NCBI GenBank assembly: GCA_003058525.1
Contig: QBVD01000060.1
Location: forward strand, 1-64,000
Direction: 5' to 3'
Origin: a gamma proteobacterium symbiont of Ctena orbiculata
GTDB taxonomy: Bacteria; Pseudomonadota; Gammaproteobacteria; Chromatiales; Chromatiaceae
DNA length: 64,000 bases
In this document: one piece after another, positions 1 through 64,000 of the stretch
Layout: each line of letters opens with the position of its first letter
How positions within the stretch are numbered: the first letter of the stretch is position 1
Notes under the pieces: model-generated
Told to the model about the DNA's origin: nothing
Database searches by the model: none
What the model saw: only the letters and a program-made list of their open reading frames with translations
Position numbers and translations under genes: made by a program

Positions 1-74
1 CTCAAGTACCTGTATTTAAGGATCTCTTTAGCGTAACCGAGCATTTGATCGAACAACAAAGAACTAACCAATGA
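1..74 (+). CDS. 3' end of an upstream gene, possibly gmhB (partial)
   Basis: A frame is open from the left edge (first full codon at 3) to a TGA at 72-74, giving a tail of 23 residues that ends EQQRTNQ. Its stop overlaps the plsC start in an ATGA junction, the usual sign of translational coupling. In related gammaproteobacteria the gene before plsC near gyrB is often gmhB (heptose-1,7-bisphosphate phosphatase), and the phrase VPVFKDL resembles the C-terminal part of that family. The identification is an inference from context and a short similarity; most of the gene lies outside the window. Confidence 0.4.
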   Translation, partial: QVPVFKDLFSVTEHLIEQQRTNQ

Positions 75-793
75 TCCTTTTCAAATCCATTCTCTATTTT
101 GTCCTGCTGTTGACCAGCACCATTACAATTGCAACCGTCGGTACACTGATTGGTTGGGCGCTTCCGAAGAACGGCATCCATTGGTTCGACCATGCCTGGA
201 GTCGGATCAATCTGTGGGGACTGGAACACATCTGCGGTTTAAAATACAGACTGCAGGGTGAAGAGAATATCCCCGAAGAGAGCTGCATAATCTTCGCCAA
301 ACACCAATCAGCCTGGGAGACGATTGCACTTATCAGTCTTATACCAGGCCCAAAGTCATGGGTATTGAAGCGAGAACTACTTTTCGTACCCTTTATGGGC
401 TGGGTAATGTACTACTTCAAACCCATCGCCATCGATCGTAAATCGGGGCGCAAAGCCGTCGAACAGATCATCGAACAGGGTACAGAACGACTCGAATCGG
501 GAAAGAACGTATTCGTATTTCCCGAAGGTACGAGGGTTGCCCCGGGGACACGCAAACGCTATGGAATAGGCGGTGCGCTGTTGGCAGAAAATTCAGGTTA
601 TCCGGTACTGCCGGTCGCGCATAACGCAGGGGTGTTCTGGCGCCGGCGCGATATCAGAAAATACCCCGGTACCATCGATGTCCGCATAGGGCCTCTCATC
701 CAGACAAAGGGTCTTAGCGCCGCGAAGATCAATCAAGCGGCTGAGGAATGGATCGAGTCTACGGTTGAGCATCTGCCTCAGAGCCGAGGCTGA
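71..793 (+). CDS. plsC: 1-acyl-sn-glycerol-3-phosphate acyltransferase (PlsC/LPLAT family)
   Basis: Transfers an acyl chain to lysophosphatidic acid to make phosphatidic acid in phospholipid synthesis at the inner membrane. The 240-residue protein has an N-terminal hydrophobic segment (about residues 5-30). The acyltransferase catalytic motif appears as H-x4-E at residues 78-83 (HQSAWE) instead of the commoner H-x4-D, and the substrate-binding motif FPEGTR lies near residue 150. Length fits the family. The ATG overlaps the stop of the preceding gene (ATGA), so it is probably the last gene of an operon entering from the left. It is convergent with gyrB, separated by an inverted-repeat element. 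The Asp-to-Glu change is also known in bacterial LPLAT members, so the protein is probably active. Confidence 0.88.
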   Translation: MILFKSILYFVLLLTSTITIATVGTLIGWALPKNGIHWFDHAWSRINLWGLEHICGLKYRLQGEENIPEESCIIFAKHQSAWETIALISLIPGPKSWVLKRELLFVPFMGWVMYYFKPIAIDRKSGRKAVEQIIEQGTERLESGKNVFVFPEGTRVAPGTRKRYGIGGALLAENSGYPVLPVAHNAGVFWRRRDIRKYPGTIDVRIGPLIQTKGLSAAKINQAAEEWIESTVEHLPQSRG

Positions 794-805
794 TGGGTAT
801 ACTGA

Positions 806-999
806 GTCCGCAAATGAACGCTAATAAACGCAAATAAAGAAAGATAAGGGCATATTGCGCGTGTAATGTGCTGCTTGCAGTAACACGTTTATCTTATTAT
901 TGCTTCTATTAAACAAGTCCTGCAAAGTTCTAGCTAGCTTGGATAAAGCGCTTAAATATCAAAAATGAAATTTGCGTTTATTAGTGTTCATTTGCGGAC
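806..999. repeat. MITE-like inverted repeat, copies of a dispersed TCCGCAAATGAACGC-type repeat
   Basis: The 30-bp arm at 806-835 (starting GTCCGCAAATGAACGC) and the arm at 970-999 are inverted copies with one mismatch. The ~134 bp between them contains a weaker inner inverted repeat (AAGATAA near 840, TTATCTTA near 892, with CGTGT/ACACG inside). The whole segment could fold into one long hairpin and sits exactly between the convergent plsC and gyrB genes, where it may act as a two-way terminator. The same arm recurs as single copies near 20010-20070. No reading frame is present. Confidence 0.75.
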
Positions 1000-1010
1000 T
1001 TTCAAAACAA

Positions 1011-3434
<2,424 letters not shown>

Positions 3435-3523
3435 TCAGTAACCCAGGAAACGGGATACAACGCGCTATTATACCTATAAATTCTCAATCCTTACGAACCA
3501 TTTCTACATTTGAGAAAGCTTGG

Positions 3524-4600
3524 TCAATACAGAAAAGAAATATCGCCATGTTCCACGTGGAACATTTGGCAAGCATCTGCAGAAAGTAGATTTTTTGACC
3601 TATCTGAATCGAGTGTCGTGACAAAACTCTGAATATTCATCTCCTCTATCAAATTGAGTAAATTTGCGTATCTTTCACTATCCAGTTCTGAATGCAGATC
3701 ATCGACTAACAGAACCGGACTTTCCCCTGTTCTATCTTCTAATATTTTCGTCTGAGACAGCAGCATGATGGCTGCTGCTATTTTTGCCTCGCCTCTTGAA
3801 AATATATTTTTTATCGGTTTTCCATCCTGCAATATTTTCAGATCAGACCTATGAGGCCCACAACTGGTAAAACCGCGTTCTTTGTCTATTTTGCTGTTTC
3901 TATCCAATGCCTCAGCTAATGTGAATTCCTCTTTCCATCCCTGTTTTAGTTTCAGTGAGATAGGTTTAATTAAGTCTGTTACATCGATTAAGGCATTGAG
4001 CGTATCATTCCAGATTTTCGTATATTCCGACATTCTCCGATCTATCTCATTACCCAACTGGATCAGCTGCCTATCCCAAACCTTTATCTGTTCTCTCGAT
4101 CCTCGTAGTGCATTGTTTCTCTGAATCAGTGCTTTCTTATACCTATTTACCAGGTTTGCATATTCATGTTCCACGTGGAACATTCCCCAGTTTAAGAGTC
4201 TTCTCCTGTTTTTAGGATCATCCTCAATAATGCGTTGTATATTGGGTGTAATGATTGAAAGTGGTATTGATTTAGCAAGATCTGAGCGTTTTTTTAGATT
4301 CTCGCCATCTTTGCGTATCACAGTGCCGCTGACTGTTTTTCGCAAGCCTATGTGATGTCTGTTATTTGTTGCCGTCTGTAAAGACGTAAATAGGTTGAGG
4401 TGCTCCTCGCCCTCTCTTATCAGACGTCCTGTTTTGTGTTGTCTGAAAGAACGTGCTCTGGCAAGCAGATAGATTGACTCTAATAGGGTTGTCTTTCCAG
4501 CTCCATTGCACCCGACAAAGATATTTATTTTTTTATGTGGGGATAGTTCCGCGTTTGCAATATTTCGCAGATTTTCGATCTTTATTGTTTCTATGTGCAA
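3524..4600 (-). CDS. recF: DNA replication and repair protein RecF
   Basis: SMC-like ATPase that helps load RecA at gapped DNA. The 358-residue protein has the Walker A motif GCNGAGKTT near residue 29, the ABC signature SRGEAK near residue 270, and Walker B VLLVDDLHSELD near 300. The start appears to be TTG (protein begins with HIETIKIENLRN, as in other RecF proteins); no ATG is available nearby and only a weak, distant AAAGG lies upstream. The gene lies between dnaN and gyrB in the standard order. It is unusual in carrying two perfect parS palindromes in its coding sequence, both read in the same frame as the hexapeptide MFHVEH, one near the middle and one just before the C terminus. Confidence 0.96.
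   Translation of the reverse strand: MHIETIKIENLRNIANAELSPHKKINIFVGCNGAGKTTLLESIYLLARARSFRQHKTGRLIREGEEHLNLFTSLQTATNNRHHIGLRKTVSGTVIRKDGENLKKRSDLAKSIPLSIITPNIQRIIEDDPKNRRRLLNWGMFHVEHEYANLVNRYKKALIQRNNALRGSREQIKVWDRQLIQLGNEIDRRMSEYTKIWNDTLNALIDVTDLIKPISLKLKQGWKEEFTLAEALDRNSKIDKERGFTSCGPHRSDLKILQDGKPIKNIFSRGEAKIAAAIMLLSQTKILEDRTGESPVLLVDDLHSELDSERYANLLNLIEEMNIQSFVTTLDSDRSKNLLSADACQMFHVEHGDISFLY
3549..3564. other. parS: parS site 1 (ParB-binding palindrome) in the 3' end of recF
   Basis: The 16-mer TGTTCCACGTGGAACA is a perfect palindrome (18 bp with the flanking A/T pair, 3548-3565). It matches the parS consensus of Pseudomonas-type chromosomes and differs from the Bacillus form TGTTTCACGTGAAACA at two symmetric positions. 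It encodes MFHVEH near the RecF C terminus. ParAB is encoded in this window at 18254-19940. Confidence 0.85.
4167..4182. other. parS: parS site 2 (ParB-binding palindrome) inside recF
   Basis: A second identical copy of TGTTCCACGTGGAACA, again extended to 18 bp by flanking A/T, lies 618 bp from site 1. Since 618 is a multiple of three, both copies read as MFHVEH in RecF. Two exact copies of a 16-bp palindrome within one kilobase are not expected by chance. Confidence 0.85.
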
Positions 4601-4636
4601 TTTGTTGTGTTACTACCTTTCAATCCTTAATTATTT

Positions 4637-5737
4637 CTAGATCCTCATAGGCATTACAACGTATCTGCTTTCTTCGTTTTCCTTACCATAGATCAGGGCA
4701 CTGCTGTTTGTATCCTTGAGTTCTATGATTATTGCCTCCTCTCCTATCGCGTTGATTGCATCTAACAGGTATCCAACATTGAATCCGATTTTCAATTCAT
4801 CACCACTGTATTGCACTTCGAGCTCCTCTTCCGATTCTTCTTGCTCCGGATTGTGGGCCTGAAGCTGCAACAGGTTTTCTCTTAAATCAAATCGTATACC
4901 GCGATATTTTTCATTAGACAGAATCGATGCACGGGTAAGTGATTGTCGGAGACTGTTTTTGTCTGCCTCGACTTCTTTGTCTGATCCAGTAGGCATCACC
5001 CGTTGATATTCAGGAAATCTGCCGTCAATCAGTTTTGATGTGAAAACAGCATTATCAAGTAATACGCGAATATAGCTGTTGCTCAACTCTATTTTGATGT
5101 CATTGTCATTGTTTGTGAGTAAACGGCCTAATTCCAATACCGCCTTTCTCGGTAGAATGATCTGCTGGTTTATCTCTTCTGGCGCAGCGTTCATAGCCTG
5201 GCTCATAGCCAGTCGGTGCCCATCCGTTGCCACAGTCCTTAAGTCGCCCTTGTTTATCTCGAACAACATTCCGTTGAGGTAATAACGTACGTCTTGTTGA
5301 GCCATGGCAAATTGCGTCTTTTCAATCAGTCGATTGAGTGTCGCCTCTTTAATGGTCATTATGTTGTTACTGGGTGTTGGCTCTATGACCGGATAGTCTC
5401 TTGCTGGAAGCAGGCTAAGTGAAAAACGACTTCTGCCCGACTGTAGGTGAACCTTGTCTTCACTGACATCAAGTGTAATCGGTGCAGATTCAGGGAGTGC
5501 TTTGCAGATGTCCAGAAGCTTTCGGGCAGGCAGTGTGAAATCAGCCTCTCCCTCACATTCAGCTTGAGCCTCTGTTCTCAATTCGACTTCGAGGTCAGTG
5601 GCTGTGAGTTGGATCATACCGTTTCCGGCATTGACAAGAATATTGGCGAGTATAGGTAGTGTTTGGCGTCTTTCTACGACACCGGCAATCTTCTGCATTG
5701 GTTCTAGAAGGTTTTCCCTATCTGTCTTTATCTTCAT
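4637..5737 (-). CDS. dnaN: DNA polymerase III subunit beta (sliding clamp)
   Basis: Ring-shaped processivity clamp of the replicative polymerase. The 366-residue length and the N-terminal MKIKTDRENLLEPMQKIAGVVERRQTLP-type beginning are standard. The hydrophobic-cleft end VVMPMRI matches the family's conserved C terminus (MPMRL/I). The start codon is an ATG at 5735-5737; a DnaA-box-like TTATCCACT lies 3 nt upstream, so initiation control and dnaN transcription may interact. It is followed 36 nt later by recF on the same strand. Confidence 0.97.
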   Translation of the reverse strand: MKIKTDRENLLEPMQKIAGVVERRQTLPILANILVNAGNGMIQLTATDLEVELRTEAQAECEGEADFTLPARKLLDICKALPESAPITLDVSEDKVHLQSGRSRFSLSLLPARDYPVIEPTPSNNIMTIKEATLNRLIEKTQFAMAQQDVRYYLNGMLFEINKGDLRTVATDGHRLAMSQAMNAAPEEINQQIILPRKAVLELGRLLTNNDNDIKIELSNSYIRVLLDNAVFTSKLIDGRFPEYQRVMPTGSDKEVEADKNSLRQSLTRASILSNEKYRGIRFDLRENLLQLQAHNPEQEESEEELEVQYSGDELKIGFNVGYLLDAINAIGEEAIIIELKDTNSSALIYGKENEESRYVVMPMRI

Positions 5738-5966
5738 GTTTATCCACTCAGCATTTAATTAATTCTTTTTAAGAAAGTAGAACTATTATTATTATTATTA
5801 GACCTTGGGTCAGCATGGGGGTAAGTTTTTAACTGATTGTTTTTTATAGTATTTTTTCATTTTCTTTTGTGATTTACCGTATTCTGTTCTTGCCAATTAG
5901 CTGTTGATGGTTTGTGGATAGCTCAGCATTTCAATCTTACCCGATTTTCTCAACATTTTATCCACA
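5738..5966. other. oriC: Candidate chromosomal replication origin (oriC) between dnaA and dnaN
   Basis: This 229-bp gap is very AT-rich and non-coding. It holds three DnaA-box-like 9-mers: TTATCCACT at 5740-5748, the inverted TGTGGATAG at 5913-5921, and a perfect TTATCCACA at 5958-5966 that ends at the dnaA stop codon. A TTA/ATT run (5784-5800) and T-rich stretches (about 5824-5868) could serve as the unwinding element. Many gammaproteobacteria have an origin here or in the dnaA-rpmH gap; the latter (7302-7566) shows no good DnaA box. The assignment is an inference from these motifs. Confidence 0.6.
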
Positions 5967-7301
5967 TTAACTGCTGAGGGTTCTCAACAGATTTGAATAG
6001 TCTTCAGAAATACGGGGGTCACTCTCACGCAATTCCTTGACCTTGCGATTGGCGTGAATGACTGTTGTATGGTCTCTTCCGCCAAAGGCATTGCCAATCT
6101 CCGGAAGACTGTGATTTGTCAGCTCTTTGGCAAGTGTCATGGCGATCTGTCTGGGCCTGGCTATGGATCTGCTGCGTTTTGATGAGGTTAGATCAGATGT
6201 GCGGATTTGAAAATACTCCGCAACCGTCTTTTGAATGTTCTCAATCGTGATCTGTTTGTCATGAGCTGCGAGCATGTCGCGCAAGGCATTCTTGGCAAAG
6301 TCGAGATTGATCTCACGTCCTGTAAAGGTGGCGTTGGCAATGACTCTGCGTAGTGCCCCTTCCAACTCCCGGATATTGGAGCGGATCCGCTTGCCCATGA
6401 AAAAAGCGACTTCATTTGGCAGTTCCACATTCAATTGCAGCGCTTTGCTTTGCAGGATGGCGACCCGTGTCTCCAGATCAGGGGGTTCGATGGCGACGGT
6501 CAAGCCCCAACCGAATCGCGACTTGAGCCTCTCTTCCAGTCCGCTGACCTCTTTCGGGAAGCGATCGCTGGAGAGGATGATCTGTTGCTGGGATTCGAAC
6601 AGTGCATTGAATGTGTGGAAAAATTCTTCCTGAGAGCGCTCCTTGCCGGCGAAAAATTGTATATCGTCGATCAACAGGGCATTGACTGAGCGATAGTGCT
6701 TCTTAAATTGTTCGATGGTGTTGTGTTGTAACGCCTTTACCATCTCGGCGACGAATCGTTCCGAATGAAGATAGACTACACGTGCCTGCGGATTTTTCTT
6801 CAGCATCATATTGCCCACCGCATGCATGAGATGGGTCTTTCCCAGGCCCACACCCCCATAGATAAAGAGCGGGTTATAGGCCTTTCCGGGATTTTCACCG
6901 ATCTGAATGGAGGCAGCGCGTGCGATCTGGTTCGATTTTCCTTCGACAAATGTATCGAATACGAAGCTTTGATTGAGGTTGCTGTCGATCGAAGGGGTCT
7001 TCTCCTCGGATGCGGTAAGCTTGTTGGAGTTAACCTGATTGTTCTGTTTCTGTGTAGGCCGTCGTTTGCTGCCGATCTCCACTTTGACGGTCGGCGGATT
7101 GCCATCACACAAACTATTCAGATGATCCTGAATTGTATCCAGGTAGTGATTACGTACCCAATCCAGTACGAACCGGTTGGGTGCGAGAAGTTTCAGATGG
7201 TTTTGATCTTCAACGATTTGCAGCGGGCGTATCCAGGTGTTGTACTGTTGAGGTGATAATACCTGCTCAAGATGTTCTGTACATCGTTGCCAAAGGTTCA
7301 A
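5967..7301 (-). CDS. dnaA: Chromosomal replication initiator DnaA
   Basis: AAA+ initiator that binds DnaA boxes and unwinds oriC. The 444-residue protein has the N-terminal DnaB-interaction domain ([23 protein letters not shown]), a variable linker, Walker [11 protein letters not shown], Walker [10 protein letters not shown], and the C-terminal DNA-binding signature [18 protein letters not shown]. The start codon is TTG (7299-7301), with a GGAGA ribosome-binding sequence about 8 nt upstream; this choice places the conserved NLWQ motif right at the N terminus, as in homologues. It is divergent from rpmH across a 265-bp gap and followed by the candidate oriC and dnaN. Confidence 0.97.
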
Positions 7302-7472
7302 GTTCTCTCTCCAGCAGCGTTGGATGAGTTGAGATCGATTCCTATAACCAGCTAACCGGCTCTGTGACGCCCTCTGGCCATACCCTTACGAACTGTCAAG
7401 TCTACCTGCGGTCGGAGCAGTTATCTATAGCCGAATGGGAGTAGGCGGCCACTTTTTTTAGTGGATTGTCTA

Positions 7473-7502
7473 TTGACAGGGACTGGTGTTTAGGACTAGG
7501 CT
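7473..7502 (+). promoter_or_regulatory. Putative sigma-70 promoter for rpmH-rnpA
   Basis: A perfect -35 TTGACA (7473-7478) is followed after 18 nt by a weak -10 candidate TAGGCT (7497-7502). A small hairpin, CCACT/AGTGG with a T-rich loop, lies just upstream (7449-7464). The remainder of the dnaA-rpmH gap (7302-7566) shows no coding potential. The -10 match is poor, so the exact promoter is uncertain. Confidence 0.4.
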
Positions 7503-7566
7503 ACGCGTCTTTTTTTCGACCATAAATTATTTTTCAATTTATTGGCGGATCTACCGGTAAGCAGCT

Positions 7567-7701
7567 ATGAAAAGAACCTTTCAACCCAGTAATCTGAAGA
7601 AGGCACGTACCCACGGTTTCCGTGCGCGTATGGCAACACGTAACGGCCGCAAGGTGCTGAAGGCACGTCGGGCCAAGGGACGTGCACGCCTGGCACTCTG
7701 A
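7567..7701 (+). CDS. rpmH: 50S ribosomal protein L34
   Basis: This 44-residue, highly basic protein of the large ribosomal subunit starts [20 protein letters not shown] and ends RARLAL, matching L34 over its whole length (usually 44-46 residues). The ATG at 7567 is the start. It heads the classic rpmH-rnpA-yidD-yidC-mnmE cluster, and its 3' end may overlap the 5' end of rnpA, as the rnpA frame is open through it. Confidence 0.97.
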
Positions 7702-7714
7702 ATATATACGCTCC

Positions 7715-8080
7715 TTGCCAACATCCGAAGGGACTTTTCCCCGTCGTTGCAGACTTGTTAAGCCCGGCGACTACCGTCGGGTTTTTGGTGATGGGGAACG
7801 CTCTTCCGATGGCTTGTTTCTGGTGCTGGCCAGATCCAACCAGCTTGATTGCGCACGACTCGGTTTGGCGGTTTCAAAAAAAAGCAGTCCCAGTGCCGTG
7901 CATAGAAACCGCATCAAGCGTCTGATTCGGGAAAGTTTCAGACTAAACCAGGCGCTGCTCACCGGACTCGATCTGGTGGTTGTGTCTAGACATGGCGCTG
8001 TAAATGCCGAGAATAGGCAATGTTTGAATTCCCTTGAACAACATTGGCGAAATATGGTGGAAAAATGCGCCGCATCGTGA
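7715..8080 (+). CDS. rnpA: Ribonuclease P protein component
   Basis: Protein cofactor of RNase P, which trims the 5' leader of precursor tRNAs. The signature RNRIKRLIRESFR is present in the middle of the protein, and FPRRCRLVKPGDYRRVF matches the family's N-terminal region. The start is not certain. The frame is open from a GTG at 7682 (132 residues, overlapping rpmH by 20 nt), but homologues have the FPR motif within about eight residues of the start, which favours the TTG at 7715 (121 residues). Neither has a convincing ribosome-binding site; translation may be coupled to rpmH. The 3' end overlaps yidD. Confidence 0.92.
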   Translation: MPTSEGTFPRRCRLVKPGDYRRVFGDGERSSDGLFLVLARSNQLDCARLGLAVSKKSSPSAVHRNRIKRLIRESFRLNQALLTGLDLVVVSRHGAVNAENRQCLNSLEQHWRNMVEKCAAS

Positions 8081-8301
8081 TCTCTCTGATCAAGCTCTAC
8101 CAAACGATCCTGAGCCCGTTTGTGGGACAGCATTGCCGTTTTTATCCCAGTTGTTCGACCTATGCGTTGGAGGCCTTGGAAAAGCACGGTACCCTGCAGG
8201 GTCTCTGGCTCTCTATCAAACGAGTCTCCCGCTGTCATCCTTGGCATGAAGGTGGTGTAGATCCGGTACCCGAACCCCGAAAAAAGCAGTTACATGGATA
8301 A
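8065..8301 (+). CDS. yidD: Membrane protein insertion efficiency factor YidD
   Basis: Small inner-membrane-associated protein that assists YidC-dependent insertion. From the ATG at 8065 the protein is 78 residues and carries the family motif FYPSCSTYALEAL with its conserved cysteines, then RCHPWHEGGVDPVPE. An earlier TTG at 8044 is in frame, but the ATG has a GGTGGA ribosome-binding sequence just upstream and gives the family-typical MRRIVISLIKLYQ start. It overlaps the rnpA 3' end and the yidC 5' end (8 nt), so the three are probably translationally coupled. Confidence 0.94.
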   Translation: MRRIVISLIKLYQTILSPFVGQHCRFYPSCSTYALEALEKHGTLQGLWLSIKRVSRCHPWHEGGVDPVPEPRKKQLHG

Positions 8302-9958
8302 TATACGACTGATCCTATTCTTTGTTCTCGCCTTCGTTGGTTTGCTGCTCTATCAAGCTTGGCAGCAGGACTATGGTCCGCAAACCCAGCCGAAACCACA
8401 GAGCGCATCTACTCCGGCAAGCGTTGACACTTCGGCTGATGCCGCTGCTGTACCGACAGTAGAGGTAACGGCTGAATTGCCTGCCGCCGCCGGACCGGAG
8501 AACGCGGATGGCTCCGCCGGATCCACCCAGGCGACAATCGTAAACGTGGAAACGGATCTGCTGAAGCTGGAAATATCCACCCGGGGTGGAACGGTGCAGA
8601 AGGCGCTGCTGCTCGATTACCCCATATCCCTTGAGCAGCCTGAAGTGAAAGTCGAGCTTCTGAGTCCTCGGGAACCCGACATTTTCATCGCCCAATCAGG
8701 CCTGATCGGCAGCGAAAAAGGGAAGGCGCCCGACCACGATGCGATATACCAGGTACAACAAGGCCACTACAAAATGGTTGATGGCAGCGATGAACTGGTG
8801 GTGCCACTGGTCTGGACACATAGTGATGGCATTCAGGTCACCAAAGAGTTCATATTCCGTCCCGGCAGTTATCTTGCCGATGTTCGCTATCAGATAGATA
8901 ACCAATCCGCCGTGGGATGGGCAGCCAGGGATTACGGTCAGTTGCAGCGAATGGAACCAAGTAGTGACGGCAACGGTTTTACCACCTACACCTACACGGG
9001 CGGGGTCTTCTACAACCCTCAGGACAAGTACGAAAAGGTGGACTTCGACGATATGGCGAAGAAGAAGCTGAATGTCGAATCGGATCAGGGGTGGCTGGCG
9101 ATGATTCAGCACTATTTTCTGAGTGCTTGGATACCGCCCAAGGATCAGGTTGAGCATTACTATACCAATGCGCTCTCTGGTGGAAAATATTTGATCGGTA
9201 GTTACTCTCCCACAGTAACCGTGCCGGCAGGTGAAAGCACCACTCTGACCCGCAGACTCTATGTTGGTCCGAAGCTGCAGGATCAGCTGGAGGTTATTGC
9301 GGAAGGACTCGAACTGACCGTCGATTACGGCTGGCTCACCGTGATAGCGAAACCGATCTTCTGGCTTTTAAAGACTATCCACACCTGGGTCGGCAACTGG
9401 GGTTGGGCGATTATCATTCTCACCCTGCTGATAAAGGCGGCTTTTTTCAAGCTGTCGGAAACCAGCTACAAGTCGATGGCGAATATGCGCAAGTTCACGC
9501 CCAGGATACAGGCGATCAAGGATCGCTATGGCGATGACAAGCAACGCGTTCAGGCCGCCATGATGGAGCTCTATAAAAAGGAGAAGATAAACCCACTCGG
9601 CGGTTGTCTGCCCATATTGGTTCAAATACCTGTTTTCATCGCCCTCTACTGGGTGTTGCTGGAGAGCGTGGAGTTGCGACAGGCACCGTGGGTTCTGTGG
9701 ATTGAAAGCCTGTCGGAAAAGGATCCCTATTTCATATTGCCATTGATCATGGGTGTCTCCATGTTCGTGCAACAGAAACTCAATCCGGCGCCACCTGACC
9801 CGATGCAGGCGAAGATCATGATGACACTGCCATTTGTGTTCACCATATTCTTTGCTTTCTTCCCTGCCGGGCTGGTGCTCTATTGGGTGGTCAACAATCT
9901 GATATCGATTGCTCAACAGTGGTATATCACGCGCAAGATCGAACAAGCGGCGAACTGA
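8294..9958 (+). CDS. yidC: Membrane protein insertase YidC
   Basis: Inserts and folds inner-membrane proteins alone or with SecYEG. The 554 residues fit the proteobacterial long form: an N-terminal membrane segment (about residues 5-22), a Pro/Ala/Ser-rich linker, a large periplasmic beta domain (about 60-340), and the conserved five-helix core with GWAIIILTLLIKAAFF, NPLGGCLPILVQIPVF and the final YWVVNNLISIAQQW segment. The conserved arginine of the hydrophilic groove falls in the expected region (SYKSMANMRK). It precedes mnmE by 18 nt in one operon. Confidence 0.97.
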   Translation: MDNIRLILFFVLAFVGLLLYQAWQQDYGPQTQPKPQSASTPASVDTSADAAAVPTVEVTAELPAAAGPENADGSAGSTQATIVNVETDLLKLEISTRGGTVQKALLLDYPISLEQPEVKVELLSPREPDIFIAQSGLIGSEKGKAPDHDAIYQVQQGHYKMVDGSDELVVPLVWTHSDGIQVTKEFIFRPGSYLADVRYQIDNQSAVGWAARDYGQLQRMEPSSDGNGFTTYTYTGGVFYNPQDKYEKVDFDDMAKKKLNVESDQGWLAMIQHYFLSAWIPPKDQVEHYYTNALSGGKYLIGSYSPTVTVPAGESTTLTRRLYVGPKLQDQLEVIAEGLELTVDYGWLTVIAKPIFWLLKTIHTWVGNWGWAIIILTLLIKAAFFKLSETSYKSMANMRKFTPRIQAIKDRYGDDKQRVQAAMMELYKKEKINPLGGCLPILVQIPVFIALYWVLLESVELRQAPWVLWIESLSEKDPYFILPLIMGVSMFVQQKLNPAPPDPMQAKIMMTLPFVFTIFFAFFPAGLVLYWVVNNLISIAQQWYITRKIEQAAN

Positions 9959-9976
9959 TCAGGGTTTGTTAACACC

Positions 9977-11323
9977 ATGCATCCGGTTGATACCATCGCG
10001 GCTGTAGCGACCCCCCAGGGGCGAGGGAGTGTGGGCATCGTCCGCATCAGTGGGCCCGCATGCAGAGATATCGCTGACGCGCTGTTGGATACAATACCAT
10101 CACCCAGACAAGCGTGCTTTATGCCGTTTCTCGATCAGGATCGTGCGGTGATCGATAGTGGTCTGGCCATTTTTTTCCCCAAGCCCCACTCATTCACCGG
10201 TGAGGATGTGCTTGAATTGCAGGGGCACGGTGGTCCGGTTGTTATGGATCTGCTGCTCCAACGCACACTTCAGTTGGGCGCACGCCTCGCACGACCGGGT
10301 GAGTTCAGTGAACGGGCCTTCCTAAACGGCAAGCTCGATCTGGTGCAGGCCGAAGCGATAGCAGACCTGATCGATGCGGAGAGCCAGGCTGCGGCTCGAT
10401 CGGCCACGCGTACCTTGCAAGGTGCATTCTCAAACAAGATAGAACGGCTGGTGGAGTCATTGATCGAATTGCGTCTCTACGTGGAGTCAGCGATCGACTT
10501 CCCGGAGGAGGAAATCGACTTTCTCACCTGCAGTAATGTCAGTGAGCGTTTACATTCAATCCTCGATGAGATCGAATCGACTCGTCAAAGCGCACATAGC
10601 GGCAGATTGCTGAGAGATGGATTGACCCTGGTAATCGCGGGCAGACCGAATGCCGGTAAATCGAGCCTGCTGAACGCCCTGGCCGGCGCCGAGGCCGCGA
10701 TCGTCACCGATATACCCGGCACCACCAGGGATCTGCTGCGTGAACGTATTACCATCGATGGCTTGCCGCTGCATATTATCGATACCGCAGGTTTGCGGGA
10801 GAGTCATGACCCGGTTGAAGCAGAAGGGATTCGTCGCGCAAAAAAGGAGATCGAGCAGGCTGATCGGGTACTTTGGGTTTTTGACGATTCTACTGATCCG
10901 CATCACCTCGCCATCGATCGAGATCAATTGCCAAAGGGTGTCCCGGTTACCCTGATCCGCAATAAGATCGATATTGCCGGCAACACTCCCGGCATACTTG
11001 AGGATGAGTCAGAGGTTGAGGTTGCCTTGTCGGCCACCCGTGGCGATGGCATCGATCTGCTGACTACCCACCTTAAACAGTGTGTGGGTTACCGGCATCT
11101 GGGAGAGGGTGATTTTATCGCCAGACGCCGTCATCTGGATGCCCTGGAACGTGCCATCGGGCATCTCCGTCAAGGAGAGTTGAGCCTGCAACGAGACCAG
11201 GCGGGCGAATTGCTGGCTGAAGATCTGCGCCTGGCTCAACAATCGTTATCTGAGATTACCGGTGAATTCACGGCTGATGACCTGTTAGGGCGTATCTTCA
11301 GTAGTTTCTGTATCGGAAAATAG
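9977..11323 (+). CDS. mnmE: tRNA modification GTPase MnmE
   Basis: With MnmG (encoded at 15643) it makes the 5-carboxymethylaminomethyl group on wobble U34 of certain tRNAs. The 448-residue protein has an N-terminal folate-binding domain ([24 protein letters not shown]), a G domain with G1 [10 protein letters not shown]3 DTAGLRE and G4 NKID, and the C-terminal catalytic-cysteine motif CIGK at the very end. All features are intact. In many gammaproteobacteria mnmE is directly followed by mnmG; here four other genes lie between them. Confidence 0.97.
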
Positions 11324-11456
11324 GGCCTGACTTCAGGCAGTGGCTAATTGAAGCTGTATCATTAACGATTTTTTTGATCAAGCACATTGCAGCCATGGTA
11401 AAGTCGGGGCTAACTGTGGTGCAATAGGTTAATGTAATGAACGAGGAGGCGGAATT

Positions 11457-11693
11457 ATGTTGGGTGAACCCCATGATCTGTTACATGAATTTCCGGAATA
11501 CGCCGATAAGATTGCCGAATTACGCGCCAGTAACGATGTCTTCCACAATCTGATGGATGAATACGACTGGTTGGATGCGCATATCCGCAATCTTGAGGAG
11601 TTGCACAATCCTGTTTCGGATTTCCATATGGAGGAGATGAAGAAACGCCGGGTATTGTTGAAAGACAGGCTGTATGCCTTTTTGCATGGTTGA
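11457..11693 (+). CDS. YdcH/DUF465 family small protein
   Basis: A 78-residue acidic, largely helical protein (MLGEPHDLLHEFPEYADKIA at the start, then LHNPVSDFHMEEMKKRRVLLKDRL). The two-helix hairpin pattern and the HxLxHEFPE start are typical of the DUF465/YdcH family, whose function is unknown. A strong AGGAGG ribosome-binding sequence lies about 8 nt upstream of the ATG. It stands alone between mnmE and the convergent transglutaminase gene, which ends 6 nt away on the other strand. Confidence 0.88.
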   Translation: MLGEPHDLLHEFPEYADKIAELRASNDVFHNLMDEYDWLDAHIRNLEELHNPVSDFHMEEMKKRRVLLKDRLYAFLHG

Positions 11694-11699
11694 GTGAGG

Positions 11700-13682
11700 T
11701 TATCTTCGTCGCGGGCGAAACTGACGAATCTGTCGCGCAAATGTACGCTGTTGTTCATAATCCCTCGTTTGTGAGGCATAGCGCAGCCTGATGTAGAGAT
11801 CGATGATCGCCATGATCTGGTCCGCCAGATCCGGACGGTTACGAGCAGCCCGCTTTGCATAATCCATCGGACCCTCATAGGCTCTGCGGGTGATGCCAAG
11901 GTTTGACAGCTTTTTACAAAAGCGTTGATAGAGTTGTTGTGTAGGGGTGAGCCGTAACCTGCCCTGTCGTATGATGTTGAAGACGACAATCAACAATACA
12001 ATCGCCACCAGTCCCACCGTAATCAGACTCCATTGAATTGTCGTATAGGTATTGAAACCGAAATTGCGCATCAGGGTAAACTGGTGCTCCCGACTGTAGC
12101 CGATAATCCATCGACGCCATCGGATATTGGCACTATCGAGTGCGTGAGTGAAATGACGGATCATCGATGCGGCCAATCCACTCCCATCCAGCTCGAACAT
12201 GGCCGGCGCACCCTCTTTACCGAAAGCCAGGCGCAAGGGATATTCGATCCGTTCCGGGGCCACTGCCGCGGTTGGATCGATTCTTACCCAACCCCGTCCT
12301 TCCAGCCATACCTCTGACCAGGCATGGGCGTGATATTGGCGAATAATGAAGTAGTCACCCAACTCATTGTACTCACCGCCTTGATAGCCCAATACAAGAC
12401 GTGATGGTATGCCCGCAATACGCATCAGTTGGTTGAAGCTGGTGGCATAGTGTTCGCAAAAGCCAGCCCTGCCTTCAAATAGAAACTCATCAACGGGATT
12501 GCTCAGGTAAGTCGGCGGAGAGAGCGTGTATACAAACGGATTGGTGTTGAAAAAGCGTAATGCCTGTTCAACGATCTCGCTGTCGCTGTTTGATTCTCTT
12601 TTCCATCGTGCAACCAGCTTACGTTGCTGATCCGTTACCGTGACACCGAGCTTCAATGCTCTTTGACGCAGCATGGGTGTCAGGTTTGACATGCCGTACG
12701 TGGTTAAGGAGTGAAGGCTATAGTTTTTTGGTTTAGTCACCCTTTCATTGTGAACTAATTGAAAGTCATCGGTCAGTCTGCTTCGGGCAGGGGCTTCGAG
12801 CGGAACATCTAATGCGATCAACCACTTTTCATCATGTGGTTCCAGGAAGATTTCATACTTGACCGGCTGGCTTAACATGGTCAATTGCGTATTGATATTG
12901 GTTATCGGCTGTTCCTTATCTGTGTACCAGCTATATCCATCGGTATCCCACAGAACCAAACCGCGCCAATAGCGCTGTTGAGCTGGCGGTGGGGGTTGTT
13001 TGAATTCCGCCCTGAATGCCACCTCCGATGATTCGATAAGATCACTGACTGATCCCGGTGTGACTCGATCGCTGAGGCCCGTCCTGGCAGATGATTCTGA
13101 ACCAAAACTCCACAGCGGTTGAGTGATGCGTGGGAATATGATGAACAGAATGATTGCAATGGGTAAGGCCTGGGAGGTTATCTGTATTGTCTTTACGATG
13201 GGCTGCAGAAAATTATGCGCAGGGGTTACCCGGTTTATCTCCAGTAACAGCGCAGTGAGACAGGTAACGATGATGATGAGATAGAGTGTCAGAAGTAATG
13301 ATTGGCTGAACAGGAATTGTGTAATGATGACAAAGTAGGAGATAAATACTGAAATATAGATATCCCTGCGCTTTTGTATCTCCATTACCTTCAGCATTAA
13401 CATCATTCCCAATAGCGCGACACCCGCATCTCGACCCAGCAGGGTCTGGTATTGCGAATAGACGATGGCGATTGAGACGAGAGTAACCGCCATAAGCAAC
13501 CAGCGCCCGGGTTGCAGTCTGCTTGAATAGAGACTGGCTATGCGCCATATGAATATTAGAAATAAATAGAGTGATATGTTTAGCGGGATGTTGCTGACGT
13601 GCGGCAATAACGCCAAGCCCATGATCAGGGTGAGCTTCGACATGAAAGCCGGCGTTACCGTGTAGTCAACCGGCTGTTTCAT
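11700..13682 (-). CDS. TgpA-like membrane transglutaminase (DUF3488 plus transglutaminase domain)
   Basis: About 660 residues. The N-terminal third has five to six membrane segments (DUF3488). A periplasmic transglutaminase-like domain follows with the expected catalytic triad: Cys in GRAGFCEHYATSF, His in YHAHAWSEVWL and Asp in VRIDPTA. One more membrane segment near residue 555 and a cytoplasmic DUF4129-like tail complete the TgpA layout. The frame extends upstream to 13760, but the ATG at 13682 (MKQPVDYTV) gives only a 17-nt overlap with the DUF58 gene and is preferred. It is third in a MoxR-DUF58-TgpA operon, a combination conserved in many bacteria and linked to envelope maintenance; the substrate is unknown. 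Confidence 0.85.
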   Translation of the reverse strand: MKQPVDYTVTPAFMSKLTLIMGLALLPHVSNIPLNISLYLFLIFIWRIASLYSSRLQPGRWLLMAVTLVSIAIVYSQYQTLLGRDAGVALLGMMLMLKVMEIQKRRDIYISVFISYFVIITQFLFSQSLLLTLYLIIIVTCLTALLLEINRVTPAHNFLQPIVKTIQITSQALPIAIILFIIFPRITQPLWSFGSESSARTGLSDRVTPGSVSDLIESSEVAFRAEFKQPPPPAQQRYWRGLVLWDTDGYSWYTDKEQPITNINTQLTMLSQPVKYEIFLEPHDEKWLIALDVPLEAPARSRLTDDFQLVHNERVTKPKNYSLHSLTTYGMSNLTPMLRQRALKLGVTVTDQQRKLVARWKRESNSDSEIVEQALRFFNTNPFVYTLSPPTYLSNPVDEFLFEGRAGFCEHYATSFNQLMRIAGIPSRLVLGYQGGEYNELGDYFIIRQYHAHAWSEVWLEGRGWVRIDPTAAVAPERIEYPLRLAFGKEGAPAMFELDGSGLAASMIRHFTHALDSANIRWRRWIIGYSREHQFTLMRNFGFNTYTTIQWSLITVGLVAIVLLIVVFNIIRQGRLRLTPTQQLYQRFCKKLSNLGITRRAYEGPMDYAKRAARNRPDLADQIMAIIDLYIRLRYASQTRDYEQQRTFARQIRQFRPRRR

Positions 13683-14637
13683 TGTCAGTGCCGTAGCGGG
13701 CAAGCAGTGAGAGACAACGTTGTTGATGTAAGGGTCCCGAGCCGGTAGGAATCTTTTCACCAGGCATCTGCAGACTGTAAGATTGCTCCTGTTCCTCAGC
13801 CTGTAAAACGAATCGACAGAGCAGGCTGAGACGGTGTTCTGTTTCGAACGCTTTCAACAGTTCCCAATCGAGACTGACCTGTTCACTCCTGTCACCACCA
13901 AATTGTTTGCTCAGCAGTCCTCGCTCCCTGGCCTGAGCCTTCCAGTCGATTTGACGTGGCGAATCCCCTACCCGGTAGCTGCGCAATCCTATGAAGTCGT
14001 CGGCACCGACGCCTCTGTCACCACTATCGCTGTGACTGTAGATCGCCGTAGTTGGTGGTTCACCCTGTTTGGCCGGTTTGGGATAGACAAGACAGCTTTG
14101 CTCAAGCTGAGCATAACTCCAGGCTCGAAAGAGGCCGAGTGGATAGGTGGTCTGTATGATGATTTCAGGTATTGGCAGAAGACCGCGCCGTTCTGTCTTG
14201 ATCGGTAAATGCAGCTCGCCATCCGAGCCGGCTTTGACATCGACACTACCGCCAAGCTGGTTTCCGGATTTGATGGCAATCCCATAACGATCGGTCGTAC
14301 CGTCATTCATTACCCGGAGGGTAAAATCGGCGGTTTGGCCGGCAAAGACCGATGCAGCCTCACCTGGCTGTATCATCAGGCCGAGTAGATTACGCCAGGT
14401 ATGCAGTATGCATATCAGCCAGATACCGCCGAGCAGAAAAGTCATCAAGTGACCCAGATTACTGCCATAGTTGATAGAACCGGCCAGCATCATCATCAGT
14501 AACAGGACCAATAGCATTCCCTGGCGGGTCGGCAGGATATAGATGCTGCGCGCTACTATGCGGACCCTGCCGCGGGACTCCGGCCGCCCGCGTCGGCGAA
14601 AGCTCTTCAGCCACTGTCCCGTCGTTATCGTTGTCAT
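13666..14637 (-). CDS. DUF58 domain-containing protein
   Basis: A 323-residue protein with two adjacent N-terminal membrane segments (about residues 33-80) and the DUF58 signature YRVGDSPRQIDWKAQAR followed by GLLSKQFGGDRSEQVSLDW near the C terminus. The fold is related to von Willebrand A domains. It begins 1 nt after the MoxR stop codon (TGA-G-ATG) and overlaps the TgpA start, so the three are co-translated. MoxR ATPases are thought to act as chaperones on such DUF58 partners; this role is inferred from the family. Confidence 0.87.
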   Translation of the reverse strand: MTTITTGQWLKSFRRRGRPESRGRVRIVARSIYILPTRQGMLLVLLLMMMLAGSINYGSNLGHLMTFLLGGIWLICILHTWRNLLGLMIQPGEAASVFAGQTADFTLRVMNDGTTDRYGIAIKSGNQLGGSVDVKAGSDGELHLPIKTERRGLLPIPEIIIQTTYPLGLFRAWSYAQLEQSCLVYPKPAKQGEPPTTAIYSHSDSGDRGVGADDFIGLRSYRVGDSPRQIDWKAQARERGLLSKQFGGDRSEQVSLDWELLKAFETEHRLSLLCRFVLQAEEQEQSYSLQMPGEKIPTGSGPLHQQRCLSLLARYGTDNETAG

Positions 14638-14638
14638 C

Positions 14639-15556
14639 TCAAGGGATCGGTACGGAACTGATTAGGTTCATCACCAGGCTGTCACCCTGAGGCTCAGCGC
14701 TATCGCCCGCCGGTTGAAGCCGATGGCCAATGGTGGCGGGCAGAATGGCCTGCAGATCTTCGGGTAAAACCATGTTGCGGCCTTCGATCATTGCCCACGC
14801 CCGTGCGCCCTGCAAGATCGCCAAACCGGCTCGCGGGGAGAGACCGTGGCGGTAGTCCGGAGATGTGCGGCTAAATGAAAGAATGTCCTGGCAGTAGTCG
14901 ATCAAGGCGTCCGCCACATGAATCTGTGAAACCCGTTGCTGATATGCCGTCAGTCTCTGATTGTCTATCACTGCAGGCATCTTATTGAGCATTTGCCGTC
15001 GGTTCTCGCCGCCTAGCAGCTCTCTCTCCGCCTCTCTTTCGGGATAACCTATGCGGATGCGCATCAGAAAACGGTCAAGCTGGGATTCCGGCAGGGGGAA
15101 GGTACCCACCTGATGGGCCGGGTTTTGCGTGGCGATGACAAAAAACGGTTCAGGCAGGCCGTGGGTGACGCCATCAGTGGTCACCTGCCGCTCCTCCATG
15201 GCCTCCAATAAGGCACTTTGCGCCTTGGGTGTGGCGCGGTTGATCTCATCAGCCAGGACCAGCTGGGCGAATACCGGCCCGTGATGGAATTGAAAACGCT
15301 GTTCGCTTCGCTCATAAATCGACACACCGATGATATCCGAAGGCAGAAGGTCACTGGTAAACTGGATGCGTTGATAGTGGAGTCCCAGCATGTGTGCCAG
15401 GGTATGGGCCAGAGTGGTCTTGCCGACGCCGGGCAGATCCTCGATCAAAAGGTGTCCCCGTGCCAGCAGACAGGCAATGGAGAGTTTAATCACCTCCTGT
15501 TTGCCCAGCAGGATCCTCCCGGCGGCGTCGATTATCTTTTTTAGTTCAGAACTCAT
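14639..15556 (-). CDS. MoxR-family AAA+ ATPase
   Basis: A 305-residue AAA+ ATPase with Walker A GVGKTTLAHTLA, Walker B VLADEINRATPKAQSALLEAMEE, sensor region FFVIATQNP and the MoxR family motif ESQLDRFLMRI. It heads the operon with DUF58 and TgpA and is divergent from mnmG. MoxR proteins act as chaperone-like ATPases for the assembly of metal- or membrane-bound complexes; no specific client is indicated here beyond the two operon partners. Confidence 0.92.
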   Translation of the reverse strand: MSSELKKIIDAAGRILLGKQEVIKLSIACLLARGHLLIEDLPGVGKTTLAHTLAHMLGLHYQRIQFTSDLLPSDIIGVSIYERSEQRFQFHHGPVFAQLVLADEINRATPKAQSALLEAMEERQVTTDGVTHGLPEPFFVIATQNPAHQVGTFPLPESQLDRFLMRIRIGYPEREAERELLGGENRRQMLNKMPAVIDNQRLTAYQQRVSQIHVADALIDYCQDILSFSRTSPDYRHGLSPRAGLAILQGARAWAMIEGRNMVLPEDLQAILPATIGHRLQPAGDSAEPQGDSLVMNLISSVPIP

Positions 15557-15642
15557 AGATTTCCGTGGTGTCTGTGGTATCGGCTAAAATAGCCGATTCG
15601 CGATTAAAGCATTTTTTACTCCAGCACCGAATTTAGAGACCC
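15557..15642. promoter_or_regulatory. Divergent promoter region with palindrome, moxR/mnmG
   Basis: This 86-bp gap separates two divergent genes and must hold promoters for both. It contains the hairpin-forming palindrome CGGCTA-AAA-TAGCCG (15581-15595) and an AT-rich ATTAAAGCATTTTTTA stretch close to mnmG. No specific regulator can be named. Confidence 0.35.
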
Positions 15643-17517
15643 ATGTTTTATACCAACAGTTATGACGTGATTGTAGTGGGCGGCGGGCATGCCGGTACCG
15701 AGGCGGCACTGGCTGCAGCGCGAATGGGTGCCCGGACTCTGCTGCTCAGTCACAACATCGAGACCCTGGGTCAGATGAGCTGTAATCCCGCCATTGGCGG
15801 TATCGGCAAGGGCCATCTGGTCAAGGAAGTGGATGCCTTGGGTGGAATTATGGCCCATGCGGCGGATCTCGGCGGGATTCAATTTCGCATCCTCAATTCT
15901 CGCAAAGGCGCGGCGGTGCGCGCCACCCGTGCCCAGGCAGATCGGGTGCGCTACAAGGCGGCTGTTCGGTATGCCCTGGAGAATCAAGCCAACCTGGAGA
16001 TCTTTCAGCAGGCGGTGGATGATCTTCTGGTTGAGCAGGAACGGGTGACCGGTGTCGTCACCCAGATGGGGTTGAAGTTTCGCGCCGATGCAGTGGTTTT
16101 GACCGTGGGCACCTTTCTCGGTGGCCGAATCCATATCGGGATGTCCAACTATGAAGGCGGTCGTGCAGGCGATCCACCTGCCAATGCACTTTCCCAGCGA
16201 CTGCGAGAACTTCCCTTTCGTGTCGATCGCCTGAAGACCGGCACCCCGCCCCGAATCGATGGCCGCAGCATCGACTATTCACAGCTGCAGGCTCAGCCAG
16301 GCGATACACCCACACCCGTATTTTCATTTCTGGGGTCGCCCGAGCAGCACCCCCGGCAGGTCAGCTGCCATATCACCCACACCAATCGGGAAACCCATGA
16401 AATCATCCGTGGCGGTCTCTCCCGCTCACCCATGTATACCGGCGTCATCGAAGGTGTCGGGCCTCGCTACTGCCCCTCTATCGAGGACAAGATCGTACGT
16501 TTCGCGGATAAGGAATCGCACCAGATCTTCATTGAACCCGAGGGGCTGGATACCCATGAAGTCTATCCCAACGGTATCTCCACCAGTCTTCCGTTCGATA
16601 TCCAGTACCGCCTGGTTCGTTCCATGAAGGGGTTCGCGAAGGCGCATGTGACGCGGCCCGGTTATGCCATCGAGTATGATTTCTTCGACCCCCGCGATCT
16701 GCAGGCGACACTGCAGACAAAATATCTGCAAGGCCTCTTCTTTGCCGGTCAGATCAATGGCACCACCGGATATGAAGAGGCGGCGGCTCAGGGGCTGCTG
16801 GCCGGGGTTAATGCGGTGCTCTACTGCCGGGAACAACCGCCGTGGACGCCGCGAAGGGATGAGGCCTATCTCGGGGTGATGGTGGACGACCTGATCACTC
16901 AGGGTACCCTGGAGCCGTATCGCATGTTTACCAGCCGGGCCGAGTACCGGCTGTTGTTGCGTGAGGATAATGCCGATCTGCGCCTGACCGAAACCGGCCG
17001 CCATCTCGGTCTGGTCGATGATCGTCGTTGGGAGGCATTCTGCCGCAAACGTGATGCCATCGAACGTGAGCAACAGCGCCTGAAGGGGATCTGGCTTACC
17101 CCCGGCGATGTCGAACCGGCTCAGGTGGAAGCCGTCTTGGGGAGCGTCCTATCCAAAGAGGCCTGTGCCATCAATCTGCTCGCCAGACCGAACGTGGCCT
17201 ATCGGCAACTGATGGGGTTGGCCAAACTGGGTCCGGGCGAAACAGACCCGCAAGTCATCGAACAGCTCGAGGTGCAGGCAAAATATGCCGGTTATATCGA
17301 TCGCCAGCGGGGCGAGATCGAGAAACTGCGCACCAATGAGGCGGTTTTACTGCCCGATGGACTCGATTATGCGACGGTACGCGGACTCTCTTCGGAGGTG
17401 ATGGAGAAACTGCAGCGGCACCGGCCCCAAACCCTCGGGCAGGCAGGGCGTATTCCCGGTGTCACGCCTGCCGCTATCTCCCTGTTGTTGATCCATCTGA
17501 AAAAGCGGTCAGCCTGA
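15643..17517 (+). CDS. mnmG: tRNA uridine-5-carboxymethylaminomethyl modification enzyme MnmG
   Basis: FAD-dependent partner of MnmE in wobble-uridine modification. The 624 residues match the family. The N-terminal FAD-binding motif is [17 protein letters not shown], followed by [17 protein letters not shown], the catalytic-cysteine region and [17 protein letters not shown], then a helical C-terminal domain used for MnmE and tRNA binding. The next gene, rsmG, overlaps its stop by one base (TGATG), as in the classic gidA-gidB pair. Confidence 0.97.
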
Positions 17518-18179
17518 TGGTTGATGAGATGTATGATAGTGCTGCCTGCCGGCAACGACTCGTGGCGGGTGCCTCCGAGATGGGGCTGGATCTCGATGCG
17601 CGGCAACAAGCCCTGATGATGGAATTTCTGGCACTGCTGGTGAAATGGAACAGCGCCTATAATCTGACGGCGGTTCGTGAGCCCCTTGAGATGGTCGGAC
17701 GACACCTGTTGGACAGTTTGGCACTCTTGCCTCACCTGAAACCCGGGCCCTGCCTCGACATGGGTACCGGTGCCGGCATACCGGGGATACCCCTGGCGAT
17801 TATGCGGCCCGATTCAGACTTCGTGCTGCTTGACAGTAACAGCAAAAAGATCCGTTTTGTGCGACAAGCCAAGCTGGAATTAGGATTGGTGAATGTCCAA
17901 CCGGTGCATGCCAGGGTGGAGCAATATCAAGCCGACAGACCCTTTAAGACCCTGATTGCCAGGGCCTTTACCGCCTTACCGAATATGTTCGCACTGAGTA
18001 CCGGCCTGCACCAGCCGGGGGTAGAAATCCTGGCCATGAAAGGGAGTATTCCAGAGCAAGAGATCGCACAACTGCCGGCCCATGTGATGACTGATGTCAT
18101 CCCGCTGAGGGTTCCCTTCGAGGCGGGTGAACGCTGCCTGGTGCGGATCGGCCAAGTCGCCGGATTTCATGCAAAGTGA
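17517..18179 (+). CDS. rsmG: 16S rRNA (guanine-N7) methyltransferase RsmG
   Basis: Methylates N7 of G527 in 16S rRNA using S-adenosylmethionine. The 220-residue protein shows the family pattern: KWNSAYNLTAVREP near residue 43, HLLDSLALLPHL, and the SAM-binding DMGTGAGIPGIPLAI. The ATG overlaps the mnmG stop by one base, so translation is coupled. The next genes, parA and parB, follow after 74 nt, as in Pseudomonas. Confidence 0.95.
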   Translation: MVDEMYDSAACRQRLVAGASEMGLDLDARQQALMMEFLALLVKWNSAYNLTAVREPLEMVGRHLLDSLALLPHLKPGPCLDMGTGAGIPGIPLAIMRPDSDFVLLDSNSKKIRFVRQAKLELGLVNVQPVHARVEQYQADRPFKTLIARAFTALPNMFALSTGLHQPGVEILAMKGSIPEQEIAQLPAHVMTDVIPLRVPFEAGERCLVRIGQVAGFHAK

Positions 18180-18253
18180 CAGAAAGGGTACCACCTTCAA
18201 CGGCACTACCGTTATGATAGGCAGTTCCTGTTATCGCGGAACCGAAATACGCC

Positions 18254-19045
18254 ATGGGTTACATCATCTCAATCGCCAATCAAAAAGGCGGCGTCGGTAA
18301 GACCACGACCACCGTCAATCTGGCGGCCTCCCTCGCTGCCATGAAGAAACGGGTGTTGCTGGTGGACATGGATCCACAGGGCAATGCCAGTATGGGCAGT
18401 GGTATCGACAAACATAGCCTGGAGAACTCCTGTTGTGAACTGCTGCTGGGGGATTCGACCCTGCGTGAAGCGGTGCAGCGGGCGCCCGAGGCAAACTTCG
18501 ATGTGCTGCCCTCCAATGCGGATCTTACGGCGGCGGAAGTCGGCTTGATGAACAGTTCGATGCGGGAAAAGCGGCTTAACATCGCGCTGGCACCCGCGAA
18601 GGCCAGCTATGATTATATCCTGATCGACTGTCCGCCATCCCTGAATATGCTGACCCTCAACGCCCTGGTGGCGGCGGATGGCGTACTGATTCCGATTCAG
18701 ACCGAATACTATGCCCTGGAAGGCCTGACAGCGCTGATGAATACGGTGGAACAGATACAGACCCATCTCAATCAGGATCTGCAGATAGAAGGTTTTCTGC
18801 GCACCATGCATGATCCACGAAACAATCTGGCGATCGATGTCTCCGGACAGTTGCTTTCCCATTTTAAGGATGCCGTGTTCAACACAATCATCCCGCGCAA
18901 CGTGCGTGTTGCCGAGGCGCCTAGCCATGGCATACCGGTGTTGCTGTATGACAAGAGCTCACGCGGCGCCACTGCATATCTGGCCCTGGCCAGTGAGTTG
19001 CTGAGACGGCATCGCATGCGCGATGTACAAACCCAAACCGCCTGA
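18254..19045 (+). CDS. parA: Chromosome-partitioning ATPase ParA (Soj)
   Basis: Deviant Walker A ATPase that binds DNA non-specifically and moves ParB-parS complexes during segregation. The 263 residues include the deviant Walker [15 protein letters not shown] near residue 11, the switch motif [10 protein letters not shown], and Walker [11 protein letters not shown]. It starts at an ATG 74 nt after rsmG, is followed 13 nt later by parB, and has candidate parS sites in recF within the same window. Confidence 0.96.
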
Positions 19046-19058
19046 CGGACAGAGAGAT

Positions 19059-19940
19059 ATGGCGACAAAGAAAAGAGGATTGGGTCGCGGTCTCGATGCC
19101 CTTCTTGGGGGTGTGCAGGCCGAGGCCGAGAGCAAACAGACGACATCAACCAAACACGATAATCTGCATCGACTACCGGTGGATCTGATCCAGCGCGGTC
19201 GCTATCAGCCGAGACGGGAGTTCGATGCCGACAGCCTGCGCGAACTGGCCGACTCCATCGCCGCCCAGGGGGTGATCCAGCCGGTTGTGGTACGTCCGGT
19301 GGAGAATGAGCGCTACGAACTGATTGCCGGTGAGCGGCGCTGGCGCGCAGCCCAGCAGGCGGGCCTGGATGAGATCCCGGTGGTGATCAAGGAGGTCACC
19401 GAAGAGGCCGCCATGGCGATGGGGTTGATCGAAAATATCCAACGGGAGGATCTCAATCCCCTGGAAGAGGCGAATGCCTTAAGCCGCCTGCTGCTGGAGT
19501 TCGGGCTGACCCATCAGGAGGTGGCGAAGGCCGTCGGCAAGTCACGTACAACCGTAACCAACCTTTTGCGCCTGTTGGAGCTCAACGAAGAGGTCAAGGC
19601 AATGGTTGAGAGCAGGCGCCTGGAGATGGGCCACGCTCGATGCCTGCTTGGACTGAAAGGAGAGGACCAGACCCGGGCGGCAAACCAGGTGGTGGCCAAG
19701 GGACTCTCAGTGCGTGAAACGGAGCGCCTGGTGCGCCGCTTACAGAGTCAGGAGGAGAAGCCGAAACCCGTCCGCGCCACGCAGGCGATGGATCCCGATA
19801 TTCGCCGCCTGGTCACTGACCTGTCGGAGAAGCTGGGGGCCAAAGTCGATCTGCAACAGGGGAGCAAGGGTAAAGGCAAGCTGGTCATCGGCTATAACAG
19901 TCTCGATGAACTCGAAGGGATCCTCGATCATATTAAGTGA
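19059..19940 (+). CDS. parB: Chromosome-partitioning protein ParB (Spo0J)
   Basis: parS-binding CTPase of the segregation complex. From the ATG at 19059 the protein is 293 residues and begins MATKKRGLGRGLDALLGG, the usual ParA-contact N terminus; the frame is open slightly upstream, to 19023, but that is out of keeping with homologues. The CTP-binding region contains GERRWRAAQQAGL and ENIQREDLNPLEEA. The helix-turn-helix follows (QEVAKAVGKSRTTVTNLLRL), then a C-terminal dimerisation domain. It is paired with parA as usual. Confidence 0.96.
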   Translation: MATKKRGLGRGLDALLGGVQAEAESKQTTSTKHDNLHRLPVDLIQRGRYQPRREFDADSLRELADSIAAQGVIQPVVVRPVENERYELIAGERRWRAAQQAGLDEIPVVIKEVTEEAAMAMGLIENIQREDLNPLEEANALSRLLLEFGLTHQEVAKAVGKSRTTVTNLLRLLELNEEVKAMVESRRLEMGHARCLLGLKGEDQTRAANQVVAKGLSVRETERLVRRLQSQEEKPKPVRATQAMDPDIRRLVTDLSEKLGAKVDLQQGSKGKGKLVIGYNSLDELEGILDHIK

Positions 19941-20009
19941 AGCAACGAAATTCCCCACAATACACAGCCACTGAATCGGTGACTTGATGAATGTGAGTTG
20001 TATCGGAAA

Positions 20010-20070
20010 GCCGCAAATAGACGCGAATGATTAAACTAAGTCCGCAAATGAACGCGAATAAGCACAAATA
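20010..20070. repeat. Two further copies of the dispersed CCGCAAATGAACGC-type repeat
   Basis: A degenerate copy (GCCGCAAATAGACGCGAATGA, about 20010-20030) is followed by a better one (TCCGCAAATGAACGCG and on, 20041-20070) in the same orientation as the arm at 806-835. They lie in the non-coding 19941-20154 gap after parB, near the boundary where accessory genes interrupt the parB-atpI order. Confidence 0.6.
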
Positions 20071-20154
20071 TATTTATTTACTGGACAACACCCACCGTGT
20101 AGACGAGGTAGAGTGACCCCGAACACCGGCAGGCGCAACAACTTGGCAGCAACC

Positions 20155-20958
20155 CTACTTCAGGGAGTAGTAGTTGAAATTATCCTTGCCGACTTGATGA
20201 AAACCGTTGCGGCGCTGGATCTTTCCCGCAAGCAGATTGCCATCAATGGTATTGAGGCGGGGCTTGAACGGATTGCCTGAATCGACCTTTTCTATGAGAA
20301 AATGGTGCTGGCGAGTGGCAACGGCGCCGATGTCCGCCAGTTTGATGTTTTGTACGAACTGAGGGCTCCAGGTATTCAATCCTATATTTCCTCTGGGCGC
20401 GCCGACAGCGATATCCCACCTGATGGTCTTTAGCCCGGCCTTTCGATAGCAGTAGACACAGAAAATACCGCACCAGCTTTTTTTCTTTCCGCCGACGAAT
20501 GGTTGTGGACTCCAGGCCTTGCTGTGGGGATCCTTGAAGTTGGCATCCTGCAGGGTGACGTTCGCGGCCTCTTTGAAGATGGTCTTAACGATATCGATAC
20601 CTTTCGGCCTACCGCCTATGAGCTGAGTGAAATCCACCTTGCCGACAAGTTTACCCGCTTCCGACAAAACCCTTTTTCGTATTTCCGCATGCTTGCCCTT
20701 ATCAACGGGTGGAATACCCAACAGGTTCTTCAATAATGCGATCAGCTGTGCCCATGTGTTCGGCCCGACGATACCGTCGGCAACGAGTTGATTGTCGCGT
20801 TGAAACTGCTGGGTTCTGGCAGCTGATTTTGCACCGAAGATACCGTCTGTAACCAGTTCTGGTTTAGCGGATACGGCTTTGTTGAGATATTGCTGAACCC
20901 GAATGACGTCATCTCCTCTAGAGCCGTATTTTATTACTCGTGATAAAGTCGTTTCCAT
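20155..20958 (-). CDS. Peptidoglycan-binding domain protein with a CHAP/NlpC-like cysteine domain
   Basis: A 267-residue protein. Residues about 8-75 form a PG_binding_1 domain (GSRGDDVIRVQQYLN, TDGIFGAKSAARTQQFQ, ADGIVGPNTWAQL). The C-terminal half has a Cys-containing motif, KKSWCGIFCVYCYRKAG, and later QHHFLIEKVDSG, the order Cys then His seen in CHAP and NlpC/P60-type amidases. No signal peptide is seen, so export would need another route. Catalytic activity is an inference from the Cys-His order. It sits alone on the minus strand between parB and atpI, a gap that is usually short, suggesting insertion. Confidence 0.6.
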   Translation of the reverse strand: METTLSRVIKYGSRGDDVIRVQQYLNKAVSAKPELVTDGIFGAKSAARTQQFQRDNQLVADGIVGPNTWAQLIALLKNLLGIPPVDKGKHAEIRKRVLSEAGKLVGKVDFTQLIGGRPKGIDIVKTIFKEAANVTLQDANFKDPHSKAWSPQPFVGGKKKSWCGIFCVYCYRKAGLKTIRWDIAVGAPRGNIGLNTWSPQFVQNIKLADIGAVATRQHHFLIEKVDSGNPFKPRLNTIDGNLLAGKIQRRNGFHQVGKDNFNYYSLK

Positions 20959-21105
20959 GGTCTTGCCCCAATCGCAATGGTTTTGTATCGCATAAAGTAT
21001 AGGGGTGAAATTTGTACGTATTTGTTACTTATTTACATTGACTTTATGTGTATTCAACCGGTACTAAAAAGGATTCATCCGATTTAAATTCCATTTGGTT
21101 GTGTC

Positions 21106-21292
21106 ATGTTATTCAATGTGGTCGATCTTAAGCCCGGGGTCAAACTCGAAGACGTTGAACTGGTGCTTGGTGAAATGTGTAATGTGGTCGAGAACAATTA
21201 TGAAGTTTTCGGCACTTGCAGATTTTTGTGACGATACTTACGAAGTCGGATACGAAATATTGTGGCAGGGTGTGCCCGACGGATGGATGTAG
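21106..21292 (+). pseudogene. Remnant of a small protein gene with an internal deletion
   Basis: An ATG at 21106 opens a frame reading MLFNVVDLKPGVKLEDVE and continuing to VVENNY before it hits a stop. A second frame then gives ADFCDDTYEVGYEILWQGVP and stops at 21292. As I remember them, intact homologues are about 110 residues, with both segments in one protein and roughly 50 residues between them. The likely event is an internal deletion that also shifted the frame. The family function is not known to me, and the recollection of homologues should be checked by search. Confidence 0.5.
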
Positions 21293-21374
21293 AGTGGTAT
21301 CGCGTCGTCTATGCTTGGACCTGACACAGGATTAAGTAAACGGCTGTGTTCAATACCGGAATAGGGAGAATGGA

Positions 21375-21746
21375 GTGATCGAGAGATTCAGGCTGGTTTC
21401 ATTGTCGCTTGTGTTGTTTTTTTCGACAAATACGGGGATGGCAAAAGATATCGACAACAATCCTCCGGGTCCGGTCGGTGGCCCCGGTACCAATTGGGAG
21501 AATCCCCCAGGACCTGAGGGTGGGCCGGGAGCCTCACCCGACCGGCGCTATCGCTATCGCACCAATCCACCCGGGCCGGTGGGAGGCCCGGGGTCAGGGT
21601 GGTATTACAAGCGGCCCTATCGCCACTACCGCTATGACAGGGATAACAATCCACCGGGACCGAGGGGCGGACCAGGGACCAATTGGGAAAACCCTCCGGG
21701 ACCCAGGGGTGGTCCGGGCGTCTCTCCCAACCGCAGATATCGCTGA
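21375..21746 (+). CDS. Secreted proline/glycine-rich protein with PPGPxGGPG repeats
   Basis: A 123-residue protein starting at GTG (GGGAG about 7-12 nt upstream; the nearby ATG at 21370 stops at once). Residues 1-23 are a signal peptide (hydrophobic core LVSLSLVLFF, cleavage probably after GMA). The mature part carries five copies of NPPGPxGGPG at residues 29-38, 43-52, 64-73, 92-101 and 106-115. These lie in two larger duplicated blocks, each with NNPPGPxGGPGTNWENPPGP and ending in a basic/aromatic RRYR. The collagen-like composition suggests an extended surface or periplasmic structural protein; no known family could be assigned. It stands just upstream of the atp promoter. Confidence 0.72.
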   Translation: MIERFRLVSLSLVLFFSTNTGMAKDIDNNPPGPVGGPGTNWENPPGPEGGPGASPDRRYRYRTNPPGPVGGPGSGWYYKRPYRHYRYDRDNNPPGPRGGPGTNWENPPGPRGGPGVSPNRRYR

Positions 21747-21880
21747 AACCGTCGAGGGCCGATCCAATATAGAAAAGGGCCATACGGCCTGATAATCTCC
21801 GACCGACCCATATTCCGGGTTGGTGCGGTTGGTTATGGCCGAAAATTGATGTCTTATGAAAAAATTTATGCATCTATCCT

Positions 21881-21909
21881 TTGACCTTATATCAAAGACC
21901 CCTTATACT
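21881..21909 (+). promoter_or_regulatory. Sigma-70 promoter of the atp operon
   Basis: TTGACC (21881-21886) and TATACT (21904-21909) are separated by exactly 17 nt and lie 49 nt upstream of the atpI start codon. Each box differs from consensus at one position, which fits strong constitutive expression of the ATP synthase operon. Confidence 0.65.
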
Positions 21910-21958
21910 CCTCCCTCCTTGCTGGTTAGGCTCATATAAAGGGTACCGGGAAACCGGA

Positions 21959-23210
<1,252 letters not shown>

Positions 23211-23222
23211 TTTAACCTTTAA

Positions 23223-23483
<261 letters not shown>

Positions 23484-23538
23484 TCCGGGCGATTGAGCGA
23501 ACTCTCTATCATCTCGTCCAACGAGAGGTAATTCCGGG

Positions 23539-24009
23539 ATGAACATCAATCTGACGCTTATAGGTCAGCTGCTCGCTTTTGCGGTGTTCGTGTGGTTCAC
23601 GATGAAGTATATCTGGACCCCGATCATGGGTGCGCTGGAGACCCGCAAAAAAGAGATAGCCGATGGCCTGGCCGCCGCCGAGCGCGGGCAGCACGAACAG
23701 GAGCTTGCGAAAGAGCGGGCCAAGGATGTTCTGCACGAAGCCAAATCGCAGGCAGCTGAGATCGTGGCTCAGGCGCAGAAACGGGCAGCTGAAATTGTCG
23801 ATGAGTCAAAGGACACCGCACGCACAGAAGGCGAGCGTATCCTGACCGCTGCGCAGGCAGAGATCGAGCAGGAGTCGAACCGCGCTCGTGAACACCTGCG
23901 TGAAAAGATCGGCGAACTGGCCGTGGTCGGTGCTGAGAAGATCCTTAGAAAGGAGATCAACGCAGCGGCGCACAAAGATATCGTCAACGAGCTGGCACAA
24001 GAGATTTAA
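23539..24009 (+). CDS. atpF: ATP synthase F0 subunit b
   Basis: Peripheral stalk subunit of 156 residues: one N-terminal membrane helix (LTLIGQLLAFAVFVWFTMKYIW) followed by a long charged, alanine-rich helix that dimerises as a coiled coil. The family motif WTPIMGALETRKKEIADGL is present. It lies 55 nt after atpE and 9 nt before atpH. Confidence 0.96.
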   Translation: MNINLTLIGQLLAFAVFVWFTMKYIWTPIMGALETRKKEIADGLAAAERGQHEQELAKERAKDVLHEAKSQAAEIVAQAQKRAAEIVDESKDTARTEGERILTAAQAEIEQESNRAREHLREKIGELAVVGAEKILRKEINAAAHKDIVNELAQEI

Positions 24010-24018
24010 GGCGGAATC

Positions 24019-24558
24019 ATGGCAGGTGAAGCAACCACTATTGCCCGACCCTACGCCGAAGCGGTGTTTGCGCGCGCTGAAGAGAGCGGCAAGCTCGACG
24101 TCTGGTCCGATATGCTGAGCTTTCTTACCTCGGTGGTGGAGAGCCAGGAGATGGCCCCGATCGTCGGTAATCCGCTGATCGAGCAGGACGCCCTGGTGTC
24201 ACTGCTGCTGGAGATCGCGGGCGACAAGGTCGACGAAGAGGGCGGCAATCTGATCAAGGTGTTGGTCGAGAACGGCCGACTCACTGTGCTGCCGGAGATC
24301 GAAGCACTCTTTGAAGAGCTGAAAGCGGACAAAGAGCGTGTCAGCAAAGTACATGTCACCTCCGCCTTCGCCCTCGATGCGGCGCAGGAAAAACTCATTG
24401 CCGAAGCCTTAAAGGCCAAGTTGGGACGCAACGTCACCATCACCAGTGAAAAAGACCCCGAGCTGATCGGCGGTATTCACATCCGTGCGGGCGACATGGT
24501 TATCGACGGCTCCGTCCGTGGACAACTGCAGCAACTGGCGAACGAATTGGGAATCTAA
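24019..24558 (+). CDS. atpH: ATP synthase F1 subunit delta
   Basis: Links F1 to the b-subunit stalk. The 179-residue protein begins [17 protein letters not shown], the family N-terminal motif, and ends with the conserved [20 protein letters not shown] region. A gap of 9 nt follows atpF and 13 nt precedes atpA. Confidence 0.96.
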
Positions 24559-24571
24559 GCGAGAAGCCATC

Positions 24572-26113
24572 ATGCAACTCAATCCATCCGAGATCAGTGA
24601 CCTGATCAAAAGCAAGATCGAAAAATTCGATCTCAAGACCGAGGCCCGAAACGAGGGTACGATCATCAGTCTGACCGACGGCATTGCCCGAATCCACGGT
24701 CTCGAGGACGCCATGTCCTACGAGATGCTGGAGTTTCCCGGGAATACCTACGGTCTGGCACTCAACCTGGAGCGCGATTCAGTCGGCGCCGTGGTATTGG
24801 GTGACTACAAGCACTTGAGTGAAGGCGACGCCGTTCAATGTACCGGCCGCGTACTCGAGGTGCCGGTGGGCGAAGCTCTGCTGGGCCGCGTGGTCGACTC
24901 GCTGGGCAACCCCCTGGACGGCAAGGGCGACATCACCGCCGATGAGACCTCTCCCATCGAGAAAGTCGCGCCGGGCGTTATCGAGCGTAAGTCAGTTGAC
25001 CAACCGGTGCAGACCGGCCTCAAAGCGATCGACGCCATGGTGCCGATCGGCCGTGGCCAGCGTGAGCTGATCATCGGTGACCGTCAGACCGGTAAGTCGG
25101 CTGTGGCCATCGACACCATCATCAATCAGAAAGGCACCGGCATCAAATGTATCTACGTCGCCGTCGGCCAGAAGAACTCCACCATCGCCCAGGTGGTGCG
25201 TAAGCTGGAAGAGCACGGCGCTATGGAGCACACCATCATAGTGGCGGCGCCCGCGGCAGATTCCGCGGCCATGCAGTTCCTGGCCCCCTACTCCGGCTGC
25301 ACCATGGGCGAGTACTTCCGCGACAAGGGCGAAGATGCGCTGATCATCTACGACGATCTGACCAAGCAGGCCTGGGCCTATCGTCAGGTCTCCCTGTTGC
25401 TGCGACGTCCGCCGGGCCGTGAAGCCTATCCCGGTGATGTCTTCTACCTCCACTCCCGTCTACTCGAGCGCGCCGCGCGCGTCAACGCCGACTATGTGGA
25501 GAAGATGACTGAAGGCAAGGTGAAAGGCCAGACCGGTTCACTGACCGCCCTGCCGATCATCGAGACCCAGGCGGGTGACGTGTCGGCCTTCGTTCCGACC
25601 AACGTTATCTCGATTACTGACGGTCAGATCTTCCTCGAGGCGGATCTGTTCAACGCCGGTATCCGCCCGGCGATCAACGCCGGTCTTTCAGTCTCCCGTG
25701 TGGGTGGTGCTGCGCAGACCAAGATCATCAAGAAGCTGGGCGGCGGTGTGCGTCTGGCCCTGGCCCAGTATCGTGAGTTGGCGGCCTTCTCCCAGTTCGC
25801 TTCCGATCTGGACGAGGCGACCCGCAAACAGCTGGAGCGCGGTGAGCGTGTTACCGAGCTGATGAAGCAGGCCCAGTATTCGCCGCTCTCCATTGCCGGC
25901 ATGGCGGTCTCGCTGTTTGCCGCCAATGAGGGTTATCTGGACGATGTCGATGCCAGCAAAGTGGTCGACTTCGAAGCCTCGTTGCATGGCTACATGAAGA
26001 GCAGCCAGAAGGAGCTGATGGACAAGATGAACGAGACCGGTGACTACAACACCGAGATCGAGCAGGCGCTGCACGATGCGTTGAAGGACTTCAAGGCCAA
26101 CCATACCTGGTAA
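24572..26113 (+). CDS. atpA: ATP synthase F1 subunit alpha
   Basis: Non-catalytic nucleotide-binding subunit of F1. From the ATG at 24572 it is 513 residues, starting [17 protein letters not shown] as in E. coli-type proteins; the frame is open further upstream in atpH, but that extension has no family counterpart. Walker [12 protein letters not shown], Walker B LIIYDDL and the family signature [17 protein letters not shown] are intact. Confidence 0.97.
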
Positions 26114-26147
26114 GCCGAGTACGTAACACGAGATAAGGTTCAAAGTT

Positions 26148-27008
26148 ATGGCAGGCGCAAAAGAGATACGCACACAGATTGCCAGTATCAAGAATACGAG
26201 CAAGATCACCAAGGCGATGGAGATGGTGGCGGCCTCGAAGATGCGTAAGGCGCAGAACCGGATGGCGGCCACGCGGCCCTATGCGGATAAGATGCGCAAC
26301 GTCATCGGGCATCTGTTTCATGCGCATCCAGAGTATAAGCACACCTTCATGATCGAGCGTGAGGTTAAACGGGTTGGGTATATCATCGTTTCCTCCGATC
26401 GAGGGCTCTGCGGTGGTTTGAACAATAATCTGTTTCGCAAGCTGGTCAAGGATATGAGGGTCCATAGGGACAGCGGTACAGAGGTCGATTTCTGCACTAT
26501 CGGCAACAAGGCGCTGGGGTTTTTCGGCCGTTTCGGCGGTAATGTGGTCAGTCAGGCGACCCATCTGGGGGACACGCCCCACATCGAGGATCTGATCGGC
26601 ACGGTCAAGGTGATGCTGGATGCCTATGCCGAGGGTAAGATCGATCGTATCTACATCGCCTACAACCACTTCGTCAACACCATGACCCAGAGTCCTACTG
26701 TCGAACAGCTGGTGCCCATAGCCTCCACCATGGAGGAAGAGTTGAGGCACCACTGGGACTACATCTACGAGCCGGATTCGAAAGATGTACTCGACAACCT
26801 GCTGAGCCGTTATGTGGAGTCCCTGGTCTACCAGTCCGTGGTGGAAAACGGTGCCAGTGAGCAGTCTGCACGAATGGTGGCGATGAAGGCGGCCTCGGAC
26901 AATGCGGGTGAGCTGATCGACGAGCTGCAGCTGATCTACAACAAGGCGCGCCAGGCCGCGATTACCCAGGAGATCTCGGAGATCGTCGGTGGTGCGGCGG
27001 CTGTCTGA
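26148..27008 (+). CDS. atpG: ATP synthase F1 subunit gamma
   Basis: Central rotor shaft of 286 residues. The N-terminal helix [34 protein letters not shown] and the C-terminal signature [32 protein letters not shown] (shown in part) are typical; the nucleotide-like [13 protein letters not shown] motif is intact. It starts 34 nt after atpA. Confidence 0.97.
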
Positions 27009-27011
27009 TGA

Positions 27012-28454
<1,443 letters not shown>

Positions 28455-28473
28455 TCGGCTGGGAGTAGAATAG

Positions 28474-28902
28474 ATGGCCATGACAATCCATGTGGACATC
28501 GTCAGCGCCGAGGGCGAGATCTTCAGCGGTCTCGCTGAGATGGTATACGCCCCTGCGGTAATGGGTGAGGTGGGAATCGCTCCCCGCCATACGCCGCTGG
28601 TGACTCAACTGAAACCAGGTGAGATTCGGGTCGACACCGGGAATAATCAGGAGATGCAGCACTTTTATGTCTCCGGCGGGATTCTCGAGGTTCAGCCCCA
28701 TGTGGTTACCGTACTCGCCGATACGGCGATTCGCGCCACAGACCTCGACGAGGCGGCCGCCCAGGAGGCCAAGCGCCGTGCCGAAGATGCCATGGCGAAC
28801 CGAACCTCCGAGTTCGAATACGCCAAGGCACAGGCTGAACTGGTGGAGGCAGCAGCACAGTTGCGAGCCATCGAGCGCATCCGCAAGGGTAAGGGCGCCT
28901 GA
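28474..28902 (+). CDS. atpC: ATP synthase F1 subunit epsilon
   Basis: Regulatory subunit that can brake ATP hydrolysis. The 142-residue protein has the N-terminal beta sandwich ([33 protein letters not shown]) and a C-terminal helical hairpin ending in [12 protein letters not shown]. It is the last gene of the operon and is followed by a strong hairpin. Confidence 0.96.
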
Positions 28903-28922
28903 TTATCCCATCCTAAATAATA

Positions 28923-28942
28923 GGGCCTGACTCGTCAGGCCC
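28923..28942 (+). terminator. Terminator-like hairpin after the atp operon
   Basis: GGGCCTGAC and GTCAGGCCC form a 9-bp perfect stem (28923-28931/28934-28942) 20 nt after the atpC stop. There is no T-run after it, so it may be a partial terminator or an RNA-stabilising structure rather than an absolute stop. Confidence 0.45.
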
Positions 28943-28956
28943 CACGCCATACCGCT

Positions 28957-29445
28957 ATGTCCAAAGAAATCATCCAGAACGGAAAATTCGTCTCCCTCAC
29001 CTACTCCATTGCCGATCCGGATGGCAATACCCTGGAGCAGAGCGATCTTCCGGTCAGCTATATCCATGGCGGCGAAACCGAACTGATTGGCGGTATGGAT
29101 CGCGCGGTAGCCGGTAAGTGCCAGGGTGATGAAGTCACTCTTACCATCCCCTCCAGTGATGCCTTCGGTGAGTATGATCCGGACCTGACCTTCACCGATG
29201 AAATCGATAATGTGCCCCCGCAATTTCGTCAGTTGGGTGCAGAAGTACAGATGCAGAATGAGGCCGGCGAGGTAAAAAGTTTCTACGTCACCAAGATCGA
29301 GAATGGTAAGTTGACGGTTGACGGCAACCACCCTCTCGCAGGCAAGACACTGGTGGTTAAGGTCAAGATTCTCGAGGTTAGGGAGGCGACCAAGGAAGAT
29401 GCCATGTCAGTAGGTTTGCCGGGCCAATCCCATACACTGAATTGA
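28957..29445 (+). CDS. FKBP-type peptidyl-prolyl isomerase, SlyD-like
   Basis: A 162-residue isomerase-chaperone. The FKBP half-domains are split by an insert-in-flap chaperone domain, as in SlyD: KFVSLTYSIADPDGNTLEQS and YIHGGETELIGGMDRAVAG come before, and GNHPLAGKTLVVKVKILEV after. The C terminus is short and lacks the His-rich metal-binding tail of E. coli SlyD. The gene lies between the atp operon and glmU. Confidence 0.9.
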   Translation: MSKEIIQNGKFVSLTYSIADPDGNTLEQSDLPVSYIHGGETELIGGMDRAVAGKCQGDEVTLTIPSSDAFGEYDPDLTFTDEIDNVPPQFRQLGAEVQMQNEAGEVKSFYVTKIENGKLTVDGNHPLAGKTLVVKVKILEVREATKEDAMSVGLPGQSHTLN

Positions 29446-29580
29446 CACCTCCATACTTTCATCTCCCCGCAAGCGTATAAAGCTTACTCTGATCCGGCGT
29501 GTGATTTTTTACCTGGAAGCTGGTACTGCCGAATGGTATTAAGCTATCCTCGGGATTGGTTACAGCATTGAGGTGAGTTG

Positions 29581-30951
29581 ATGGATCTGGGGGCACTGAT
29601 TTTGGCTGCGGGCGAAGGTACGCGAATGCGTTCCAGGCTTCCCAAGGTTCTGCACCAGTTGGCCGGCAAGGCGCTGCTCGGTCATGTGATCGATACGGCA
29701 CGCTCGGTCAATCCTGATGAGATCACCATAGTCTATGGCCACGGGGGTGAGTTGGTGCCTACTCAGCTCTCCGCCCAGGATCTGACATGGGTGGAACAGA
29801 CCGAACGCCTCGGTACCGGCCATGCGGTGATGCAGGCGTTGCCTTCCCTGCGAAAAGTCGACCAGGTGCTGATTCTGTACGGTGATGTACCCTTGATCAG
29901 CAGTTCGACACTGACCGGTCTGCTGAGTTGCTTGAGACTGAGCGACCTGGCGCTGCTGACGGTCGATCTACCCGATCCCACTGGATATGGGCGGATCGTG
30001 CGTGACGGTATGGACCGGATCATCCGCATCGTCGAACAGAAGGACGCCAGTCAACGCGAGCAGGAGATTACCGAGATCAATACGGGGATCCTGGCGGTAA
30101 AACGGGAGAGACTCGAGAAGTGGCTTGCACAACTCGATAACAACAATGCGCAAAAAGAGTACTATCTGACCGACATCATCGCCATGGCGGTTGAGGACGG
30201 GGTCAATATCCAGGCGGTCCATCCAGACAGTGAAGAGGAGGTCATGGGGGTCAATGACCGCAAACAACTGGCCTATCTCGAACGTTACCATCAACGCCAG
30301 TTGGCCGAGTGCTTGATGCACAACGGCGCCACCCTGGCGGATCCCTCGCGCATCGACATTCGCGGTCGCCTGACCACCGGACAGGACGTTTTCCTCGATT
30401 GCAATGTCATCATCGAGGGTAACGTCAGCCTTGCGGACGGGGTCAGGGTCGGTCCGAACGTGGTGCTGAAAGATTGTTCAATCGGCGAGGGGACGGAGAT
30501 CTTTGCCAACAGTGTATTGGAAGCCGCCGAGATCGGCAGCGAATGCCGTATTGGCCCCTTTGCCCGGATTCGGCCGGAGAGCAGTCTGGCCGATCATGTC
30601 CATATCGGTAATTTCGTCGAGATAAAGAAGAGCCAGGTGGCAGATGGAAGTAAAATTAATCACCTCAGCTACGTCGGTGACAGCGAGATCGGTGAACAGG
30701 TCAATATCGGCGCCGGCACCATCACCTGTAATTACGATGGCGCCAACAAGCACAAAACGGTCATCGGTGATCGCGCCTTCATCGGTTCGGACACCCAGTT
30801 GATCGCGCCGGTGGTGGTCGGTGAGGGTGCGACCATCGGTGCCGGTTCAACCATCAGTAAAAACGCACCATCGGAACAGCTGACCCTGACACGGGCAAAA
30901 CAGATCAGCATCGATGGCTGGCAGAGACCGGTCAAGAAGCCGAAAGCGTAA
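29581..30951 (+). CDS. glmU: Bifunctional N-acetylglucosamine-1-phosphate uridyltransferase / glucosamine-1-phosphate acetyltransferase
   Basis: Makes UDP-N-acetylglucosamine for peptidoglycan and LPS. The N-terminal uridyltransferase motif LILAAGEGTRMRSRLPKVLH is at the start. The second half is a left-handed beta helix of hexapeptide repeats with the acetyltransferase region NFVEIKKSQVADGSKINHLSYVGD. From the ATG at 29581 the length is 456 residues; a TTG codon just before it is in frame, but the ATG has the better position after GAGGTGAG. It forms a pair with glmS, 20 nt downstream. Confidence 0.97.
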   Translation: MDLGALILAAGEGTRMRSRLPKVLHQLAGKALLGHVIDTARSVNPDEITIVYGHGGELVPTQLSAQDLTWVEQTERLGTGHAVMQALPSLRKVDQVLILYGDVPLISSSTLTGLLSCLRLSDLALLTVDLPDPTGYGRIVRDGMDRIIRIVEQKDASQREQEITEINTGILAVKRERLEKWLAQLDNNNAQKEYYLTDIIAMAVEDGVNIQAVHPDSEEEVMGVNDRKQLAYLERYHQRQLAECLMHNGATLADPSRIDIRGRLTTGQDVFLDCNVIIEGNVSLADGVRVGPNVVLKDCSIGEGTEIFANSVLEAAEIGSECRIGPFARIRPESSLADHVHIGNFVEIKKSQVADGSKINHLSYVGDSEIGEQVNIGAGTITCNYDGANKHKTVIGDRAFIGSDTQLIAPVVVGEGATIGAGSTISKNAPSEQLTLTRAKQISIDGWQRPVKKPKA

Positions 30952-30971
30952 CATCCAGGGGGAGTTAGAGC

Positions 30972-32798
30972 ATGTGTGGCATTGTCGGTGGAATCGCACA
31001 ACGGGATGTTGTTCCCATCCTGATGGAGGGTCTGAAACGCCTTGAATATCGGGGTTATGACTCGGCCGGTGTTGCGGTATTGGATGAGCGTCAGCACATT
31101 CAGCGAATTCGTTCGGTAGGCAAGGTCGCCGCGCTCAAGGACCTGATCGATGGCGCCGCACTTTCAAGCAGTCTGGGTATCGCCCATACCCGTTGGGCTA
31201 CACACGGTATGCCGGCGGAGCGCAACGCCCACCCTCATATGAGCGGCGAGCGGGTGGCGATCGTACACAACGGTATTATCGAAAACTATGCCGATCTGCG
31301 TCAGGACTTGAGTGCCAAGGGTTTTACTTTCACCTCTGAGACCGATACCGAGGTCATCGCCCATCTGCTGGCGGATGTGCTGGCATCGGAACCCGATTTC
31401 ATCAAAGCCATACGAAAGGCGAGCAGTAAACTGGTCGGTGCCTATGCGCTGGCTGTTGTCAGCCCGGATGATCCCGATCAGATGGTGGTCATCAGGGCTG
31501 GCAGTCCTTTGGTCATCGGGCTTGGTGTGGGAGAGAACTTTATCGCTTCGGATGTGTTTGCCCTGTTGCCGGTAACACAGCGTTTTATCTTCCTGGATGA
31601 GGGCGACCTGGCTCATGTCTCGAGGGATGAGGTGAAGATTTTCGATGACCAGGGCAGTCAGGTAGAGCGTGAGGTCCGCACCTCTCGAGTTTCCGCATCG
31701 AGCGCGGAAAAAGGACCCTACCGGCACTATATGCTGAAAGAGATCTTCGAACAGCCGGCAGTGATCGCAGAGACCCTGGAGGGACGGATTCATAAGGGCA
31801 AGCTGCTCGAAGATTCATTCGGTTTCGAAGCGAAACAGTTCCTGGACAAGACCCAAAACGTACACATCATCGCCTGTGGCACCAGTTACCACGCCGGCCT
31901 GGTTGCACGCTATTGGCTGGAAGAGGTCGGCGTTCACTGTAGCGTCGAGGTGGCGAGCGAGTTTCGCTATCGGCAGGTGGTGGTGCCCGACAACACCCTG
32001 TTTGTCACGATCTCCCAGTCGGGCGAGACCGCGGATACCCTGGCCGCGTTGCGTGGCGCCGAGACCCAGGGCTATCTGGGAAGCCTGACCATCTGCAACG
32101 TACCCGAAAGCTCGCTGGTGCGGGAATCCAATGTGGTCCTGATGACCCGGGCAGGCCCTGAGATCGGTGTGGCATCCACCAAGGCCTTCACCACCCAGCT
32201 GGTAGCTCTGAGATTGCTGGTCCTTGCCTTGGCAAAGCGCCGCGGCATGAGCACCGAGAGAGAGCGTGAGCTGGTAGAGGAACTGCATGCACTGCCACGT
32301 CAGGTTGAAGTGATCCTGGAGCTGAACGACGCCATCAAAGAGATGGCGAATGCCTTTGCGGAAAAGAACCACGCCCTGTTTCTCGGCAGAGGCAGCTTCT
32401 ACCCGATCGCCATGGAGGGGGCGTTGAAACTGAAAGAGATCTCCTACATCCACGCCGAGGCCTACCCTGCAGGTGAACTCAAACATGGCCCCCTGGCGCT
32501 GGTCGACGCCGAGATGCCGGTGATCTGCGCGCTACCCGACGATCCGCTGTTGGAAAAAGTCATATCGAATCTGCAGGAGGTACGCGCCCGTGGCGGTGAA
32601 CTGTTCCTGTTCAGCGATCAGAAGGTAAAGATCGGCCTGGACCGATACCAGAACCTGACTCTATCCGACATCTATCCTTCCACGGCGCCGATCGTCTATA
32701 CCGTTCCGTTGCAGTTGCTTTCCTATCATGTTGCCATATTGAAGGGGACCGATGTGGATCAGCCGCGGAATCTGGCGAAATCGGTGACGGTAGAGTAG
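30972..32798 (+). CDS. glmS: Glutamine-fructose-6-phosphate aminotransferase (isomerizing)
   Basis: Makes glucosamine-6-phosphate from fructose-6-phosphate and glutamine, the first step of the UDP-GlcNAc pathway. The 608 residues begin MCGIVGG, with the catalytic Cys2 of the N-terminal amidotransferase exposed after Met removal. Two SIS domains follow (ISQSGETADTLAALR and SKAFTTQLVALRLL). The C terminus, DQPRNLAKSVTVE, is the segment whose DNA is recognised by TnsD of Tn7. A Tn7-type element begins 17 bp after the stop codon. Confidence 0.98.
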   Translation: MCGIVGGIAQRDVVPILMEGLKRLEYRGYDSAGVAVLDERQHIQRIRSVGKVAALKDLIDGAALSSSLGIAHTRWATHGMPAERNAHPHMSGERVAIVHNGIIENYADLRQDLSAKGFTFTSETDTEVIAHLLADVLASEPDFIKAIRKASSKLVGAYALAVVSPDDPDQMVVIRAGSPLVIGLGVGENFIASDVFALLPVTQRFIFLDEGDLAHVSRDEVKIFDDQGSQVEREVRTSRVSASSAEKGPYRHYMLKEIFEQPAVIAETLEGRIHKGKLLEDSFGFEAKQFLDKTQNVHIIACGTSYHAGLVARYWLEEVGVHCSVEVASEFRYRQVVVPDNTLFVTISQSGETADTLAALRGAETQGYLGSLTICNVPESSLVRESNVVLMTRAGPEIGVASTKAFTTQLVALRLLVLALAKRRGMSTERERELVEELHALPRQVEVILELNDAIKEMANAFAEKNHALFLGRGSFYPIAMEGALKLKEISYIHAEAYPAGELKHGPLALVDAEMPVICALPDDPLLEKVISNLQEVRARGGELFLFSDQKVKIGLDRYQNLTLSDIYPSTAPIVYTVPLQLLSYHVAILKGTDVDQPRNLAKSVTVE

Positions 32799-32814
32799 CC
32801 GCATCCATATATTT

Positions 32815-32943
32815 TGTTGTGCGGGAATAAAGTCCGTCACATCTGAATAAAGTCCGTCACAGCTGTGCATGGATAGTTGTTCTGGACAATTAAAGTCGAA
32901 AACTAGCTATTAATGTCGTAAACAGGATATTAAAGTCGAGAAC
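32815..32943. repeat. Left (glmS-proximal) transposon end with five repeats
   Basis: After the TGTTG terminus there are five copies of a 15-mer. AATAAAGTCCGTCAC occurs at 32826-32840 and 32846-32860, and the variants ATTAAAGTCGAAAAC, ATTAATGTCGTAAAC and ATTAAAGTCGAGAAC start at 32889, 32909 and 32929. The spacing is exactly 20 bp within each group. The rest of the gap to 33185 shows no gene. Confidence 0.75.
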
Positions 32944-33185
32944 TGGCTTATTTGGGCGAAATGAAAGCTGTCATAGGGAAGTATGAGTATCGTGTTGCTG
33001 GTTAGTATTTGGCGGCTCTACCCAGATGTCCCTAATGCGACCAAAGCGGAACCCGGCGCAAGTGAACAGAGAAACCCACTACTAGCCACAAAGCAGGCTT
33101 TTTAATCTAGAAATTCAGATCAAATCAGAGCTTCTGAAACTAATCGAAGTCGGAGCTAAAACTCCCAAGCCAGAGACACCACGTC

Positions 33186-33587
33186 TCAACTACTTAATTT
33201 CTGAACGATATTTTCAACTTCGATTTTGTCTGTGCACCCAGAGTTTTTTAACCATGAGAAAAAAGTCAATTCTGAACATCCGACAACAAGAGCCTTTAGC
33301 TTCACTTCGCCTACATCTATTTCACGAACTTCCTCATATGCATTGACACTAAATGTAAACTTACTAAGCAAGATCCTTTTCAGAGTATCATCGTCAACAA
33401 AATGCTTCCCTAAAAAGCAAACATACACATAATTTACGCGAAGCACCCCCGTCCTATAATAAAGGGACCCAATAGAAATCTTCGCATCAACCTCATCAAG
33501 CTCTATGTATTTTCGGGAGCACGAATAATGCGCCTTCCCAGCACCGCCATAACCAATTTTTTCCCATTCACCAGTACGGATTGCCAT
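33186..33587 (-). CDS. Hypothetical protein in the glmS-linked element
   Basis: A 133-residue soluble protein that I do not recognise. It starts MAIRTGEWEKIGYGGAGKAH, is predicted mixed alpha/beta, and has three cysteines scattered through it, with no signal peptide or membrane segment. Its ATG overlaps the exchanger stop codon in a TAATG junction, so it is translationally coupled to a CaCA exchanger and probably works with it. Codon use is AT-rich, like the rest of the element. Confidence 0.65.
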   Translation of the reverse strand: MAIRTGEWEKIGYGGAGKAHYSCSRKYIELDEVDAKISIGSLYYRTGVLRVNYVYVCFLGKHFVDDDTLKRILLSKFTFSVNAYEEVREIDVGEVKLKALVVGCSELTFFSWLKNSGCTDKIEVENIVQKLSS

Positions 33588-34642
33588 TACAGATTCACCA
33601 ACTGAATAGTAAATACCACGAACAAGGAAACCAAAGAAACACCCTCAATTCTATTGATATGCCTATCATTCATTATCACACTTGTAATAATGAACATAAA
33701 GAATAGTGATGCCAGCAGAAATATAAGCATATCCGCACGCATTGCCAACGATCCGAACAATGAAATTGACCCTAATATACCAAGAAGGCCAAATATATTT
33801 GACCCAATTATTTCACCAAACAACGCATCAACTTTCTTTTTTCTAACCAGCATAATTGCTGTTGCAATCTCGGGTATGGACGTACCTATAGCAAGCACAG
33901 TTGTCGCTAATTTAGCGCGTGAGACATCTAGAAGAGTTCCTCCTTCTATTAAGGATGAGACCACAAAGTCACCCGAAAAAAATAGTGCTGCCAAACTCAC
34001 CACCAATAAGACAAAACTTCCCGCAATATCCGCTTTATTTTTATTGCTATGTGGCTCTTCATTATCTTTATGGATTTCTGTCGCGATGCCCTCATCAATT
34101 CCCTTTGTGTTTTTAACTGCATCATTTAGATAAAACACGAGCACCACAAGCATAAGTGCGCCCTCGTACCATGAAAGTACCCCGTCGTAGAGGCTCCCTA
34201 ACACGAGGATTACTGCAGTCAGAAAAACCGACATCTGGGTGCCGAAGACATCCTTGTGTACTGTCAAGGCGTATGATGCAATCATTGCCCCACAACCTAT
34301 TCCCAATAAGCTGTTCGCAACGACAGTCCCCAGTACATTCCCGATGACCATTTCGGGCTCTCCTTCGATGGCAGCACCAATCGAAGAGAACAACTCAGGA
34401 GCAGAAGTGCCAATCGCAATTATTAGTATCCCCGTCCCGAGATGGCTTAATCCAAGAATTCCACCAAGGTGAACCGACGCATCTGTAAAGACATCAGCAG
34501 CTTTTACCAATGCGTACAGACTGAAAAGAAAAAGAGCAGCCTCTAGAACTAAAGAGGAAAATGATGGTCTCATGGAAACCAAACCAAAACAGATTGCTAT
34601 GAGCAGAACTACAAGACTAGCTCCCCTAATACTTTCTTTCAT
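33587..34642 (-). CDS. CaCA-family sodium/calcium exchanger-like membrane protein
   Basis: A 351-residue polytopic protein with about ten membrane segments. The two inverted alpha repeats of the Ca2+:cation antiporter superfamily are clear: GTSAPELFSSIGAAIEGEPE with GNVLGTVVANSLLG (about residues 78-113), and GTSIPEIATAI with GEIIGSNIFGLLG (about 245-285). A charged cytoplasmic loop (about 180-205) joins the halves. YrbG-like transporters of this group move Ca2+ or other divalent ions out in exchange for Na+ or H+. It is first in a two-gene unit with the 133-residue protein. Confidence 0.85.
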   Translation of the reverse strand: MKESIRGASLVVLLIAICFGLVSMRPSFSSLVLEAALFLFSLYALVKAADVFTDASVHLGGILGLSHLGTGILIIAIGTSAPELFSSIGAAIEGEPEMVIGNVLGTVVANSLLGIGCGAMIASYALTVHKDVFGTQMSVFLTAVILVLGSLYDGVLSWYEGALMLVVLVFYLNDAVKNTKGIDEGIATEIHKDNEEPHSNKNKADIAGSFVLLVVSLAALFFSGDFVVSSLIEGGTLLDVSRAKLATTVLAIGTSIPEIATAIMLVRKKKVDALFGEIIGSNIFGLLGILGSISLFGSLAMRADMLIFLLASLFFMFIITSVIMNDRHINRIEGVSLVSLFVVFTIQLVNL

Positions 34643-34738
34643 TTAATTCTCAATACAGTGTAGTAACAAACATCAAACTCTTTTTTAATGATCTTGGCTA
34701 GTCAAGAGTTCCTCATACCCAACCTCATAATGTTCACA

Positions 34739-35344
34739 TTAAGTTCTGTAGCCGCCGGGTGGAGGGGAAATTTCATGCTCAACGCAGTACTCCTGGATAG
34801 TCGAGTTGATTTCTTCTAACTCAATCCCCAGTTTACTTCCTCTTCTAACAAACAACTCATACTCCTCATCATCTATCTTTCCATCTGCTCCCGCAATCAC
34901 TAAAGACTCACTAAAGATCTCTTGCTTCCCTCTTTCAGAAACATAACTTAGATACCCCTCTAATCTTTGCGGCTTTGTCACATATTTAGTTAATATTTCG
35001 GTTTCTGGTGGATCAATTTTCTTGTCCGCTCCAGCTGTCGTTATCATGCTTTTTAGAATCTCAAGTTCGATAATCGCTTTTTCCAACTCTGCTTCTTCAA
35101 ATTGGGTGACAGTCATCGTAACGCCACCAATCTGCACTGTGGCCACCTTACCAAAGTAGCTAACAATGGCGTCCAATACTTTTTTTATCTGGGGGAACAG
35201 AATGAAGACCAAAATAAGAAACAAAAGCGGCCAAGCAGCATCTACTACAGCACTAATTAAGAATTCGTAATCGTCTTGAACTACAGTCTGCTGACTCAAA
35301 CTATCAGCACATTTACTACAATCGATTTTTTCATTGCCAGCCAT
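34739..35344 (-). CDS. Membrane-anchored protein with a TerB-like C-terminal domain
   Basis: About 201 residues from the ATG at 35344 (a TTG two codons earlier is also in frame). A short N-terminal part with CSKC (about residues 9-12) is followed by one membrane segment (WPLLFLILVFILFPQI), then a helical region. The C-terminal part has repeated acidic motifs resembling TerB/tellurite-resistance domains: TTAGADKKIDPPE and AGADGKIDDEEYELF, both with a DxxIDxxE pattern that could bind a divalent ion. The pairing with a Ca2+-type exchanger in the same element is suggestive. The family assignment is tentative. Confidence 0.6.
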   Translation of the reverse strand: MAGNEKIDCSKCADSLSQQTVVQDDYEFLISAVVDAAWPLLFLILVFILFPQIKKVLDAIVSYFGKVATVQIGGVTMTVTQFEEAELEKAIIELEILKSMITTAGADKKIDPPETEILTKYVTKPQRLEGYLSYVSERGKQEIFSESLVIAGADGKIDDEEYELFVRRGSKLGIELEEINSTIQEYCVEHEISPPPGGYRT

Positions 35345-36321
35345 AGTCAAATAATTCCAAATTATTCACACGGTATTCGCAGAAAATCAAAAAGCCAACC
35401 CAAATGAATTTAAAACAGGTTTGGCCTTGGACATGAGAAATACCGCCTACAGTCCACAACCATCAAGGAGAATGATCATGTGGCTTTGAATTGCCCCCCT
35501 AAAGCCACAAGCTCAGAAGTGACACTCGCCCATAATGCAAGGTAGACACGACATTATACTGAAGTGATAAGAACATGACCAACGCAGTATAGGTGATTGA
35601 AAATAAACGATATTATCTTCATGCGCGCATTTCAATAGGGTGATAGGGTGTATGGATGCCTTATTGCACGTGAAAGTAATAACTCGGAAACAAGTGACGG
35701 AGTGACAAGCTATATATCTGCATCCTCAACTTTACAGTCGATATACGGTGGTCAAGTTTATTGCCGACACCAGTATCATTAAAACACATCCTCACTGCAT
35801 ACCCGCGCGCGCAATACAAAAATAATTTTCTGCATGCACATTTGCAGAATGTATTGCAGTTAGTTCGAAAATCGACAAGTACAAGCGATGTGAATTTCAA
35901 AGATAGTTAACTGAAGTATTCTTTTAAAAAACTGCCGAAACGGGCGTAAATAAACAGCGTTCATAACGTCCCTGATTGATTCTAAGCGGCGTTCTAAAGC
36001 TTTTTCTTGACACACCTGCAACTAAAACAACTAATAAATGCTGTTGTGACTTACAATTGATATCCATGGAAATGTAGTTGGCTATTACCAAAGCTGGAGA
36101 GTGTCGCCGTGAGTCCAGATCTCTCCTGGATATGAACGTCCGGTTATGGCCGACAGTAGAAGTTGGCCAAATCAGCTTAGAATGCCTGCTTCGTTAGCGA
36201 AGCAGAAGTCTAGAAGGAGCGCCTCAATGTCACTCAGTTGGGTAATCCCGATTGATTATTGCTATATAGGATTTTGTAGGCGCCATTGAAACTGATTAAA
36301 ATAGTAAGCTATTGGATTTTT
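35345..36321. other. Non-coding or degenerate stretch inside the element
   Basis: Roughly 980 bp with no convincing gene. A 79-codon minus-strand frame at 35661-35900 has poor composition and no recognisable motif. A perfect hairpin CTGCTTCG-TTAG-CGAAGCAG lies at 36186-36205. The rest looks like decayed sequence leading to the right transposon end. Confidence 0.5.
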
Positions 36322-36406
36322 TTGACGGACTTTACAGTGAATCTTGACGTGCCAAAATCAATGGCTTAGATAGACTTATTGTGACGGACTTTATTCCCGC
36401 TCAACA
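36322..36406. repeat. Right transposon end with two inverted copies of the end repeat
   Basis: Reading leftward from 36406, the end begins TGTTGAGCGGG and carries AATAAAGTCCGTCAC (36381-36395 as reverse complement) and a second copy, TGTAAAGTCCGTCAA, at 36322-36336. The two copies are 59 bp apart, about three 20-bp steps. The asymmetric number of sites (five left, two right) is typical of Tn7-like ends. Confidence 0.7.
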
Positions 36407-36475
36407 ATATAATGATTGCTCTGATGTTTGACCGTTATTGTTTCAACAGGACCAGCACCGTTTTGTAGATGGTTT

Positions 36476-37801
36476 TTAAATGATTTCAGGTACTTTATAG
36501 GTTGTGGGAATGCGAATACAAAATTCAGCCCCGCCAAGAGGGCTTTCTCCGGCAGTTATGGTTCCGTGATGATTTGTGCAAATACTCTTTGTAATGGAAA
36601 GGCCTAATCCGATACCGCCTGATTCACGTGACCGGCTGGGGTCCAGTCGGGTAAATGGTTCAAAAATCAGCTCTCTTTTGCCAGGTGGGATACCGATTCC
36701 GTCATCGGCCACCTTAATTTGGATGTCATTATCTTGTCGTTGCCAAGAGATCAGCACGTTATGTTGCGCAAAATGGCATGCATTACGGGCCAGGTTGACA
36801 ATTGCTCTTTCGATCAAGTACTCAATTGCCTGAATTTCGATATCCTCTCCCTCATAATTAATAGCGATTCGAGGCGTAATGCTTTTCTGCTTCGCAATGA
36901 CAGAGCGGATCAGTTTAACAACATTGAATGTATTATATTCCCTGATTTTGTCACCATGCTGTAACCGGGAATATTGCAGTACTTCTTTGACCAGTTGATC
37001 CATTTCTTCAAGGGCCGTACAGATATCCTCATACAATGAATCTGCGTCCACGCCGGATTTTGCCGTATTCAGCATTTCAACGGCAAAGTTCAATCGAGCC
37101 ATGGGTGATCTGAATTCATGCGCAACACCATGCAGCAAATCCTGGTGCGCCACTAAAAGGCTTGTACGGCTCTCAACCAGTTTATTCAGATTCTCAGTCA
37201 GTATGTCGAGTTCACGGGAGATATCGCCGGGAGTGCCGGGTTGTGTGTTGTTAAGTCTGGACGCCTTACCGTTACTGTTTAGCAGCGAAATATTATTGAG
37301 AACATTGTTGAGTTGAATTTCAAACGGGTTGATTGCAATATACAAACCCGTGATAGAGAGCGCAATAAGCAGTAGCAGTGATATAAAATCTAGCAATCCA
37401 GAGTTCTGCAGCAGAGAGGCTTTCTCCGAAAGTTCAAGTAGTAAGTCAGGTTCCTTTAATTGTATTAACTGTCTATAAATATTATCCTCATCAAAAAATT
37501 CGAAGAAACCTTTACGCTTGAATTCAGTAGGTTCGGGAAAGTTTATGAAATGTTCGTTTGGATCCAAAACATTTACGGATATTTCGTACTCATTGGCTAT
37601 CTCTCGGATTCCTTCATAGTCAATTTCCGTACTCTGACTGATGTGCTGTTTTAGCTTTTCCCGGACGATCTTAAAATCGACCTTGGGTGTGTGCCCCATA
37701 GAATCAAATTCGATATAGCTATGCAGCCAGGAAGTTAAGATAAACCAAAAGATCAATATCGGAATAATGAAGGCTATACAGCGAAAGTAGAGTGTTTTCA
37801 T
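36476..37801 (-). CDS. RstB-like sensor histidine kinase
   Basis: A 441-residue inner-membrane kinase. Membrane segment 1 is about residues 6-26 (FIIPILIFWFIL), then a ~110-residue periplasmic sensor with no recognised fold, then segment 2 (about 137-158) and a HAMP-like linker. The HisKA box HGVAHEFRSPMARLNFAVEML has the phospho-accepting His228. The ATPase domain shows N-box NLARNACHFAQ, G1 VADDGIGIPPG and G2 SGGIGLGLSI. The VAHEFRSP/PMARL wording resembles RstB. It overlaps the response regulator by 4 nt. The signal is unknown. Confidence 0.85.
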   Translation of the reverse strand: MKTLYFRCIAFIIPILIFWFILTSWLHSYIEFDSMGHTPKVDFKIVREKLKQHISQSTEIDYEGIREIANEYEISVNVLDPNEHFINFPEPTEFKRKGFFEFFDEDNIYRQLIQLKEPDLLLELSEKASLLQNSGLLDFISLLLLIALSITGLYIAINPFEIQLNNVLNNISLLNSNGKASRLNNTQPGTPGDISRELDILTENLNKLVESRTSLLVAHQDLLHGVAHEFRSPMARLNFAVEMLNTAKSGVDADSLYEDICTALEEMDQLVKEVLQYSRLQHGDKIREYNTFNVVKLIRSVIAKQKSITPRIAINYEGEDIEIQAIEYLIERAIVNLARNACHFAQHNVLISWQRQDNDIQIKVADDGIGIPPGKRELIFEPFTRLDPSRSRESGGIGLGLSITKSICTNHHGTITAGESPLGGAEFCIRIPTTYKVPEII

Positions 37802-38499
37802 GCATTATCCACGAATAAGTAGCCCTGCAACCTGACAGTTTTGATTTTGATCCGGCAGTTTTCGTACGCTGAGATTTTTTTTCGTAAGCGAGAGATTCTG
37901 ATATCGAGCGTTCTGTCCATGCCATCGTACTTGAAATGTAAGATATCATTGTATATGTCATCACGTGCTACAACGGTTCCGGCTCTTTTTGCAAGATAGA
38001 CTAGAAGATCGAATTCAGCATCGGTGAAATCGAGTAATGAATCTTCAATATATACTGTGCGACTTCTACAATAAATCGCCATATTCCCGACATTAACAGT
38101 ATCTTCGGACTGTGCATAATCCTTATCACGACGCATTAAAGCTCTTATTCTGGCTAACAGTACTCTTGGTTTAAGCGGCTTGCCGATATAGTCATCCGCA
38201 CCAACTTCCAAACCGACAATTTCATCCACTTCTTCATTGAGCGCGGTTAATATGAGAATCGGGCCGGTATACCATTTGCGTATCTCTTTACACGCCGTCA
38301 GCCCATCTGTATCCGGCATCATAAGATCTAAAATGATAAGTTGGGGTGTATAGGATTTTGTAAATTCGATGGCTTGCAGGCCATTATGTCTTATTGATAC
38401 GTCATATCCGGCATCAATCAGATATTTGCCGACAAGCCTGGTGAAGGGAATATCGTCATCAACCAGCAGTATGGCGTCATTATCACTATGTTTATGCAT
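37798..38499 (-). CDS. RstA-like OmpR-family response regulator
   Basis: A 233-residue regulator with a receiver domain (acidic DDD at 14-16, phospho-accepting Asp58 in LIILDLMMPD, Lys in YIGKPLKP) and a C-terminal winged-helix domain. The latter contains the motif KYDGMDRTLDIRISRLRKKI, close to RstA-type regulators. It is cotranscribed with the kinase. No target promoter was identified; the nearby lipoprotein and protease genes on the same strand are candidates by position only. Confidence 0.88.
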   Translation of the reverse strand: MHKHSDNDAILLVDDDIPFTRLVGKYLIDAGYDVSIRHNGLQAIEFTKSYTPQLIILDLMMPDTDGLTACKEIRKWYTGPILILTALNEEVDEIVGLEVGADDYIGKPLKPRVLLARIRALMRRDKDYAQSEDTVNVGNMAIYCRSRTVYIEDSLLDFTDAEFDLLVYLAKRAGTVVARDDIYNDILHFKYDGMDRTLDIRISRLRKKISAYENCRIKIKTVRLQGYLFVDNA

Positions 38500-38548
38500 A
38501 GTTTTTATTGAGAGGTGTTTTTCAGTTTCTGATTTTTGTTTCGAAATG

Positions 38549-38911
38549 TTATTTAAATATCTGCTTTCGAAAAGGTATAAAAGGATTGCCTATTGTGAAT
38601 GCTGTTGTGGCATCGATACCGACCATGGAAAGTGGATACTCGATGTCGAGTGCCCGACGTTTCCGTCGACAATTATCTTGTTTTTTCCTTACAACAGTCA
38701 ATTGCGGTATATCGGCATGCTGCATAACAATATCAAAATGTTCTAATTGAGTGCAGCCATTACTGGTGACCGTAAACCAGAGCGAAGTGTCTGTTAACCT
38801 AAAGTCATGTAGTGGTTCGGCATAAGTTTTTTCAGCCTTGGTTGTGGCGACGCAGCCACCGGCTGTCATCATGATGATACTGAGAACGGTCAATGCGCTA
38901 TACCTAATCAA
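38549..38911 (-). CDS. Putative lipoprotein of unknown function
   Basis: A 120-residue protein with a lipoprotein signal peptide: MIRYSALTVLSIIMMTAGGC, with the lipid-modified Cys20. The mature part has SNGCT and DNCRRKRRALDIEYP, suggesting a disulfide-stabilised small domain with basic patch, followed by IGNPFIP. I recall similar small lipoproteins in marine gammaproteobacteria but cannot name the family. It lies directly upstream of the two-component system on the same strand. Confidence 0.7.
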   Translation of the reverse strand: MIRYSALTVLSIIMMTAGGCVATTKAEKTYAEPLHDFRLTDTSLWFTVTSNGCTQLEHFDIVMQHADIPQLTVVRKKQDNCRRKRRALDIEYPLSMVGIDATTAFTIGNPFIPFRKQIFK

Positions 38912-39133
38912 TGGATATCTCCTATCCTGCTCTAGTACCTATATATACCAGTGATCGCGGGAGTATAATTGTTTATACCATAACCTGGTATGCGGCTTAG
39001 GAATCGTTCAACGACTCAGCTGGTCAAGCGGTACTAGTGTGTATTGAGCGCTGGTTATGACAAAGATGACAACAACCGGCACATGCTTAGTTATTCCTAA
39101 TGCCGGCGTGTAAGAAACCGGCACCCATCTTGG

Positions 39134-40807
39134 TTAACTTCCAGGTTGCTTTTTACACTTTGAAAAAACTCTTCGCGAACCGGTGAAAAACATTACCATC
39201 AAGGGTAACAATAAATAATTACCGGCGGCGCCGCCACCACCACTATAGGTTTGTAAAGTATTATTATTGCCGACAGTGGAAAATCGAAATTGATCAAGGT
39301 AACCTGCATCAGCACCCCCGCCATTGCTTTGGTCTCTTACATATAGCCATGTCAGATTATGAGCGCCCTCGGGGATGCTTTCGCTGATGTCAGTCCAGTC
39401 GGTCTCACCATCAATAACAGCTATCAATCTATCGTCAATATAGAAGACGATAGGGTCTGCAGATGATTCTGTAGATGATCTCCAGCGAAAGGATAGAGTG
39501 CCTGGGCCTGTCACCTGGCTATGTAATACGGATATCTGATTATCGAGAATCGCCCCGCTTATTGCAGCAGTGCCGTTGATATAGCCGTGGCTGTCGCTTG
39601 AGTCCTCTCTCCAAGGGGAGTCGCCACCGCTGAACCAGGTTAGTTCATTGTTGTCCAGGGCCATGCCCAGGTCAACGGCTGGCAATGAATCTGCTGAAAT
39701 TTGCACTGTTACTGTAGGGGTTATGGCGTTGGTTGTACTGAATGACAACGTCGCTTCCTTACTACCCTCGGTCATACCTACGAAACGCATATCAATAGAA
39801 CATTTCTCACTCGGTTCCAGTACCTTTTGTTGACAATCATCAGTTACGATCGTGAATTCAGCATCACCCGTGATGACGGTGCTCTGAATGACCTCAGATG
39901 TGCGACTGTTGTTGACCAATGTGACTGTTTTCGTTGTCTCCAAACCCATACCAGTGAAACCCAGTTCTAATCTGGATGGTGATACAGTGATACCATTCAT
40001 CTTGCCGTCTAACCATGCCTGGTATCTGGACACTCTGGTATACACGCCTGGGTGAGTGGCGCTGGCACAGCCCTGACTGCTGCCGAAACTGACAATTCCC
40101 AACAACCGTAGATTGTTGTCACTATCGCGTACCATCAGAGGCCCTCCACTGTCACCATTACATGAATCCCGAGTACCATCGGTACTGCCGGCACAAACCA
40201 TATTGTCTGTAATCGTGATTTCGTCAGTGCTGAGGTAATTGGTTATGCATTGCCCATGATTTCTTAATGGGACATCCGCCTGTAGCAGTTTAAGCGACCC
40301 AGTTGCATCTTCATCTTTGGTTGTAAGTCCCCAGCCGGTAACAAGCAGATTCGTACCATCAGCAAGCCCGTCATCAAATTGAATTGACGCTGTGTTGATC
40401 GGCCGTTTACTTGAAGGCGTTGCAAGTTGCAGCAGTGCGATATCGTGATCACCGCCATATTCAGAATGTATATGGATATAACTGATATCATGTACTTCAC
40501 CATTGCTGCGGTCGGTCAGGCTGGTTCCCCCGATATAGGCTTGAATGTCACCGGCGGATTCGGATTCAACACAATGCGCAGCTGTTAGCATCCATCGTTC
40601 TGCAATCAGGCTGCCACCGCAGAACTGTTCATTGTCAGTTTTGTTTATCAACGCAGTCATCCATGGAAATGTATCAGCCTGTGCGGGCTTTCCACCAATA
40701 ATGCGGTGATTAATTAAACCTTTCCGTTTGCCGTAATCAGCGGCTGCTTGATTGATGCTGATGGTAAACAGAGCGATCATGAGAAATAGGATTTTTATAA
40801 ATTTCAT
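39134..40807 (-). CDS. Secreted trypsin-like serine protease with GlyGly-CTERM-type tail
   Basis: About 557 residues from the ATG at 40807, which has GGGG 6 nt upstream; an in-frame TTG 12 nt earlier is less likely. A signal peptide (to about AAA-DYG) is followed by an S1 protease domain starting RIIGGKPAQADTFPW. The catalytic triad is in TAAHCVE, DHDIALLQL and GDSGGPL, and the protein continues with an ASH/choice-of-anchor-like beta domain. The C terminus has GGGGAAGNYLL, a hydrophobic helix and SRR, matching GlyGly-CTERM signals processed by rhombosortase in Vibrio-type proteases. No rhombosortase gene is in the window. Confidence 0.85.
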   Translation of the reverse strand: MKFIKILFLMIALFTISINQAAADYGKRKGLINHRIIGGKPAQADTFPWMTALINKTDNEQFCGGSLIAERWMLTAAHCVESESAGDIQAYIGGTSLTDRSNGEVHDISYIHIHSEYGGDHDIALLQLATPSSKRPINTASIQFDDGLADGTNLLVTGWGLTTKDEDATGSLKLLQADVPLRNHGQCITNYLSTDEITITDNMVCAGSTDGTRDSCNGDSGGPLMVRDSDNNLRLLGIVSFGSSQGCASATHPGVYTRVSRYQAWLDGKMNGITVSPSRLELGFTGMGLETTKTVTLVNNSRTSEVIQSTVITGDAEFTIVTDDCQQKVLEPSEKCSIDMRFVGMTEGSKEATLSFSTTNAITPTVTVQISADSLPAVDLGMALDNNELTWFSGGDSPWREDSSDSHGYINGTAAISGAILDNQISVLHSQVTGPGTLSFRWRSSTESSADPIVFYIDDRLIAVIDGETDWTDISESIPEGAHNLTWLYVRDQSNGGGADAGYLDQFRFSTVGNNNTLQTYSGGGGAAGNYLLLPLMVMFFTGSRRVFSKCKKQPGS

Positions 40808-41519
40808 TGTATGCCCCAATTTGAATATTGGAGTGTGTATTGAATTAATTAGGCATGTATCTATCTATTCACTTAATGTATCTTTCTGTATCAATCTGTT
40901 CTGGAAGTCGTTGAGATCAGGGATTGATGGAACGGATTCCATATACTGCCGACAAACGCCAGGACGTCTGTCGGAATACAGAGCGGGAATTGAGTAGGGT
41001 TGTTTATAGGAGTGATGATGGACTTGGCCAGTCCCTTCAGCCTCCATCACTCCTTATCTGTCGACCGATTTTTCATGTAGTAGACAGGAAGATGGCTGCT
41101 TTACACCGATCCCGTTTGCCTCAGTGTTTAAGCGCGCAGAAAAGGATGTAAGAATCCTATACTCGATTGTTGGTGTAATTGCACGGTAAATTTCACTTTG
41201 AAAGGTTTACATGGTCCTTCTACACTGGGATTTATATTCCTGTGTACGCTCTCCTAAGTCGTCGCAAGTTCGGCGCCCCTGGTGGCTCATAGGGAAAGGA
41301 TTTCCGGCCTCAGTGTTTCGTAACCTCTGGGGTATCTTGAACCCGGCAAAGGAGTAAGCCAGTCAACATGTCATCGATCTCGGATAATCTCGAAATTTCA
41401 TAATTGTCTGAGGACAAAGAAAACTGAGTATCAATAGTTTTTACGAGGGAAGTTGAAAGGGTGCTTATTTGTTCCGGGTGTTCAACAAGTTTGATTGTCC
41501 CGATACATGGAGGAGAGCG
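40808..41519. other. Long gap between divergent accessory genes
   Basis: About 710 bp without a convincing gene between the protease (minus) and the large metalloprotease-like gene (plus). Short frames at 40924-41151 and 40752-40997 have no homologous look or ribosome-binding site. An imperfect hairpin (GGAGTGATGATGG near 41010, CCATCACTCC near 41044) is the only structure seen. Confidence 0.5.
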
Positions 41520-44500
41520 ATGAAACACCGTCTCGAAGCAGATCTGAACGCCACGATTACCCGCGATGACAAGGGCGTCATAAGGGCAATCACTTTTGCG
41601 GATACCGGCTCGGCAACGCCGATCGCCGCTTCGGCGAAATCCCATGTCCGCCGGCTCGCCGGCAAAATCGGCATTGACATCGCGGAGCTCAGCGAGCTTG
41701 ACCGCAAAGCGACCCATGTGGAGCCCAAAAAATCAGGCCCCTCCTTTCATCTTGCCGATGAAAAGACCTTTTTCGATACCACCACCTACGTCTATGCCCA
41801 GACCTACCTCGATACACCGGTCTGGGGCGCCGGGATCACGGCGACCAGAAATGATGAAAGCGGCGGCATCATCTCGATCGTCAACACAAGCATAGCGGGC
41901 ATAGACGCCAAGTTCCCGCCTGCCCGCGACATCAACCGCTACCGTAAACTGTTCTCCGCCGGCGAGTCAGGCCCCGGCGCTGAGGAAAGCACATCGAAAC
42001 AGGCGCTAGGCGCGACAAAGGCGCAGCTCAGCGATATTCTCGGCTCATACCTCGATAGCTACGGCAAGGGCAAAGACCGCGTGACGCCTGAACTCATCTC
42101 CGGCCGCTTCTACATCTACCAGCTCGACCGCGCACGGCGCCAGCAAGACCACCCGGAGCCACCGGAAAAGCAGGAGAAATATCCCGCAGAGCCGATCGAG
42201 GGAGAACACCTCCCAACCCTGCCCCTGGCAAAACTTCCCGATTCCCTCGCGGACGGAAGCTGGCATCTCGTGGCCGAACTCATCATCCGGCTTCCCTACG
42301 AGGGGCATCGGATGAACTGGCGGTTCCTGGTCAGCGTCGCGACGGGGGACATTCTCTATCTGCGGGCGCTCACCTCCCACGTGAACGGGCTCGTCTTCAC
42401 CTACGACCCGATCATTTCGACAGGGGACACGGCAAACGATGCCAGCCAAAGCAATGCGGTACTCAATCCGTTGCGGGACGACGTCGAACTGCTCGGGCTG
42501 GACCCAGCCGTAGCCGGCACACAATCGCTTTCGGGTGAATACGTCCAAGTGATAAATGTGCACAATCCAAACATCTCACCACCTACCCGGCCCGAGGGTG
42601 TGGATTTCGACTACGATGTGCGCACCGACGAGTTCCTCGCCGTCAATGCCTACTATCATAACGACCGATTTTTCCGTCTGGTCGAGGATCTCGGTTTTCC
42701 CCTCGATACCTATTTCGACGGTACGAGCTTTCCCATCAAAGTTGACCACAGGGGGTTCGGTGGCAGCAACAACGGGCATTGCATCGGCGACGGGGACGGG
42801 ATCGACCATACCTGCTACGGCCGGATCGACAACACCGGCGGGGCACCCACGGGCAACGCCTCGGACTGGTATCTGGTGCTGCACGAGCTTGGCGGGCACG
42901 GCATCCTCTACGACCATGTGAACTCCGCGAATTTTGGCTTCGCACACAGCGCCGGCGACAGCTTCGGCATGATTCTGAACGATCCCTATTCCGGATGGCA
43001 CGATGGCGGCAACAACGACCGCTTCATGCTCTGGCCCTATTCCGCCCTGGGGCGACGCTCAGACCGCGACCCCGCCGCCGGCTGGGGCTGGGGCGGTACC
43101 AATGATGTGGGCAGTTACTCATCCGAGCAGATCCTGTCGACGACGCTGTTTCGCGTCTATCGCAGCATCGGCGGCGATTCCACGGCGCTGACCCGACGCG
43201 AATTCTCGGCTCATCTCATGTCCTATCTGATGCTCCGCGCCGTCAGCACCCTGTCGCCTGCCACCAACCCAGGCTCCCCGGCAGGTTTCCTCGACGCCTT
43301 GCTGACCGCCGATGCGGGCGACTGGACGACCCGCGGCCTCTCAGGGGGGGCCTACCAGAAGGTCCTCGAATGGTCCTTCGAGAGACAGGATCTGAACGAC
43401 GGCGACCCACCCCTTGTCGATGTCTATATCGACGACGGGCGCGGCGGCGAATACGACTATCTCGCTGACCACCGGGCCACCCCAACCATCTGGAACCGAC
43501 ACCAGCCCGACAGCGGTGGCGCCCACCAGGATCCGGTGATCGGCACCAACTACGCCTATGTCCGGGTGAAAAACCGCGGCAGCTCGACCGCCAACCAGGT
43601 CAATGTCCGGGGCTTCCATTGCAAGCCGCTCGCGGGACATGTCTGGCCCACAGACTTCAAAACCATGGACACTTCTGAGATCGGCGCGCCCTCGATCCAG
43701 CCGAACGATGGAGAGGAGATCGTCGTCGGTCCCTTCGCATGGGATCCGAACCCGAACGAAGATGGCGATGACAGCATGATGATGGTGGTCTCGGCGGAGG
43801 GCGATCCGGACAATGCGGACAAATACCATGCGGGACGCACCATCGAGGACTGGCGGCTCGTACCCAACGACAACAATATCGCGATTCGCACAGTGCAACT
43901 CCGCCCGCGGCTTGTCACCGTGCTGCCCGACGCCGGGGCCTTCATGACCGTATGCGTCGGTACATCAAAGGATATGATACTGACGCTCTCCAATAGCGGA
44001 TTTGGCTTGCTTTCGATCACCAGCATTGTTTCGAATTCGGGCGAATTTGTTGCGCCCGGCGTCAACGCCTACCCGATCGTGATCGATTCGGGAGACAGCA
44101 TCGACATCCCCATACGCTTCCAACCCACCTCCTTCGGCAACAAGGCGGCGTTGATCAGAGTCTTCTCGAACGACCCCGGCGGGGTTCGCGTGCTCAACGT
44201 CTCTGGCAAAGCAGAACCGCCACGCCTGGTTTCGGTAATCGCGGACAATGGCGATTTCGGGAACACCTGCGTCGGTGACTTCACCGACAGGATGTTGACT
44301 CTTTCTAACAGCGCCCGCTGTCCGCTGACGATCCAGAGCATCGCTACTTCAAGTGCAGAATTTGTCCTGCCAAGCGTCCTGGGCTTCCCAATCGTGATCG
44401 GCCCGGGCGACAGCCTTCAAATCCCGATCCGGTTCCAGCCGTCCGGCTTCGGTGCCAAGGCGGGCACGCTCACGGTCAAGAGCGACGATCCGCAGGGACC

Positions 44501-44981
44501 AAAGACGATCCGTGTCAGCGGCACTGCGCCTCCGGGACGTCTCTCGATCACCGGCTCGACCTGTATTGGCGGCGTCAAGGCCTGCTGCGCAGGAGAGCGT
44601 ACGCTCACCCTGACGAACGTCGGCCCCTGCCCGCTTCACGTGGCGCATGTCGGCCTCGTGCGGCCGAGTAAGTACTGGAAGCTGGTCAACAATCCCTTCC
44701 CTGCGACTCTCCAGCCGGGCGCAAGCCTCGATATCCTCATACGCTACAAAGCCGAGGAGAAATGCCCTCGCGCCCAGGGGCTGGTGATCAAGACCGACGA
44801 TCCGGAGCGCCCGAAAATAACCCTCGACCTTCTCGCCTACACCGTCTGGGAAAAGGCCCCGAGCAAGGATTGCGGCGAGTGCGGCTGCAGTGAGTGCTGC
44901 TGTGATCGGGGTTGTACCCCCCAAAGCCTCGATGCCTGTTGCTTCGACGAGGGTAGCACTGAGGAAGACGACGCTTGTTAA
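41520..44981 (+). CDS. Large protein with HELGGH metalloprotease-like motif, ASH repeats and Cys-rich tail
   Basis: A 1153-residue protein. The ATG at 41520 is preceded by a strong GGAGGAGAG; an in-frame TTG at 41469 is less likely. The N-terminal ~440 residues resemble a propeptide plus beta domain. At residues 455-460 lies HELGGH in YLVLHELGGHGILYDH, a zincin-like motif with one residue more than HExxH; later HSAGDS may supply another ligand. Three ASH/choice-of-anchor-D domains follow at about 797-900, 902-1006 and 1007-1112, each with a G/PGDSL-IPIRFQP-like core and an SDDP element. The last 40 residues are cysteine-rich (CGECGCSECCCDRGC). No signal peptide is seen. GC-rich codon use differs from both neighbours, suggesting acquisition. 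Confidence 0.75.
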   Translation: MKHRLEADLNATITRDDKGVIRAITFADTGSATPIAASAKSHVRRLAGKIGIDIAELSELDRKATHVEPKKSGPSFHLADEKTFFDTTTYVYAQTYLDTPVWGAGITATRNDESGGIISIVNTSIAGIDAKFPPARDINRYRKLFSAGESGPGAEESTSKQALGATKAQLSDILGSYLDSYGKGKDRVTPELISGRFYIYQLDRARRQQDHPEPPEKQEKYPAEPIEGEHLPTLPLAKLPDSLADGSWHLVAELIIRLPYEGHRMNWRFLVSVATGDILYLRALTSHVNGLVFTYDPIISTGDTANDASQSNAVLNPLRDDVELLGLDPAVAGTQSLSGEYVQVINVHNPNISPPTRPEGVDFDYDVRTDEFLAVNAYYHNDRFFRLVEDLGFPLDTYFDGTSFPIKVDHRGFGGSNNGHCIGDGDGIDHTCYGRIDNTGGAPTGNASDWYLVLHELGGHGILYDHVNSANFGFAHSAGDSFGMILNDPYSGWHDGGNNDRFMLWPYSALGRRSDRDPAAGWGWGGTNDVGSYSSEQILSTTLFRVYRSIGGDSTALTRREFSAHLMSYLMLRAVSTLSPATNPGSPAGFLDALLTADAGDWTTRGLSGGAYQKVLEWSFERQDLNDGDPPLVDVYIDDGRGGEYDYLADHRATPTIWNRHQPDSGGAHQDPVIGTNYAYVRVKNRGSSTANQVNVRGFHCKPLAGHVWPTDFKTMDTSEIGAPSIQPNDGEEIVVGPFAWDPNPNEDGDDSMMMVVSAEGDPDNADKYHAGRTIEDWRLVPNDNNIAIRTVQLRPRLVTVLPDAGAFMTVCVGTSKDMILTLSNSGFGLLSITSIVSNSGEFVAPGVNAYPIVIDSGDSIDIPIRFQPTSFGNKAALIRVFSNDPGGVRVLNVSGKAEPPRLVSVIADNGDFGNTCVGDFTDRMLTLSNSARCPLTIQSIATSSAEFVLPSVLGFPIVIGPGDSLQIPIRFQPSGFGAKAGTLTVKSDDPQGPKTIRVSGTAPPGRLSITGSTCIGGVKACCAGERTLTLTNVGPCPLHVAHVGLVRPSKYWKLVNNPFPATLQPGASLDILIRYKAEEKCPRAQGLVIKTDDPERPKITLDLLAYTVWEKAPSKDCGECGCSECCCDRGCTPQSLDACCFDEGSTEEDDAC

Positions 44982-44989
44982 CCCGCACT

Positions 44990-45017
44990 GCGGGGACCGC
45001 GTCTACGCGGTCCCCGC
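44990..45017 (+). terminator. Strong hairpin after the large metalloprotease-like gene
   Basis: A perfect 12-bp GC stem GCGGGGACCGCG / CGCGGTCCCCGC with a TCTA loop lies 9 nt after the stop codon. It lacks a T-run but is long enough to stop or stabilise the transcript. Confidence 0.55.
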
Positions 45018-45427
45018 TGCTCAGACATCATCAGGTACTCTCTACGGCTTTTAGCACAGATTCAATCTAAGTCATCGCGATATAGCCAGGTGCTCGTACA
45101 CAAGCTGTGTATATCTGCTATTTTTTTTCTTCCGCAAACATGGTTCTAATTTGTATTGTGACAGGTTCCTCGCCGCCCTTAAGTATCCATTAAAAAACTT
45201 ATGCTTGACTTGTCTGCTGCCAACTGTCGGCTATCATTCTTTTGGTACCGAATCCGCGCAGCTATGGCGGTCAGAGACGCTTGACGGGCCGGTCCGATGG
45301 CGGGTATAGATGCACAGGAAGCAGATGGCCGTACCAGAGGATGAGAAGGGAATTAGGGTACTAATCATAAAGAGGTATTCTGTCAACACTATGACATTAC
45401 GCGGTATTTAGAGTGGAGTGATCGAAA
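45018..45427. other. Gap upstream of dsrL-like gene
   Basis: About 410 bp without a gene. It contains T-rich stretches (near 45120) and must carry the promoter for the downstream oxidoreductase. No -24/-12 element with correct GG-N10-GC spacing and no clear sigma-70 pair was found. Confidence 0.4.
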
Positions 45428-47359
45428 ATGAGCGAGAATGACCCAACCTATCGTCGCTATGAAGATGGCGATGATGAGCACTATGACTGGGATAGCGATG
45501 TGGTGATTCAAGGTGAGTCCTACATCTGCCCGACCTATATCCAACGCACGCCCCCCTGTCAGAATGCCTGCCCGTCAGGTCACGATATCCGCGGCTGGTT
45601 GTCGATCGTGCGTGGTTTGGATAAACCACAAGGTGACAAGCCTTGGCAAGCACATGCCTTCGAGCGCATGACATTGGCAAATCCCTTTCCGGCAATCATG
45701 GGTCGCGTATGTCCGGCTCCCTGTCAGGAGGGTTGTAATCGCAACGGCCTTGATGGCTATGTCGGAATAAACTCCATTGAGCAGTACATTGGCGATTGGG
45801 CACGGGTGAACAATCTCGCCTTTGCCAAACCTGAAACCGATAGTGGTAAGCGGGTCGCAATTATCGGAGGCGGGCCTGCCGGTCTGGCCGCAGCGTTGTT
45901 TCTGCGTCGCCTCGGTCATCGCTGTACCATCTTTGAGGAGCACTGCGCCCTTGGCGGCCAGATGGTCTTCGGTATTCCCGGCTACCGCATACCCCGGGAT
46001 GTGCTTGAACATGAGATCCAGCGTATCCTGGACGTGGGCGGTATCGATGTGAAACTGAACACGCGCGTGGGACGCGAGGTGAAGGTCGGGGCGTTGGAGA
46101 AAGCGTACGATGCCATCTTCTGGAGTGTCGGCACCGTGGTCGGTAAGCCGCTGCGTGTCGAAGGCGGCGAGGCCCCGAACTGTGTGGATGGGATGACCTT
46201 TCTGAAGGCCTTCAATGACGGTGCCCTGAAATACCTGGACGGGCGTATCCTGGTAATCGGTGGCGGCGACACGGCGATGGACGTGGCCGCCGTGGCCAAG
46301 CGTATTGGCGAAGTGGCAAACCTCGATGACTCGGAGCGCCCGGAGGCGGTGTTTGACGGTACCGGGAGCCAGAGAGACGACAAGACGGCCGAACGAACCG
46401 ATTCCGCATGCTGGCTGGTCTATCGTCGTCCCATTGCCAAGGCCCCCTGCACCAAACACGAACTGGAGGCCTGCATTGCCGAGGGTGTGGAGATTCACGA
46501 CGGTTTGGCGCCACTTGAAGTGATGCTGGATGAGCAGGGCCATGCCTATGCCCTGAAAGTGCAACCGGTCGACTGGTCCTCAGGCAGGATGGAGGACGAT
46601 GGCGAGCCGTTCGAGATCGAGTGCAAACTGATTGTCGCCGCCACCGGCCAGACAGGTGACTACGAAGGGATCGATGGCATCGCCAATGACTGGAATCTGA
46701 TCGATGCCGACCGGAGCATGCAGGTCAAAGGGAAAGCAGGTAATTTCGTGGGTGGGGATGCGGTAAACCCTCACCTGCTGACAACCGCTATCGGCCAGGC
46801 CTCGATTGCGGTACAGAGCATCGATAACCACTTGCGTGGACAAGCGGTCGATGAGCGCCCCAAAGTGGAAGGCCATCACTTTAATCTACTGCAGGAATTG
46901 TCTCAGAGAGATCTCTCACCGGAAGAGTACAATCATGGCCCGACCTGGGGTACCAACAGTGCCAAATGGTCTGTGCACAATTTTGAGAATCGTGCCGATG
47001 CGGATGTGGTCAAGAGTAATGCCATGTTCACGGGGCATTTTGCTTACGAGCCGTTGAACGCCCGGGATGAGATGGATGTGAATGCTTCCAACGTGCTGGG
47101 AAGCATGATCGAGCGCTTCACGGGCCTTACCGAGGAGACAGCCGTCACTGAGGCAAAGCGCTGTATGAGCTGCGGTTTCTGCTTCGAATGCGACAACTGT
47201 GTCATCTACTGCCCGCAGGACGCCGTCTATCGCGTGAACAAGAATGAACACGCCATGGGGCGCTATGTGGATACGGACTACGCTAAGTGTGTCGGCTGTC
47301 ACATCTGCAAGGAGGTCTGCCCCACCGGCTACATCGAAATGGGTCTGGGTCAATACTAG
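45428..47359 (+). CDS. dsrL: DsrL-type NAD(P)H:acceptor iron-sulfur flavoprotein
   Basis: A 643-residue protein of the GltD-like family. The N-terminal Fe-S region has CPTYIQRTPPCQNACPSG (about 34-51) and VCPAPCQEGCNRNG (about 94). The FAD motif is GGGPAGLAAALFLRRLG (about 147) and the NAD(P) motif VIGGGDTAMDVAAVAKR (about 276), and there is a VYRRP element. The C-terminal ferredoxin-like tail has CMSCGFCFECDNCVIYCP and CVGCHICKEVCPTGYIEMGLG, as in DsrL of sulfur oxidisers. In those bacteria DsrL links NAD(P)H with the reverse dissimilatory sulfite reductase. No other dsr gene is in the window, so this copy is solitary; a glutamate-synthase-like role cannot be excluded. Confidence 0.78.
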   Translation: MSENDPTYRRYEDGDDEHYDWDSDVVIQGESYICPTYIQRTPPCQNACPSGHDIRGWLSIVRGLDKPQGDKPWQAHAFERMTLANPFPAIMGRVCPAPCQEGCNRNGLDGYVGINSIEQYIGDWARVNNLAFAKPETDSGKRVAIIGGGPAGLAAALFLRRLGHRCTIFEEHCALGGQMVFGIPGYRIPRDVLEHEIQRILDVGGIDVKLNTRVGREVKVGALEKAYDAIFWSVGTVVGKPLRVEGGEAPNCVDGMTFLKAFNDGALKYLDGRILVIGGGDTAMDVAAVAKRIGEVANLDDSERPEAVFDGTGSQRDDKTAERTDSACWLVYRRPIAKAPCTKHELEACIAEGVEIHDGLAPLEVMLDEQGHAYALKVQPVDWSSGRMEDDGEPFEIECKLIVAATGQTGDYEGIDGIANDWNLIDADRSMQVKGKAGNFVGGDAVNPHLLTTAIGQASIAVQSIDNHLRGQAVDERPKVEGHHFNLLQELSQRDLSPEEYNHGPTWGTNSAKWSVHNFENRADADVVKSNAMFTGHFAYEPLNARDEMDVNASNVLGSMIERFTGLTEETAVTEAKRCMSCGFCFECDNCVIYCPQDAVYRVNKNEHAMGRYVDTDYAKCVGCHICKEVCPTGYIEMGLGQY

Positions 47360-47385
47360 GACTTGACGGTGACCGGTGTATTAAT

Positions 47386-47405
47386 GGCCTGGAGCATTCC
47401 AGGCC
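47386..47405. terminator. Hairpin between convergent dsrL and sigma-54 regulator
   Basis: GGCCTGGA-GCAT-TCCAGGCC forms a perfect 8-bp stem in the 80-bp gap between two convergent genes, the place expected for a bidirectional terminator. There is no T-run. Confidence 0.5.
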
Positions 47406-47439
47406 GTGACTCTGGTCTGTAGTTGGGCCGTGTGTTGCG

Positions 47440-49392
47440 TTACTGCTTTTTAGGCTTCTCGATACCCAGACGCTTCATGCGTGATGCCAGCGTGGTAGGT
47501 TTCAGGCCCAGCAGGTCCGCCGCCCCATCTTTGCCGAATACCTTACCGCCGGCCTGATTCAGTGCTTGCATGATCATCAACCGGTCACGGGCCACGCGCT
47601 CATTCTCTGTCATTAATACGTTGCCCACCGTCTCCGGTTTCTCGTCCGGCGTCAGCGCTGTCTCGGCGATGGTCTCAGGAACCGGCAGGTCCAGGTGGAG
47701 ACGCCCTGTTTGGGTGACGATGACCGCCCGCTCGATGATGTTTTCCAGTTCGCGGACATTACCCGGCCAGCGATGGCTTTTAAGGCGTCTGACGTCACTT
47801 TGGCTGAGATGAATATCCCGCTTGTTGAGTTTACGGCATGTGGTGTGCAGGAAATGGCTTGCCAACAAGGGAATATCCTCGGGACGTTCCCGCAGGGGAG
47901 CCAAGTGGATGGGGAACACCTGCAGGCGGAAATAGAGATCTTCGCGAAAGTTTTTTGCAGTCACCTCGGCTGCCAGGTCCTTATTGGTGGCGGTGATGAT
48001 GCGCACGTCCACGCTACGGGTCTTCTCCTCGCCGATACGCTCGTACTGTCCCTCCTGCAACACCCGCAACAACTTGCCCTGTAACTCAAGAGGTATCTCG
48101 CCCACCTCGTCAAGGAACAGGGTGCCGCCGTCGGCCAGTTCGAACCGCCCTGCACGGTCCCGTGTAGCGCCGGTGAAGGCGCCCCGTATATGGCCGAAGA
48201 ATTCGCTTTCGAACAGATCGCGGGGTATGGCTGCGCAATTGACCCGGATCAGAGGCCGATCGCTACGTTCGCTGCTGACATGTATGGCTCTGGCTATGAG
48301 TTCCTTGCCGGTGCCCGACTCGCCTGTGATCAGGGTGGTGGAATTCGTCGGTGCGACCAACTGAATCTTTTGGATAACCTGACGTATGGCTGAGCTGCTG
48401 CCGATTATCTCCCGGTAGTTGTGCTCGGTGCGGATTTCTTCCTGCAAATAGGCATTCTCTTCCTCCAGCCGCCGCTGCAGGGATTTGACCTGCTCGAGGG
48501 CGCTGCGCAGATTGTTTTCAGCCTCCTTGCGATCACTGATGTCGCGAAAGATGATCACCGCTCCGATGAGCATGCCATGTTCCACGATGGGTGTGCTGGT
48601 GTACTCCACGGGAAATACGCTACCGTCCTTGCGCCAGAATACCTCATCGTCCACGTGGTGCACGGTACCATCATTGAACGCGGCGTAGATAGGACAGTGT
48701 CTGACGGAGTAGTGGGATCCGTCAGGATGTCTGCAGTGCACCATCTGGTGCATATTCTTACCCACAAGCTCATCGGCATTGTAGCCAAGCAGGCGTTCGG
48801 CGGCTGGATTGATGAAGGTGGTGATACCATCCGCATTGACACCGTAGATACCGTCACCGGCTGCCTGCAGGAGTAGTTGGTTGCCCTGTTCGATCTCATG
48901 GAATAGCTGTTCGTACCTGCGCCATTCCGCGAGGCCCCGGCGCACATAGTCGTTGGCGTCGGCTTGTTTACGCAGCCCCTCCACAACCTCTCGATCCTGC
49001 AGGGTGGCGCTCAGCAGTACCTGGTCATTGAGGGTCACCGATCGGGCGTTGCACTCTACCGGTATCACTCTGCCACTGCGGGTTCGGCAGCTGAGTTCAT
49101 TGGTCCAACAAAACCCCTGCACCATAACCGATTGGGTGAACACGACCAGTGCGCTCAACCCCCCGTTGAATAACCAGCTGGGTTTGCTTTGCAGCAGTGT
49201 TTCCATTGGAAATCCCAGTAGGTCCATAGCTGCTCGATTAGCATCGACCATACGATTCTCAACCGGATCGAATACAAGTGTTGCCGTGGGGTGCTGGTCA
49301 AAGAAGTTGTGAAACATCGGCCATCCGGCATCTTTGGAATGCCTGGTCTCCGGGAGGCTGTGGGTTTTAACCTCTGTATCCGATAGGTTCAT
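47440..49392 (-). CDS. PAS-PAS sigma-54-dependent transcriptional activator
   Basis: A 650-residue enhancer-binding protein. The start is the ATG at 49392 with GAGG 8 nt upstream; a TTG five codons earlier is in frame. Two PAS domains (about residues 20-140 and 165-290, the second with GDGIYGVNADGITTFINPAAERLLGY-type wording) precede the AAA+ domain. That domain has GESGTGKELIA, the sigma-54 contact loop GAFTGA, Walker B GGTLFLDEVGEI and the arginine-finger region. The C-terminal helix-turn-helix LLGLKPTTLASRMKRLGI belongs to the FhlA-like group. It is divergent from the transporter-cyanase operon, whose upstream region has matching regulatory signals. Confidence 0.9.
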   Translation of the reverse strand: MNLSDTEVKTHSLPETRHSKDAGWPMFHNFFDQHPTATLVFDPVENRMVDANRAAMDLLGFPMETLLQSKPSWLFNGGLSALVVFTQSVMVQGFCWTNELSCRTRSGRVIPVECNARSVTLNDQVLLSATLQDREVVEGLRKQADANDYVRRGLAEWRRYEQLFHEIEQGNQLLLQAAGDGIYGVNADGITTFINPAAERLLGYNADELVGKNMHQMVHCRHPDGSHYSVRHCPIYAAFNDGTVHHVDDEVFWRKDGSVFPVEYTSTPIVEHGMLIGAVIIFRDISDRKEAENNLRSALEQVKSLQRRLEEENAYLQEEIRTEHNYREIIGSSSAIRQVIQKIQLVAPTNSTTLITGESGTGKELIARAIHVSSERSDRPLIRVNCAAIPRDLFESEFFGHIRGAFTGATRDRAGRFELADGGTLFLDEVGEIPLELQGKLLRVLQEGQYERIGEEKTRSVDVRIITATNKDLAAEVTAKNFREDLYFRLQVFPIHLAPLRERPEDIPLLASHFLHTTCRKLNKRDIHLSQSDVRRLKSHRWPGNVRELENIIERAVIVTQTGRLHLDLPVPETIAETALTPDEKPETVGNVLMTENERVARDRLMIMQALNQAGGKVFGKDGAADLLGLKPTTLASRMKRLGIEKPKKQ

Positions 49393-49432
49393 ATGAACAG
49401 ACCTCAATATTCACTGAGATACTACAAAATCT

Positions 49433-49476
49433 CGTGTTTTCGATTACGTGTTTTCGTGATTTACGTATTTTCGTAG
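49433..49476. promoter_or_regulatory. Tandem ACGTRTTTTCGT repeats, candidate activator sites
   Basis: Three copies of CGTRTTTTCG occur at 49433-49442, 49447-49456 and 49464-49473, the last two extended to ACGTGTTTTCGT and ACGTATTTTCGT. They lie 70-115 bp upstream of the -24/-12 promoter, the usual distance for sigma-54 enhancers, and next to the activator gene. The wording resembles the TTTCGTACGAAA box of FhlA-type activators, which fits this regulator's HTH group. Confidence 0.6.
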
Positions 49477-49545
49477 TCCCGTAAGTCACCGCTATTTCTG
49501 ATGTATTTCCCAACTAAACAGCAGCTTACGTTTGAATTTCATAGT

Positions 49546-49561
49546 TGGCACGGTAGCTGCA
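49546..49561 (+). promoter_or_regulatory. Sigma-54 (-24/-12) promoter of the transporter-cyanase operon
   Basis: TGGCACG-GTAG-CTGCA matches the RpoN consensus TGGCACG-N4-TTGCA at all but one position, with exact GG-N10-GC spacing (GG at 49547-49548, GC at 49559-49560). Transcription would start near 49572 and run into the ABC transporter genes, giving a leader of about 230 nt. Confidence 0.8.
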
Positions 49562-49572
49562 ATTCTCTTGTA

Positions 49573-49800
49573 AAGACGGGGTGCGCTTCGGAATTGTTTC
49601 AGCGCCGTCAGTCCGTCCAGGTACGCACAAATTTTGTGCGGTTTTGGTAGAGGTTGTGCGTCCCTGCACCAGTATCGTCCCTGTTTCGCGTTCAACGGCG
49701 GGTTTGTGAACCCGCACTTCGAAAAGGGCAGGAACCGTGCCATGCAGGTGGCTGACCGCATCGCCGACGTTTGAATCGAACAAGCTACAAGGGGTTTAAC
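49573..49800 (+). other. Structured 5' leader of the transporter-cyanase operon
   Basis: About 230 nt lie between the predicted start site and the first ATG. Hairpins include CGCACAAA-T-TTTGTGCG (49624-49640) and GCGGGTT-TGTG-AACCCGC (49698-49715). An AGGGG ribosome-binding sequence precedes the ATG at 49801. The leader is longer than needed and could be regulatory, but it matches no riboswitch that I can recognise. Confidence 0.45.
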
Positions 49801-51327
49801 ATGGCAAACAAAAGTCTCGGCAATCCGTTTGATGCGGATACCGATCTTCAGCACGGTCCTGCGTGCAACTGCCCCATCTGTGTTTTTCAGAAGGAGCAGA
49901 TCCAGAGTAACTACGAATGCAGTGAAACCGAGTTGACCGAGCGATTGGAACGGGCGGTCTTTGAAGGCATCGCCACACCCGGGATGGATGAGTTGGCGGC
50001 TGCGGAACAGGCCGAGATCGCTGTCGACGAATCAGCGCAGACGGCAGTTGAGGATCCCAATCCTCTCGAGAGCTCCGAAGATGTCTTGGACCGGGTCGTC
50101 GAGAGTGCGGTGGTGCGTGGCATTTTCGGACACGACGACATGAGCCGCAGGGATTTCATGCGCCTGGTGGGTGGTGGCGCCTTCGCAGCCATGCTAGGCA
50201 GTATGCTGCCCATGGATGAGGTCAAAGCGGCAATCAAGGACAATCTCGGCAAACCGGAAAAGTCGAAGCTGAAGGTCGGATTTGTGCCGATCACCTGCGC
50301 CACGCCTATCATCATGGCTCATCCCATGGGCTTCTATGCCAAATACGGCCTGGATGTGGACGTCATCAAGACGGCTGGATGGGCGGTGGCCCGGGATAAA
50401 TCCTTGGCAAAGGAGTATGACGCCAGCCACATGCTGACACCGATGCCACTGGCCATCACCATGGGTTCCGGCTCCACGGCGGTACCATTCCGTATGCCTG
50501 CTGTAGAGAATATCAACGGCCAGGCCATCGTGCTGCACGTCAAACACAAGGATAAACGCGATCCTAAGGATTGGAAGGGCTTCAAGTTCGGTGTGCCGTT
50601 CGACTACTCCATGCATAACTTCCTGTTGCGTTACTACGTGGCGGAACACGGCATCGATCCTGACAAGGATATCCAGATCCGCGTGGTACCGCCGCCGGAA
50701 ATGGTGGCTAACCTGCGGGCCGGCAATCTGGACGGTTACCTGTCGCCGGATCCATTCAACCAGCGGGCGGTATGGGAGAAGGTGGGATTCATTCACACCC
50801 TCACCAAGGATATCTGGCCGGGCCATCCGTGCTGCGCTTTTGCCTGCTCCGAGGAGTTCGCCACCACTCTGCCGAACACCTACGCGGCGTTACTGAAGTC
50901 CATAGTGGATGCCACCGCCTACTCCTCAAAGCATGAAAATCGCAAGGAGATATCAAAGGCCATCGCACCAAAGAACTATCTCAATCAGCCGGTGCCTGTT
51001 ATCGAACAGGTGTTGACCGGTAAATACGCAGATGGTTTGGGTAAAGTGCATAACGTCCCAGATCGAATCGATTTCGACCCCTTCCCATGGCACTCCATGG
51101 CGGTCTGGATCCTGACCCAGATGAAGCGTTGGGGTTATGTGAAAGGGAATGTGGATTACAAGAAGATCGCGGAAGAGGTCTATCTGGCCTCCGATGCGGG
51201 ACGCATGATGAAGGAGCTGGGTTATCCGGTACCGGATCATACCTATGAGTCCTACGAAATTATGGGTAAGGCGTTCGATCCGGCCAAACCCGACGCATAT
51301 GTCCAGAGCTTCGCCATTAAACGTTAG
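49801..51327 (+). CDS. NitT/TauT-family ABC transporter substrate-binding protein with N-terminal Cys motif and internal Tat signal
   Basis: A 508-residue protein of the NrtA/CmpA/CynA class. The ATG at 49801 has AGGGG upstream. A soluble N-terminal ~110 residues carry CNCPIC (Cys22, 24, 27). Only then comes a twin-arginine signal, SRRDFMRLVGGGAFAAMLGS, at residues 115-134, so the Tat motif is preceded by an unusually long leader domain. The rest is a periplasmic-binding fold (LKVGFVPITCATPIIMAHPMGFY-type start, then PPPEMVANLRAGNLDGY). Substrate is probably cyanate or a similar anion, judged from cynS downstream; nitrate, bicarbonate or a sulfonate remain possible. Confidence 0.85.
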   Translation: MANKSLGNPFDADTDLQHGPACNCPICVFQKEQIQSNYECSETELTERLERAVFEGIATPGMDELAAAEQAEIAVDESAQTAVEDPNPLESSEDVLDRVVESAVVRGIFGHDDMSRRDFMRLVGGGAFAAMLGSMLPMDEVKAAIKDNLGKPEKSKLKVGFVPITCATPIIMAHPMGFYAKYGLDVDVIKTAGWAVARDKSLAKEYDASHMLTPMPLAITMGSGSTAVPFRMPAVENINGQAIVLHVKHKDKRDPKDWKGFKFGVPFDYSMHNFLLRYYVAEHGIDPDKDIQIRVVPPPEMVANLRAGNLDGYLSPDPFNQRAVWEKVGFIHTLTKDIWPGHPCCAFACSEEFATTLPNTYAALLKSIVDATAYSSKHENRKEISKAIAPKNYLNQPVPVIEQVLTGKYADGLGKVHNVPDRIDFDPFPWHSMAVWILTQMKRWGYVKGNVDYKKIAEEVYLASDAGRMMKELGYPVPDHTYESYEIMGKAFDPAKPDAYVQSFAIKR

Positions 51328-51398
51328 ACCGTGTGTCGGCGGGGTCGGGGGGTCTCTTCCACCCGGCCCCTTAACAAAACAGAGGGGAAACCGAAGTT

Positions 51399-52229
51399 AT
51401 GCTGCAGTCTCTAAACATGCGAGCCACAGTGCTGGCCGTCACTTTCCTGGCCGTCATGCTCGGCCTCTGGGAAATGGCCAATCAAGCGCCGCAAGCGAAG
51501 AAGGCATTGACCGAATATGAGATCCTCATGGGCGGTGCCGACCAGGAGGCGCGAGTACCGCCACCGTCCAAGGTCATTGGTCTGGCAGTGGATGAATTGT
51601 CCGATCCCTTCTACGACAAGGGTCCCAATGACAAGGGTATCGGCATCCAGCTTGGCTACTCCATCTATCGGGTCCTGGCCGGTTACTTCATGGCGGCCGT
51701 TATCGCCATACCGGTCGGCTTCCTGATCGGCATGTCGCCGTTGATCCAAAAGGCATTGAATCCCTTCATTCAGGTGTTGCGTCCCATCTCACCACTGGCC
51801 TGGATGCCGCTGGCCCTTTTTATCATCAAGGATTCGGAGGCCAGCTCTATCTTTGTTATTTTCATCTGTTCCATCTGGCCGATGTTGATCAACACGGCTT
51901 TCGGTGTGGCCAATGTGCGCAAGGACTGGCTGAATGTGGCCCGTACACATGAGCTTTCGCCGGTGCGTACCGCATTCACCGTGATCCTGCCGGCGGCGGC
52001 ACCCACAATTCTCACCGGCATGCGTATCTCCATCGGCATCGCCTGGTTGGTCATCGTCGCTGCCGAGATGCTGGTGGGTGGCACGGGGATCGGGTATTAC
52101 GTGTGGAACGAGTGGAACAACCTCGATCTCACCAGCGTTATTTTCTCCATTCTGATGATCGGTATCGTAGGCATGCTGCTAGATATGGCGTTGTCCGGTG
52201 CCACCCGTCTGGTCACCTATAAGGAATAA
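51399..52229 (+). CDS. NitT/TauT-family ABC transporter permease
   Basis: A 276-residue inner-membrane permease with about six membrane segments; the first (TVLAVTFLAVMLGLWEM) is at the N terminus. The EAA-type loop for contact with the ATPase is LNVARTHELSPVRTAFTVILPAAAP. It starts at an ATG 71 nt after the binding protein with GAGGGG upstream, and the ATPase gene follows 7 nt later. It corresponds to NrtB/CynB. Confidence 0.9.
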   Translation: MLQSLNMRATVLAVTFLAVMLGLWEMANQAPQAKKALTEYEILMGGADQEARVPPPSKVIGLAVDELSDPFYDKGPNDKGIGIQLGYSIYRVLAGYFMAAVIAIPVGFLIGMSPLIQKALNPFIQVLRPISPLAWMPLALFIIKDSEASSIFVIFICSIWPMLINTAFGVANVRKDWLNVARTHELSPVRTAFTVILPAAAPTILTGMRISIGIAWLVIVAAEMLVGGTGIGYYVWNEWNNLDLTSVIFSILMIGIVGMLLDMALSGATRLVTYKE

Positions 52230-52236
52230 CGAACCT

Positions 52237-53193
52237 ATGACAACAAAACATTTTTTTGTCGAGGCGGAAAACCTTTCCAAACGATTCAAGACCAAGGATG
52301 GGGAGTTAACGGTATTCGAGAATGCCAATTTCGGCATTCATAAGGGTGAGTTCGTCTGCATAATCGGCCACTCCGGGTGCGGTAAGTCCACCATCATGAA
52401 TATCCTGGCCGGCCTTGACGGCGCCAGCGACGGCGTCCTGTTCATGGACAGCAAAGAGGTGGGTGGTCCGGCCTTGGAACGGGGTGTTGTATTCCAGAAC
52501 TATAGCCTGCTGCCCTGGCTGAGCGCCCTCAAAAACGTCACATTCGGGGTACGCGCCCGCTGGCCCCAGTGGAGCCGCGAGCAGGTGCGGGAACATGCCT
52601 ATAAATATCTGCAGATGGTGGGCCTGGGGGATGGCGCGGAGGAACGCAAACCGTACGAACTCTCCGGCGGTATGCGCCAGCGGGTCTCCATCGCCCGCGC
52701 CTTTGCCATAGAGCCCAAACTGTTGCTGCTGGACGAGCCTTTTGGGGCGCTGGATGCACTGACACGCGGCAATATCCAGGATGAGCTGCTGAAGATCTGG
52801 AACGAGACCCATCAAACGGTGTTCATGATTACTCATGACGTAGACGAGGCGATCCTGCTGGCCGATCGCATATTGCTGATGACCAACGGTCCCTATGCGC
52901 GTATCGCCGAATCGGTGAAGGTGGCTATCCCGAGACCCCGGGACCGCACCTCGATCATCCACGACCCGGCTTACTATCCGATTCGCAATCATCTGGTGGA
53001 TTTCCTGGTCATGCGATCCAAGGAGCTTGCAGGTGGTCCTGTCGCTGAGCGGGAGACACAGGACGAGAGTGGTAAGCCGGATGGTTATGTCAGGGTGTTT
53101 CCGGAAGAGGTCAATCCGGCCCGGGGAATTTGTGCCGTGCAGGACGCACAGACAGTGAATCGGTATGCAGACAAGGAGCGCGTAACAGTATGA
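52237..53193 (+). CDS. NitT/TauT-family ABC transporter ATP-binding protein
   Basis: A 318-residue ATPase corresponding to NrtD/CynD. Walker [11 protein letters not shown]-loop [12 protein letters not shown], signature [14 protein letters not shown], Walker [13 protein letters not shown] and the switch THDVDEA are intact. A C-terminal extension of about 60 residues beyond the domain has no recognised motif. The start is the ATG at 52237; the frame is open to 52198 inside the permease gene. Its stop overlaps the CobW-family start in an ATGA junction. Confidence 0.93.
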
Positions 53194-54581
53194 CAGCTTG
53201 TCTCCAGGAAACCTGTAACGAACACAGCAACGGCACAACGTCGGTTGAACGCGATGGGCGTGTGCCGGTAACGGTGTTGACCGGATTTCTCGGTTCAGGA
53301 AAGACAACCCTGTTGAACCGGATTCTCACGGAGCAGCATGGAAAACGCATCGCGGTCATCGAGAACGAATATGGCGAGATCGGTATTGACCATGAGCTGG
53401 TGGTGCTGTCCGATGAAGAGATCTTCGAGATGAACAACGGTTGCATCTGCTGCACGGTGCGGGGTGACCTGATCCGCATCCTGGGCCGCCTGATGCGCCG
53501 CAAGCACAAGTTCGACCACATCCTTATCGAGACCACCGGTATGGCTGACCCAGGTCCGGTGGCCCAGACCTTCTTCATGGACGAGGAGATGAAGGAGAAA
53601 CTGCGCCTGGATGCCATCGTCACCCTGGTGGATGCCAAGCATGTGGTGCAGCATCTGGACCAGTCTGACGAGTGCGAGGCGCAACTGGCTTTTGCCGATG
53701 TGGTCCTCGTCAACAAGACAGACCTGGTCAGTGCGGAGGCGTTGAACACTCTCACTGAGGCCATACAGGGTCGTAACCGCCTGGCGCGAATCTATCAAAC
53801 CCAACATGGTGTTATCGATCTGGATCGGATTATGGGTATCCGCGCCTTTGATCTGGAGGCCAAGCTCGAGGAGATCCCCTCTTTCCTGCAAGAGGAACTC
53901 CCCTTCGAGTGGTCCGGCATCTTCTCTTTGCAGGTGGGCGATTACGAATTGAGTTTCCAGCCGGGTCCCGATCCCGCCATCGATGTTGTGTTGGGGGCGA
54001 TCGAAGATGGGCAAAGTTTCGAAGATTGGAAGAACAGCAGTATCCTACTCTATTCCGATGACACGGCGCCACTGACCGAAACCGGTCTCACCCCGGCTAA
54101 AGCTCTCTATCGACTGCCGGTGGACTCAGTGTCGGGCGGTCAGTATCGGGTTTGCATACCCAGCCCTGGCCGTTATGCACTGATCACCCAACATCTACCC
54201 CAAGAGTTCTCCATGGCCCTGTCGCTGAACGGTCAACCGGTCTTGGCCGAAACCCAACAGGAGTATACTAGCCCCCACAGTCACGATGAGACAGTGGGTT
54301 CGGTGGGCCTGCACCTGGCAGGGGATCTGGATCAGGAAAGGTTCGAGCGTTGGGTGGTCTCCCTGTTGCGGCGCAAGGGTCCCGACATCTTTCGTTTCAA
54401 GGGAATCCTGGCCCTGGCGGGTAAGCCTGAGCGCTTCGTGTTCCAGGGGGTTCATATGTTGTTCGATGGAAAGTTCGGTCGGCCATGGAGCAGTGAATTG
54501 CGTCACAGCCAGATGATCTTCATCGGACGGCAGCTGGATCGCGCGGAGCTCGAAACGGGATTGGCCTCATGCAAGGCTTGA
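53190..54581 (+). CDS. CobW/COG0523-family GTPase (putative metallochaperone) with an inserted domain
   Basis: A 463-residue G3E GTPase. Walker [10 protein letters not shown] is at 32-40, the metal-binding CxCC motif is NNGCICC (Cys85, 87, 88), and the G4 motif is VNKTD. The CobW C-terminal domain is recognisable near the end ([20 protein letters not shown]). Between the two lies an extra ~130-residue segment (about 245-375) that is not typical of the family and ends near PHSHDE. Such proteins supply Zn, Co, Ni or Fe to client enzymes. The ATG overlaps the ATPase stop (ATGA), so it is tightly coupled to the transporter. The client is unknown. Confidence 0.88.
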
Positions 54582-55609
54582 GCATGGCAACCCCTGTGGC
54601 GAATAGCGCTGAGCTGGCCTGGGCTACAGTCCTGGGTGAAAGCGTTGCCGACATCGCCTGGTTGCCCTCTGGTGAACAGCTGTTTGCCGGTACCGCGGAG
54701 GGTGAATTGTGCGGTTACCAGGCAGATGCGGATTGCAGATACCGCATCCAAGCCCACCAACGAGGTCTTACACGGATCTCTCCTTGTCCCCTGGGTAAGA
54801 CAATCGCGACCACCGGTGAGGATGGTGGGGTGCTGCTTTGGCGGGCAGATACTGGTGAACGCATGCAGATCCTGGCGCGAGATCATGATTGGGCCGAGCA
54901 TCTGGCCTGGTCTCCTGATGGCAAGACATTGGCCGGTGCGGCCGGTTCACGGCTCTATCTTCGCGATGCGAACGGCCGTACCAGCGAACTGGATGGGCAT
55001 CCTGGGAATGTGGCGGCCATGGCCTGGGCGCCCAAGGGCCGCAAGTTGGCGAGCGCCACCAACAAAGGGGTCTATCTATGGAATGTCGGCAGCCGGCAAC
55101 CGACACAGGTGTTGAGTTTTCCCGGCGCTGCTGTCTCCCTTGACTGGAGCCACGACGGCCGCGCCCTGGCGGCGGGGACCCAGGATGGCTTCCTCTACAT
55201 CAGACTGCAGTTACCCGGTTGCATACCGCGCCAACTCAACATGAGTGGATATCCCGGCAAGGTCACTGGGCTTAGCTGGCACCCCAAACGGCTTCGTGTC
55301 GCCACCTGTGGCGGCAGTGATGTGGTGTTATGGGAACTGGATGCCACCAAGGGTAAACGACACGCGACCCCGTTACGGCGTCACTGTCATACCGTAACCA
55401 CCCTCACTTACAGTCCTGACGGAAACCTGCTTGCCAGCGCGGATCGCCACGGCAGGCTCTGTATTTGGGATGAGGATGGCCTGGTGGCCTTCGAGATGGA
55501 ACTGGGGACTGAGATTACTTCACTGGCCTGGCATCCCGGCGCCCAGCGGTTGGCCGTGGGAAGCGTCGATGGTTTGCTGCGCCTGTTTATCCTGGGGGAG
55601 CAGCGATGA
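54569..55609 (+). CDS. WD40-repeat protein
   Basis: A 346-residue protein, almost wholly WD40 repeats; about seven blades can be traced, such as [40 protein letters not shown] and [20 protein letters not shown]. No signal peptide is seen, so it should act in the cytoplasm as a scaffold. It overlaps the end of the CobW-family gene by 13 nt (an alternative ATG at 54584 gives almost no overlap). CobW-WD40 pairs recur in proteobacteria, so the two probably form a complex; the role is not known. Confidence 0.85.
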
Positions 55610-55647
55610 GCCCCCTCCCTATTTACTGCTAATCGAGAGAGGAAACC

Positions 55648-56088
55648 ATGAACAAGATCGAGATGACGGAAGCCATCATGACCGCCAAGAGCAAGTCAGG
55701 GCTTGGTTGGGAGGCCATAGCGGGGAAGGTTGGATTGGACCCCGTATTCGTGACGTCCGCCTGCCTGGGTATGAACTCATTGAAATCGGAATACGCCGAC
55801 AAGCTTTGTGACGCACTGCAACTGCCAGGTGAGGTATCCACCGCATTGCAGGCCTTTCCCAACAAGAAATGGGATCAGATCGTGCCGACCGACCCGGTTA
55901 TCTATCGTTGGTACGAAATCGTCGGTGTTTACGGCGAGACCATCAAAGAGATCATCCATGAGAAGTTCGGAGACGGCATCATGTCCGCCATCGATTTCTC
56001 CATGAGCATCGATAAGGAGGAGAATCCCGCGGGTGACCGGGTTTTGGTCGCCATGAGTGGTAAATTTCTGCCTTACAAGAGCTGGTAA
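55648..56088 (+). CDS. cynS: Cyanate hydratase (cyanase)
   Basis: Decomposes cyanate with bicarbonate to ammonium and CO2 in the cytoplasm as a decamer. The 146-residue protein has the N-terminal helical bundle (LTEAIMTAK-like) and the C-terminal catalytic domain. The catalytic residues line up with E. coli Arg96, Glu99 and Ser122 as Arg87 and Glu90 in YRWYE and Ser113 in IMSAIDF. The C terminus, GKFLPYKSW, is the family's. A GAGAGG ribosome-binding sequence lies upstream of the ATG. Its place downstream of a NitT-type transporter resembles cynABDS clusters, providing nitrogen and CO2 from cyanate. Confidence 0.96.
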   Translation: MNKIEMTEAIMTAKSKSGLGWEAIAGKVGLDPVFVTSACLGMNSLKSEYADKLCDALQLPGEVSTALQAFPNKKWDQIVPTDPVIYRWYEIVGVYGETIKEIIHEKFGDGIMSAIDFSMSIDKEENPAGDRVLVAMSGKFLPYKSW

Positions 56089-56189
56089 TGCGATTTTTAC
56101 CGCATGTGGAATACCTGCACAGCTGATTTACAGTGTCGCCGAGCCTCGGTTGGGCGACCATTGAGAGACATGACTAAGAGGTAATAGAT

Positions 56190-56888
56190 ATGCACATCGA
56201 ACCAGGCGTCGTTCTCGGCGCAAAAATGGCACTTGGCTATGTGACCGCCGCAGGGGCATTCCTGTATGCGGCAAAGCATTCCCTGAAAACGATTGAAAAG
56301 GACGGGCTCGTTGCGCTCGCTATCCGGACGTTCATGGCGACTCTGCTGGTGTTCGGCTTTTTCGAGCTTCTGCCGCACTATCCGGTAGGCGTCTCCGAAG
56401 TGCACTTCATCCTTGGTTCGACCCTGTTTCTGATGTTCGGCGCCGCCCCCGCTGCAATTGGTTTGGCCATGGCCCTGATGTTGCAGGGGGTCCTGTTTGC
56501 TCCAGCCGACCTGCCACAATACGGCATGAATGTCACCACCCTGTTGGTGCCGCTATTCATGATCGATGTGCTGGCACGCCGTATCATTCCAGCGGAGACC
56601 GCATATAAGGACATTGAATATATGCAGGCGTTCAAGCTATCTATGGTCTATCAAGCGGGTGTCGTGGCTTGGGTGGGATTCTGGGCGATCTATGGTCAGG
56701 GGTTTGGGGCAGAGAATATAGCGCAGATTGCATCATTCAGCACCGCGTACATATTGGTTGTGTTGTTTGAGCCGTTGGTGGATCTGGCCGTACTTGCGTC
56801 GGCCAAGTCGATGCATCAATTCAAGGACAGCATGCTTTTTCAGTCACGCCTGTATAAGGCTGCGTGCACGGCGAGCGCAGGATCATAG
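56190..56888 (+). CDS. Solitary CbiM-like (ECF-type Co/Ni transport) membrane protein
   Basis: A 232-residue protein with about six membrane segments. It begins MHIEPGVV, and an N-terminal Met-His is the metal-coordinating start of CbiM/NikM subunits of cobalt/nickel ECF transporters. No CbiN, CbiQ or CbiO partner is nearby, so it is solitary. It follows cynS by about 100 nt on the same strand and, with the CobW-type GTPase, gives the cluster two metal-related proteins. Transport of Co2+ or Ni2+ is an inference from the family and could be wrong for this divergent member. Confidence 0.72.
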   Translation: MHIEPGVVLGAKMALGYVTAAGAFLYAAKHSLKTIEKDGLVALAIRTFMATLLVFGFFELLPHYPVGVSEVHFILGSTLFLMFGAAPAAIGLAMALMLQGVLFAPADLPQYGMNVTTLLVPLFMIDVLARRIIPAETAYKDIEYMQAFKLSMVYQAGVVAWVGFWAIYGQGFGAENIAQIASFSTAYILVVLFEPLVDLAVLASAKSMHQFKDSMLFQSRLYKAACTASAGS

Positions 56889-56906
56889 ACTGCCCCACCC
56901 AGGACT

Positions 56907-56933
56907 GGCGGCGGCATCTTTTATGTTGCCGCC
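56907..56933 (+). terminator. Hairpin after the transporter-cyanase operon
   Basis: GGCGGCGGCAT and ATGTTGCCGCC pair over 11 bp, allowing two G-U pairs, with a CTTTT loop. It lies 18 nt after the CbiM-like stop. No T-run follows. Confidence 0.45.
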
Positions 56934-57038
56934 GTCAGCGGGGGTTGTGCTCGATATTTGTCGCTTAAATCCTTATTTGCCTCTGGTTGAGAGTATTGTT
57001 AGTGTATGGAGTGTTGACAACCAAATGACTGACTCATC

Positions 57039-58076
57039 ATGGAATCCAGGTATAGGGAAACGCCTGTAAGGGAATCGCTTCATTCTTACAGTCCGCATCG
57101 CTTTTTTGATACTAATCATGTATTTGCCAAGTCGGCCAAACGCCGGTTGGCGGTAATTCTACCCTGCTACAACGAACAAGCGGCGATCGCAAGGGTCGTC
57201 ACGGATTTCCGTCAGGTCCTGCCCGAGGCCGTCATATATGTCTTCGATAACAGTTCGACCGACGGGACGGCGGATAAGGCGCGAAAAGCGGGCGCAATCG
57301 TTCGGCAGGTCAACCTGCCCGGCAAGGGCAATGTGGTAAGACGCATGTTCGCTGATGTGGACGCCGATATTTACATCATGGCGGACGGTGATGCCACCTA
57401 CCATGCTGCGAGTGCGCCATCGATGATACGGAAACTGTTGCGCGATAATCTGGACATGGTCGTCGGCGTTCGCAATCACCAATCCAGTGAGGCGTACAGA
57501 AGAGGCCACAAATCAGGTAACCGCTTGCTGACCAGCACGACTACCAGCATATTCGGCAGCGGATTCACCGATATGCTGTCGGGGTATCGGGTATTTTCAC
57601 GCCGTTTCGTCAAATCCTTCCCCGCCATGTCCCAGGGCTTCGAAATTGAGACTGAGCTTGCCATTCATGCACTCGAGTTGCGTATGCCATGCGGTGAAGT
57701 GAGTACCCCCTATGGCGCCAGGCCGGAAGAGTCGGAAAGCAAGCTACGAACCTATTCCGATGGATTTCGTATTCTCAAAACGATTATCAAATTATTCGCC
57801 ATGGAACGTCCGCTACGCTTTTACGGTTTGATTGCGCTTGGTTTTATCGTGTCTGCGATTATCCTGGCTGTGCCGATTGTGGTCACCTATTTGGAAACCG
57901 GGATGGTACCGAGGTTTCCGACAGCGATTCTGAGCACAGGTTTGGTTATTACGGGAGCAATCGGTTTTATTACCGGGCTCATCCTGGAGACGGTCACCGT
58001 GGGCAGGCGGGAGATAAAGCAGCTGCACTATCTGTCCATGCCGCCTGTTTCCAGCATGAGTATGAATGAAGACTAG
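57039..58076 (+). CDS. Family 2 glycosyltransferase, GtrB/DPM1-like
   Basis: A 345-residue membrane-anchored glycosyltransferase. The GT-A domain shows AVILPCYNEQAAIARV at its start, DNSSTDGTADKA and the metal-binding ADGDATY, then a conserved GFEIETELAIHAL region. Two C-terminal membrane segments (about residues 265-330) anchor it. These enzymes usually load a sugar onto undecaprenyl phosphate. The gtrA-like gene follows after 3 nt and a large membrane protein after that, the three-part layout of glucosylation (gtrABC-type) cassettes. Confidence 0.88.
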   Translation: MESRYRETPVRESLHSYSPHRFFDTNHVFAKSAKRRLAVILPCYNEQAAIARVVTDFRQVLPEAVIYVFDNSSTDGTADKARKAGAIVRQVNLPGKGNVVRRMFADVDADIYIMADGDATYHAASAPSMIRKLLRDNLDMVVGVRNHQSSEAYRRGHKSGNRLLTSTTTSIFGSGFTDMLSGYRVFSRRFVKSFPAMSQGFEIETELAIHALELRMPCGEVSTPYGARPEESESKLRTYSDGFRILKTIIKLFAMERPLRFYGLIALGFIVSAIILAVPIVVTYLETGMVPRFPTAILSTGLVITGAIGFITGLILETVTVGRREIKQLHYLSMPPVSSMSMNED

Positions 58077-58079
58077 GCC

Positions 58080-58463
58080 ATGAAACAGTTCGGTATGTTC
58101 GCGGTAGCCGGGACCATCGGCTATCTTGTCGATGTCGCTGTGCTATTACTGTGCAACCTGGTTATGGGGCCGCATATTGGCCGCCTCGTTTCATTCAGTG
58201 CCGCTGTCGTGACAACCTGGCTCATTAATAGAAGACATACCTTTTCAACTTCAGGGGATGCGTCATTACGGCGTGAGTTTTCCCGCTATTTCACCACATC
58301 GATAGGCGGTGGTGCGGTAAATCTCTTAAGCTATTCGGCGGTAGTGAATGCATTGGATCTTTCATCGGTCTGGTTGCCATTTGCGGTCGCGTTCGGTTCC
58401 CTGTCAGGTATGACGGTAAACTTTCTGCTTGCCAAGCACTTTGTATTTACTTATCCCAAGTAA
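58080..58463 (+). CDS. GtrA-family flippase-like membrane protein
   Basis: A 127-residue protein with four membrane segments. FAVAGTIGYLVDVAVLLLCN is at the N terminus and the conserved TTWLINRRHTFS and VNFLLAKHFVFTY segments of the GtrA family are present. It probably helps flip the lipid-linked sugar made by the upstream transferase. It lies 3 nt after that gene and 7 nt before the next. Confidence 0.9.
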   Translation: MKQFGMFAVAGTIGYLVDVAVLLLCNLVMGPHIGRLVSFSAAVVTTWLINRRHTFSTSGDASLRREFSRYFTTSIGGGAVNLLSYSAVVNALDLSSVWLPFAVAFGSLSGMTVNFLLAKHFVFTYPK

Positions 58464-58470
58464 GTTATGT

Positions 58471-60384
58471 ATGCGAAATTTCAAGAACTTGAGTAGTACA
58501 AAGCGCCATATTTTAGTTATCAATTTTACAGGTTTTGTGGTAGCGTTTATCGCCGCTCTGTTTGTTCTCAATGCAAGTTATCCTGGATACCTGAATCCTG
58601 ATTCCGTCAATCAGCTTACTCAAATCATTACCGGCAAGTTTAATGACTGGCAATCGCCATTCTCAACATTGGCATGGGCGGCGCTAGATACCATAATACC
58701 CGGGCCGTTTGGCTTTGTAATATTGGTAAATATGTTGGTATGGGGAAGCATCGCCATATTGACCTATCTTTTTAGCCGACGCATTGGTGCTTGGTCGCTG
58801 CTTTTTCTCGCCATCCCTTTGTTGCCCGGGGCGTTCAATCTGTTAGGTAATGTACACAAGGATGTGCTGTTGGCGGGATGGCTGTTGTCTGCCAGTGTGT
58901 TCGGTTATATGGCACACCAGGATGGTGTGTCGAAGCGTAAAATCATAGCATTTCAGGTGATATCCAATCTTCTCCTGACTGCTGCGTTTCTGACGCGGTT
59001 AAACGCGGTTTTTGCCATTCTGCCCCTCTTGCTATACGTTAACCACGGCCTGGGTTGGCGCAGAAATATTCTGCTTGGCTTGTTGCTGTTGTTGATGATG
59101 CCTGTGCTGCATGGCGCACTGCTGAAGCTGACACAAGCGGAGACTTTGCAACCAGGAGACAGTATCAAGACGTTTCACCTGCTTGGCCTCTCATATGTTG
59201 AAGGCAATAATCTTTTTCCAGGCAAATGGAGTGATGAGCAATCCCAGAAAATAGTCGAGGCGTGTTATACGCCGGTACAGTGGGACACCGCCGCTTTTTG
59301 GGGCAAGTGTGGATTTATACATGAGGAACTGAGGCGCCAAAAGATTTGGGGCACTGACAAGTTGACCCACAAGTGGATCAAAGAGATCCTGCGGAATCCA
59401 GCAGGGTTTTTTACCGTCATGTCCGCCACCTTTCATAAAAGCCTGTATGATCCCAATTCCCGATCGATGTTTTACAAGCCGGGCAAGAACAAATTGTTCG
59501 ATTGGGAAGTGAAGACAGACCCGCCGGGAATCACAACCAAATTGGTTCAATATTATGTGACCTCGTCATTGAATGACCGCCTGGGCAGGCCAATCGTATT
59601 TGCCATAGCCGGAGTACTCGGACTGGGACTATTGACCTGCTTCCGGGGCGTAATTGATGAACATGAACTGTTTGCCATTGCAGTCATGTGCTCCGGGCTG
59701 ATCAATCTTTTGAGTTATCTTTTGGTGACGGTATCAGCCGAATATCGATACTTCTATTGGTCCGGTTATTCGATATATATTGGTTTTGCGATTGCCGTAA
59801 TCTCGATTGTTTCAGATAACAATGATCGACAAGGCTATCTATTTTCCTATCGTATGAAACTGATTGTATTTGCATTGATAGGAATTGCAGTTGGATTGGT
59901 GGCTACTGCAGAGAGGCTGCCTGCCATCAAACGTCAAGTCAGTGTGACGCCTATTGATACTAAGCTTGTTACGGTTAAAAACATACGTCGAGCATCTACC
60001 CCCAATTGGATGGGTCATCGCATAGATGGTGTCGTGTCAAACCACAATTGGAATATTGACAGGGATGGGTTTTACAATGGGACTATCAGCGATGGTGTTC
60101 TTATAACCACGGTGCCCACCCACGGATTGGCAATTGAAATCGAATTCGGAACGGGACGGGAGATGGGAAGAGTACTCGTCGAATCAGAGCAGTTTGAAAA
60201 GGTTGTCGATCTATCCTCACCCCCTGCCGGGAGCAAAACTATCTATATCAGACCCTCACCGAGGCATGGCATCGGGCAGCACGGTTCGCTATGGATGGGC
60301 CCGGCGTCGGCTGTTATATACAGTCTTGCCTCATTTCTTTTCTTGGCTTGGATCGGCAGACAGTTCAAAACGAATCGCCCTTGA
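58471..60384 (+). CDS. Polytopic membrane protein, probable GT-C-type glycosyltransferase
   Basis: A 637-residue protein from the ATG at 58471 (a TTG at 58429, overlapping gtrA, is less likely). About ten or more membrane segments are followed by a soluble C-terminal domain. The first periplasmic loop has PGYLNPDSVNQLTQ, an acidic motif at the place where GT-C enzymes keep a catalytic Asp, and later GNVHKDVLLAG. I do not recognise a named family. By position it should be the final transferase (GtrC role) of the cassette, adding a sugar to an outer glycan at the periplasmic face. Codon use is slightly more AT-rich than cynS. Confidence 0.68.
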   Translation: MRNFKNLSSTKRHILVINFTGFVVAFIAALFVLNASYPGYLNPDSVNQLTQIITGKFNDWQSPFSTLAWAALDTIIPGPFGFVILVNMLVWGSIAILTYLFSRRIGAWSLLFLAIPLLPGAFNLLGNVHKDVLLAGWLLSASVFGYMAHQDGVSKRKIIAFQVISNLLLTAAFLTRLNAVFAILPLLLYVNHGLGWRRNILLGLLLLLMMPVLHGALLKLTQAETLQPGDSIKTFHLLGLSYVEGNNLFPGKWSDEQSQKIVEACYTPVQWDTAAFWGKCGFIHEELRRQKIWGTDKLTHKWIKEILRNPAGFFTVMSATFHKSLYDPNSRSMFYKPGKNKLFDWEVKTDPPGITTKLVQYYVTSSLNDRLGRPIVFAIAGVLGLGLLTCFRGVIDEHELFAIAVMCSGLINLLSYLLVTVSAEYRYFYWSGYSIYIGFAIAVISIVSDNNDRQGYLFSYRMKLIVFALIGIAVGLVATAERLPAIKRQVSVTPIDTKLVTVKNIRRASTPNWMGHRIDGVVSNHNWNIDRDGFYNGTISDGVLITTVPTHGLAIEIEFGTGREMGRVLVESEQFEKVVDLSSPPAGSKTIYIRPSPRHGIGQHGSLWMGPASAVIYSLASFLFLAWIGRQFKTNRP

Positions 60385-60431
60385 GATTCTATTTCACGAG
60401 TGGCGAGATGGTGTTTGTGGCTGATTCAGAT

Positions 60432-60458
60432 AAAAATGGGTGCGGCTGAGCCGCACCC
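60432..60458 (-). terminator. Rho-independent terminator of the OmpA-domain lipoprotein gene
   Basis: GGGTGCGGC-TGA-GCCGCACCC is a perfect 9-bp stem (60438-60458). On the minus strand it is followed by ATTTTTA, giving a proper terminator about 70 nt after the stop of the gene at 60529-61362. It can also form a hairpin for the plus-strand transcript of the glycosyltransferase cassette. Confidence 0.65.
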
Positions 60459-60528
60459 TACCCATAGCCAAACCTGAACTTGTTAACCAGCCGACGGAAT
60501 TGCCTGGTTAAGTCCGGCGCTGGTGATG

Positions 60529-61362
60529 TCAGTCGCGAATGACGATCTCCACCCGCCGATTCTTTAGTCGCCCGGCGCTGGTGCTATTGTCGGTGATGGG
60601 TTGCGTTTCACCGAGCCCGATCGTGTCGATACGCGATCCATCGACACCGGCCTGCATCAAGGCGTTTTTGACCGAGTTCGCGCGTCGTTCGGATAGATCC
60701 TGGTTGAAGGTATCGCTCCCTACATTGTCGGTATGGCCCTCGACGAGCAGGGTCTTGTCCGGATACTCGGCAAGGAAGGAGGCGAGCTTATCGATCGTCG
60801 TCATAGCCCCGGGCAGGAGCTCAGTCTTGCCGGTGGAAAAAAGTACATCGCCAAGGGTCAGGACGATGCCGCGTTCGGTCTTCATCGCCTGCAGATCAGC
60901 AAGTTCCTGCCGCAACGCCTCCGCTTTGGCAAGCGCGTTTTCCCGCTCCATCAGAGCGGCCTCTTTCTCCCGCAGCGCTTCTGTCTTTGCCTGTTGTTCG
61001 AGTTGAACCTCGATCTCCCTTGCCCGCAGCCTCTCCTTGTCTTTGATTTCACCCAGCTCGGTGAGTCTGGCGGAAGCGGCCTTGCGCGCGGCGACCGATT
61101 TGGCGATTTCGACGCGGGTCTTCCCGACATAGGCCAGCGAGGTCATATCCTCTTTGGTTTCGGCTTCTGCGGCGCGGCTAATCGCCTGGTTGGCCCGCTC
61201 CAGTTCGGTGGGCGCGTAACGCAGCAGTTGCTCCTCCTGTTTGGCTTCGGCGTAGGTCTGCTCGGCATCGAGCAGTGCCTGGTTCTTCTGCAGGGTGCCG
61301 CAGGCGGTGACGAGTAGCGCCAGGAATGTGGCGGTGATCCAGTTGATCATTGTTCGAGACAT
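60529..61362 (-). CDS. OmpA-family lipoprotein with DUF4398 N-terminal region
   Basis: A 277-residue outer-membrane lipoprotein. The signal ends in the lipobox LVTAC (Cys21). A long helical, Ala/Glu-rich region follows (about 25-160, DUF4398-like, coiled coil). The C-terminal OmpA domain binds peptidoglycan through VEGHTDNVGSDTFNQDLSERRA, with the conserved Asp and Arg. It likely ties the outer membrane to the cell wall. A smaller protein with the same type of helical region is encoded just upstream on the same strand, so the two probably form an operon and may interact. Confidence 0.88.
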   Translation of the reverse strand: MSRTMINWITATFLALLVTACGTLQKNQALLDAEQTYAEAKQEEQLLRYAPTELERANQAISRAAEAETKEDMTSLAYVGKTRVEIAKSVAARKAASARLTELGEIKDKERLRAREIEVQLEQQAKTEALREKEAALMERENALAKAEALRQELADLQAMKTERGIVLTLGDVLFSTGKTELLPGAMTTIDKLASFLAEYPDKTLLVEGHTDNVGSDTFNQDLSERRANSVKNALMQAGVDGSRIDTIGLGETQPITDNSTSAGRLKNRRVEIVIRD

Positions 61363-61398
61363 TGTAGATCTCCCCTAATCATTGGGTTTGCTTATGGT

Positions 61399-61794
61399 TT
61401 ACCTGCTCCTGGCCCGCATGATCTCTTCACGCAACACCTGAATGCTGTTTTCCAATTCATTGACGGCCTTTTCCGCCTCGGCCTTCGAGGCGATGGCCTG
61501 CGCCAACTCCGCATCGGCCTGGGCCTCTTCCGCAAGCCTTTTCGCCTCCTCATACTCCTCTTTGGCAATCGCGGTTTCGGCGCGCTTCAGTTTCTGTTTG
61601 GCGCGATCGATAGCCACGGGGGCATGCCTCGTTGTCTCTTCGTTTTCAGCGGCCACCAGGGATGTTTTGGCGGCCGCCATCTCCGCAACCGGTTCAGGCG
61701 TGGAACTGCAGCCTAGGAGTGCGGTGAAAAAAAGAGCACTGAAAACGGGTAGTGTATGTGAACGCCATAGTCGGGAGGTGTGATCGATCATCAT
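61399..61794 (-). CDS. DUF4398 domain lipoprotein
   Basis: A 131-residue protein from the ATG at 61794, with AAGGAA about 10 nt upstream; a more distant in-frame ATG at 61845 lacks a signal-like start. The signal peptide ends in ALLGC (Cys29), then a coiled-coil region rich in Ala, Glu and Lys (KQKLKRAETAIAKEEYEEAK). It resembles the N-terminal region of the following OmpA-domain protein, from which it is separated by 36 nt. Family function is unknown. Confidence 0.82.
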   Translation of the reverse strand: MMIDHTSRLWRSHTLPVFSALFFTALLGCSSTPEPVAEMAAAKTSLVAAENEETTRHAPVAIDRAKQKLKRAETAIAKEEYEEAKRLAEEAQADAELAQAIASKAEAEKAVNELENSIQVLREEIMRARSR

Positions 61795-62174
61795 GACAAT
61801 GTTCCTTTCTTGGTATATGTGGCTGTCCAGCGTGCATATATACATGTTGGATAGGTTCGATTATTAAAGTGAAAGGCTGCTTCGTCAACCTGTCATGTCT
61901 GTAACTTTAACTGATGTACTGGAGTAGTGCATGACAAGCAGGGGGCGCAAGTCTTGGATTAATGTGGGATTCAGCCTGATCAGCACAGCAGCTGGTTGAG
62001 GAATCCGCCGGTGATGACGGTGTTTCGTCGCTCTCCGGCCGATAGGGTTTGAGGGCCCTTCGGCTATAATATTTAACGATTTTTAACGATGCGGAGAGAG
62101 TGCGACCACCATGCCGGGGTGTTGAGCGGCACCCTGACACGTGGTTTGCAGACGCTGATCACATTCCGATTGCG
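61795..62174. other. Gap between the lipoprotein operon and DUF3501 gene
   Basis: About 380 bp. It must carry the promoter of the minus-strand lipoprotein operon, near the AT-rich GCATATATACATG stretch at 61833-61848. A minus-strand frame at 61907-62140 has no recognisable product and no ribosome-binding site. Confidence 0.4.
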
Positions 62175-62759
62175 TCAGTGAAGATCTTTAATCAATGACT
62201 CACGGACGCTGGACTCAAGGTCGTCTACCGTATAATCGTAGTTTGTATGATCAATACCCGCCGATAGGGCTGCCCCGCCTTTCAAGGCATCAATCATCGG
62301 CTGGGTCAGTTCAAAACGGAGAAAATGGACTGCTGAGGTTTTTTCCTCGGTGCTGCGTTCCAGGTCCTCGTTGGCGATAGGTCTGACCTTGTCGAAACCG
62401 GTGACCTGTACCCAGATGGCTTTCTCGATGCCGATCAGCCCGGCCAGTGCCTTCTTGCGCTCATCCACATCGTGATACTCCATCATAAATGTCGCCTTCC
62501 AATTCATCCCGTCCGGTATCAGCGGATTGTAGACGTCAAGTTCATCCTGAATGCCCTGTTGCTCGAATATCCGTTCTATCCGCAGCATCTCCTGAATCTG
62601 GTACTGCATGGTCAGTTCATCCTCGAAATAGAGCGCGGCGTGCGGACCGATGGGAAGGCGGCGACTCTTCTTATGGTCTATCACCTTGGTCCTGAATTGC
62701 TGACGAATTCGGGCATACTCCTCGAGGCTGTAGAGGTCGCTGTGTGAAAGATGGGTCAT
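62175..62759 (-). CDS. DUF3501 family protein
   Basis: A 194-residue protein starting MTHLSHSDLYSLEEYARIRQ and containing RRLPIGPHAALYFEDELTMQYQIQEML, the recognisable DUF3501 core. In many proteobacteria a DUF3501 gene follows a CCG-domain Fe-S protein and a rubrerythrin. Here it follows, on the same strand, a ferritin-like gene and the Fe-S gene at the right edge. Function is unknown, probably in redox or oxidative-stress protection. Confidence 0.9.
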   Translation of the reverse strand: MTHLSHSDLYSLEEYARIRQQFRTKVIDHKKSRRLPIGPHAALYFEDELTMQYQIQEMLRIERIFEQQGIQDELDVYNPLIPDGMNWKATFMMEYHDVDERKKALAGLIGIEKAIWVQVTGFDKVRPIANEDLERSTEEKTSAVHFLRFELTQPMIDALKGGAALSAGIDHTNYDYTVDDLESSVRESLIKDLH

Positions 62760-62935
62760 TAATCTCTCCTGTGTAATTTCTCATTTTTACAACCGGCCTT
62801 CATTTCCATGCGGCCGGGTTTAGATCGGTTCTGCGGTTGGATCTTGTCGGGTGGCATAAGGCGTCATGGCTACCGATTAGAGTATTGTTAACAGGCACTA
62901 ATTGGCTTTATTTCATGAATGCCGGTCCAATTCCT

Positions 62936-63223
62936 CTATTCGTGGGCAATGGTTTTGTCAGTGAAGAGGTAGTCTTTCAGCTCTTTGTCGAAACTGGGAT
63001 CTTGCCGTCTGATCCACTCCAGCACCATGGCGGCATGCTCTTTCTCTTCATCCCTGTTATGGGCAAGGATGGCTCTCAAGCTCTCGTCGCTGCAGGCGTC
63101 CACGCGTTGGTTATACCAGTCGACGGCTTCCAGCTCCTCCATCAAGGAGACAATCGCCCTATGCATGTCGCGGGTTTCGTCACTGAGTTGTTCCAGGGGT
63201 TCATGATAGCCTTCGTTTGACAT
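62936..63223 (-). CDS. Encapsulated-ferritin-like protein (EncFtn family)
   Basis: A 95-residue two-helix protein. EELEAVDWYNQRVDA and HNRDEEKEHAAMVLEW match the EncFtn ferroxidase motifs (Glu, Trp-Tyr, Glu-x-x-His), which form the iron site at a dimer interface. EncFtn proteins usually end in a peptide that targets them into an encapsulin shell, and the shell gene is usually adjacent. This protein stops soon after KDYLFTD with no such tail, and no encapsulin gene is seen here. Its neighbours are instead a CCG-domain Fe-S protein and DUF3501, where a rubrerythrin is usual. Confidence 0.82.
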   Translation of the reverse strand: MSNEGYHEPLEQLSDETRDMHRAIVSLMEELEAVDWYNQRVDACSDESLRAILAHNRDEEKEHAAMVLEWIRRQDPSFDKELKDYLFTDKTIAHE

Positions 63224-63241
63224 GATTGACTCCTTGATTGA

Positions 63242-64000
63242 TTAAACACCGTATGCGGTTCGCAACAGGGTAATGGGATGCTCCGAAGCAGTGCCGTCAC
63301 GCAGGCCGTTTTCGATATGGCGGCCGGCCATCGGGCAGTCGCTGCCGTAGTGGTCGGCCTCAGCCTGTTTGACCCGGTTGACCACGGGTTTGCCGATCTT
63401 CATGGCATGCTGATGGAATTCGCTTTTAACAGCATAGGTGCCGTCATGGCCCGAGCAGCGTTCGATGGCGGTAACCTCTGTGTCGGGGATCAGGCTGAGC
63501 AGCTCCTTGGTCTTGGCACCGATATTCTGCACCCGTTGATGGCAGGCGGCATGATAGGCGACCCTGCCAAGCCCCTGTTTGAAGTCGGTCTTCAGAAAGC
63601 CGTGCTTGTGACGAATCATCAGATATTCGAAGATATCGAATATCGCCTCTGCGACCTTTTTTACCTCGGGATCATCCGGGAATAACAGCGGCAGCTCCTG
63701 TTTGAACATCAATGCGCAGGAGGGGACTGGCGCAACGATGTCCCAACCGGCGTCGACCAGTTTGGCCAGTACCGGGATATTCGCATCTTTAGCGGTTTCC
63801 ACGGCGTCGAGATTGCCCAGTTCCAGTTTTGGCATGCCGCAACACTGCTCTTTGTCAGCAATGGTGACCGGTATGTCATTATGTTCGAAGACGGCAACCA
63901 GGTCCTCGCCGACCTGGGGCTCGTTGTGGTTGCCGTAGCATGTGCTGAACAGAGCGACCTTGCCTTTGGTGGTCCCGGCAGGTGTTCCCTCAGCGGCGCT
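63242..64000 (-). CDS. CCG-domain iron-sulfur protein (GlpC/HdrD-like), partial
   Basis: The C-terminal 252 residues of a protein that continues beyond the right edge. Two cysteine-rich CCG-type domains are visible: STCYGNHNEPQVGEDL with CCGMPKLELG, and PSCALMFKQELP with ACHQRVQNIG and ERCSGHDG. The latter motif departs slightly from the usual CCG. These domains bind Fe-S clusters or mediate electron transfer in heterodisulfide-reductase- and GlpC-like proteins. It is 18 nt upstream of the ferritin-like gene, so the set is an operon: Fe-S protein, ferritin-like protein, DUF3501. Confidence 0.85.
   Translation of the reverse strand, partial: SAAEGTPAGTTKGKVALFSTCYGNHNEPQVGEDLVAVFEHNDIPVTIADKEQCCGMPKLELGNLDAVETAKDANIPVLAKLVDAGWDIVAPVPSCALMFKQELPLLFPDDPEVKKVAEAIFDIFEYLMIRHKHGFLKTDFKQGLGRVAYHAACHQRVQNIGAKTKELLSLIPDTEVTAIERCSGHDGTYAVKSEFHQHAMKIGKPVVNRVKQAEADHYGSDCPMAGRHIENGLRDGTASEHPITLLRTAYGV

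Follow-up and report, generated by a model that had tools for sequence, protein, structure and literature searches.

Tn7-type ends without recognised transposition genes beside glmS in a Candidatus Thiodiazotropha genome

A bounded segment past glmS

Analysis of a 64,000-nucleotide stretch of contig QBVD01000060.1 (hereafter the window) from a Candidatus Thiodiazotropha genome revealed a 3.6-kb segment at positions 32815–36406, which lies directly past glmS and starts with TGTTG at both ends. The features of the locus are as follows (window coordinates, strand, description).

30972–32798, +: glmS (from the ORF list), its 3' end being the presumed TnsD target (attTn7); the A terminus lies 15–22 bp past glmS in relatives
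32815–32877, +: type A glmS-proximal end (putative functional right end), terminus TGTTGTGCGGG, with sites R1 and R2 20 bp apart
32826–32840, +: A site R1, AATAAAGTCCGTCAC
32846–32860, +: A site R2, AATAAAGTCCGTCAC
32878–33056, +: type B right end, terminus TGTTCTGGACA, nested inside the A end
32889–32943, +: three B sites (32889, 32909 and 32929) in 20-bp steps
33186–33587, −: cargo ORF of 133 aa, no family match
33587–34642, −: cargo, Na+/Ca2+ exchanger family protein (PF01699, 6.4e-47)
34739–35350, −: cargo, weakly TerB-like protein (5.1e-5, just short of the Pfam cut-off)
36323–36333, −: A site L2 of the distal end
36356–36368, + of the window (− relative to the end): predicted IHF site, consensus match AATCAATGGCTTA, between L1 and L2
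36382–36406, −: type A distal end (putative functional left end), terminus TGTTGAGCGGG with site L1

The presence of Tn7-type ends beside glmS is confirmed. The near-identical inverted repeats that an earlier note had placed around the segment were recovered in a repeat search of the window as arms of 32 nt (32810–32841 and 36380–36411) with 94% complementarity, and the terminal 26-mers are TGTTGTGCGGGAATAAAGTCCGTCAC (32815, +) and TGTTGAGCGGGAATAAAGTCCGTCAC (36406, −). The segment adjoins glmS as described, but 16 bp separate the stop at 32798 from the terminus, the 17 bp given before having counted the first base of the element. It is also AT-rich, with a GC content of 0.413, compared with 0.525 for the window and 0.572 for glmS. 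The 15-mer AATAAAGTCCGTCAC occurs without mismatch at three places in the 4.74-Mb genome, all of them at this element, which argues against a genome-wide intergenic repeat, one of the findings sought as counter-evidence.

Five repeats had been counted in the glmS-proximal end as one array. Five sites are indeed present, but they consist of two A sites and three sites of a second, type B end, which starts at 32878 (TGTTCTGGACAATTAAAGTCG), 63 bp inside the element, and bears out the suspicion of mixed ends. The reported 20-bp step holds within the A pair and within the B triplet; the first B site lies 43 bp past A site 2, off this step, and the distal sites L1 and L2 are 59 bp apart. A family search of the three ORFs longer than 100 aa within the element found no transposase-like family, and none of the three is cas-like; TniQ was not found in the genome.

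The ends in relatives and in known systems

Comparison of glmS-downstream regions placed Tn7-type ends at the attTn7 position in relatives as well, in support of the earlier reading of the site. An A terminus lies 16–22 bp past glmS in 6 of 21 genomes of the genus, with scores that none of 2035 background windows reach (the matrix was made from ten ends, some of them among these scored glmS ends), and 15 bp past glmS in G191, which belongs to another genus. The compact-type terminus faces glmS in these 6 of 21 genomes and in G191, giving a single orientation at this locus. A search of 22 genomes of the genus for GGGAATAAAGTCCGTCAC, allowing 2 mismatches, placed 10 of its 12 matches at the glmS locus. 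Genomes G013 and G014 carry a type B end alone past glmS, while more than one element is stacked there in the window (A and B), G002 and G190.

Several relatives have similar ends at glmS with other genes between them, and the cargo differs completely between close relatives that have such ends at the same glmS site. An uninterrupted orthologous region had been named as possible counter-evidence; the cargo of the window (33057–36305) is unmatched in 20 other glmS-downstream regions, eight of which are shorter than 7 kb (contig ends). A precise empty site was not found among the glmS-downstream regions of relatives: in G001, G009, G010, G011 and G021 a different reading frame follows glmS at a distance of about 100 bp, no ends are present, and the distal flank is unlike that of the window. 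The G190 element contains an orfAB and the G191 element contains gene fragments, both of which we take to be IS3-like; with respect to the ends, the two are oppositely oriented and are therefore regarded as passengers.

The geometry of the ends is conserved: the glmS-proximal end is compact, and the distal one has two sites about 60 bp apart with an IHF consensus between them. Right-end sites are located at 15, 35 and 67 in both G006 and C81, a short copy in G191; in the window, end B stands in place of the third. Left-end sites are located at 15 and 74–76 in four copies. A perfect IHF consensus is present at 39–41 in 6 of 8 left ends, compared with none of 10 right ends and 23 of 2035 background windows; IHF may bind the left end. 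The match is missing from 2 of the 8 left ends, and five glmS-side right ends of the genus (G005, G002, G020, G008 and G016) retain a single site; these one-site right ends and IHF-less left ends agree equally well with decay.

The compact end of Tn7 is oriented towards glmS, as it is here. Tn7 likewise inserts just past the glmS stop, at about 20 bp in the available part of PMC2918618 and at 16 bp here. Its ends are likewise asymmetric, with several transposase-type sites, closely packed at one end and spread out at the other (PMC13370975, in the part available), and asymmetric ends with arrays of transposase-type sites, a hallmark of Tn7-like elements, are what we observed; these sites probably bind TnsB. 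Differences from Tn7 are the lack of tns genes, a 14-bp lead followed by AAAGTCCGTCA sites, the distal-end IHF site and the lack of a visible 5-bp duplication.

The distal end follows the same plan as type I-F CAST left ends, namely two sites with IHF between, and the predicted IHF consensus lies between the terminal sites in 6 of 8 left ends. The ends of VchCAST/Tn6677 start with TGTTG, as do those of the element here. In the accessible text of PMC10201428, the left end of VchCAST has an IHF site between its two terminal TnsB sites; the 20-bp spacing of the compact end and the restriction of the IHF consensus to the other end are also shared (same text and that of PMC13370975). Unlike VchCAST/Tn6677, the element has no cas, tniQ or tns genes, lies at glmS and uses another site sequence, and usually two left sites are seen here compared with three there. 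Cascade genes, TniQ and a CRISPR array within the element, which characterise type I-F CASTs, were not found in the ORFs longer than 100 aa, the domain searches or the repeat search of the window. Stacking at glmS is shared with the Bacillus cereus island BCEGI-1, a Tn7-like island with several elements after glmS and two full tnsABCD sets (PMC2359905, as far as its text was available), compared with no such set found here. MITEs and other non-autonomous elements likewise have ends without a transposase and depend on a helper, but the element here differs from MITEs in its kilobase-scale variable cargo, multi-site asymmetric ends and fixed attachment site.

In the window, no 4- or 5-bp target duplication was found (flanks TATTT and ATATA), in agreement with the earlier note, which had seen no 5-bp duplication. 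One clean copy was found: C81 in G191, which is 2.55 kb long, has both ends and no transposition genes, lies outside glmS and is inserted into a DUF2177 gene. It shows a 4-bp duplication, and the DUF2177 frame is kept only if 4 bp are removed; this may be a 5-bp duplication that has lost one base. A 5-bp duplication is said to characterise Tn7 and all its relatives in the part of PMC11406308 available, and neither copy has one. As the window copy lacks a duplication and the clean copy has one of 4 bp (Tn7: 5), we do not claim membership in the Tn7-like family.

Search for transposition genes and a partner element

The earlier note had seen no transposase, TnsC or TniQ gene in the segment. At E ≤ 0.001, TnsA, TniQ and Mu-transpos_C (TnsB-type) domains (PF08722, PF06527 and PF09299) were absent from all 22 genomes of the genus, the whole genome of the window among them, and from three other carriers (G190, G191 and G024), 25 genomes altogether, whereas the same searches scored these domains elsewhere in the order as positive controls. 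The element thus does not encode the TnsA/TnsB and TniQ/TnsD-type proteins of Tn7-like elements. With Tn7-like ends and none of these domains found, it resembles a Tn7-like element dependent on a helper.

A full tns-bearing element with the same ends, which the earlier note suggested looking for, was not found in the genomes, viral contigs, plasmids or phages searched, and no collection yielded an autonomous partner. A strict-pattern scan of genome contigs returned five stretches. Three are records of lucinid symbionts, one is a Chromatiales MAG, and the fifth is L078, whose lone match inside a reading frame was taken as chance. The Chromatiales MAG (L076) is the same as G210 and G191. Among 369 genomes sampled at class level, G219 was the only addition; it has a single match (2 mismatches) and, in the stretch examined, no array. 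Viral contigs contained no A terminus and neither of two B patterns; a loose tandem pattern matched once, in a repeat array without an A terminus. In plasmids, the A left end was unmatched and the G006 right end gave one 25-bp match (E = 3), while B-type ends were seen in two Polaromonas plasmids and one Diaphorobacter plasmid, with no annotated tns gene in the stretches examined. Other plasmid matches with E of 1 or more were treated as chance, Diaphorobacter being retained for its site spacing. In phages, A was unmatched and B had one match at E = 8. G175 and G087 have Tn7-like loci that were considered as helpers; other repeats precede tnsA there, so they are not obvious ones.

Possible origin of the element and its significance

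The earlier interpretation as a non-autonomous Tn7-type element is partly supported. We tentatively favour, at somewhat less than an even chance, a helper-dependent Tn7-like element at attTn7. The lack of an autonomous partner in the collections searched, of a duplication in the window and of a fifth base in that of the clean copy counts against this reading. A TnsD-type selector would bind glmS at its 3' end; the element ends would be recognised by TnsABC-type proteins from another element, which would insert the segment, itself arriving without tns genes, 16 bp beyond the stop. The compact glmS-proximal end would serve as the right end and the distal L1–IHF site–L2 arrangement as the left end, where bending by IHF would let transposase on L1 and L2 form a pair with the compact end on the glmS side. 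As it stands, the copy in the window is composite, a B right end lying just inside the A right end, which suggests at least two insertions at this site. Since searches of the host and the sampled relatives for TnsA, TniQ and Mu-transpos_C came up empty, it is probably immobile unless a helper arrives.

A substantial possibility, though one we would not bet on, is that full Tn7-like elements at attTn7 lost tnsABCD by deletion in each lineage, leaving the ends as scars and the cargo domesticated. The mechanism of insertion is the same as in the helper-dependent reading, and the history differs. The one-site right ends, the decayed terminus of G004, the missing L1 of G005, the insert that splits the G002 left end and the nested ends in the window all suit such loss. 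In contrast, no remnant of TnsA, TniQ or Mu-transpos_C was found in the 25 genomes, the cargo is wholly different between close relatives at one site, and the short G191 copy has both ends and a fresh-looking duplication.

It is distinctly unlikely that the ends belong to a transposon of another DDE transposase, for example an IS21-like one, that prefers the region past glmS. IS21-like ends can also carry repeats, and both the 4-bp duplication of the clean copy and the lack of Tn7 machinery in the carriers searched point this way. The position, asymmetric ends and IHF site, however, suit Tn7-like elements; IstB (PF01695) had no strong match in 7 of the 12 genomes searched (G191, G190, G002, G006, G008, G013 and G024), and ten IstB loci inspected in other genomes showed scattered single matches with 2–3 mismatches and neither A nor B arrays. 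That the ends are ordinary intergenic repeats or arose by chance is highly improbable: the sites are short and AATAAAGTCCGTCAC with up to 2 mismatches occurs at background level in the genome (7 matches compared with 9 for a reversed control pattern), but the 32-nt inverted repeat, the confinement of the exact site to this place in the genome, the recurrence at glmS and the insertion into the DUF2177 gene argue against this.

The helper-dependent reading could be extended, in a form we consider rather unlikely, to a satellite-like lineage of transposons that carry only cargo and live at Chromatiales attTn7 and on Burkholderiales plasmids. Its end families would number at least two, namely B and an A family whose left end is bridged by IHF; the lineage would never encode a transposase and would be moved by an unrecognised helper leaving 4-bp duplications.

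Our literature search, with most subscription papers outside its reach, recognised no report of Tn7 ends in Thiodiazotropha or of naturally occurring Tn7-like elements that sit at attTn7 without tns genes. The survey of Tn7-like elements by Benler et al. (2021) began, in the part of the paper available, from transposase genes, and such transposase-first surveys would miss cargo-only elements. A family of ends that is defined by a fixed site and an IHF site, and that encloses many different cargoes, offers a way to search by ends. It would also let one ask how often helper-dependent elements build attTn7 islands, and allow a direct test of which TnsABC-type proteins mobilise such ends. For lucinid-clam symbionts, it singles out the region flanking glmS as a gene-turnover hotspot.

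A composite segment beside glmS

The window is part of contig C19 in a genome of Candidatus Thiodiazotropha, the genus compared below. Its features that bear on the element are as follows.

30972..32798, + strand: glmS
32815-36406: the element, with its right end proximal and its left end distal to glmS
32878: start of a second end type (type B), behind the first (type A)
36476-38499: RstAB/CpxAR-like two-component pair (histidine kinase, response regulator), adjoining the distal end on the outside
39134-40819: trypsin-like gene

The element is a 3592-bp AT-rich segment (GC 0.413, against 0.525 for the window) that starts 16 bp past the glmS stop and is bounded by an inverted repeat of 32 nt with 94% complementarity. 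Its three ORFs of more than 100 amino acids encode a member of the Na+/Ca2+ exchanger family, a protein with weak similarity to TerB, and a protein without a match; none resembles a transposition gene or matches a PADLOC model. The comparison with relatives proposed in an earlier note agreed with its reading, as the exchanger-bearing cargo matched none of 20 other glmS-downstream regions, several of which are short. Outside the element, the same-species genome G005 lacks the kinase-regulator pair at the corresponding place, and its trypsin-like gene is truncated.

The type A terminus consists of TGTTG, 9 bp, and then AAAGTCCGTCA, and the glmS-proximal A end carries two sites spaced by 20 bp. 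The type B end, TGTTCTGGACAATTAAAGTCG, starts behind this pair and has its own three sites, likewise repeated every 20 bp. The five left repeats described by the earlier note thus keep their spacing within each set and do not form one array, and the mixed ends that it left open are supported. Type B stands alone directly after glmS in two genus genomes (G013 and G014), and another, G002, has a type A left end followed by a decayed B end; the glmS region of the window yielded no left end of type B. Since the B end lies behind an A end here and occurs alone elsewhere, the segment is a composite of A and B. Benler et al. (PMC8649781) describe this outcome, in which insertion inside or adjoining an existing element leaves multiple left and right ends, and two such elements, both bearing tnsABCD, are reported downstream of glmS in B. 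cereus (PMC2359905).

Ends resembling B, in which the third site matches too, are found on plasmids of Polaromonas JS666 (two) and Diaphorobacter (one); the PLSDB gene table, which is incomplete, annotates no tns gene in the stretches examined. The B-type arrays on Burkholderiales plasmids (L131 12008-12130, L188 about 15990-16086, and L189 10002-10083) have a common inner, GCATCCATGCGG-like sequence. A viral contig (L187 3576-3780) contains an iteron-like array of roughly 19-20-bp repeats (AATAAAGTCGGTAAATAG).

Recurrence at glmS and copies elsewhere

With up to 2 mismatches, GGGAATAAAGTCCGTCAC matched 12 times in 7 of the 22 genus genomes scanned: ten matches at the glmS locus (three in the window's own genome, two each in G002 and G006, and one each in G005, G016 and G020) and two away from it (G011 C156 and G020 C11). 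Its reversed control pattern gave 19 matches in these 22 genomes, so single two-mismatch matches mean little and position is decisive. The A terminus was scored in the 21 genus genomes with fetched glmS-downstream sequence (G017 was left out), using a matrix built from ten ends, some from the very loci scored, and 2035 background windows. Six of the 21 have the terminus 16-22 bp past the glmS stop, scoring above all background windows, as does a decayed terminus at 17 bp in G004; that of G012 is marginal (one background window scored as high), and the other 13 have none within 130 bp. The G016 copy lies about 122 bp past the stop. Between A-type ends at this place, G005 and G002 carry different genes; G005 lacks the left-end site L1, and its common-backbone match begins inside the former element.

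Across the order, the 26-bp terminus (up to 3 mismatches) was found at 16 places in 10 of 210 genomes, with no control matches among these. Carriers outside the genus are G024, G190 and G191, the last, from another genus, with a copy 15 bp past glmS; the glmS-side site of the earlier note is supported. Downstream of glmS in G190, an L1-IHF-type end abuts a second element (48142-53981), with a further end 2 bp beyond; the right end of the glmS-side element was not clearly identified in this stretch. The cargo of that element (C9 54238-62242; L129, L134, L135) includes a Tle1-like lipase-domain protein, a caspase-domain protein and an LmuA-like metallo-beta-lactamase-fold protein (PADLOC 2.3e-70), a possible defence island. 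G018 has a second, partial glmS (C6 151204-151659, L059; codons 456-607, 93% identical protein, own stop) that is followed by a different sequence and represents a displaced attTn7 copy.

In G191, the C81 copy (38591-41141) interrupts a DUF2177 gene. When 3, 4, 5 or 6 bp were removed with the element, only 4 preserved the frame on both sides, giving a protein with PF09945 complete (1-124 of 124, residues 4-127) in a single stretch. The target duplication is therefore 4 bp (ACTG), unless a 5-bp duplication lost one base. The two ends in G020 C11, 7.4 kb apart, show none. A duplication of 5 bp is described as characteristic of Tn7 and its relatives (PMC11406308); it was not found, and the 4-bp duplication is the main result against Tn7-like membership.

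End geometry and a putative IHF site

G006 and G191 C81 both have right-end sites at 15, 35 and 67; the window retains 15 and 35, and the remaining examined right ends retain one. In four copies (the window, G191 C81, G191 C7 and G190 el2) the sites of the left end occupy 15 and 74-76, with the second at 86 in G190 el1 and none seen in G024 or the doubtful G020 C11; the G002 left end is split at this position by about 1 kb. A putative IHF consensus site, WATCARNNNNTTR, is perfect at 39-41 in six of eight left ends (on the other strand in G024) and absent from those of G191 C7 and G020 C11, from all ten right ends, and from all but 23 of 2035 background windows. This predicted site between two terminal left-end sites resembles the left end of the CRISPR-associated transposon VchCAST, where, according to PMC10201428 and PMC13370975, an IHF site lies between two terminal TnsB sites and IHF is required for efficient transposition, only some I-F relatives being IHF-dependent.

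Transposition genes and the origin of the element

For the three Tn7-type families searched, the absence seen in the cargo extends to the genus. TnsA (PF08722) and TniQ (PF06527) were found in 0 of 22 genus genomes, and Mu-transpos_C (PF09299, TnsB type) in none of 25 genomes, which comprised the genus and the carriers outside it. The genus-level TnsA and TniQ searches have no positive control of their own; the order-level searches supply one, with TnsA in 14 of 210 genomes (7 over cut-off) and TniQ in 7 (6 over cut-off). Mu-transpos_C was recovered in both control genomes, G175 and G087, and draft status does not explain the absences because G005 and G008 are single-contig. The control loci (G175 C48 and G087 C157; L103, L105) are Tn7-like, with TnsA, TniQ and TnsB-type matches, and are presumably inserted in a ComM-like gene. 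Separately, the window's own genome contains seven IstB-like 3' end fragments (C11, C23, C24, C100, C104, C109 and C111), five of them about 111 bp long and, judged by their coordinates, on or close to contig ends, which suggests that an IS multiplied recently there.

Tests for encoded machinery and a 5-bp duplication found neither, and membership among Tn7-like elements is accordingly not claimed. For how the genes came to be missing, we lean tentatively to arrival without tns genes, given the small two-ended copies and the lack of tns remnants. Loss of the genes after insertion, for which the decayed and nested ends speak, is almost as probable. Further literature background comes from PMC2918618, PMC11406308, PMC10293859, PMC12452197 and PMC3401170. 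Taking both histories together, the insertion site and its orientation, the architecture of the ends and the match to the IHF consensus jointly make a Tn7-like element with its genes missing the favoured and quite probable reading.
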